Assembly (NCBI GenBank): GCA_018499905.2
Contig: JAHBAU020000037.1
Location: forward strand, 1-38,058
From: Candidatus Saccharimonadota bacterium
GTDB lineage: Bacteria > Patescibacteriota > Saccharimonadia > Saccharimonadales > AQU-01
Direction of reading: 5' to 3'
DNA: 38,058 nucleotides
Shown: in pieces, positions 1 to 38,058 of the stretch
Layout of the letters: every line of letters starts with the position of its first letter
Numbering within the stretch: the first letter of the stretch is position 1
Made by a program: the position numbers and the translations under genes
The notes under the pieces: generated by a model
What the model was told of the DNA's origin: nothing
What the model saw: the letters and a program-made list of their open reading frames with translations, nothing else
Databases searched by the model: none

Positions 1-99
1 CTTCATTTGGCTGTTGTGACTGCGCCTCGCGCTGTTGTTGCTTGGCTTCCATGTATTTAACCGACAATTCTTTAAGATGGTCGATACCACGAATGTCCA
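1..99. repeat. Direct terminal repeat, identical to 37960-38058; consistent with a circular contig overlap
   Basis: Both ends read cttcatttggctgttgtgac...gataccacgaatgtcca (99 nt identical). Confidence 0.95.
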
Positions 100-1876
100 T
101 GTTATCAAGAATTACCTCTAAGCCAAATTCATTGATAAATGCAGCAAAATCAGGTGATGCGGCAGTTAAACGAATTATCTGGTCAATAGCTACTTGTTTT
201 TGCACCGCAGCCGAGACACCCATCTCAACTTTGATTTGTAGATTATTTGGATCATAATCCATCATCACATTATCTGGCACATTGGGCTGATTAATGATTT
301 GATAATCGTGCTTGCCATCTGGTTTAATAATAGGCAGTGTGCGCGGTGTTCTGTAATATTTAGGGATTAAGTCGAGAATAACCTCTGCAAAACGTGACAT
401 GCCATTAGTGAAGCCAACAAGATAAGGAATGGCTGCGGCATTACTTTGCAAGGCTCCTTGTTGTATAGCCACACCAGATAACTGATTATCATTAATACCA
501 AGACTAGCTTCGTAAGAACCAAGTATGGTTTGTATATGATTAATAGCTCCGTTAAATGTGCTCTCTAATATCGGCGGAATCTGTCTGCGTTCTAATATTT
601 GCGGCGGATTTAACTGTATTGAAGGGTCTTTATCATACAGCTGATTATAAACTAAAACGTTAGCTAGTTGCGGATTAGTATAAGCACCTTCATATTGCTC
701 GTCATCTGGTATTGATTCAATAGCTGCAATATATTGATGCTGTACGATGTTTTCCATCTCAGAGGCGAGTGATTGCCCTGCATAATTCATAAGTAATTGC
801 ATATCTTTGGCATGCATGATGTAAGGCTTGGTCATTTGTTGCACCTCACCGCCATCACCGCTGCCGCCCGATTCAGTGCCAGTATCTACGCCGTTGAATG
901 TATCAATGCCACGAATTAATACCGAGTTACCATCCATAAAGATAAGCGGTAACATTTTAAAATCAGTTTCTTCATAAGATAAAACGCGCTCACCACAGAA
1001 TCTATAGCGACAAATAACTTCATCATCGGTCCAGCGCTCATCTAGCACTGTTGGCGGCACTTCGATTACACCTTCTTGTTCCCAGGCTTCGAGCAGTAAT
1101 TTGTAGTGTTTCTCTGGCACCACGTGCCCGTTAGATAATTTTACAATCTTGGTGCGCTTTTGTTTTTTAATAAACATGCTGGCAACTAGCACGATATCTT
1201 GCTGTTGATTCTGGTAAGCCCAATTAAAGCCCTCAAGTCGCGCACCGTTGCTAAACTCAATGTCCTTAGCAGCTTCGGCCCCGAATTCCAGCTTGAAATC
1301 TTCAACTGACATCGGCACTAATTTGCCGCAATATTGGCCGTCGCCTTTATGTGACTGCCTGGCCAGCGGGTCAAAGAATGTTAAGGTGGGGTCAAATACG
1401 CGCTCGACTTTAATTACTTGCTCAAAGCTTCTAGGGTTTACATATTTAGTAAACACCTCTCCTACACTGAAGCCGCCAACTAATAAGTCGGTATAGAATT
1501 TATATTTAAGCGAGTCATTGGTTGAATCGCTAAAGATAGCGCGCATATGGCCCTCGATAACATCAATGGTGCGGGTGAATTCTGGAGTTAATAACTGAAT
1601 TGGCACGCCGTCTGCGGCCCGCACTTCAAAGCTGGGGGTGTGCTTGGCAAACTCACCACGCAAGCGTGCAACCATCGCTTCGATGACGTTAAACTCAAGC
1701 GGCGGTTTATTGAGGGATTGCAGGGCGGTGCGCTGGGCATTAGATAGCGTGGTTGCACACACAAACTTAGTATAATCCCAAAAGCGCTGATTGTTGCGTT
1801 TAAAATACTCGTGCCATCGTTCTACATATCTTTTTAATTGTGGTAGTCGGTCACGATGCTTGGCTGCCAAATCCAT
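1..1876 (-). CDS. Portal protein (P22-like), N-terminal part; continues across the contig junction into 37685-38058 (about 716 aa in total)
   Basis: Manual minus-strand translation from ATG at 1876 is open to position 1: MDLAAKHRDRLPQLKRYVERWHEYFKRNNQRFWDYTKFVCATTLSNAQRTALQSLNKPPLEFNVIEAMVARLRGEF... Resembles the P22 portal family. In frame with the ORF at 37685-38026 once circularised. Confidence 0.88.
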   Translation of the reverse strand, partial: MDLAAKHRDRLPQLKRYVERWHEYFKRNNQRFWDYTKFVCATTLSNAQRTALQSLNKPPLEFNVIEAMVARLRGEFAKHTPSFEVRAADGVPIQLLTPEFTRTIDVIEGHMRAIFSDSTNDSLKYKFYTDLLVGGFSVGEVFTKYVNPRSFEQVIKVERVFDPTLTFFDPLARQSHKGDGQYCGKLVPMSVEDFKLEFGAEAAKDIEFSNGARLEGFNWAYQNQQQDIVLVASMFIKKQKRTKIVKLSNGHVVPEKHYKLLLEAWEQEGVIEVPPTVLDERWTDDEVICRYRFCGERVLSYEETDFKMLPLIFMDGNSVLIRGIDTFNGVDTGTESGGSGDGGEVQQMTKPYIMHAKDMQLLMNYAGQSLASEMENIVQHQYIAAIESIPDDEQYEGAYTNPQLANVLVYNQLYDKDPSIQLNPPQILERRQIPPILESTFNGAINHIQTILGSYEASLGINDNQLSGVAIQQGALQSNAAAIPYLVGFTNGMSRFAEVILDLIPKYYRTPRTLPIIKPDGKHDYQIINQPNVPDNVMMDYDPNNLQIKVEMGVSAAVQKQVAIDQIIRLTAASPDFAAFINEFGLEVILDNMDIRGIDHLKELSVKYMEAKQQQREAQSQQPNE

Positions 1877-1878
1877 AT

Positions 1879-3414
1879 CTAATATCCCCTTGCGTTCTTA
1901 ATTGCATTTACCCGCTGATTAAAGTCTCGAGCCAGCGTACGGGTAAGCCCTTGTTGCCGATGCTTGGCATCTTGGCTGTATAAAGTTTTATCTATCAAAG
2001 CTATCTTAACCGCATCATAAAGTGAGTCTGCTATATCATCATGCCTGTGCGTATCATTGGCGGTAATCTTCATCATGTGTTCGATACAGGGGCGTATATG
2101 TTTTGCCCCATAAGTAAATGATATAAGTTTAGCCGCTATTACCGGCTGCATCTCAAGATAACGTTCGGTCTTGCTGCCAGATGCCTTGGTGCGCTTTACC
2201 TCGCGGATTTCTAGGCCGCGCATTTCGGATAAAACACTACATAGTGTAACCCCGGATGATTTCTTTTCAATGGCGGCAATTAAGGGCTTCACCTTATGTA
2301 GCATGCACTCGCCATAGAAGGACTTGAACTCGCCCTCTAAGTCCTTTGGCTCAACGCGCAATTCCCAATTATCTAGCCAGTGTAGTGCTAGCTGTCCTGT
2401 TTCTTGACCATTGGCCTCTAACTTATAGATGCCCCAGAAAGAAAAGGCACTGGCATCATTGTAAGTTTTAGAGGTCTCTGCGGTATCGGCTGTGATGAAG
2501 GTGCATAACAATTTTGGCTCTTCATCTAGGATTACAAAATCTTTTTCTTTAAATAGCGCCCCGCCCGCTGGAATTGGCTCTTGCTGATATTGTGAGGAGA
2601 ACACATAGGGGTTTTTGTCTTTTTTCTCTAGCAATTGAGAAAGCGGGTTAACCTCGGGGTAGAGCGCGTTACCGGCGATGTCTATGGCAGGTAGCACTAC
2701 AGATTTCCATGTCCGCTCATCTTTGCCGGATAGTAAAAACGCTGGCAAGTCATCTTCATGCAAACGTTGGCCGATGAAAATCATCGGAACATTTGGTGCA
2801 CGTGGTCGTTGTACAATGGTTTCTTGGTAATTTTTAATCACGCCCAAACGTGTAGTGTCTGAGTGAACCTCGTCTGGCTTATGCATATCATCCATCACCA
2901 AAGCGCCGCTAAAGTGCTGACAATTAGGCAAGCCTGCATCTTGACCGGTGATGGGGCCGGATGAGCCGAAGGCTTTAACGGAGCCGCCATGATTGTTTAC
3001 GAAGTGGTCTTTTGCTTTCATGTCGTGGCGAATGTTGACGTTAAATAAGTCTTGATAATAGGGGCATTGAATGATGCGGCGGATAAACTCGGTGTGTTTT
3101 GCGGCTAATTCGTGGCCATAAGAGATGTATAAATATTGGCTATGTGGAAACTCGGACATAGTCCAAGCTACCCATAGCGCGAGCAATGTGCTTTTGCCTG
3201 AACCAGGCGGCACATTAATTAATTCGCTGGTAGTTTGTAAGCGCTTGATTTGAGTTAATTCTTTGGCGATTGTGATGAAGTGTGATTCACGACAAGTGGG
3301 GCTACTTATTCTAAATTCACGCCCCGTAACTAGCGGAAAAAATACTTGGCAAAACAATAAAAAAGAACCCCAGAGCTGTGCTTTGATTTCGTCAACATCA
3401 ATAGTCTTTTGCAT
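1879..3414 (-). CDS. terL: Terminase large subunit
   Basis: Walker A-like NVPPGSGKST, Walker B-like ALVMDD, and position between TerS and portal. Confidence 0.93.
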   Translation of the reverse strand: MQKTIDVDEIKAQLWGSFLLFCQVFFPLVTGREFRISSPTCRESHFITIAKELTQIKRLQTTSELINVPPGSGKSTLLALWVAWTMSEFPHSQYLYISYGHELAAKHTEFIRRIIQCPYYQDLFNVNIRHDMKAKDHFVNNHGGSVKAFGSSGPITGQDAGLPNCQHFSGALVMDDMHKPDEVHSDTTRLGVIKNYQETIVQRPRAPNVPMIFIGQRLHEDDLPAFLLSGKDERTWKSVVLPAIDIAGNALYPEVNPLSQLLEKKDKNPYVFSSQYQQEPIPAGGALFKEKDFVILDEEPKLLCTFITADTAETSKTYNDASAFSFWGIYKLEANGQETGQLALHWLDNWELRVEPKDLEGEFKSFYGECMLHKVKPLIAAIEKKSSGVTLCSVLSEMRGLEIREVKRTKASGSKTERYLEMQPVIAAKLISFTYGAKHIRPCIEHMMKITANDTHRHDDIADSLYDAVKIALIDKTLYSQDAKHRQQGLTRTLARDFNQRVNAIKNARGY

Positions 3415-3916
3415 GCTTTTCTTTTAGTGCTTCCATGGCTTCGGCAATTATCTGAATGTTTTGTCCGAGGCTTGAATTACTATCTTGCGTTTTATCGCCA
3501 TAAACTTTCGGCAATAATTTACATGCTATCCATTTACGCGTATCAACGCGCAATCTGTCGCGCTGAACTTTGGCAGCATTTGCCACCCATCCCTTTTCAG
3601 TTTCGATTAAATCTCGGGTGCTATTGTCAGAGATTTCCGCGATTTCTTCGGCTAATAAATCGGCTTGGTGTCTTTTTGCTTCGGCGTACAGGGCGGCGAA
3701 CTCTGGATAATCAAGCCTCCATTCATGAATGCTACATTTATGTTTGGGAAAGAAATCGTAAGTGTCGCACATTTTTTGCAGAGGAATTGTATGAGTAGAG
3801 ATAACGCGACATATTTTAATTCCGCGCTCAAGATTATATGTGCTCGGTCTGCCGCCTGGGTGTTTTGGTTTTATGCTATCGGAATCAGCCGGTGGCTTTA
3901 CTGTCTTTTTTGGCAT
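3398..3916 (-). CDS. terS: Terminase small subunit; start trimmed to MPKKTVKPP (the ORF track begins at 3982)
   Basis: GGRPSTYNLERGIKICR...WRLDYPEFAALYAEAKRHQADLLAEEIAEI...RVDTRKWIACKLLPKVYGDK pattern typical of phage TerS; directly upstream of terL. Confidence 0.85.
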   Translation of the reverse strand: MPKKTVKPPADSDSIKPKHPGGRPSTYNLERGIKICRVISTHTIPLQKMCDTYDFFPKHKCSIHEWRLDYPEFAALYAEAKRHQADLLAEEIAEISDNSTRDLIETEKGWVANAAKVQRDRLRVDTRKWIACKLLPKVYGDKTQDSNSSLGQNIQIIAEAMEALKEKHAKDY

Positions 3917-4109
3917 TAGCTTTTCCTTTAGCTGCTCTAATTGAAGAAACTTCATCTGGCACAAGTACGACATTTTCAACAACTGCGGGCTTAACTATTT
4001 CGGTCAAAGTTAACACGCCGGTGCCTTTGCAATTCTTACAGTCAGCAATAATATTGCCTAACTGACGCGTCTTTTTTGTGCCATGACAGGCCGGACAATT
4101 GCTAATCAT
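3885..4109 (-). CDS. DnaJ-like CxxCxG zinc-ribbon protein, 74 aa
   Basis: CPACHGTKKTRQLGNIIADCKNCKGTG; RBS AAAGGAG upstream. Confidence 0.7.
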   Translation of the reverse strand: MISNCPACHGTKKTRQLGNIIADCKNCKGTGVLTLTEIVKPAVVENVVLVPDEVSSIRAAKGKANAKKDSKATG

Positions 4110-4131
4110 AAGCTATACTCCTTTGATGCAA

Positions 4132-4160
4132 AGTGTATGCCTACTGCCTTATGATGTCAA
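4132..4160 (-). promoter_or_regulatory. Sigma70-type promoter, TTGACA-N17-TACACT, for the zinc-ribbon/terS/terL/portal genes
   Basis: Minus strand TTGACA (4160-4155), 17-nt spacer, TACACT (4137-4132); the -35 lies in the last codons of the sigma gene. Confidence 0.55.
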
Positions 4161-4655
4161 ACCAAAACGCTGCTCGAGTATTCTGCGGCCCTTATGAATC
4201 CTAGAGCGCACGGTGCCGATGGGTACATCAACCGCCATGGCTATTTGCTTGTAATCCATATTGCCAGCTAGCCATAAGAGCATAGTTTCGCGATAGGGTT
4301 TTGGTAGGCACATTAGGCATTGCTGCAGCCTATCTCGGGCCTCTTGCTCATTTAACAAGTCTTCAGGTGTTGTTTGTGTTTTGGATGCATGATAAGCGTC
4401 ATCAAACTGCACTGTTTTGGCGTTGCGCAGCTTGTGTTTGAAGGTGTTTAGTGTGTAGTTAATAGCTATGCGAGTAATCCAAGTAGTGTACTTGCTACGA
4501 CCCTTAAAACTAGCCCGGTTAGTCCAGGCGCTAATAAACACCACTGAGGCAATATCCTCAATTTGAGAGCGATTGTATACATATCTGCCTATTACACCAC
4601 AAACCTTAGAATAATTCTCTCTATACCTTTGGGTAAACAATTCTGTCTCATCCAT
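4149..4655 (-). CDS. ECF-like sigma factor (sigma70 regions 2 and 4), 168 aa
   Basis: Region 2: EDIASVVFISAWTNRASFKGRSKYTTWITRIAINYTLNTFKHKLR. Region 4: CLMCLPKPYRETMLLWLAGNMDYKQIAMAVDVPIGTVRSRIHKGRRILEQRF. Confidence 0.93.
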   Translation of the reverse strand: MDETELFTQRYRENYSKVCGVIGRYVYNRSQIEDIASVVFISAWTNRASFKGRSKYTTWITRIAINYTLNTFKHKLRNAKTVQFDDAYHASKTQTTPEDLLNEQEARDRLQQCLMCLPKPYRETMLLWLAGNMDYKQIAMAVDVPIGTVRSRIHKGRRILEQRFGLTS

Positions 4656-4682
4656 AAGACACCTTGCTAGCTGACCATCTTA

Positions 4683-4711
4683 ATTATAGGCGATAGTAAA
4701 AATATTGTATT
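4683..4711 (-). promoter_or_regulatory. Candidate promoter for the sigma-factor gene (AATACA-N17-TATAAT)
   Basis: Consensus -10 TATAAT on the minus strand (4688-4683) about 28 nt upstream of the ATG; -35 is weak. Confidence 0.4.
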
Positions 4712-4717
4712 CATATG

Positions 4718-4746
4718 TTGACATCAGTGGGTATTAATGGGATGAT
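4718..4746 (+). promoter_or_regulatory. Early promoter TTGACA-N17-GATGAT with an 18-bp operator-like element (4722-4739) in the spacer
   Basis: TTGACATCAGTGGGTATTAATGGGATGAT; operator shared with 7584-7601 and 10137-10154. Confidence 0.55.
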
Positions 4747-4779
4747 GAATCATCGGGTAAACAATTAGGGGTTCAAGAC

Positions 4780-4968
4780 ATGGGCGCATTGGCAGTTAGA
4801 AAAACAGCGGTGATGGATATAGACAACCATTCAATTTTAATTAAGAATGCCGAGGATGATATGGTTTTAATTAACATATTAGATAGCGACCCCGGGCAAA
4901 TTACGGTAATAAAAATGACTGCGAGCCAAGCGCTAGACCTAAGAATTGCCATAGGCTCTGTAAGCTAA
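4780..4968 (+). CDS. Hypothetical small early protein, 62 aa
   Basis: ORF downstream of the operator-bearing promoter. Confidence 0.65.
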   Translation: MGALAVRKTAVMDIDNHSILIKNAEDDMVLINILDSDPGQITVIKMTASQALDLRIAIGSVS

Positions 4969-4983
4969 ATATAGGGGATTAAA

Positions 4984-5172
4984 ATGCTAGAAAATCACAT
5001 GGTTATGATGGATGAAGAAGAATACAACGAGCGTTACAACTGCTATGCGGGTTTTGATAATTATGACGAGCCTAATTTAGATACCGGTCCTGAATTTGTA
5101 GCCTACCTTGCGGCTCCAGAGACTCAGGATGACGACACAGATTATGATGACGAGGACGACGAGGGGTATTAA
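4984..5172 (+). CDS. Highly acidic small protein, 62 aa
   Basis: About 22 Asp/Glu against 1 Arg; C-terminal tail DDDTDYDDEDDEGY. Confidence 0.7.
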   Translation: MLENHMVMMDEEEYNERYNCYAGFDNYDEPNLDTGPEFVAYLAAPETQDDDTDYDDEDDEGY

Positions 5173-5370
5173 TTACCACTTTTTCTTTTTGTTCCACTCT
5201 TTTACCGCATCTAACGAATATTCATACTCTTGAGTTGAGCGCCCACAATCAAAACATGTAATAACATGGGCGCTTCTCAATTCATCACTTTTAAGATTAT
5301 CGTCGAGTAAACGTATACGATTATACACACCTTTTCCCCCGCATACACTACAAACTTTAATTTGTGGCAT
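5173..5370 (-). CDS. Lar-like (restriction alleviation family-like) zinc-ribbon protein
   Basis: CSVCGGKG...VITCFDCGRSTQEYEYSLDAVKEWNKK resembles the Lar family CxxCG...CxxCG...A...WN pattern. Confidence 0.6.
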   Translation of the reverse strand: MPQIKVCSVCGGKGVYNRIRLLDDNLKSDELRSAHVITCFDCGRSTQEYEYSLDAVKEWNKKKKW

Positions 5371-5698
5371 GTATTTTTATGTGGGGGTGAGTACCACGTA
5401 ACTGTACGAGGTTATCGTACAACTCTAGCTTTAACTTAACGATAGTATTGCGGTAGAAATCCACCTCTTCTTGTAGCTGGTGTACATGCGAGGCGGCCTC
5501 ACTGCAGAACACGCAACCAGCGGCTGCACTAGCTAACAAATTAGCCTTCCACTCCTTGAGGTACTTTTGCAGAGTAGATTCGCTGCCTCTGTTCCCCAAT
5601 GCCTTGCGTACGCTTAGAATGCTAGGCATATCGCCTTGTGCGGCTAGCATATTAGCCGCAGCAAATACCTCTTGGCGTGTTATGGCGCTCATGATCAA
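5357..5698 (-). CDS. KfrA_N-like DNA-binding protein
   Basis: ITRQEVFAAANMLAAQGDMPSILSVRKALGNRGSESTLQKYLKEWKANL matches the KfrA N-terminal domain pattern; coiled-coil-like C-terminus. Confidence 0.7.
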   Translation of the reverse strand: MIMSAITRQEVFAAANMLAAQGDMPSILSVRKALGNRGSESTLQKYLKEWKANLLASAAAGCVFCSEAASHVHQLQEEVDFYRNTIVKLKLELYDNLVQLRGTHPHIKIHATN

Positions 5699-5701
5699 TC
5701 C

Positions 5702-6589
5702 TTATAAGTTTTTGGCTATCTTTTCTGCCTGGGTTAGTTCTTCTTCGTCTTCACTTTCGGCAAAAAAGTCAGCCACTACAGCGTCCTCTGCATGTCCAGC
5801 ATCTTTCATCTGTTGCTTGGCCGCTTTCTTTTCTAGCTGCAGCATAACGTCGCTAAAGCTCTCGGCGTGCATCAGCTCTAGGGCTGGGATGCGCAAATAA
5901 GCACAAATGCCCTTTTCTTCGGTTTTAGTGGCGGCTATTGCCTCGCGTAAAATCTTAATTTGCTCTTCAGTTACCAAGTCCTGGCGCACCACCTCGCCTG
6001 CGACTATGTCGCCACGCCTAGCTTTTTTAGCTGGCGCACCATCATAGTTAGCAGCCGGAATATCTTGCGCTTCCTCGGAGCTTATAATACCACGCAATAA
6101 ATCGGGAAAGGAGTCGCGCAAACAAAAACCACGCGCCCGCATCTGCAGCATTCTCTTGGGGTACTGAGTCCACGGCCCTTGCTTGCCCCAAAGACTCGCC
6201 ACCTTGGCGTCCTCTTTAGAAAATGTGCTTACAAACTCTGGCTCGTTTTTACGCTTAATTACACAAGTTGCCACCATGGTATCTTCTTTAACATTTTCAT
6301 TAATGTACTCAAACTCCGGGGATTGGCGGCAAACTGCAAGCATAGCATCGCCCCACAAGCTTGGCCGACCATTAATTACCGCTATGTTTTGTAGCGCCTG
6401 CATCGGCTTCAAGCCTAGTTCTTGGCCCATCTGTAGGCATACCAATACATCTCCAGGCTTACCCCTAAATACCTGCGGACAGAAACTAGACTGCGCTATG
6501 TATTCACTACACTTAAGGGCCTGCTCTAAAGTGGCAACCGACATGAAACCGCCGGTGCTAGCTGTAGTTGTTAATTCGTTATTACTCAT
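5702..6589 (-). CDS. recT: RecT-family single-strand annealing protein
   Basis: FRGKPGDVLVCLQMGQELGLKPMQALQNIAVINGRPSLWGDAMLA...PKRMLQMRARGFCLRDSFPDLLRGI; adjacent to an exonuclease. Confidence 0.92.
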   Translation of the reverse strand: MSNNELTTTASTGGFMSVATLEQALKCSEYIAQSSFCPQVFRGKPGDVLVCLQMGQELGLKPMQALQNIAVINGRPSLWGDAMLAVCRQSPEFEYINENVKEDTMVATCVIKRKNEPEFVSTFSKEDAKVASLWGKQGPWTQYPKRMLQMRARGFCLRDSFPDLLRGIISSEEAQDIPAANYDGAPAKKARRGDIVAGEVVRQDLVTEEQIKILREAIAATKTEEKGICAYLRIPALELMHAESFSDVMLQLEKKAAKQQMKDAGHAEDAVVADFFAESEDEEELTQAEKIAKNL

Positions 6590-7541
6590 TTTTATCTCCC
6601 GGTGTTAAAACTCTAAATGGACGGCTAGCGTTACCTGTTTTGCTGTAGTGTTTATACATCTCTGGCCGCTCTTGTTTAAATTTTGCGCTGTCAAACCTCT
6701 CAGGGGCTTTGCTAAATTTCCAGCTAATTAGCCGCTCTCCAACCTCGTTAACCATTAGCTGTTTATCGCCCATTCTAACGCACAACTTGTCGCGCAATAA
6801 CCGTAGTTGTTCTTGCTGCTCGGCAATTAAAGCATCTAAAGCCTTATATTTTATCACCAACACCTCCTCCTCTGTGCTTGCGTAATATGGATCAAAGCTA
6901 GTGGCCGCAGGATACATTAACTTAATGTCGTTTTCAGTTAACGGGGGCGGCATGATATCGGTTAACACATGGTTATGCCAGAAATCGCTCTCAGCCTTAA
7001 TTAGTTTTTCTTCTAGTTTTAAGCTTCTTTCATATTCATACCAACGCATCTCGCGGGTGGTGGTAAATACTACAGCCACATACGCCTTATCAAAATTGCC
7101 CACCGCACAATAATGCGCCACCTGTAGCAAGTAATGGGTAGGCATCTCATTAGTGTCACGCCCCCAGTCCTGGTCGTTATACGCGGTCTTGCACTCTAAA
7201 ATTGCGTTCTCATCAGCCAAGAACCTATCTACATTGCCAGCCATCCAAGGGTAATCTTTATGCACCAGCATCGGCGAGCTGGCCGAATTCGGCCCATTAA
7301 TAACCGAATTCGGTTTTAATTTTTTACCGCTCTCAGCCTCAAACCACTTAGCCACGCCATCTTCCATATAGTTTCCGAACTTTATATGGTTAAGGTTAGA
7401 TAAATCATCGGGCTCACTTTTACCGGTTTTTTCCATCCATACCGCGAAAGGAGTGCGGTGCGGGGATAAGCCGCAAATAGCTGCAGCGTCCGAGCCGGTA
7501 ACATAGCTGAGCCTCTGTTGTAACTGCTCTTGCGTTAGCAC
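6582..7541 (-). CDS. YqaJ/lambda-Exo-family recombination exonuclease
   Basis: VTGSDAAAICGLSPHRTPFAVWMEKTGK...GNYMEDGVAKWFE...NVDRFLADENAILECKTA...HYLLQVAHYCAV. Confidence 0.92.
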   Translation of the reverse strand: MLTQEQLQQRLSYVTGSDAAAICGLSPHRTPFAVWMEKTGKSEPDDLSNLNHIKFGNYMEDGVAKWFEAESGKKLKPNSVINGPNSASSPMLVHKDYPWMAGNVDRFLADENAILECKTAYNDQDWGRDTNEMPTHYLLQVAHYCAVGNFDKAYVAVVFTTTREMRWYEYERSLKLEEKLIKAESDFWHNHVLTDIMPPPLTENDIKLMYPAATSFDPYYASTEEEVLVIKYKALDALIAEQQEQLRLLRDKLCVRMGDKQLMVNEVGERLISWKFSKAPERFDSAKFKQERPEMYKHYSKTGNASRPFRVLTPGDKNE

Positions 7542-7552
7542 TTAATTACCCC

Positions 7553-7581
7553 TTGATATTTGTTGTTAGTAAGGGTATAGT
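7553..7581 (+). promoter_or_regulatory. Rightward early promoter TTGATA-N17-TATAGT
   Basis: TTGATA 7553-7558, 17-nt spacer, TATAGT 7576-7581; the -10 overlaps the leftward -10. Confidence 0.5.
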
Positions 7582-7605
7582 ACCACCAGTGGGTATTAAT
7601 GACAA
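7577..7605 (-). promoter_or_regulatory. Leftward early promoter TTGTCA-N17-TACTAT with an operator-like element (7584-7601)
   Basis: Minus strand TTGTCATTAATACCCACTGGTGGTACTAT; drives the exo/recT operon. Confidence 0.55.
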
Positions 7606-7624
7606 GCAAAAAAGGAAAAAACAA

Positions 7625-7813
7625 ATGGGGCGCAGTCCAGTGCCAGATATGAACGGTGAAGAAAAAGTGCGTAAGCACATAGTTCTATCGCCAACTATTT
7701 ATGCTTTATTTGAGAAAGAGGCAAACGATACCGCTGGTGGCAATATCAGTTTGTTGCTTAGAAAAATATTAAGAAAACGTTACAATCTTAAACCCAATGG
7801 CGGAAAAGAATAA
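7625..7813 (+). CDS. Small ribbon-helix-helix-like protein, 62 aa; candidate regulator
   Basis: Internal ATG after the promoter region: MGRSPVPDMNGEEKVRKHIVLSPTIYALFEKEANDTAGGNISLLLRKILRKRYNLKPNGGKE. The ORF track starts at 7553, within the promoter. Confidence 0.6.
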   Translation: MGRSPVPDMNGEEKVRKHIVLSPTIYALFEKEANDTAGGNISLLLRKILRKRYNLKPNGGKE

Positions 7814-7832
7814 ACTATGTCTATACTATACA

Positions 7833-7898
7833 TGCGACCCCATCTTTCGTGTCCAACGAATAAACCAGTCATTGTTACCCGCTATGCCAGGGGTCGCA
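7833..7898 (+). promoter_or_regulatory. 9-bp perfect inverted repeat (TGCGACCCC...GGGGTCGCA) whose right arm includes the SD of the 7903 gene
   Basis: Arms 7833-7841 and 7890-7898; inner hairpin TTCGT/ACGAA near 7847-7860. Confidence 0.5.
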
Positions 7899-7902
7899 CT
7901 TC

Positions 7903-8217
7903 ATGAATAACACCGAAAGCACCGAAACAATAATTCTATCAGGGCGCATAGCAAATGCGCTTCAAGATACGCTCGTGAAAGAGATGCCCAGGATTGCAGG
8001 GTCAAATTTCCAAGAAGCCGCAACTCAGATGGCATTAGCCATATTTATCGGGCGGATTATGGCCTTAATTGAAATGGCCACCATCGCCAACGAAGAGGGC
8101 CGAAGCGAGCTGCGTAAAATGTTTGACCGCGCATGGCGTATAGCTGCAGATGATACCGCGCGCCAGCTTGAAGCAAGGTTTGCAGATTTTAAGAGCGGGG
8201 TTACAGAAAATGACTAA
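7903..8217 (+). CDS. Hypothetical early protein A, paralogous to the next gene
   Basis: MALAIFIGRIMALIEMATIANEEGRSELRKMFDRAWRIAADDTARQL. Confidence 0.75.
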   Translation: MNNTESTETIILSGRIANALQDTLVKEMPRIAGSNFQEAATQMALAIFIGRIMALIEMATIANEEGRSELRKMFDRAWRIAADDTARQLEARFADFKSGVTEND

Positions 8218-8503
8218 AGAAGAAAAAGAAATGCAGTTTGCCAGCGAAACGGCAGCCGCGCTTAACACTACACTTACGTCTATGCTGGCAAGCCCCGACA
8301 TCGACCCGGAGCTGCGAAGATGGTCTTTAATGAATGCCGCGCTATCGATTTTTATTGGCCATGTTTTCGCTAACCAAACACTATCATTGGGCTTGTCATC
8401 CAGTCAAAGAAAAGGCCTTTACAAACACTTTGATGATGGGTGGCGTGATGTGGCCAAGATAGCGGCAAAGGGTATTAAAGAGGGCGCAAATACTAATGAA
8501 TGA
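8210..8503 (+). CDS. Hypothetical early protein B, paralogue of the 7903 gene; start MTKEEKEMQ
   Basis: AALSIFIGHVFANQTLSLGLSSSQRKGLYKHFDDGWRDVAKIAAKGI; ATG overlaps the end of the previous ORF. Confidence 0.75.
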   Translation: MTKEEKEMQFASETAAALNTTLTSMLASPDIDPELRRWSLMNAALSIFIGHVFANQTLSLGLSSSQRKGLYKHFDDGWRDVAKIAAKGIKEGANTNE

Positions 8504-8720
8504 AAAATATTTAACCGATACAGTAAACATTTTAGGGGCAGAGTTTAAGCTCACCACTCCAGAGGTAATGAGCTACCAAGAATACCGGTTGTTTGTGCAA
8601 TGGCTTGTGCTGATAAAGGAGTTTAAAGGCGAGGCCGCAAAAGCATTCGAGGCCGCACGGGATGCCCAAAACGCCAAAGACAACCCACCAGTACGAATAA
8701 ACGTTGAAAGGGTGGACTAA
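8496..8720 (+). CDS. Hypothetical small early protein
   Basis: Tightly packed ORF overlapping the previous stop. Confidence 0.65.
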   Translation: MNEKYLTDTVNILGAEFKLTTPEVMSYQEYRLFVQWLVLIKEFKGEAAKAFEAARDAQNAKDNPPVRINVERVD

Positions 8721-8721
8721 A

Positions 8722-8925
8722 ATGACCGAACAAAATTTAATGCCGTGCCATTGGCATAAAACCCAGCCGCTCTCCGGCACACAAAGACATGGCTTGTGGG
8801 TGACGTGGTGCTCAGAGCCAAATTGCGAGTTAACTGGGGTCTATAAAACCATAGAAGAATCTGTGCAGGCATGGAACCAGATGATGGAGCGGTGCGAAGG
8901 ATTAGTCAGCCACAAGCTAAAATAA
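8722..8925 (+). CDS. Second Lar-like small Cys protein
   Basis: MPCHWHKTQPLSG...LWVTWCSEPNCELTGVYKTIEESVQAWNQM. Confidence 0.55.
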   Translation: MTEQNLMPCHWHKTQPLSGTQRHGLWVTWCSEPNCELTGVYKTIEESVQAWNQMMERCEGLVSHKLK

Positions 8926-8999
8926 TATTTTAGGTTTTAGGTCAAAAACGGTTGATCTATTTGGCTGGTGCTTGTAATTTTGTTTTAATATTTTAATTT

Positions 9000-9038
9000 T
9001 GTAGCACGCGTTGCCTTGCAGGGTCGAGGCGTGCTACA
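9000..9038 (+). promoter_or_regulatory. 10-bp perfect hairpin in the leader of the rep-like gene
   Basis: TGTAGCACGC (9000-9009) / GCGTGCTACA (9029-9038), after an AT-rich stretch and just upstream of the RBS GAAAGG. Confidence 0.6.
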
Positions 9039-9054
9039 GCACGAAAGGTCCACC

Positions 9055-10050
9055 ATGCAAATTTTAACATCTGTAGCCACCAAGTCAACCCCCCAACAAC
9101 ACTTAAATCAAGCATATAACTTAATAGAACAAGGATATTCTATGTCTAGACCACAGGCATTGGGTGCCATATTGCCTCGCACCTTAAAAACCACCGGCCA
9201 AATTTGTTACGTTCCTAGAGAACAATGGAAACAAAACAAGAAAAGAATCTACGAATGGGTAGACTCATGCGCTAAAGAAAAGCAGCTAAGCCCCACTTAT
9301 CGAACCCTACTAAAAGGGCTGGCAAACTGTTGCGACATTCATGGCGTATCCCACGTTTCCATCCCAGGAATAATAGAAGCCACCTCCAAAATTGCCCCGT
9401 ACAAAACCTTTTCAAGTGGTACAGTGAAGAGGTTTATAGCCCACTGCTTAAAGCACGGTCTTATATCGCGCACGCCTGGCACCAAATGGAAAGAGACAAG
9501 CACCACAAGGCTTCTAGCCCCGTTTTTAGTTGATCAACAAGGGATCATTTTGATCCCCGTACTACCTATAGCTACATCTCATAGTTCTAATAACAACAAT
9601 ACCAAGACTGATCTCCTCAAGGAAAAGACAGATAACAAACATTGTTCTGTTTTTTCAAAGGAGCAATTAGCAATACTAGCAACGATACTGAGCTGGAAAA
9701 CAGATAAGCCGACGGCGCTAAGGTGGCTCAAAACATATACAATCGATGAAATCCAAAAGGGGATAGCTTACATGCAGCATAAAAACATTAGTTATTCAAA
9801 ACGTGGCGGCTATATGCGCATTATTTTACAAAGCCTGGACGAACGGAAGGCGGAGGCGGCAAAGCTGCTTAAACCAGGTTACGTTTCGCCAATGGAGCAA
9901 GAAACCAAAGAGGCGCTGCGTCAGCATGAAGCAAACGCATATCGAGCCAAACGACTAAAAGAAAACCCAGAGAGAAGGGGAGCGGCTCTCTCGTTGTTAA
10001 AGCAAGCCAAGGGGGTATGCATAAGCGCTGCCAAGCAGGGAAAACCATGA
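9055..10050 (+). CDS. Replication initiation-like (winged-helix) protein
   Basis: SPTYRTLLKGLANCCDIHGVSHVSIPGIIEATSKIAPYKTFSSGTVKRFIAHCLKHGLISRTPG resembles the wHTH of O/Rep initiators; location in the early region. Confidence 0.55.
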   Translation: MQILTSVATKSTPQQHLNQAYNLIEQGYSMSRPQALGAILPRTLKTTGQICYVPREQWKQNKKRIYEWVDSCAKEKQLSPTYRTLLKGLANCCDIHGVSHVSIPGIIEATSKIAPYKTFSSGTVKRFIAHCLKHGLISRTPGTKWKETSTTRLLAPFLVDQQGIILIPVLPIATSHSSNNNNTKTDLLKEKTDNKHCSVFSKEQLAILATILSWKTDKPTALRWLKTYTIDEIQKGIAYMQHKNISYSKRGGYMRIILQSLDERKAEAAKLLKPGYVSPMEQETKEALRQHEANAYRAKRLKENPERRGAALSLLKQAKGVCISAAKQGKP

Positions 10051-10132
10051 GCTATAAACACTACATTTATGCCTCATCGACATAGTCCGCCAACTTGTCG
10101 ACGTTTCTAGCAAACGCGTACACGTTCATGTT

Positions 10133-10161
10133 TTGACATTGATGGGTAGTAATGGTATCTT
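10133..10161 (+). promoter_or_regulatory. Early promoter TTGACA-N17-TATCTT with operator-like element (10137-10154)
   Basis: TTGACATTGATGGGTAGTAATGGTATCTT. Confidence 0.55.
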
Positions 10162-10187
10162 AGGCGCAACAAGGATGATACAAGCGA

Positions 10188-10487
10188 ATGATTAACTTCA
10201 TAAAGCAGTCAAGCCCGGATGGCGGGCGCAAAAGATTTACAGTTTATCTGCCAGTGAACCTAAACCAGGGGGCGCAGGGTAATATGCGGCGGCTGATTTT
10301 GTTTTTGCAACAAGTTCACCCGTACTGGCAACATAGCAACATCTTGGTGAGAACCAAGGGGGTGGATGTGATTTGTATGGATGCCCCCTATGACTTGGGC
10401 GATGTTGATCCATGCATAACATTGGTGCGTATGTTGCAAGAAATGTACGATGGCAGCTTGAATGAATATCTAAGCTATTCTAAATGA
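10188..10487 (+). CDS. Hypothetical protein, 99 aa
   Basis: ORF downstream of the 10133 promoter. Confidence 0.65.
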   Translation: MINFIKQSSPDGGRKRFTVYLPVNLNQGAQGNMRRLILFLQQVHPYWQHSNILVRTKGVDVICMDAPYDLGDVDPCITLVRMLQEMYDGSLNEYLSYSK

Positions 10488-10502
10488 CAAAAGCGGGTAA
10501 AA

Positions 10503-10730
10503 ATGATTAGCGCTATATGGGGCTGGTTTTTGGCGCAACTCTGGCGCGCGGCGGAATTGGCAATGGCAATATTTGTGTGTAGTGTTGCTGTGACACTGCT
10601 TTTATTGGCCGTATGCGCCTTGATTGTCATTATCGGCAATCTACGGCCTGGGAATAAAAAGAAAGACGGCAACGCCGACAACATTTATGTGTTGGGTGTT
10701 ACGAGTAAGAGGAGGAAAAATGATAACTAA
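10503..10730 (+). CDS. Small membrane protein
   Basis: Hydrophobic segment LAMAIFVCSVAVTLLLLAVCALIVIIGNL with a basic tail. Confidence 0.6.
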   Translation: MISAIWGWFLAQLWRAAELAMAIFVCSVAVTLLLLAVCALIVIIGNLRPGNKKKDGNADNIYVLGVTSKRRKNDN

Positions 10731-10905
10731 AGACCAAGCCGAATACGTGATAGAAAAACTACAGCACTTTGCCAACCTTGAGGCAGGTTACCCTGAAGAG
10801 GAACCAATAATGCAAGAGGTGTTCAAGGTGATTCGCATGTGTGCTAAGGAACCACTACAAGCGTGGGATGGTGAGAAATTTATTGAGGTGGGGCGTAGCG
10901 AATAA
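10720..10905 (+). CDS. Hypothetical protein starting MITKDQAEYVIEKL
   Basis: Start placed after GGAGGAAAA; N-terminus resembles the 11338 protein (KLTKEQAEYLLS). Confidence 0.6.
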   Translation: MITKDQAEYVIEKLQHFANLEAGYPEEEPIMQEVFKVIRMCAKEPLQAWDGEKFIEVGRSE

Positions 10906-10918
10906 GCTTGCAGAGAAA

Positions 10919-11341
10919 GTGGTTCCGAAATTTAGGGCTTGGCATAGAGAATACAAAACATGGTGCGAGCCTAAAGCATTTAGCATTCAAGATTTAATGA
11001 CAATAGGTTTTTGCCTTTCGGTTCGTGATGATGATGGTGATTGCGCGTGCGCAAAGTATGAAGACATAGAGCTTATGCAGTGGACGGGATTACAAGACTC
11101 GGTGGGTAATGATATTTATGATGGTGACATTATTTCCTATCAGAACTCCACGCTAGCAGCCCTGGGTTTAGGCGCCCATGTTTTACGCCAAACATGCCGT
11201 CTTCACACAACAAGGTTTGGCGTAAAACATGGAGATTTAAAAAATATAGAGCCATTGCGCAACTGCATTAAATATGGAGAAAACTTGCGGGTAATAGGCA
11301 ACATATACTCTAATCCTGAGTTGCTTGAGGAAACAAAATGA
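10919..11341 (+). CDS. YopX-family phage protein (possible GTG start at 10919; ORF extends from 10841)
   Basis: VPKFRAWHREYKTW...LMQWTGLQDSVGNDIYDGDII...LRVIGNIYSNPELLEE. Confidence 0.8.
   Translation: MVPKFRAWHREYKTWCEPKAFSIQDLMTIGFCLSVRDDDGDCACAKYEDIELMQWTGLQDSVGNDIYDGDIISYQNSTLAALGLGAHVLRQTCRLHTTRFGVKHGDLKNIEPLRNCIKYGENLRVIGNIYSNPELLEETK
11176..11232. repeat. Perfect 18-bp inverted repeat with 21-nt loop inside the YopX-family gene
   Basis: CCATGTTTTACGCCAAAC (11176-11193) / GTTTGGCGTAAAACATGG (11215-11232). Confidence 0.95.
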
Positions 11342-11724
11342 AGAAACTTACCAAAGAACAGGCCGAATATTTATTAAGTATTTTTGGGGGTGCTGAGTTC
11401 GGATATGCACACTTTTTTGGGAGCAAAAGCGCCGAGCTTTGCTTAAACTATAAACAGGCTGTAAATCTAATACACGAAGCCACCGAACAAGAATTTCCAT
11501 CATTTAAGCTTGTTACGTCAGGCTCATCTATTAATGTCTTAAATATGTGTAGTGAAGAGGGGGAAAACCATGTGTGCAACGAGGCCATTTTTATTAAGAT
11601 CCATAATAGTACGTGGAACCAAAAGGCTTACATCATTGTTAATCCCGAAGAGTTCAAAGAATTCACCGCTAACTGCAACAAAATCGTGAAATGGCTAGAA
11701 GAACAGAGCGATAATCATGAGTGA
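11338..11724 (+). CDS. Hypothetical protein, 128 aa
   Basis: ORF overlapping its neighbours by short ATGA-type junctions. Confidence 0.7.
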   Translation: MKKLTKEQAEYLLSIFGGAEFGYAHFFGSKSAELCLNYKQAVNLIHEATEQEFPSFKLVTSGSSINVLNMCSEEGENHVCNEAIFIKIHNSTWNQKAYIIVNPEEFKEFTANCNKIVKWLEEQSDNHE

Positions 11725-12037
11725 GCGCGGCAGCTTTATTACCGAATACATGTATTGCCATGATTGCCGCAAAAAAGTAGGCGAGCTTTTAACTGATGCG
11801 CGAGAGTCAGGGTGGTTCTTGGCGCAACCGCTAGCCACGATGCAAGATGACACCTGCTCTATATGGGGGGGCATGATGTATGATACTTATTCTGGTGGAG
11901 AAATACACCACTGGGAAGCGTGGCGAAACAAAATAGAGGGCGCAATTTGTCATCCACTACATGTGGCGGTAATGAGCGAAGATGATGACGGTAAGCAGAT
12001 AATGATTTTTAAACCCCGTGAAAAAATAAATGATTAA
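11717..12037 (+). CDS. Hypothetical protein with an N-terminal CxxC (CHDC)
   Basis: Tightly packed ORF. Confidence 0.65.
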   Translation: MSERGSFITEYMYCHDCRKKVGELLTDARESGWFLAQPLATMQDDTCSIWGGMMYDTYSGGEIHHWEAWRNKIEGAICHPLHVAVMSEDDDGKQIMIFKPREKIND

Positions 12038-12233
12038 CAAAGAACAAACCGACACAATAACTATCTACGCATCACGCGAGTTAAACAATTGGTTTATAGA
12101 AACTGCCAAAGAAATGCAGTGCTCGCGCTCACAGTTGATTGCATGGGCTATGCAAGAATATAAAAACAAGATTGACGCACAGCCTGCAGAGAGGGCGCAT
12201 CGTCACAGAATAGAGGGCAAAGGATGGCTGTAA
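12030..12233 (+). CDS. Ribbon-helix-helix (CopG/Arc-like) protein
   Basis: DTITIYASRELNNWFIETAKEMQCSRSQLIAWAMQEYKNKI. Confidence 0.6.
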   Translation: MINKEQTDTITIYASRELNNWFIETAKEMQCSRSQLIAWAMQEYKNKIDAQPAERAHRHRIEGKGWL

Positions 12234-12316
12234 GAAATAAACAACAGGCTGATTTGTTAAAGCGTAAGCAGAGAGAGCAGGATAAGAAGAAGGGTAGCAG
12301 GCATGAAAATAAATAG
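12224..12316 (+). CDS. Small basic peptide, 30 aa (below the ORF-track length cutoff)
   Basis: MAVRNKQQADLLKRKQREQDKKKGSRHENK*; GGCAAAGG upstream; overlaps both flanking ORFs. Confidence 0.4.
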   Translation: MAVRNKQQADLLKRKQREQDKKKGSRHENK

Positions 12317-12566
12317 TATTGAAGATTTGCGCAACCACGCAATTAAAACTTTAGAGAAATTAGAAAGCAAGAAAATAGATATGGCCGAGGCTGGCGTTAC
12401 CGCCAAACTTTATGAGTCACTCATGAGCAGTTTAAAAACCGAAATGGAATATCATAAAATGCTTGGGCATTTACCAAGAATTAAATTTCTAGAGGGTGCA
12501 ACCTATGAGCTGAAAGAAGAGAAAAAAGAAAAACTAGAAAACCAAAAGAAAAAAATTGCAAAATGA
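12303..12566 (+). CDS. Hypothetical coiled-coil-like protein
   Basis: ORF MKINSIEDLRNHAIKTLEKLESKKID...; charged C-terminus. Confidence 0.65.
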   Translation: MKINSIEDLRNHAIKTLEKLESKKIDMAEAGVTAKLYESLMSSLKTEMEYHKMLGHLPRIKFLEGATYELKEEKKEKLENQKKKIAK

Positions 12567-13042
12567 CTGTAGTAAAAATATGTAAAAAGCATGGCGACCT
12601 AACTATAGATCAAATTATGAAAATCCCAGATAAAAATATAAAAAGGGGTTACTATTATAAATGCAATATATGTCAAAAAATATCTCAAGAAAAATATAGG
12701 GCAAAACTTTTAGAACAAAGAAAAGCTACATCTAAAACATGGGCAACCAGAAATAAAGAGTTATCTCAATTAAAATCTAAGCTGCATGGGTTAAAAGGAC
12801 GTGAGCGGCAAAAAAAAGCACAGCAAATATGGTACGAAAAAAATAAAAATGATCCAGATTATTTAGCAAACAAGCGCGAATACGATATATCCAGAAAAGA
12901 AAACCTAACAGACTCTTATATAAAAAACTTATTGGCAGCGGGCAGCAACACATTAAGATGCGCTGACTTGGATAGTCCAGCCATAATTGAGTTAAAGCGA
13001 GCCATGGTAAAAATTAAGCGTACAATTAAAAAATGCGAATAA
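12563..13042 (+). CDS. Basic zinc-ribbon protein, function unknown
   Basis: CKKHGDL...YYKCNICQK followed by a basic helix-rich region. Confidence 0.65.
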   Translation: MTVVKICKKHGDLTIDQIMKIPDKNIKRGYYYKCNICQKISQEKYRAKLLEQRKATSKTWATRNKELSQLKSKLHGLKGRERQKKAQQIWYEKNKNDPDYLANKREYDISRKENLTDSYIKNLLAAGSNTLRCADLDSPAIIELKRAMVKIKRTIKKCE

Positions 13043-13260
13043 AGTTGCTAGCAAGTGGCACATGGCACATAGGAAGCATTTCAATAGCAGCTACAACAAG
13101 AGACTTGATTGAATTATCAAATTTTGACAAACAAATTCTTTGTATATCAATATGTTATTTGTGCGAAAATTTTCCGCCCAACTTTTTAGACCTTCATATT
13201 TTTTCTAATGGTTCAAGAAAAGCCCTAACCCGTGATTATGATATTAATCACGGTTATTAG
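13033..13260 (+). CDS. Hypothetical protein, 75 aa
   Basis: ORF overlapping the end of the previous gene; its 3' end carries a hairpin. Confidence 0.5.
   Translation: MRIKLLASGTWHIGSISIAATTRDLIELSNFDKQILCISICYLCENFPPNFLDLHIFSNGSRKALTRDYDINHGY
13230..13253. terminator. Hairpin between convergent rightward early and leftward late operons; possible bidirectional terminator
   Basis: CCGTGATTA-6 nt-TAATCACGG; only a weak T tract. Confidence 0.4.
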
Positions 13261-13275
13261 ACTAACATATAACCT

Positions 13276-13560
13276 TTAAGCCTTTTTCTGTTTCTTGGCT
13301 GGCACACACTTACGGCCCGACTGGGCATCCCTAATACCCTTTTCGATAATCTCAATAGTCCAGCCATCTTCAATTAAAGCTTCAATCTCGGGAATAAAAT
13401 AAGATCCATCTGGCAAAACAAAAATGGTGGGCTCAACTTTTACCCATACCTCGCCATTATCGACAATATTATCCTCTCGCGAGGCCGTGGTGATACACGC
13501 TATGCCAATTAACAGCATGGCAATCACAATTAAGAACCCATACACTACGCGCTTTTCCAC
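13276..13560 (-). CDS. N-terminal TM protein at the end of the late operon; possible lysis accessory
   Basis: VVYGFLIVIAMLLIGIACITT; adjacent to endolysin. Confidence 0.55.
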   Translation of the reverse strand: MEKRVVYGFLIVIAMLLIGIACITTASREDNIVDNGEVWVKVEPTIFVLPDGSYFIPEIEALIEDGWTIEIIEKGIRDAQSGRKCVPAKKQKKA

Positions 13561-13583
13561 ATGGAACCTCCATGGTATCCAAT

Positions 13584-14099
13584 TTAAACGTCAGAATAAG
13601 CCCTATTTAGCCATCCCTTTAAGAACACTTTCTCTTGTGGCTGGGCCTGAAATATAAGCCTGTAGTGGCCTGCGGCCTCTGATTTTAGTGCGGCATACAA
13701 ACTAGCTGGCTCTGCATAATTTACCGCATACAAAGTATTTGGGCCTAGGATGCCGTCTTGCCCAACATCGCGCCCGCTTGCAGCAAGGATTGCTCTTTGC
13801 AGGCACTTGTTAGCGTTTAATGCGCCCATATTCACCGCTAAGTCAAATACCTTGCCAGCAATTTTCTGGCTAGCAATCATGTTGTATTTGTTTTTATCCC
13901 AGAACTCTTTGCGATAAATAGCTACCGCCATATCACGCGTTAGAAGCTTGATATCAGCAGCTACGGCATCTGGCTTTATGGTTTTATAAAAATTTAAACT
14001 AATGCCGTAATTGGTAATGCCGCCATTGTCAGCGGGATTATTTACCAAGCCACCTTCATTTTTTAATACCGCGCTAATAGCTAGCTCAAAGGCCGCCAT
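13584..14099 (-). CDS. Endolysin, GH108/PG-binding type
   Basis: AISAVLKNEGGLVNNPADNGGITNYGIS...FWDKNKYNMI...VFDLAVNMG...GILGPNTL. Confidence 0.9.
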   Translation of the reverse strand: MAAFELAISAVLKNEGGLVNNPADNGGITNYGISLNFYKTIKPDAVAADIKLLTRDMAVAIYRKEFWDKNKYNMIASQKIAGKVFDLAVNMGALNANKCLQRAILAASGRDVGQDGILGPNTLYAVNYAEPASLYAALKSEAAGHYRLIFQAQPQEKVFLKGWLNRAYSDV

Positions 14100-14102
14100 T
14101 AA

Positions 14103-14306
14103 CTAGACCATCTCGCCGCTAGCAACGCCCGCGTCCACTACCACTTCGCCCTCTAGCGGCTCAGCAGCAGCCTTAGCTTTTAACAGCCCTAGCAACTCTT
14201 GGCTCTCGGTTAAACGACCAATTAACATATTGTGATTACCAGCGCTTTGCTCTGATGCTTTGGTTAATTCCGCTACGCGCTTTTCTAGCTCTGCAATCAT
14301 ATCCAT
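14103..14306 (-). CDS. Small coiled-coil protein, start MDMIAELEKRV
   Basis: AELEKRVAELTKASEQ...RLTESQELLGLLKAK; upstream of endolysin. Confidence 0.55.
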   Translation of the reverse strand: MDMIAELEKRVAELTKASEQSAGNHNMLIGRLTESQELLGLLKAKAAAEPLEGEVVVDAGVASGEMV

Positions 14307-14422
14307 ATTTAAATCCTTAAGTGAAACAATTACCTTTGAGCTTTTGATTGTAATGGTATTCAATGTCAACAATCAAGGATGCCCGCCAAATCAACTCATT
14401 ATCTGACGGACATCATAAGGCG

Positions 14423-15583
14423 CTACTTAGTTATAATATAGTTAAAAGTTCCAGCACCTATATCAACGGTACTAGTGACCACAAAACTACCGTTGCCAGG
14501 AACAATTTTAACCACTTGCCCTGCATTGGTTTGAGTCGCCCAGTTACCAACAACGTTGCTGCCTGTTGTACAGAATGCATCGGTAAACGATTGAGCTGCC
14601 GCGCCACCTGCTGCTGCTGCTCCGGCTACTGACTTCATCACAAATGGAGTGGTTGTCGCAGCAAGGCCGCCAGTTGCCGCGCCAATATCAGCAATTGTGT
14701 AAACAGTTGCTTGCCCGTGGGCTGCGTTTGAAATAGTTACATCTGTGTTGCCAGTGTTTGCTACCGCAACTAATTTTAGCGAACCACGTGCTGCTGTTGA
14801 TGGGAACGAGCTGACAGTACCGGCAGCTCCAGACGAGCCTGCAACTAAGTTACCTGCAGTTGCCGTAATGTTACCAGTTGTTGCGGTCACGCCTGTGCCA
14901 GCGGTGACAGTTGTGCCAGCGGCAACCGAGCCTAGAGTTGCTGCGATATTACCGGCGGCAGCGGTTATGTTGCCTAGCGTTAAAGCTAGTGAACCAGTTG
15001 CAATTGTCTGCGTGGTCGCATTGTTGGTTAAAAGAATGCTAGATGCAGTTTGTCCGCCGTCTGGAATTGTGATTGTGCGCGCTGCTGCTTGCGCTGCATT
15101 AGTTAAAACCAGCGCGGTATTTCCGGTGTTTGCAACCGCAGTTATTTCAAAATAACCACGCGATGCGGTTGCTGAATAACTACGCAGTGTGCCAGCAGTT
15201 CCGCTCAATCCTGCATAAATGCCGCCGCCGTTAATAATGTTTATGCCATTAGCGGTTGATAAGTTTCCGCCTGTGGTCGTGGCATACACAATGTGATTAG
15301 CAACAGTTGGCAGCACTATTGCTTCAGAGCCAGCGGCAGCCTGTAACGTGATTACTCCAGTTGATACTGCAACTGAAATTTGCAACAACACCGCGCCCTG
15401 ATCTGTTGTTTGTACCATCGCCATTTGATATTTAGAAAATACATTGCCATAAACAGGAATTACTTTGTTTAAATAGCTAGCAGCAGTAACAGTGGCTAGC
15501 GTGTCATCAGTATTGATATATAGTAGTGATGGCTTTGCATCTGCTAGTCCGGTTGTAGGAAATATTATTCCTTTTACGCTCAT
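14423..15583 (-). CDS. Repeat-rich structural/tail-fibre protein, 386 aa
   Basis: Internal duplication (AVANTGNTALVLTNAAQA / AVANTGNTDVTISNAAHG) and Gly-rich beta repeats. Confidence 0.65.
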   Translation of the reverse strand: MSVKGIIFPTTGLADAKPSLLYINTDDTLATVTAASYLNKVIPVYGNVFSKYQMAMVQTTDQGAVLLQISVAVSTGVITLQAAAGSEAIVLPTVANHIVYATTTGGNLSTANGINIINGGGIYAGLSGTAGTLRSYSATASRGYFEITAVANTGNTALVLTNAAQAAARTITIPDGGQTASSILLTNNATTQTIATGSLALTLGNITAAAGNIAATLGSVAAGTTVTAGTGVTATTGNITATAGNLVAGSSGAAGTVSSFPSTAARGSLKLVAVANTGNTDVTISNAAHGQATVYTIADIGAATGGLAATTTPFVMKSVAGAAAAGGAAAQSFTDAFCTTGSNVVGNWATQTNAGQVVKIVPGNGSFVVTSTVDIGAGTFNYIITK

Positions 15584-15609
15584 TTGTTACTCTCCTTATT
15601 AAAAAACTA

Positions 15610-15975
15610 TTAAATTAAATCAACGCTCGCATCCGCTATTGCGGATGTATCGTATTCATCCACCATAGGATATTTTTTCTTAATCACTTCACGAATCTTT
15701 TGCAAAGCTTTGGCGTCCTCTGGACGATTTTCGACCACCATTTCCCATAAGCATACAACCATTTGATTAATACTGGGATATTCAGCATTTCTTTTTTGTA
15801 TATATTTTATTTTCTCATCTTCAACTGCTAATTCTCTTAGCGCAACCTCTACTTCTTCTATAGTAGGCTTAGGTAAATCATTATGAATAATTAATGAATT
15901 ATAATCCTCGCCTGTAACGGAGAAAACCAATTCCGGAAACTTGTGACGTAATGCTCGGCATAAATTAGAACTCAA
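15610..15975 (-). CDS. XkdW-like / tail-fibre-associated protein
   Basis: KIKYIQKRNAEYPSINQMVVCLWEMVVENRPEDAKALQKIREVIKKKYP. Confidence 0.55.
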   Translation of the reverse strand: MSSNLCRALRHKFPELVFSVTGEDYNSLIIHNDLPKPTIEEVEVALRELAVEDEKIKYIQKRNAEYPSINQMVVCLWEMVVENRPEDAKALQKIREVIKKKYPMVDEYDTSAIADASVDLI

Positions 15976-16424
15976 GATGCTATCTCCATTAATACAATAT
16001 CAAAATTAGATGAGGTGATTGTAACGCGACTAAAAGCTGAATAATGCTGAAATTTATAAGCCGTAGCTGATTGCGAACCAGGGGCATCTACAAAATTATA
16101 ATTACATACAAATTGACTGCCATTACCGGCAGTGTTGTTGGCGCAAGTAATCTGCGAATATGGCGAACCACCTATTGTAGTCACCCCCCGCAAGCACTGA
16201 AAATAGCCAACGGTATTGGCCACAGCATAAGGTACGCTCATATAAAAGGTGGCCGCCACTATTATCTTGCTGCTGGTGTAATGCGGTGCAATTACAGCAA
16301 TTGCGCCGGTAATGTCTACAGCTGTAGAGCTATTAGTAGAACTGCCACCGCCGTTTACATAAACAATCTGCACTATGTTTCCTAGGGCTTTTTGACCAAC
16401 TGAACTAAATGCACTATTACTCAT
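15972..16424 (-). CDS. Fibre/adhesin-like protein, paralogue 1
   Basis: VDITGAIAVIAPHYTSSKI...VGYFQCLRG...AYKFQHYSAFSRVTITSSNFDIVLMEIAS. Confidence 0.65.
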   Translation of the reverse strand: MSNSAFSSVGQKALGNIVQIVYVNGGGSSTNSSTAVDITGAIAVIAPHYTSSKIIVAATFYMSVPYAVANTVGYFQCLRGVTTIGGSPYSQITCANNTAGNGSQFVCNYNFVDAPGSQSATAYKFQHYSAFSRVTITSSNFDIVLMEIAS

Positions 16425-16885
16425 TAGGCCACTATCTCCATTAATACAATATTCATGTTAGAGGTAGTAATGGTTGGCGCATTAGCGCTACCATAATGCT
16501 GAAATTTATACGTAGTGGCTGAAGTTGTAGCAGGATTGTCAACATAGATATATCCGGAGGCAGAATCGGTAACACAAGAACCAGAGCTTAATAACGCCCC
16601 AACTAGCGCATAAGGGGTTCCACCAATAATAGTTGAAGTCCTTACGCATTGAAAATAACCGCTAGTTGCTTGCGCAACAATTGCTCCGACATCATTATAC
16701 CAAGTTGCCCAAACTAGAATCTTATTCGAAGCCGAAGTTGGCGTAATAGTAGTTGAGCTACCGGTGATATCCACCGCAGTGGTACTAGAGGTAGCACTTC
16801 CGGCGCCATTATTGTAAATCACCTGCACGACGCTACCAGTTAATGATGCTGTGCCTGAAACCGTGAATGCACTATTGGACATCAT
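16424..16885 (-). CDS. Fibre/adhesin-like protein, paralogue 2
   Basis: VDITGSSTTITPTSASNKI...SGYFQCVRT...TYKFQHYGSANAPTITTSNMNIVLMEIVA. Confidence 0.65.
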   Translation of the reverse strand: MMSNSAFTVSGTASLTGSVVQVIYNNGAGSATSSTTAVDITGSSTTITPTSASNKILVWATWYNDVGAIVAQATSGYFQCVRTSTIIGGTPYALVGALLSSGSCVTDSASGYIYVDNPATTSATTYKFQHYGSANAPTITTSNMNIVLMEIVA

Positions 16886-17057
16886 TAACCCCTGTGTCGT
16901 AATTAACCTCAGTAATTAAAACGCCCTCTTCTTTGTCTTTTAGATAGCGTCGATAATCACCATTATCTAAATCAGCTGGAATCCAGGCACCATCTGGCAG
17001 CCTATGAATTAATTGTCTGCCGCCAGCTATTACATGTTCATAAGTATAGTTACTCAT
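16872..17057 (-). CDS. Hypothetical 61-aa protein
   Basis: Packed ORF in the fibre cluster. Confidence 0.5.
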   Translation of the reverse strand: MSNYTYEHVIAGGRQLIHRLPDGAWIPADLDNGDYRRYLKDKEEGVLITEVNYDTGVNDVQ

Positions 17058-17066
17058 ATAAGCCCC

Positions 17067-18392
17067 TTAAACTAAACCACGCTCTAAAATGTATTGATAA
17101 GCCATGCTATCACCAATTGCAGCCCCCGCCACCCCTGAACCGCCTAAACGTACCGAGTTATTAGTTAACAACGTAGTTGGAGCGCCACCGGCTTGTGCAG
17201 AGCGCGTCACATTATATGCGCGCCCCGCGGTGGCCCCTGCTGGGTTGTAAGTGGTTAGGCCGGTGGTTGATGGCACCATCATTCGTTGTAATTGATAAAC
17301 AATACCATTGCTAGCGGTTGCCCCTGCCACCGTTGCTGGGGTGTATAGCTCGCCATTACCAAGGCCCGGATTATCTACCGGAGCCACGCTGTACAAGAAA
17401 GTCTTTTGATAATAGAACTGGCAAGACTTTAGCTGCTGGGCAAAACTTTTGCGCTGGAACGATGTTGCCTGTGGGGCAATCTCTAGCTGCACGTCAGTGA
17501 TAAAGAAACTATCATCAGCCCCAGCCGTTCCTGTTGGTGCCATAGTAAACTGTATAGCTAACTGGGTAACTGTGGAGCCTAAGGTTGAACTGCTGGCTGT
17601 GAAACTGGTCAAGGTAGTGCTCAATGTTACCGAGGTTGATATAGGGCTCGCACTTCCTGTGTATGCCCCGTTTATACCGCTAGTAAAGCCTGTTCCGGTA
17701 CCAGAATAAACCGTAACGCTCAATAACGAACTAGTTGGCGAGTAGTTGGCACCACACTTGGCTTTAAAAGATAGCGTTACCACGTTCCCTGCCGCCCCAG
17801 TGCAAGCATCAAACACAATAGATTGACAGAAAGCTACGTTACCTGTTCCGGTTTGGCCGTTATTGCGCTGCACCTTGGCTAACCAAGAACCAGAGGTGGC
17901 CCCAGCCGTTTGGGTGACGGTAAATGCCTGATTAGTGCCAGTTGCTAGCTGCCACATATCAGCGGTATAAGCAGTGGTTGATGCTGCAACTGCAATGGCT
18001 GCAGCCCCGCCAGCGCCTCTCTGCCACACCTGCATGTCACCATTTATTGCTAAATTATTGCCAGTAATACTAGCTGGTAAATCCACGGCTATAGTGCCGC
18101 TACTGGTAACGGCAGAACCGGTTACCGTTAACGTGGAGCTGGAGACTGCAACGCTAGTAACCAAACTGTTGGTAGCCCATTTTACCCCAGCGCTTTGCGC
18201 AGAGTCGGCGGTTAATGACTGACCATTGGTGCCAACTGCCAGGCGAATATTATTAGTGCCATCTCGCACAACAATATCGCCCTTAGTGGTTAGGGGCGAT
18301 AAATTATTAAACGCGGCAGCTGCGGTCGTAGCATTCGTGCCGCCTTGCGCGATAGTTAGTGTAGTGCTGGTATTGGCTATATTAATTGTCAT
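17067..18392 (-). CDS. Tail fibre/receptor-binding protein, tandem copy 3
   Basis: [23 protein letters not shown]...ITGNNLAINGDMQVWQRGA...CQFYYQKTF. Confidence 0.75.
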   Translation of the reverse strand: MTINIANTSTTLTIAQGGTNATTAAAAFNNLSPLTTKGDIVVRDGTNNIRLAVGTNGQSLTADSAQSAGVKWATNSLVTSVAVSSSTLTVTGSAVTSSGTIAVDLPASITGNNLAINGDMQVWQRGAGGAAAIAVAASTTAYTADMWQLATGTNQAFTVTQTAGATSGSWLAKVQRNNGQTGTGNVAFCQSIVFDACTGAAGNVVTLSFKAKCGANYSPTSSLLSVTVYSGTGTGFTSGINGAYTGSASPISTSVTLSTTLTSFTASSSTLGSTVTQLAIQFTMAPTGTAGADDSFFITDVQLEIAPQATSFQRKSFAQQLKSCQFYYQKTFLYSVAPVDNPGLGNGELYTPATVAGATASNGIVYQLQRMMVPSTTGLTTYNPAGATAGRAYNVTRSAQAGGAPTTLLTNNSVRLGGSGVAGAAIGDSMAYQYILERGLV

Positions 18393-19711
18393 TATGTTAA
18401 CTCCGCAACCAAAGTTACATGATAGCTTGCGCGGTCGCCGGTAGTAGAGCCAGCATCACTGTTGCCGGTGACGGCTAATCCATAAAGGCTGGAGACCGCA
18501 ACTGTGCTAGAGGAAAAGTCAGCAGCAGTGGTAACGTTTCTTATCTGCGCATTGGCGGCCGATGGATTATACAAAGTGGCCGTTGGAGCAGCGCGCATAT
18601 AGTTAGGCAGCATCAGCATAGCGCCGGTGTTAAATGCATTGGCGGCCACCACTGATAAGCTTATTTCCCCGGTTCCGGTGCCCACGTTTTGCGCAGGGGC
18701 TGTGCCGTAATTAAAGCTCTTATAATAAAAAGCCTGGCACTGGTTTAGCTGCCAAGAATATGTGCGCCTTTGAAAATTAGTGGCTTTAGGGGCTATCTCC
18801 ACCTGGACATCGCCCAGATAATAACTATCATCTGCGCTAGCAATCCCCGTTGGGGTGTAGCTAAACTGCAAGGCAAGCTGGGTTACAGTTGAGCCGATAG
18901 TGGAACTTGTTGCACTAAAACTAGTTAAGGTGCTAGTTAATGTAACGGAGGTTGATACGGGGGTCGCGCTGCCTGTAAAAGCGCCATTAATCCCAGATAT
19001 ATCAGTTGAGCCAGTCCCAGTATAGAGCGTAACCGACAAGGCGCTGCCAGATGAGGAAAAATTAGCACCTGATTTGGCCTTAAAAGACACCGTAACAACA
19101 CTTCCTGCAATGCCTATGCACATGTCTCGTGGCAGGGACTGACAAAAGCGCATTGGATCTGTGCCAACTGCCGCATTATCTCTTTGCACCTTAGCTAAAT
19201 ATGAGCCACTGGTTGCGCCAGCAGTTTGGGTAACCGTTGAAGCACCCCCCGCCGCAGTAGAAATTTGCCACCTATCGGCCGTATAAGCAACAGTAGAAGC
19301 CGCAACTGAAATTGCCGCGCTACCATCCGCCCCTCTCTGCCATACTTGAAAATCACCATTTATCAATAAATTATTGCCAGTGATGCTCAGTGGAGCATTT
19401 ACCGTAATAGTGCCGGAGGTTGTAATTGGGCTACTAGCCACAGTCAAGTTGGTGCTGCTAATACCAGCACTAGTTACGGTCCCCGAGACGGTCGCCCATT
19501 TATTGCCAGTGGTTTGCGCGGAATCTGCCGTAAAAACAGCGCCATTGCTGCCCACAGCTAAACGGGTGTTAGTAGTGCTATAAGTTAACACGTCCCCCTT
19601 GGTTGTTAAGGGTGATAAATTATTAAAAGCAGTAGTTGCGGTTGTCGCATTGGTTCCACCATTGGCCACAGCTACCGGTATGTTAAAGTTACATTCGTTA
19701 TTGGTACTCAT
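18392..19711 (-). CDS. Tail fibre/receptor-binding protein, tandem copy 2
   Basis: [23 protein letters not shown]...ITGNNLLINGDFQVWQRGA...CQAFYYKSF. Confidence 0.75.
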   Translation of the reverse strand: MSTNNECNFNIPVAVANGGTNATTATTAFNNLSPLTTKGDVLTYSTTNTRLAVGSNGAVFTADSAQTTGNKWATVSGTVTSAGISSTNLTVASSPITTSGTITVNAPLSITGNNLLINGDFQVWQRGADGSAAISVAASTVAYTADRWQISTAAGGASTVTQTAGATSGSYLAKVQRDNAAVGTDPMRFCQSLPRDMCIGIAGSVVTVSFKAKSGANFSSSGSALSVTLYTGTGSTDISGINGAFTGSATPVSTSVTLTSTLTSFSATSSTIGSTVTQLALQFSYTPTGIASADDSYYLGDVQVEIAPKATNFQRRTYSWQLNQCQAFYYKSFNYGTAPAQNVGTGTGEISLSVVAANAFNTGAMLMLPNYMRAAPTATLYNPSAANAQIRNVTTAADFSSSTVAVSSLYGLAVTGNSDAGSTTGDRASYHVTLVAELT

Positions 19712-21024
19712 GTTAACTCCGCATCGGCTGTGTAGTGAAATATAGCTCGACCATTAACTGCGCTGCCTGCAGCAGATGTACCGGTGACTGCAAAACCACC
19801 GCGGCTAACAGTAGCGGTAGTTGAGCCGGTATAGTCGGCCGCCGCTGTTTGATCATTAATCTGTGCGTTGGCGGCAGTTGGGTTATACAAGGTTATAGTT
19901 GGTGTTGCCCGCATAGTGCTAAAAAAACCAAAATAGTGTGAATTCTGAGTAACCGCTCCAGCCCTGGCGTTTTCAAAAGCTAGGTGACCTGAAGATGTGC
20001 CGACGTTTTGCGCAGGTGCGGTATTGTAGTTAAAAGATTTTTGGTAAAACGGCAAACAAGCCAGCTGCTCTTGCTCAAAAGATTTATTTTGAAACTTGGT
20101 AGCTTGCGGTGATTGCTCTAACTGTAACTGCAACACAGTTACACTATCATCGGCCCCCGCCGTGCCAGTTGGGGTAAACTGAACATAAACCGCCAGTTGC
20201 GTAACAGATGCGCCAAGGGTGCCGGTGGAGACTGAAAAGCTTTGTACCGTAGTAGATAGTGTTATCGAGCTTGTGGCCTCTAAGGTTGCACCCGTGAAAC
20301 CGGTTGAGAGCTGAGAGACGTCGGTTGAACCGGTGCCACTATAAATTGAAATCACTGCTAGCGAACTAGTTGGCGAGTAATTAGCCCCGCATTTAGCCTT
20401 TAACGAAAAAGTTACCACGTTCCCAGCTGACCCTATGCACATATCTCGTGTTAGAGACTGCGCCAAGGTTATGGTGCCTGTTCCGGTTTGGCCGTTGTTA
20501 CGCTGCATTTTAAGCGTGTAGATATTGTTAACAGTACCTAACTGCAAAGACACCGTAGATGCCTGATTAGCCCCGCAGCTAAATTGCCATCTGTCAGCGG
20601 TATACTGCGTAGTGGACGCTGAAATGCTAAAACTGGCGCTATTACGCACGCCCCGCTGCCAAATCCACAGCGTGCCGTTAGCCAACATATTGTTGCCAGC
20701 CACGCTAATTGGCGTATCAATGGTTATGGTGCCAGAGGTGGTTATCGGTGTGCTAGCAATGGTTAAATTAGTGCTGGTGATGCCAAAGCTTGTAACGGTG
20801 CCAGCGGCGGCATAATTTAAACCCGATGCCTGGGTAGAGTCAGCAATTAATACCGTGGTATTGGCCCCAACGGCCACCCTCGCATTAGTGGTAGTGTAAC
20901 CCGCCACGTCCCCCTTGGTAGTTAACGGCGATAGCGCGTCAAACGCATTGGTGGTTGTAGCCTGCCCTGTTGCGCCATTAGCAATTGCAATTGGGTTGCT
21001 AAAATTAGCCGGATTAATTGTCAT
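19708..21024 (-). CDS. Tail fibre/receptor-binding protein, tandem copy 1
   Basis: [23 protein letters not shown]...[19 protein letters not shown]...CLPFYQKSF. Confidence 0.75.
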
Positions 21025-23312
21025 GCTGGTGTTAAGTTACCCCATGCTGTTTGGCCAACGAATGTGGTGTTGGCGGTAGTGCAAAGAATTTCCACGCAAT
21101 CATATCGATTGCTAGAAGCTAGCGTGCCAGCGCTAGAGGTGGCGCTGCTACCGGCATTAATTATCTGCCCGGTATTAGCTTGTATTATCCAGCCGCCTGA
21201 CGACTGGCCCGAGATTCTAAAATAAAATCCACGCTGGGTGGTGGCCGGAATAGTTAAAGTCACCAATGATGCGCCATTATCAATTATATACCCGGTTTGG
21301 TCCGCCACGGTTACTGAGCTAGATGCCACATTTACCCATGAGAATACCGTTGGCGTGCTAGGGATGACTTTGCCACGATAATTGTTAACGATAGCACCGG
21401 TGGTGCTATAGGCGACAAATAACGGCTTGGATATGTTGCCAATAGTTGTAGGCTCGGTTGCAGTATACGCGCCCGCAGTTGAGTCTGAAAGGAAATATAC
21501 TGTGCCAGCGGTTAGGCCAGAGAGGGTTGTTATTTGGCCGTTAGTTACCAGCGTGAAAGTATTGGCATCTACTATGACTGATATAACCCCTACCGATTCA
21601 GCGGTGGATGCGGCATCCGCCTTGGCCTTGGTGTAGGTGGAGCTGTTTAAATACACTACATCGCCGACGGCAAAACCATGTGCAGTTTGGCTAACGTTAA
21701 AACTGGTGGCAGCCCCGCTAGCAACGGTTGCCCAAGTCGCATCCCCACGCCAGAATGTGGTAGCCGAGGCTGAGGTGCCGGAGTTTAGGTTTGCAACTGG
21801 TAAATTGCCGGTCACGCCATTCGCCAGATTTACTTGCGCCCAAGCTGGATTATTAGTGGTGCCAGTGTTGGAGAGATAGCGTGTAGCGTTTGTATCTTTC
21901 GCCAAGGCGGTTAGTGTGTTAGCCGCTGAGGCGTATAACAAATCGCCCTGAGCGTAAGTGTCAGGGATGGTAAATGTTGAGTACACGTTATTGGTGCCAT
22001 CAGCACGAATCACTTTGCCAGCGCTACCTGATGCACTCGGGTAAGTTGGCGTAGACCAGCTAGGGGCCGCATTGCTGCCAGACTGTAGTACTTTTCCAGC
22101 GGTCGCGGTGCTAGCTAATAATGCAAAGGCTGCAGCAGTAGAATAAACAATTGCGCCATTATCGGCCACCAAACTAGCATTGGTGCCACCGCGAGCTAAA
22201 GATAGCTGGCCTGTCCAACCAGCGGTAATTGAGGTTGCCTGTAGCAGAGCGGTCGTAGGCGAGCCGCCCAAGGTTAAGGTTACGTTAGTATCGTCAACCT
22301 TAGTTAACGCGGCTGGAGTCACTGCCGGAATACTCTGCCAACTCGGCAACACCGCCGCGCCATTTGAAGTTAAGACTTGACCCGTAGTGCCAACCCCGGA
22401 TACGTTTTGGAAAGCACCGGTAGCTGTAGTGCCAGCACAAATTACGCTGTAGGCGGTAAATGTAGTATTAGCTGTGCCCCCATATTGGACCTCCAGTGGT
22501 GTAGTTAATCCTATAGTTGGAGTTGCCCCGCCAGTGCTAGTTATTGGCGCGGTGACACTAATAGAAGTTACTGGAGCCGTACCGCTACTGGCCGCGGTTA
22601 TGCGCCCATAGGCGTCTACCGTTAAAGAAGTATTGGTATAAGAGGCCGGAGTTACCGCCGTGACTGCCAAATCAAAAGTTGGGTCCCCCGCCAGGCCAGT
22701 TGGATTAGTTATAGTTATGCGCGAACTAGAGCCTGTAGCTAGCGTTCTAGAATTTAATACCCCAGTAGCTGTAGTGTTTGCTAGAAATCCTGTGGATAAA
22801 CCGGAGAGAGGTATGCTATTTGGTGCACTAGCTGTTTCGTTAGTCTTGGTGATATAGGTTAAATTTGCTAAAGCACCACCAGCAGCCGAGGTCCAAGCCA
22901 GTGTTAATGGGTCATACCATTCAAACAAGCCAGATGTAGTATTAACTCGGGTATCCCCTGCCACACCAGCTGGCCGCTGCCCTGTAGTACCAGAGGGAAT
23001 GGTAAACGCCGTAGTGCCCGACACTTTTACCTGACCAGTTAAACCGCGTCCAGACAAAGACAGGTCAACGTTAGTATCGCCGCCGGTTGCAGCAATTAAC
23101 GCCGGATTGCCAGAGGATGCGCTAGTGAAAGTTACATAGTTGGTGTTGGTGCCGCCCCCCGGAGTCCAGCCCAGCAGGTAATTACCGGCTGAATCTTTAA
23201 TGCCAGTACCGGGGAAATCAAACTGGTAGTTTAGGCTGTTACGTAAGCCTACAACTATGTCATCCACCCGCGCTTCATCGCCGGTCGTGAACTGGTCAAA
23301 CTTTACTGACAT
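21021..23312 (-). CDS. Long tail fibre protein, 763 aa
   Basis: Ser/Thr/Gly-rich beta repeats, GGTN motifs, N-terminal region separate from the others. Confidence 0.75.
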
Positions 23313-23318
23313 TTAGCC

Positions 23319-23732
23319 CTACTCCTGTATGGCGTAGAATGAAATGGACATTTCCCCACCGACGGTTGCGGTTATGGCGTGAATTACATCCCCGGCTTGC
23401 ACATTCCAAGCAGTAGGGTTTAGCTGAGAATTGCTAGCGGCTAGTGTCGCACCAGCTGGAACCGCAGCGGTTGCATTTAATGCTACAAACACATCCGCTG
23501 GCGTTTTTACCCCATAACTAAATATAGCTATCCACTTATTATGCGCAACCGCAGTTGTTGGATCTGTGGGTGAGCCAATCATACCTAGCGCCCCCAAAGG
23601 GTTAGATGATGGCACGGTGACTGTGGCCTCCGTTGCAGCTGCAAAGGTAACTGTGTAGTTGTCTTTGCAAGCTTGCAACGCAAAGCCGTTTACGCCTCTG
23701 GTTGTTGGGTTAATGTTGTATGGTACTGGCAT
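23319..23732 (-). CDS. Small structural protein, 137 aa
   Basis: Beta-rich ORF in the structural operon. Confidence 0.55.
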   Translation of the reverse strand: MPVPYNINPTTRGVNGFALQACKDNYTVTFAAATEATVTVPSSNPLGALGMIGSPTDPTTAVAHNKWIAIFSYGVKTPADVFVALNATAAVPAGATLAASNSQLNPTAWNVQAGDVIHAITATVGGEMSISFYAIQE

Positions 23733-23756
23733 TTAAATTCACTCCTTAAAAAATCT

Positions 23757-25871
23757 TTATTGTCCAAGTCTAGCGTCTGCTGTCCAATGAATGCCGCAAC
23801 TCTCGCCTATTGATGAACCACCGGCAGTAGTGCCGGTAAACTCCACGCCTTTTAGAGATATATTTACCGCAGCAGTTGCAGACCAGTCCGCAGGGGATGC
23901 CGAGGTATTTCTAATTTGTGCGTTATTACTAACAGGATTGTACGAAACAATCGTGGGGGTTGCATACATTGCTACTGGAAAAGAAACATAAGGCCCGAGC
24001 GATTGTGCGCTTGATGCAGGGGATGTTTGCGCCGCGATTTCAAAAGCGGTGCCCACTTGGGTCGCTGGCTTGGTTTGTGGCAAAAATGACTTTTGATAAT
24101 AATAGTAACAGTCATCGGCTACGCTATTGATACTTTTGGGCGCGGGCCTGGTTGCAATATCCCCTGGCACCAATGATACAGATTGGAAGCTGATGCTTTT
24201 AGTGTTAGCGATAGAGCCAGTACCCACCACAATGGCAAAGAACGTGGCGTTATAAATATCTGAGTCCCCCTCCATATCCCAGCCAAAAGCTGAATAGTCA
24301 GCAAAATCGCTATTGGCCGACATGGTTAGCTCCGCGCCGTTATCGCCCGCCCCAGTACCCAAGCCCCCGCGAGGCACAGGCACCCATGTGCCGTTTTGCG
24401 TAGTGGGGTAACCATCAGCATCTAGGGTTAACACGATTGAGTTGTTAGAGCCAATTGTAGAGGGAAGAGATACATCGGTGGTATACCACAGCGACACGGT
24501 TAACGTTAGCGCCGTTACCGAGCTAGTTTTGGCGTACACATTTACCGCTAAGCGATTTTGTAATATTTCTCTAGCAATAGTTGCTGGCTGGTATTGCACA
24601 ATAGCTAGCTGAGTATCTGTTGCCGCAGTTAAAACTAAGGCCCCACTAGTTGCGCGACTGGTCGTGAAAGCACTGTTGGCTGTTTGGAACACTATAGTTT
24701 GGTCCCAGACATAGGCCGACTTATTGGCACCAATTGCAAAGGCGGTAACAGTTGAGGTTAAAAACTGCGCTGGGTTTAACGGAAAGTCCCAGGCGGTTAA
24801 AAAACTATTAATGGGTTTTTCTGCCAATAAAGGTTTGTAGTGATTAAATAAATGGTCAACTTGACGATTAACCGGCTCTTGAATAAAAGCAATTCCGGTA
24901 GTGTTAGTCTCTAGCCCCACTACCTGCACGCTGCTGACGATAGATGTGCCGGAGGTTGGCAAGTTAATAACTATATCTACATAACCTAAGTCCGCAGTGG
25001 CAGTATTAGCCGAAGCCGGTAATTGCACAGTGCCGCTAAAGCCTACATATTCTGCCGAAGCATTCGCCGCCGTTAATAAAGTCGTTACGGCCCCAACATT
25101 TGGCTCATATGTAACGGTCACCGTAGTGGTTGGGCCAGTTAAAATATATGTTGCCACATAGCCGTTAACCGCGTCAGGTTTTGGCGACCAAATTCCTGGG
25201 TTATGGCTTAATCTCTGCACCAATTGCAACGCAGAGATGCTGCCGGTTACCACAAAAGTCATTGTGTATGGTGGATTGGTGGGGTAGTTAAGGTCGCCTC
25301 GGATTGCATTACGATTGACGGTTATAGTGCCCGCGCCAGTATAAGTAGCAACCAAATCCCAGCCTGGGGCGATTGCAAAAGCAGTAGTGCCGGAGCCGGA
25401 AACAGCTAAACTTAAACCTAAATCCGCATCAAAGTTAATATCCACAAACTGGGGATTAGTTAACAGGTTCTCGGAAATGCCGTTTTCACTAGCTACCTGT
25501 TCAGCTAAGGTGTCAGGCCAGCCTTCGCGAGTGAATTGTTGCACCCCCAGGCTGTTAAATACCGCCACGTAATACAGCTCCACATTACCTTCATCGTCAA
25601 ACGGATAATAGTAGAGGGCCACATTGTTACCGTTGGCATCCTGCACCGTGCCCACCGAACTTAGGGTCACCGGGTTAGGCAGCGCCACATACGTATACAC
25701 TGGATTGCCCGAGGAATCAGTGGAGCTTGTCTGCTTGCTGTAAACTAGTTTTGGCGCTGTGCGGTCTGAATCTTTCCAGAACTGTACATAACCGCCAGAC
25801 AGCGGCGTGCCATCATCCTTGGATACAAAATACTGCTCTAAATCTACCGAGGTTATGTAAGATGTGGTCAT
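23757..25871 (-). CDS. Tail fibre protein, 704 aa, with a C-terminal domain shared with the tandem triplet
   Basis: CYYYYQKSFLPQTKPATQVGT...PTIVSYNPVSNNAQIRN...WTADARLGQ. Confidence 0.75.
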   Translation of the reverse strand: MTTSYITSVDLEQYFVSKDDGTPLSGGYVQFWKDSDRTAPKLVYSKQTSSTDSSGNPVYTYVALPNPVTLSSVGTVQDANGNNVALYYYPFDDEGNVELYYVAVFNSLGVQQFTREGWPDTLAEQVASENGISENLLTNPQFVDINFDADLGLSLAVSGSGTTAFAIAPGWDLVATYTGAGTITVNRNAIRGDLNYPTNPPYTMTFVVTGSISALQLVQRLSHNPGIWSPKPDAVNGYVATYILTGPTTTVTVTYEPNVGAVTTLLTAANASAEYVGFSGTVQLPASANTATADLGYVDIVINLPTSGTSIVSSVQVVGLETNTTGIAFIQEPVNRQVDHLFNHYKPLLAEKPINSFLTAWDFPLNPAQFLTSTVTAFAIGANKSAYVWDQTIVFQTANSAFTTSRATSGALVLTAATDTQLAIVQYQPATIAREILQNRLAVNVYAKTSSVTALTLTVSLWYTTDVSLPSTIGSNNSIVLTLDADGYPTTQNGTWVPVPRGGLGTGAGDNGAELTMSANSDFADYSAFGWDMEGDSDIYNATFFAIVVGTGSIANTKSISFQSVSLVPGDIATRPAPKSINSVADDCYYYYQKSFLPQTKPATQVGTAFEIAAQTSPASSAQSLGPYVSFPVAMYATPTIVSYNPVSNNAQIRNTSASPADWSATAAVNISLKGVEFTGTTAGGSSIGESCGIHWTADARLGQ

Positions 25872-25889
25872 TTTTTGCCCCTGAAATAG

Positions 25890-25923
25890 TTGACAAGATA
25901 ACCTCGGTATGCGATAGTGAGGT
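25890..25923 (+). promoter_or_regulatory. Rightward promoter TTGACA-N17-GATAGT with extended -10 and overlapping interrupted palindrome
   Basis: TTGACA 25890-25895; GATAGT 25913-25918; palindrome ACCTCggTATgcgATAgtGAGGT 25901-25923. Confidence 0.5.
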
Positions 25924-25948
25924 CTATAACTTTAATAAGAGGTGAAGC

Positions 25949-26023
25949 ATGCTTACTAATATTATCGGCTGCCTGCTTGGATGGGGGCTTGGGATGCTTG
26001 TTTGCCTGTATTTTGACGTATAA
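25949..26023 (+). CDS. 24-aa membrane peptide, below the ORF-track length cutoff
   Basis: RBS AAGAGGTGA then ATG: MLTNIIGCLLGWGLGMLVCLYFDV*; lies in the only larger gap in the fibre/ejection region, on the opposite strand. Confidence 0.5.
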   Translation: MLTNIIGCLLGWGLGMLVCLYFDV

Positions 26024-26032
26024 TTGTCTCAT

Positions 26033-28333
26033 TTATCTTCCCTCTTCCGAAGCGGCTGTTTCTGCAATAGCAAAATCTTTCGCAGCTTGCTTCAATATTT
26101 GAGTAAACTCAGCATCTGAAATAGGCCGAGATTTTTTAGTCTGATTTTTTTCCATTCTATCCAAAACAGCCCGTCTAAACTCAGGCGATGTATAAAGCTT
26201 AGCCAACCGAGTGTTGTTTGCTTTAGAGATTGCCTTGCCCGCAACTGTGCCAGCCGCTCCACCCAAAAGACCGCCAGGGGGGCCTCCAAGTATGGTGCCT
26301 ATTGAGCCTCCTATTACACCGCCAGGACCAGATCCTTTTACGACCTCCATAAGCTGGGCTATCATGCCTTGGTTTTTAGCCCCTGTTTTAGGATTAAACC
26401 ATTTATTTAGCGCTTCGGCATTCATATTTTTAAGATTGATAAAGTCATGAATAGACTGGCGCATGGCGGCATCAGGAAATAATGCATTTTGCTGTCTCTT
26501 GCCTAATTTATTCCATAAATTTGCCATCTCTGTTGGCTGTAGCACACCGTATTGATCAAATGCTTTTTGCAAATAAGCTGCGCCTAGCAAATGTTTTTGT
26601 TCTTTCGGCAGAACATCTATTATTTTTTCAATTTGCGAAAAATTATCTTTGATTTTACTGGGCTTAATAATATCGTGCACAATGGAATCATAGTCTTTAT
26701 TTTCATCTAAAAATTTACGTACGTCTTTATCTAAAAATCTTGAAAAATCGCTGCGATAATGTTCTTGCGCTTTCTCATAAGTGTCTCGAATCTTTTTAGA
26801 ACCTTTGTTGTTTAATAAATTCTGAATGTCGGCATTGCCAGCTTTCGCTAATCGCTTATAAAGCTTGCCGGTAGCCCTATCAACCGCGCTTTCGCTTTTT
26901 TCCATGCGCAAGCCTTCGGTATACAAATCGTTAAATATGGCCTTAGCATCTGAAATAGATGATGTTTGAACTGTTTCGGTTAAAGGTTTGCCAGATTTAT
27001 CAACAATTTTACCAGGGGTTACATTTTCAGTTTTTTGTAACCCGAGTAATTTGTTGTAACGATTTTTAAACTTGCTATCTGCTTTTAGCATTGGGCTGTT
27101 TTCAATAGATGCTGCATTTTCAGAGGCTATTTCTTTAAAGGAGGGAAGCTCAAGTTTTATACCTTCCGATTCAGCTAGTTTATCTATCGGCTTATATAAT
27201 TCATTTTTAACAAACTCAGACTCTCTCTTGGCCTCTTGTGTTAGCTTCTCAACCAATGGGTTTAAATCAACATTAGTAAGCTTGCCTTGAGCGGTAGCGT
27301 CGCCCACCTGCTCGGCTCTTTGTTGTACTTCTTTTTCCCGTTGACGCATGATTTTGTCAACGACCGTATCTTTTGCTTGCGGGATTATTTCGTTTGATAA
27401 TTTATGCGCAAGCTCTGGTGAGCCTATAACGCTCCCAATATCGGTATGAGTGCCCTCAGCAGCGCGTACATTGCGAGCTAACTCTTCCGGGCTTAATAAG
27501 CCTTCAGCCTGTTTTGCAATTTTACGAGCCTGTGAAAATTTATCCGCAATTGCACCACCAACTTTTGATATGCCGGCGCCAGCTCCTTTTATGCCGCCCT
27601 CTGCTGCTAAGAAAGGTATTAAGTCTTCAGCTATGTTTTTGTTTTCACCCACAGAGTTAATAACTGCTGCAACATAAGGGTTGCCACCGCTTGCTAATAA
27701 TGACGGTATAAACTTGGTAAAGCCTTCCACTAGTTGCGTGCCAGGCGCTTGCTGGTTTGTAGGATTCCAATATTGCTGAGCATTTTTAAATGTTTGAGTA
27801 TCTTGTTCGCTTGGTCTCCAGGCTTTAAGGTCATCGGAAATGGGGATCAACTCTTCAGATGATGTGCGGCCAAAAGCATTACCTATTTTAGATATAAGCG
27901 GATGATTTTGTTCAAACTCAGATTTTTTTTGCTGTTCGCGCTTTTGATGTTCGCGGATATACTCAACCAGGTTGTGTGGCACATTAGCTAAAACCTCGGC
28001 ACCACCTGCTAAACCCTTCATGGCGGCGTTGCCATAGTCAGACGGAGAATTGTTAAATAAATCCATCAAGCCGCCACCTATGGCGCTGGCAGTATCTAAA
28101 ATGCGGCCGGGCGCACGCATCCCAGCATCAACTAATGCGCCGCCAGGTGTTTCATAATCAGTGCTGCCAGGTGAAAATTGCATGGGGTTAACGTTTAATC
28201 CAATCTGCGAATAATATTCTTCATCAGGCATGTCGGCATAATATTTATCTTTTAACGCATCGGCTAATTCTCGGTCGCTCCAGTCTTTATACTGAGGATA
28301 AGCTTTGCGAACTTCGTCTAATGATTCACTCAA
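26033..28333 (-). CDS. Large internal virion / DNA-ejection-like protein, 766 aa
   Basis: AYPQYKDWSDRELADALKDKYYADMPDEEYYSQIG; long helical protein; Gly-rich hydrophobic stretch; position. Confidence 0.65.
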   Translation of the reverse strand: MSESLDEVRKAYPQYKDWSDRELADALKDKYYADMPDEEYYSQIGLNVNPMQFSPGSTDYETPGGALVDAGMRAPGRILDTASAIGGGLMDLFNNSPSDYGNAAMKGLAGGAEVLANVPHNLVEYIREHQKREQQKKSEFEQNHPLISKIGNAFGRTSSEELIPISDDLKAWRPSEQDTQTFKNAQQYWNPTNQQAPGTQLVEGFTKFIPSLLASGGNPYVAAVINSVGENKNIAEDLIPFLAAEGGIKGAGAGISKVGGAIADKFSQARKIAKQAEGLLSPEELARNVRAAEGTHTDIGSVIGSPELAHKLSNEIIPQAKDTVVDKIMRQREKEVQQRAEQVGDATAQGKLTNVDLNPLVEKLTQEAKRESEFVKNELYKPIDKLAESEGIKLELPSFKEIASENAASIENSPMLKADSKFKNRYNKLLGLQKTENVTPGKIVDKSGKPLTETVQTSSISDAKAIFNDLYTEGLRMEKSESAVDRATGKLYKRLAKAGNADIQNLLNNKGSKKIRDTYEKAQEHYRSDFSRFLDKDVRKFLDENKDYDSIVHDIIKPSKIKDNFSQIEKIIDVLPKEQKHLLGAAYLQKAFDQYGVLQPTEMANLWNKLGKRQQNALFPDAAMRQSIHDFINLKNMNAEALNKWFNPKTGAKNQGMIAQLMEVVKGSGPGGVIGGSIGTILGGPPGGLLGGAAGTVAGKAISKANNTRLAKLYTSPEFRRAVLDRMEKNQTKKSRPISDAEFTQILKQAAKDFAIAETAASEEGR

Positions 28334-29409
28334 TCTTTTTTCCTTTTGCTTAAGCCTAGCGGATTATCTTGAGTAACATTGGCTTGCTGTGAAATTATTT
28401 TAGAAAAATCTTGTGGTCCGAGCTGTGCCGCTTGAGAGCCAGAATTATATGCCTGCGGATTTTTTAATGCTTGGGTAAATGTGTCGATTTGTTTCTTGAT
28501 AGTGTCGCGTGATTTTTGAATCATGCGTTTAGCAGCTTCCGGGCTTTTAGTTAAAGATGTAGCATTTACCATCTCATAAATAGCGTTGGCAGCATCAGGG
28601 GTAATAGAGTCACCAAAGAATTGACGTAACTCTTTAGCCTCTAACTGCACAGCTTGCAATGCCTCTAAGTACTGTAAATATTCTTCACTTGGTTTTCCCA
28701 TCAAATCTTTAGCTTTTTCAGACGCCAATTTAGCGCCGCCTTTCAATCCCGAATAGCGAGTTAGCGCATCTAAATTTGATGAATCAATAGATTTTAATAA
28801 ATTTTGTCCACGTAACGCCGTGGTTCTGGTTGCAGAATCAGTACTTTGTTTTTGTATTTGTAAATCATAACGATTTAATAATTGCGCCTGTTCTTCAGGG
28901 GTTAGAGGTATCTCGCCATTAGAGCCAGGCAAATATCCTTCCTCGGCTTGCTGTCTTTCGGTGTATAGCTTGCCTAAACCGGACGGGGCAAATCTGCTGC
29001 CACCCTGTGCTTTAATCACGCGGTCGTATTCGGCAATTAGCGGGCTGTTTGGATCTTTAGCTGCCAAGTCGGCACGCTCTTGCACTAGCTTGCCAAGACC
29101 GCTAGGTGCAAACGTGCGCCCTGCTGCTTGGTCCTTATAATGTTGAATCTGCGCCTCGGTTAATTGTGGATAGTATTGATTAACCAAGTTTTGATGCGCA
29201 ATATCCGCCTCAGCTTTCGGGGCATAATACTGGTTTTGCAGTTCTGATAAACGATTAGCTAGCTGCATTTTACGCTGCTCATCATCCATGCGCGCAGGCT
29301 CTTTGGCAATTTTATAACCTTTGAGAATGTTAGAGAAAAAGTTCTCAATATTTGAGTAATCATTTTGTCGCTGAGGTATCCTGGTAAAGTCAGTAAATTG
29401 TATTGGCAT
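28330..29409 (-). CDS. DNA-ejection-like protein, 359 aa
   Basis: Gln-rich helical protein between the other ejection-type genes. Confidence 0.6.
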   Translation of the reverse strand: MPIQFTDFTRIPQRQNDYSNIENFFSNILKGYKIAKEPARMDDEQRKMQLANRLSELQNQYYAPKAEADIAHQNLVNQYYPQLTEAQIQHYKDQAAGRTFAPSGLGKLVQERADLAAKDPNSPLIAEYDRVIKAQGGSRFAPSGLGKLYTERQQAEEGYLPGSNGEIPLTPEEQAQLLNRYDLQIQKQSTDSATRTTALRGQNLLKSIDSSNLDALTRYSGLKGGAKLASEKAKDLMGKPSEEYLQYLEALQAVQLEAKELRQFFGDSITPDAANAIYEMVNATSLTKSPEAAKRMIQKSRDTIKKQIDTFTQALKNPQAYNSGSQAAQLGPQDFSKIISQQANVTQDNPLGLSKRKKD

Positions 29410-29412
29410 ATA

Positions 29413-30135
29413 CTATCTCCACGCCGAACCAGGCACGGTTTTACCGCCGCCAAAACCGCCAAATCCACCGCCACCACCAAAGCCCATGCCTTGCGCGCCC
29501 AAGCCTAGCAGCGAACTAAACAAAGCATTGCGACGCCCATTGCTGCCCTCAGCTCTTTGATAAGCTAATCCGCCGCGTTGATTCAAACTTCCGCCAATTA
29601 AATCAGCCAATGAGTTTGAAGCCTGGAACCCACGGTCGGCGACATTTTCTTTACCTGCCAATCCGGTGCCATGCACACCCCTAACATTCTCTAGGTATTG
29701 CTGCATATCTTCACCGAGCAGGGCATTAATTAGCTCGCTTTGGTTTTGTACATCAAAGTTAGTGCCACGAAAACCACCGGCTGCTGCGGTGTTGGATGCT
29801 GCGTCTTGTAATCTTTTTTCTCTAAATTGATAGCCTTGCGAGGGCTTATAGCTCTCGAGGATTTTATTAATAAAGCCGGTGGGGTCTTGCAGCATCTTGC
29901 CGTATTCAGCATTAGCCATGTCGCCAGCTTCGCGCCCCTGGGTAATGTAGGGGTCAAAATATTGCTTACCAATCCCCGGTATTTGGCTTAAGTATTGGTT
30001 GGCTGCATCTTCAGAATTACGCGAGCCGCCCATTAAACCGCCTATACCTGAGCCTAGAGCGGCACCGGCTGGGCCGCCAAAGAAGCCTCCGGCTATGCCA
30101 CCGGCAACTGGTAATATGTTTCTAAAAAAGCCCAT
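29413..30135 (-). CDS. DNA-ejection protein, P22 gp7-like
   Basis: Gly-rich N-terminus GGIAGGFFGGPAGAALGSGIGGLMG; conserved position. Confidence 0.65.
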   Translation of the reverse strand: MGFFRNILPVAGGIAGGFFGGPAGAALGSGIGGLMGGSRNSEDAANQYLSQIPGIGKQYFDPYITQGREAGDMANAEYGKMLQDPTGFINKILESYKPSQGYQFREKRLQDAASNTAAAGGFRGTNFDVQNQSELINALLGEDMQQYLENVRGVHGTGLAGKENVADRGFQASNSLADLIGGSLNQRGGLAYQRAEGSNGRRNALFSSLLGLGAQGMGFGGGGGFGGFGGGKTVPGSAWR

Positions 30136-30144
30136 AATCGCCCC

Positions 30145-30456
30145 TTAAGGATAAGCTGCTGTAGTAAATTGCACTAACACTGTTGGCCCGCTTGCTTGTT
30201 TGCCAACCCAATTAGGTGGCGTAGCATCGGTTACAAACCATATAGTCCCAACTGGCATTAAATCGGCCACCGTAGTAAAGCTGCTGTCATTTGGGTTTAG
30301 AACTGGTGTCACGGTTAAGTCGGTATTAGTAATAGTTGTAACGCTAAAGCCATTTGGGCCTAAATTTTGCCGAATAGTTTGGTTAAATTCTTGATGATAG
30401 TTTTCTTGCGCTATCGCTTCACTGTCAGGATTGGTTATATATGCTGGTAAATCCAT
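30145..30456 (-). CDS. Small structural protein, 103 aa
   Basis: Beta-rich; between gp10-like and ejection genes. Confidence 0.55.
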   Translation of the reverse strand: MDLPAYITNPDSEAIAQENYHQEFNQTIRQNLGPNGFSVTTITNTDLTVTPVLNPNDSSFTTVADLMPVGTIWFVTDATPPNWVGKQASGPTVLVQFTTAAYP

Positions 30457-32154
30457 TTAATACGTATCCAATAAACCGTTATTTACTATCAAGCTGCCTT
30501 TGCCCCAGAACCTAAATTTTAACACTAAATCATTGCAGCGGCCTAGATTATTGTAGGTGATTATATTCTGTCTGTTCCCTATCGGGTTTAATAGGCGCGA
30601 CACCGTGTTGCTATAAGTATAGCCGCCGTCTTTTGAGATACTCAAGTCAACTCGTGGCCTGTAAACCAAGGTGGTGGGAATAGCATACGGTAGAGGTGAA
30701 TACGGGGTGATAGGTGAAGTATTCACCTGGGCGACCATAAGCTGCCCACTCTGGCTAATTATATCATCGTTAGATGGGTCGAAATTATCTTCAGTAATTA
30801 AATTATCCGGATAGGCGCTAGCTATTGATAAGCCAGCAACTAATGGATCATCCCCTTGCGCCAATGTAAATACTAGAGAGTTAACTATAAATCTGGCTGA
30901 ATCAGCACGTCTTATATTGTCAGTTATTCTGGTTCTAGGTATTTCATATACCAAAGATGAATCGTATTCTGTGCTGGTTGCTGGGACTACGTTTTCATCG
31001 TATACCGTTATGTCAGTGTTGGTTTCATAAATTGCACCATTTTTTAATGATATAAAATAACTTTTCTGGTTAAAATATGCAGTTTGCCGGGCCGGATGAT
31101 ATGCTTCAAATTGGTCTGTTAGGTGAAAAAATTTCTTTTCGTCAAAGTCATATAAAATAGTTACATTATCTTCTTGATTAAAAAACGTTAGCTGATAAAA
31201 CAAATGCCCGTCTTGGCGATAAAATAGTGCTGTAGATTGTTCTGGGTATTCTAATTGACCAAGCAAATAATCAATACCATCAGTTGAGATAGAGATTGCA
31301 CTTTGTCCGTGATACACCATAATCACTGGCGCATTAGCCTGGTTAACTCCAAGCCATGCAATATATTGGTCGCTAGATGCTATGGTGGATACGCTCAAGC
31401 AGCCAAAGTCTACATTAACTGTAGAGTTGCGGCGATAGTTTTGCGTGCCGCCAATATGCGTATGAATCTCACAAACAGTGGTGCCAAATACTAGAACCTG
31501 GTCTGCTTGCGATGGAATGGCTTTTACTGCAATTGCATAATCGGGCTTGGTTTGCAGGGCTAATTCGGTAGTCTGCGAAATAGTGGTTGGCGATGCATAA
31601 GAATAGGCATACCATTTAGCGCCATTGCCTGTAGTATCTCCATTACCAATTAAAAAAAATGTATCGTGAAAACATACATAATTGGGAATCAAAGTGCTAC
31701 CTAGCGGGCCACCTGTTTGCACAGTTAACACCGGAGGCAGCGAGTGATTAATGATATAAGCATTAACCCCATCAACAATACAAATTTGATTATTTAAGTT
31801 CTCATCCATGAACACTTCGCCTGATTCGGTAGCGAGCGTACCGGAGTATTCGGTAACATTTAAATTTTCATCAATGCGATACACTTTGCTGCTATACACT
31901 GCAATCATGATGTTACCGCGAGTGGATTTAAATAAACCGCGGCCCTGAGCTGGCGCTTGTGCATTAATTGCTTTTTTATATCCGGCAAAACCAACTAGCC
32001 AATCATCTGAAATAAACATGTTTTGTGTATATGAGGATGATATTTTTTTATATCTGCCAAAGGTGCTAGAACCTACAATTTCCACTGGTATTTGCTGGGA
32101 ATTTGGCGTTTGCCGAAAATTAGGTGATGGGTTTTCCATTAACCGATAGTCCAC
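30457..32154 (-). CDS. P22 gp10-like tail accessory / packaged-DNA stabilisation protein
   Basis: NMFISDDWLVGFAGYKKAINAQAPAQGRGLFKSTRGNIMIAVYSSKVYRID...; position after the gp4-like gene. Confidence 0.8.
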   Translation of the reverse strand: MDYRLMENPSPNFRQTPNSQQIPVEIVGSSTFGRYKKISSSYTQNMFISDDWLVGFAGYKKAINAQAPAQGRGLFKSTRGNIMIAVYSSKVYRIDENLNVTEYSGTLATESGEVFMDENLNNQICIVDGVNAYIINHSLPPVLTVQTGGPLGSTLIPNYVCFHDTFFLIGNGDTTGNGAKWYAYSYASPTTISQTTELALQTKPDYAIAVKAIPSQADQVLVFGTTVCEIHTHIGGTQNYRRNSTVNVDFGCLSVSTIASSDQYIAWLGVNQANAPVIMVYHGQSAISISTDGIDYLLGQLEYPEQSTALFYRQDGHLFYQLTFFNQEDNVTILYDFDEKKFFHLTDQFEAYHPARQTAYFNQKSYFISLKNGAIYETNTDITVYDENVVPATSTEYDSSLVYEIPRTRITDNIRRADSARFIVNSLVFTLAQGDDPLVAGLSIASAYPDNLITEDNFDPSNDDIISQSGQLMVAQVNTSPITPYSPLPYAIPTTLVYRPRVDLSISKDGGYTYSNTVSRLLNPIGNRQNIITYNNLGRCNDLVLKFRFWGKGSLIVNNGLLDTY

Positions 32155-33164
32155 CCTAGACCAAGATTTACTTGGGAATAACTAATGGTTGCACCGTTTG
32201 CAAAAGTGCTAATCTTAGTTTGACTCAAATCCATCGGCGCTGAACGCTTAGCAATCCAGTTTTGGTATTGCAGTAATTGCTTAGCAACCCCTGGCGGCAC
32301 TATAAAGTTAAATTCAGTACATAGTCTTTCAGCTAGACTAAATTTTAAATAATTAATGTAGAACTGGTCTAGCACTAATGGCAAAAATGTTTGGGCGATC
32401 GGTCCATTTTGCGTGCTGAAATTATAAAAAGTTACATAATCAGTGGTTGATTGTGTGCCGAGAGTTTCAATAATTATATTGCTGCCACGCGTGTTGGTTA
32501 AAATTAGTTCATTTAACACTACGGTTGCTGTAACATTTGGCACATCTGTATTAATTACTGTAGCTAGATTTGCGGCAGTTTGCGTAACGCCATACGCACC
32601 AGCTAAATCTACATCGTTAATTACTAGCTCACCAGCGGCTAAGGTGCCAGCAGTTGCCGCAAATACGCGACCCAAGTTTACTTTGGTAACACTAGATAAT
32701 AAATTTTGATTTAATGCCACGCTAGATAACCTAAAGGTGCCCCATGCCTCTAATTCATAATTAGTTTGCGGAAAGAAATATAAAAATAAATTAGCGCCGC
32801 CAGTGCATCTTTCAATATGCCAATTAAAAGGCAAGCTATTAATGTTGTTGGCACGAGATGAACCAAAATATACTTTGCGATTAATCGGACGCATTTGATA
32901 GCGCACATCATTAATAAAAAATACTAAAGTTTCTAAATCTTCTAGGTTTGGAATAAAATATTGTTCTTGGCCTGCAATTGCATTGAAGGTGTATTTTTGA
33001 AAATACGGAATCATGTCTTTTTCGATGGCTTTGTCGGCTAATATTTCATTTAAAAATTGTAAGCCGTCATTCATCTGAGTGCCGGACACTGTCTCAAACT
33101 CGCGCGATACTATACCACTTGCGTAATATGCGTTCGTTACTAGCTCAATAACAGTGTACGACAT
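32139..33164 (-). CDS. P22 gp4-like head-tail adaptor with an inserted flagellin-IN-like segment
   Basis: NAYYASGIVSREFETVSGTQMNDGLQFLNEILADK; insert LAAGELVINDVDLAGAYGVTQTAANLATVINTDVPNVTATVVLNELILTN. Confidence 0.7.
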   Translation of the reverse strand: MSYTVIELVTNAYYASGIVSREFETVSGTQMNDGLQFLNEILADKAIEKDMIPYFQKYTFNAIAGQEQYFIPNLEDLETLVFFINDVRYQMRPINRKVYFGSSRANNINSLPFNWHIERCTGGANLFLYFFPQTNYELEAWGTFRLSSVALNQNLLSSVTKVNLGRVFAATAGTLAAGELVINDVDLAGAYGVTQTAANLATVINTDVPNVTATVVLNELILTNTRGSNIIIETLGTQSTTDYVTFYNFSTQNGPIAQTFLPLVLDQFYINYLKFSLAERLCTEFNFIVPPGVAKQLLQYQNWIAKRSAPMDLSQTKISTFANGATISYSQVNLGLGWTIG

Positions 33165-33181
33165 GTTGGCCCCTTATAAGG

Positions 33182-34060
33182 TTATAGCTCGTCTACATAG
33201 CCTTGAACGTTGATTGCAACAGAACCAGCGGCAGTTATCTTATAGTCCACGCCGGAGGCTAATGTTGCACCAATTGGGCAGACAAGATTACCGCGCGTTA
33301 CAACGCCTGCTGCATCGCCAGATAATGTTGCTTGCGCTGCATCAGTTGCAGAATCGCCACAACGTAAATCTAACTGGTCATCCGCACCAGTAGGTGTGAA
33401 AGCAATTGCAAAAATACCGGTGCCGCTAGCTACTGGGATTGATGCAGCAACGCTAACTGCAGCAAATGCAGTAGATGTGCCCGCTGTAATATCAGTTGCA
33501 ATTGATGTGCGGTAAATCACAGTTCTATCTACGCCATTGCCGCGTTGGTCAAAAGGCAAGAAATTAGCTGAGCCATCAGTTAATACAGCACCAATACGGC
33601 GGAACTGATCAAAGCCTGCTGGCAATGTAGGCGCTGTAAAGGATGTGGAGATTACAACGTTAGCTTGCACATAGTAAGCGCCTTGTACAACCGCTGATGT
33701 TGGTGATGGAGTAGTAAACGGAGGCACCGCCAAACTTTGTTGCTCACTTGGTGGCAGGTTTATCCATGAATTCTCAGAACTAGAAATCACATACACTGCG
33801 TAATGTGTGTTGTTTGCCATTGTGCCAACATCTAAACCACCAGCGCCAACCACAGCGGTTGAAATTGTAAAACCAGTTGTAACAGCCGTGCCATTGTTTA
33901 ATGGTGGGCGCGCTAAAACTATATCGTTTACGTTTGTTGAATTACGGCATTGGCCCTGAGCGATAGTTAATGTATCGGTATCAGTCCAAGTCATTTGTAA
34001 GCCGTTAAGATATGATAAACCTTTGTTAACCACCGGGGTTAAAGGTATTTGAGCTGCCAT
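33182..34060 (-). CDS. Structural protein, possible decoration
   Basis: Beta-rich ORF downstream of the coat/HNH genes. Confidence 0.6.
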   Translation of the reverse strand: MAAQIPLTPVVNKGLSYLNGLQMTWTDTDTLTIAQGQCRNSTNVNDIVLARPPLNNGTAVTTGFTISTAVVGAGGLDVGTMANNTHYAVYVISSSENSWINLPPSEQQSLAVPPFTTPSPTSAVVQGAYYVQANVVISTSFTAPTLPAGFDQFRRIGAVLTDGSANFLPFDQRGNGVDRTVIYRTSIATDITAGTSTAFAAVSVAASIPVASGTGIFAIAFTPTGADDQLDLRCGDSATDAAQATLSGDAAGVVTRGNLVCPIGATLASGVDYKITAAGSVAINVQGYVDEL

Positions 34061-34072
34061 ATTAAGATCCTC

Positions 34073-34681
34073 TTAGGTTAATAATTTCTCAGCTTCATGG
34101 TGCTCACGATGATGTTTTCTACATAACCAACGTATATCCATTGGTTTAGTATAGTCATCATGGTGCGCCTCAATCTGCTCGTGATTCCCGCAAACTTCGC
34201 AGGGCTGTTTAATAAGCTTGCCGGACCTGATGTACGTACGCGTAAGGGTCCGGACTTGATGCTTGAGCTTTTGCTCTTCAGTTTTGGGCCGCTGAGCATA
34301 TTTATTTGCGCGTCGCCAAGCTTGGTTTTTCTCCAGCGCACATTTCTGACAATAAGATGGATTGTGGGGCGCTCTTTCTGCGCCGCATGGGCATAGGCCC
34401 GTGATGTGCTTTTTAGTGCGTCCGGTTTCCAATCGCCACTCATTGTCTCGCGCTCGATTGCAGGCATTACAATAGCCCTTCTTTGGGTTTTCTTTGAGCG
34501 CCTTGCAAGTATAGCAATAGGGGCTGCGGCCTTCGCCCAAAGGAAGCTGTCCTCTAGCCAGCCTAGCCTTAAGCCTATTTGCTTTGTTTCTATCGCTTTT
34601 ACACTTCTTGCAGCAACTCTCATTATCCCTTCCAGGTTCTTTCTCAAGCTTGCAAACACTACAATAAATACTTCTAGCCAT
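34073..34681 (-). CDS. HNH endonuclease with multiple zinc ribbons
   Basis: Four or more CxxC pairs, then CEVCGNHEQIEAHHDDYTKPMDIRWLCRKHHREHH. Confidence 0.85.
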   Translation of the reverse strand: MARSIYCSVCKLEKEPGRDNESCCKKCKSDRNKANRLKARLARGQLPLGEGRSPYCYTCKALKENPKKGYCNACNRARDNEWRLETGRTKKHITGLCPCGAERAPHNPSYCQKCALEKNQAWRRANKYAQRPKTEEQKLKHQVRTLTRTYIRSGKLIKQPCEVCGNHEQIEAHHDDYTKPMDIRWLCRKHHREHHEAEKLLT

Positions 34682-34746
34682 TTGTCACCCCTCTGTCAAA
34701 AGCAGCACAATGCCTGATTTTAACAAGAAGGGCAACTATTTTGTAC

Positions 34747-35997
34747 CTAAACTGGGAAGGCAAGCATCATCGAATCCTCCGGCACCAGTGTAGAGCCCCA
34801 TATAGCATCGTGAACCATCCCGCGAACATTTTGCCCGAACTGAGAACCGTAGTACTGACGAATGCTCATGCCAGTTAATGGATCAACCGCGTTACCTGTT
34901 GGGTAAGGAGTTTCATTTGGTAACTGTGGCATTGCTAGGAACAATGGATCGCCTGAAGTAATCAAACCTGCACGATGGCTTGGAAGCACAGATACTTGCA
35001 TGCCAACTTGGATTGCTTGGTTTAAGTTTTGCTCAGCAGTTGGCAGTGATTGCAAGTATGGGTAACAGCTCACTGTAACCTGTGAACCGGCAGTTGATGC
35101 CGCATCCGCTGTTGCTTGGAATTGCACAGGGTTGCTAGAGTTTTGATGCCCAACGAAGGTTAGGTAACGCATGTTGTTAAAACCGGCAACACCGTCATTA
35201 AACTGTAACTTATCGTATTGTTTGATTGAACTAGCATCCGATGCGCCATGACAACCACTAAAAGTAATTGTGTCGATTGAAGAGCCAGGACCATTAGTTG
35301 TAAAGCTTACAACTGTCAATGTAGATGCGTAAGTTCCTTCAGAGCCAGACACATGCACTGGTAACAAGTTAGATTTGTACCATTTGCAATCAGCAAATGG
35401 AGATAATTCCCAACTGTTAGCCATCTTGTTGTTTCTATCTGGGGCAAACTGTGCCAAACCGCCGGCAACAATTGGAGGAATTGCTACATCAGATAAATAA
35501 CCTTTAGCCTCACCTGCGATAGCGCCGTAGTTTCTAAAAAACGCCATGGCTTCAGCTAATTGAGTTGGGCTGTTAATTGGAGTTGTGCCGTTACCATAGA
35601 AACGATAAGTATTAGTTACCGCATTTAACGCAACGTTAGCTTCAATCTTAGAGCCTATTTCGCGCACAGCTGACATGCCAAAACGGGACATGTAGTCTTT
35701 AACGTTTAATATAAATTGTTGGTCTGTAAAAGCATATGATGCTGAGATTTCGTTGTTAATTACCAATGGTTGCACACGTTGATTAGCTGGTTGGAATTGG
35801 GCTACCAAGCTGTCAACTGTTGTCATACGTGGTGGTAAATCGAATGTAACAGTAGAGCCTAAGTTTGCAGTTCTGTCTTGGAAATTCTTGAACTTTTTGT
35901 TACTAGTTGAGATAAACGGGCCGAAGTTTTGCATTGCTGCAAGTCCTGACAATTGATATGTCTGGACGGTCTGTAGAATTTGATTTGGCACTGCCAT
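34747..35997 (-). CDS. Major capsid protein, P22 coat-like (start MAVPNQ)
   Basis: TYQLSGLAAMQNFGPFISTSNKKFKNFQDRTANLGSTVTFDLPPRMTTVDSLVAQFQ...; follows scaffold. Confidence 0.88.
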   Translation of the reverse strand: MAVPNQILQTVQTYQLSGLAAMQNFGPFISTSNKKFKNFQDRTANLGSTVTFDLPPRMTTVDSLVAQFQPANQRVQPLVINNEISASYAFTDQQFILNVKDYMSRFGMSAVREIGSKIEANVALNAVTNTYRFYGNGTTPINSPTQLAEAMAFFRNYGAIAGEAKGYLSDVAIPPIVAGGLAQFAPDRNNKMANSWELSPFADCKWYKSNLLPVHVSGSEGTYASTLTVVSFTTNGPGSSIDTITFSGCHGASDASSIKQYDKLQFNDGVAGFNNMRYLTFVGHQNSSNPVQFQATADAASTAGSQVTVSCYPYLQSLPTAEQNLNQAIQVGMQVSVLPSHRAGLITSGDPLFLAMPQLPNETPYPTGNAVDPLTGMSIRQYYGSQFGQNVRGMVHDAIWGSTLVPEDSMMLAFPV

Positions 35998-36062
35998 GTG
36001 AATCACCTATATTTATCATAAAAAAATAATAAATAGATGTGTTTAGAGGGGCAGTAACTAGA

Positions 36063-36782
36063 TTAGAACTTCAACCAATCTGCTTGCTTTAAATCCTCAA
36101 GCGTCATATTCCCCCTATCCGCACCTACGTTAGATGGTCTAGTTTCAGATAATGGAGGGTTGGTTGGTTCATACTCTGCGGCAGCGGCACGATTCTGACT
36201 GATAGAATCAGCTAGTTTCTGTAACTCCACCATACCTCTATTGGGCATTTTGTTTAGCCAATAGTCGATTTGCTGTAGTTTTAATGGGTTTTTGCTCAGC
36301 TCATACATAATGTCGCCAGCATTTTCCATTCCGCTCACGGCATGTACGATTTGTGGGAAAGCTTCGTGCTCAAAGTCGCCCATTATTTCGTCAAAATCAT
36401 TGTAGCGCTCTTTGGCTGCTTTGAGTTTCGAGAAATAAGTATCTGCTACTCTGCGCATTTCAGCCTCGCGAGCTTCAGCGGCGATAGCGTCTTGCTGGGC
36501 ACGCAAGTCACGCTGGAATTTAGTCGAGAAGTCTTGGTAGAGCTTTTCAGTATCTACCGAGCCTGTCATGCCACCTAATGCGGCGGTTTGACCGGTCTTT
36601 AACTTGTCTAATTCTGCGGCGTGTGCGGCTTGCAACTCTTGGCGTATCTTAGCTTCTCTAGCTGCGAGTTCTGCTTTCTCTCTCTTGACGACCCTATCTA
36701 CTTCCTCTTGCGTGAGTGTTTTAGGCTCGGCAACAGGTGCAACAGTTTCGCTTTGAGATCCATCCAAATCAACATTTTCCAT
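36063..36782 (-). CDS. Scaffolding protein
   Basis: Acidic/helical: KTLTQEEVDRVVKREKAELAAREAKIRQELQ...; directly upstream of coat. Confidence 0.82.
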   Translation of the reverse strand: MENVDLDGSQSETVAPVAEPKTLTQEEVDRVVKREKAELAAREAKIRQELQAAHAAELDKLKTGQTAALGGMTGSVDTEKLYQDFSTKFQRDLRAQQDAIAAEAREAEMRRVADTYFSKLKAAKERYNDFDEIMGDFEHEAFPQIVHAVSGMENAGDIMYELSKNPLKLQQIDYWLNKMPNRGMVELQKLADSISQNRAAAAEYEPTNPPLSETRPSNVGADRGNMTLEDLKQADWLKF

Positions 36783-36892
36783 AACTTAAACCCACTATTT
36801 CCCCGTGACGGTGATGCCTGCTGACGATGCAGTACGCTCATTTTGCCCGATGAGTCGGTGTAACCCAGGTTAATGCCTGGTCATATGCACTA
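36783..36892 (-). promoter_or_regulatory. Structured 5' leader of the scaffold mRNA
   Basis: Minus-strand hairpins CCAGG-cattaa-CCTGG, CCGA-ctca-TCGG and CTGC-atcgtca-GCAG between the promoter and the ATG at 36782. Confidence 0.45.
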
Positions 36893-36921
36893 TTTATAGC
36901 CGCGGCGATATATTTTGTCAA
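36893..36921 (-). promoter_or_regulatory. Near-consensus sigma70 promoter TTGACA-N17-TATAAA for scaffold/coat
   Basis: Minus strand TTGACAAAATATATCGCCGCGGCTATAAA. Confidence 0.7.
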
Positions 36922-37015
36922 CTGATTTTCATCAGAACGATGTTGCGCTACCTTTTGCAAAATGCTAGATTAAATTCACGCAGCGCAATGCGTCCGGGGG
37001 ATAGGTTGACAGCTC

Positions 37016-37195
37016 CTAGTCCCCCTTCTTGCAATTATCTTTTTGTTTATCCGCATCACTAAAGTCTATGTTAATGCCTTCTTGTTTTAATACTTCCTCG
37101 GCTATTTGTTCTACTGCTGAATCGTTAGTGTTGGTGAAATAACGCCAGCCAGCGCCGATAACAATTGCGGCCACTATTATTAATGCATGTACCAT
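37016..37195 (-). CDS. Small single-TM protein (start MVHALII)
   Basis: MVHALIIVAAIVIGAGWRYFTNTNDSAVEQIAEEVLKQEGINIDFSD. Confidence 0.65.
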   Translation of the reverse strand: MVHALIIVAAIVIGAGWRYFTNTNDSAVEQIAEEVLKQEGINIDFSDADKQKDNCKKGD

Positions 37196-37257
37196 GTTAG
37201 CCCCCTTACAAGTTGCAGACACTAATATAGTATAGACAAATTTGGGTGTTTAGCTAA

Positions 37258-37455
37258 TCATTTAACCAAGCGTAGATTTGGCACAAAACCATGGGCCGAC
37301 AACACTACATGAGCGGATTTATCGTCGTTAATTTCGCCAACTACAGCTTCGAGCAGGTAAATATAGCCATCTTGATCGCACTCAAGATAGCAGTCGACGT
37401 CACCCCAGCGCTCGAGAGAACCCTGGGCGTAAAAGATGAGTTGCGATAGTTTCAT
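37258..37455 (-). CDS. Hypothetical protein, start MKLSQLI
   Basis: Packed ORF between portal-side and scaffold genes. Confidence 0.55.
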   Translation of the reverse strand: MKLSQLIFYAQGSLERWGDVDCYLECDQDGYIYLLEAVVGEINDDKSAHVVLSAHGFVPNLRLVK

Positions 37456-37482
37456 TTGCCATCCTTGCAAACTAGCTAATAC

Positions 37483-37695
37483 TTATTTGCTCTTTTTGAG
37501 CACGCGCCTAGCTTTGGCCCTTATTTTATCGGCCGCAGCTTTACTAATGTTACCCTTATTTTCTTGCTGGGTAACGCGACTTAGTGCATTTTTGGCGTGC
37601 GCTTTATCTTCAATTGGGTATTTGCGGTCACCAGGCTCGGCAAATTGCGATTTCTTTAGCTTTTTGCGAGCGGTAGCGGTTAACTTAGTCATCAT
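37483..37695 (-). CDS. Small basic conserved phage-type protein
   Basis: DRKYPIEDKAHAKNALSRVTQQENKGNISKAAADKIRAKARRVLKK. Confidence 0.65.
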   Translation of the reverse strand: MMTKLTATARKKLKKSQFAEPGDRKYPIEDKAHAKNALSRVTQQENKGNISKAAADKIRAKARRVLKKSK

Positions 37696-38058
37696 TGCCC
37701 CCTTGTAGTGTTTTAACAGTTTTAACTGCTAGCTCAACTGCCGTTCTTGCTTGTTCTGCGGCCAGCTTTTCTTTCTCGATGGCATCTTTTTTATCGCCCT
37801 GCTCAATCTTGGCTAACATTTCAATAAATTTAATTTGCGTTTCTTGCTCTTTAATGGCAAGTTCAGCCGCCTTGTTGGCTTGCACACCTTGCGCCGCCTC
37901 TCGACGTTGCTCGGTCTCCATTTGAGTTTTTTGTAGCTCAGTTTGCGCTAGAATCTCCACTTCATTTGGCTGTTGTGACTGCGCCTCGCGCTGTTGTTGC
38001 TTGGCTTCCATGTATTTAACCGACAATTCTTTAAGATGGTCGATACCACGAATGTCCA
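37685..38058 (-). CDS. Portal protein, C-terminal part, continuing from 1-1876 across the junction
   Basis: Same frame after circularisation (39835-38026 is a multiple of 3); ...ELSVKYMEAKQQQREAQSQQPNEVEILAQTELQ... Confidence 0.88.
   Translation of the reverse strand, partial: DIRGIDHLKELSVKYMEAKQQQREAQSQQPNEVEILAQTELQKTQMETEQRREAAQGVQANKAAELAIKEQETQIKFIEMLAKIEQGDKKDAIEKEKLAAEQARTAVELAVKTVKTLQGGNDD

Follow-up and report, generated by a model that had tools for sequence, protein, structure and literature searches.

ECF-type sigma factors that drive the middle or late genes of phages are established, and both gp36 of phage phiEco32 and gp47 of Salmonella phage 7-11 (SaPh711_gp47) are proven late sigma factors (PMC8948821). 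Annotated ECF sigma factors also occur in Salinivibrio phage CW02, Citrobacter phage CVT22, Agrobacterium phage Atu_ph04, and the crAss-like phages. The stretch of DNA analysed herein (the window, 38,058 nucleotides) adds a P22-like phage to these known carriers. Like phiEco32, in which gp36 serves as the late/middle sigma factor of a Kuravirus, the phage in the window is a podophage using the host RNA polymerase and encodes an ECF-type sigma factor (PMC8948821, PMC7881722); however, the two proteins gave a marginal blastp match (38 aa, 20.8 bits, E=0.01), and gp36 has no recognisable region 4, whereas that of the window protein is intact. The gene for the phiEco32 factor, moreover, lies in a middle-gene block opposite in direction to the late genes, whereas the window gene heads the late strand, where the late promoters are host-type in look. 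Phage 7-11 gp47, which directs transcription from late promoters of the form GTAAtg-16-aCTA (PMC8948821), shares with the window protein the ECF type with regions 2 and 4, but the blastp score between them was 15.8 bits and the gp47 promoter pattern was not enriched in the window. The ECF sigma factors of CW02, Atu_ph04, CVT22, and Cronobacter phage GAP52 were among the top structural matches in the viral library, yet they belong to other phages and show 15-20% identity. A crAss-like phage factor (e.g. NC_055889 gp33) has the S-V pair of region 2.2 in common with the window protein, but its identity was 27.5%, it comes from a different phage order, and the two group by long branch only. The nearest proteins by sequence (approximately 30-39% identity, up to 95.6 bits), and among the nearest by fold, were the bacterial RpoE/AlgU-type ECF sigma factors, from which the window protein differs in the Q-E to S-V replacement, in a score below the NCBIfam RpoE cut-off, and in having no recognised anti-sigma gene adjacent to it.

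The sigma ORF, which starts with ATG, is predicted to encode an ECF sigma factor that is complete with both domains and akin to the bacterial RpoE/AlgU-type sigma factors. The first-pass annotation had described a 168-aa ECF-type sigma factor with region 2 and region 4 motifs; both motifs were found in the ORF, and the Pfam, NCBIfam, PHROG, and PDB searches agreed with this assignment. The HMM search proposed there placed both domains above their curated Pfam cut-offs (Sigma70_r2, E=5.5e-11; Sigma70_r4_2, E=1e-10), and the protein also passed the NCBIfam model of the sigma70-ECF superfamily (TIGR02937, 78.5 bits vs a cut-off of 42.9). The top single NCBIfam model was RpoE (TIGR02939), for which the score of 94.6 bits was below the equivalog cut-off of 236.15. 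PHROG 1740 'RNA polymerase sigma factor' matched at 1.3e-18, and a PDB sequence search returned AlgU, SigW, and sigma-E at 1e-16 to 1e-18. The protein consists of regions 2 and 4 only, without regions 1.1 and 3, which is the layout of ECF (group 4) sigma factors. The structure prediction proposed in the same annotation was likewise in good agreement: the AlphaFold2 model (pLDDT 85.2) comprised two helical domains separated by a disordered linker (residues 79-92, pLDDT <50), its best fold matches were sigma-E, sigma-H, AlgU, and SigW, and the separate domains matched solved ECF sigma domains (region 2 vs 4lup, TMt 0.77, rmsd 1.3 A; region 4 vs 5fgm, TMt 0.84, rmsd 1.0 A). The low whole-chain TM-scores (pTM 0.46) were expected, since the two domains are placed on a flexible hinge. 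The ECF identity of the ORF together with its late-strand position is far beyond chance.

An alignment and a tree of the window protein with 42 other sigma factors were used to examine individual residues. W59 and N66, which we take to be the equivalents of the -10-reading residues W73 and N80 of E. coli sigma-E, are kept in the window protein, and its -35-reading recognition helix, PIGTVRSRIHKGR, is shared without any change with L146, a cellular RpoE whose own gene is preceded by TGAACTT-15-TCAAA. The core-binding motif of region 2.2, DxxQExF, which is a typical feature of ECF factors and no strict criterion, reads DIASVVF in the window protein, with the Q-E pair replaced by S-V. The Q of this motif was found in every aligned row except the window protein and the crAss-like phage sigma factor L054 (8001-8480), and the S-V pair in place of Q-E was shared by these two and differed in all other aligned sigma factors. 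In sigma70, the Q-E pair of region 2.2 contacts the beta-prime clamp; the altered motif suggests that core binding may be changed in the window protein. The tree placed the latter on a long branch beside L054, a position that calls for caution about long-branch grouping, outside the RpoE clade and far from the factors of phiEco32 and 7-11. No anti-sigma (rseA-like) gene was matched beside the sigma gene, which is flanked by the zinc-finger gene and by small plus-strand ORFs.

The ends of the window (1-99 and 37960-38058) are identical over 99 bases, indicating a complete circular P22-like genome of approximately 37,959 bp. Given this circular permutation, the minus-strand late block continues from the portal gene through to the lysozyme gene, in the order sigma, zinc-finger gene, terS (Sf6 type), terL, portal, scaffold, coat, tail genes, and lysozyme (Table 1). 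The statement in the first-pass annotation that the sigma gene precedes the zinc-finger, terS, terL, and portal genes on the same strand was corroborated by the ORF order and the Pfam matches. On the other side, small plus-strand ORFs at 4780-5172 diverge from the sigma gene, and a further plus-strand block, presumably early, occupies 7903-13260. The minus-strand block at 5173-7541 encodes a YqaJ exonuclease, a RecT annealing protein, a KfrA-like DNA-binding protein, and a Lar-like restriction-alleviation protein, the last of which scored slightly under its Pfam cut-off.

Table 1. Coordinates of genes and candidate promoters around the sigma gene and in the late block of the window
Feature	Position	Strand	Remarks
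Terminase large subunit	1879..3414	(-)	
Terminase small subunit, Sf6 type	3398..3916	(-)	PF20901, 3.7e-23; start codon uncertain
DnaJ-like zinc-finger protein (CxxCxG...CxxCxGxG)	3885..4109	(-)	Opens the late operon in close relatives; zinc finger possibly Q-like
sigma70-type promoter, TTGACA-17-TACACT	4132..4160	(-)	Before zinc-finger/terS/terL; over 3' end of sigma gene; p=0.010 vs shuffles
ECF-type RNA polymerase sigma factor (predicted)	4149..4655	(-)	168 aa; region 2, residues 11-74; region 4, residues 108-158
Possible sigma-gene promoter, AATACA-17-TATAAT	4683..4711	(-)	-10 perfect, -35 weak; p=0.41, not significant
Divergent early promoter, TTGACA-17-GATGAT	4718..4746	(+)	Before ORFs 4780-5172; counterpart in L001, TTGACA-17-GATTAT
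Major coat protein gene	34747..36006	(-)	From position and P22-like gene order; relatives at 75-86% identity
Scaffold-like protein gene	36063..36782	(-)	Upstream of coat; relatives
sigma70-type promoter, TTGACA-17-TATAAA	36893..36921	(-)	Before scaffold/coat; conserved in sigma-less relatives; p=0.01-0.02

Comparison with related phages shows the sigma gene to be a single-gene insertion of approximately 510 bp, with the divergent early control region on one side and, on the other, the zinc-finger gene with its sigma70-type late promoter. In close relatives, the zinc-finger gene opens the terminase operon, and 204-272 nt separate it from a divergent gene (four relatives; the figure for L058 is unreliable owing to an alternative start). 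The corresponding gap in the window is 670 nt, and becomes 163 nt once the sigma ORF is removed. On the early side, the flank GTCAACATAT..AATACA is common to the window and L001, and on the late side the promoter, for which the window sequence is given in Table 1, reads TTGACA-17-TACAGT in L003 and L056, TTGACA-16-TACAGT in L057 and L058, and TTGATA-17-TACACT in L072. The P22-like phage family otherwise appears to be without an ECF sigma factor in the DNA searched. TerL searches led to 43 and then 80 viral loci (partly overlapping) at 47-76% identity, and neither the window protein nor an ECF profile matched any of 14,723 ORFs of 117 TerL-related loci. PF04542 (region 2) gave no match, and PF08281 (region 4) none above cut-off, in 34 whole relatives' records of 34-43 kb; the sigma gene was also absent from the ORFs of 28 coat-related loci (coat identity up to 86%). 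As the family searches scored in control genomes, the empty result in the relatives, some of whose records may be fragments, is informative. The clearest sigma-less relative, G075, is syntenic with the window (coat 75%, portal 63%, TerL 76%) and carries no sigma gene in its 40 kb.

Searched as a single query against viral contigs, the window protein found no relative, and an RpoE-like alignment used as the query retrieved only 16 distant phage ECF factors at 32% identity or less. In the 43-kb viral contig L200, an ECF sigma factor of 32% identity (5884-6483) is encoded on one strand and endolysin-like and probable structural genes on the other, an arrangement resembling that of phiEco32. The best 'phage' DNA matches, L052 and L053, have bacterial genes aboard and were set aside as looking like bacterial contamination.

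The promoters are candidates, called as consensus matches and scored against shuffles. For the regions upstream of the zinc-finger gene in 39 relatives the combined p-value was 5e-4 (six individually p<0.05), and for the scaffold promoter in 20 relatives it was 7e-4 (five individually <0.05), both combined values being optimistic because the relatives are incompletely independent. The scaffold promoter recurs as TTGACA-17-TATAAA in L172 and L191 and in near-identical form in L174 and L176, and lies 115-122 nt from the start codon in the relatives and 110 nt in the window. No sigma gene was found in the available DNA of the relatives sharing these promoters, several of which are fragments. The promoter patterns of sigma-E, phage 7-11, and phiEco32 occurred in the window at approximately background counts, without enrichment; a de novo two-block motif search of the late upstream regions returned nothing exceeding shuffles; and no target promoter for the sigma factor was identified in host or phage. 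The missing ECF promoter motif constitutes weak negative evidence, because a motif search also failed to find the 7-11 promoters prior to their mapping (PMC8948821, PMC4331800).

From the scaffold promoter to the start codon runs a leader of approximately 110 nt (36783-36892, minus strand), which resembles a series of consecutive small hairpins (CCAGG..CCTGG, CCGA..TCGG, CTGC..GCAG), ending in CACCGTCACGGGGAAATAGTG. It recurs in relatives with apparently compensatory changes, the whole-leader RNAalifold consensus being weak (-3.4 kcal/mol), and had no match in Rfam. The leader may serve scaffold or coat as a translational operator.

Ahead of terL, many relatives (38 of 88 by pattern) encode a small DnaJ-like zinc-finger protein with an invariant CxxCxG...CxxC and a charged tail. 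In the window, this protein gave a single weak PHROG match, and against lambda Q it showed a local resemblance to the zinc finger of Q only (hhalign probability 27). No Q-type antiterminator had been recognised in the first-pass annotation; the zinc-finger protein, weak as the resemblance is, could possibly act as a Q-like factor.

All these features are best explained, at roughly an even chance in our judgement, by an accessory RpoE-like sigma factor that was gained as an insertion and redirects the host RNA polymerase while the late genes stay on the host housekeeping sigma factor. An ECF sigma gene entered a P22-like lineage as a single-gene insertion; its product would bind the host core RNA polymerase and divert some of it to promoters of the ECF type. 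Given that the recognition helix is the same as in a cellular RpoE, sigma-E-type promoters of the host would be the likeliest targets. The phage late genes would remain on the host housekeeping sigma factor, such that the phage sigma factor would be accessory and dispensable for them. That an acquired RpoE-like factor with a modified core-binding surface takes over the host envelope-stress regulon, with the late genes on host sigma70 promoters, is a tentative proposal that we regard as unlikely. The first-pass annotation had instead proposed that the phage replaces the host sigma factor with its own for late transcription, and this was not borne out: sigma70-type promoters precede both zinc-finger/terS/terL and scaffold/coat, similar promoters occur in sigma-less relatives, and no known ECF-type promoter was enriched. 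In its fuller form, modelled on phiEco32 and 7-11, the sigma factor would be made early from a host-type promoter, displace sigma70, and fire late promoters that are unrecognisable by sequence. The place of its gene as the first on the late strand, the proven precedents in other podophages, of which the 7-11 promoters escaped motif search before mapping (PMC8948821, PMC4331800), and a long branch that could possess its own specificity give this late switch some weight, although it is unlikely. Against it stand the host-type promoters of the terminase and scaffold/coat operons, as in close relatives without a detected sigma gene, the late upstream regions without a shared motif, the unenriched sigma-E-, 7-11-, and phiEco32-type promoters, and the middle-block position of the phiEco32 sigma gene, opposite to the late genes.

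The sigma factor could also work as a feed-forward booster: an additional start, ahead of the sigma gene or inside the late block, would increase late expression, for which the factor would not be essential. The sigma gene is co-directional with zinc-finger/terS, and no terminator was predicted in the 39 nt separating it from the zinc-finger gene; however, the region ahead of the sigma gene yielded no ECF-type promoter, and we consider this decidedly unlikely. A competitor or decoy that chiefly sequesters core RNA polymerase or an anti-sigma factor, and so lowers host transcription instead of directing new transcription, would fit the Q-E to S-V change, which hints at an unusual core interaction, and the lack of target promoters found; yet a pure decoy would have no need of the DNA-reading residues that are conserved (W59, N66, GTVRSRI), which makes this reading very improbable. 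Least probable of all, the gene may be a neutral passenger, acquired without a role. Its occurrence in a single genome among those searched would suit a passenger, but its reading frame is intact, with a plausible ribosome-binding site (AAGGTG) and a GC and GC3 content like that of the rest of the phage, and the conservation of functional residues on a long branch suggests selection.

With one genome carrying the sigma gene, many relatives without it (some of them syntenic), and both insertion flanks recognisable, the locus would be a clean comparative case of the gain of a regulator by a phage. If the sigma factor acts on host promoters, as in the preferred accessory role, it would represent phage control over a host stress regulon through an acquired sigma factor; if it acts on late promoters, a late switch would be in the course of replacement in a P22-like background. 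A sigma gene placed first in a late operon need not encode a late sigma factor.

Binning had assigned the phage contig to a 1.09-Mb MAG from an order of mostly small genomes. The best ECF match among the relatives of this MAG scored 48.9 bits. In the class of a Legionella bin, 209 of the 274 genomes sampled matched the sigma factor at E<=1e-14 (best 95.6 bits), and the top matches examined in this class were rpoE loci with an rseA-like gene downstream. Related TerL genes were found in a Legionella bin, in a Gammaproteobacteria bin, and also in unrelated bins. The organism of the MAG is doubted as the host, since the Legionella-bin class has ECF factors much closer to the window protein than do the relatives of the MAG, and TerL kin occur in the Legionella and Gammaproteobacteria bins. 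The contig is probably mis-binned, and a gammaproteobacterial host appears likelier than the organism of the MAG.

Elsewhere in the window, three consecutive paralogues of approximately 440 aa with a common N-terminal stretch are encoded at 17067-21024, and two paralogous proteins of 150 aa at 15972-16885; both sets are apparently duplicated tail-associated proteins.
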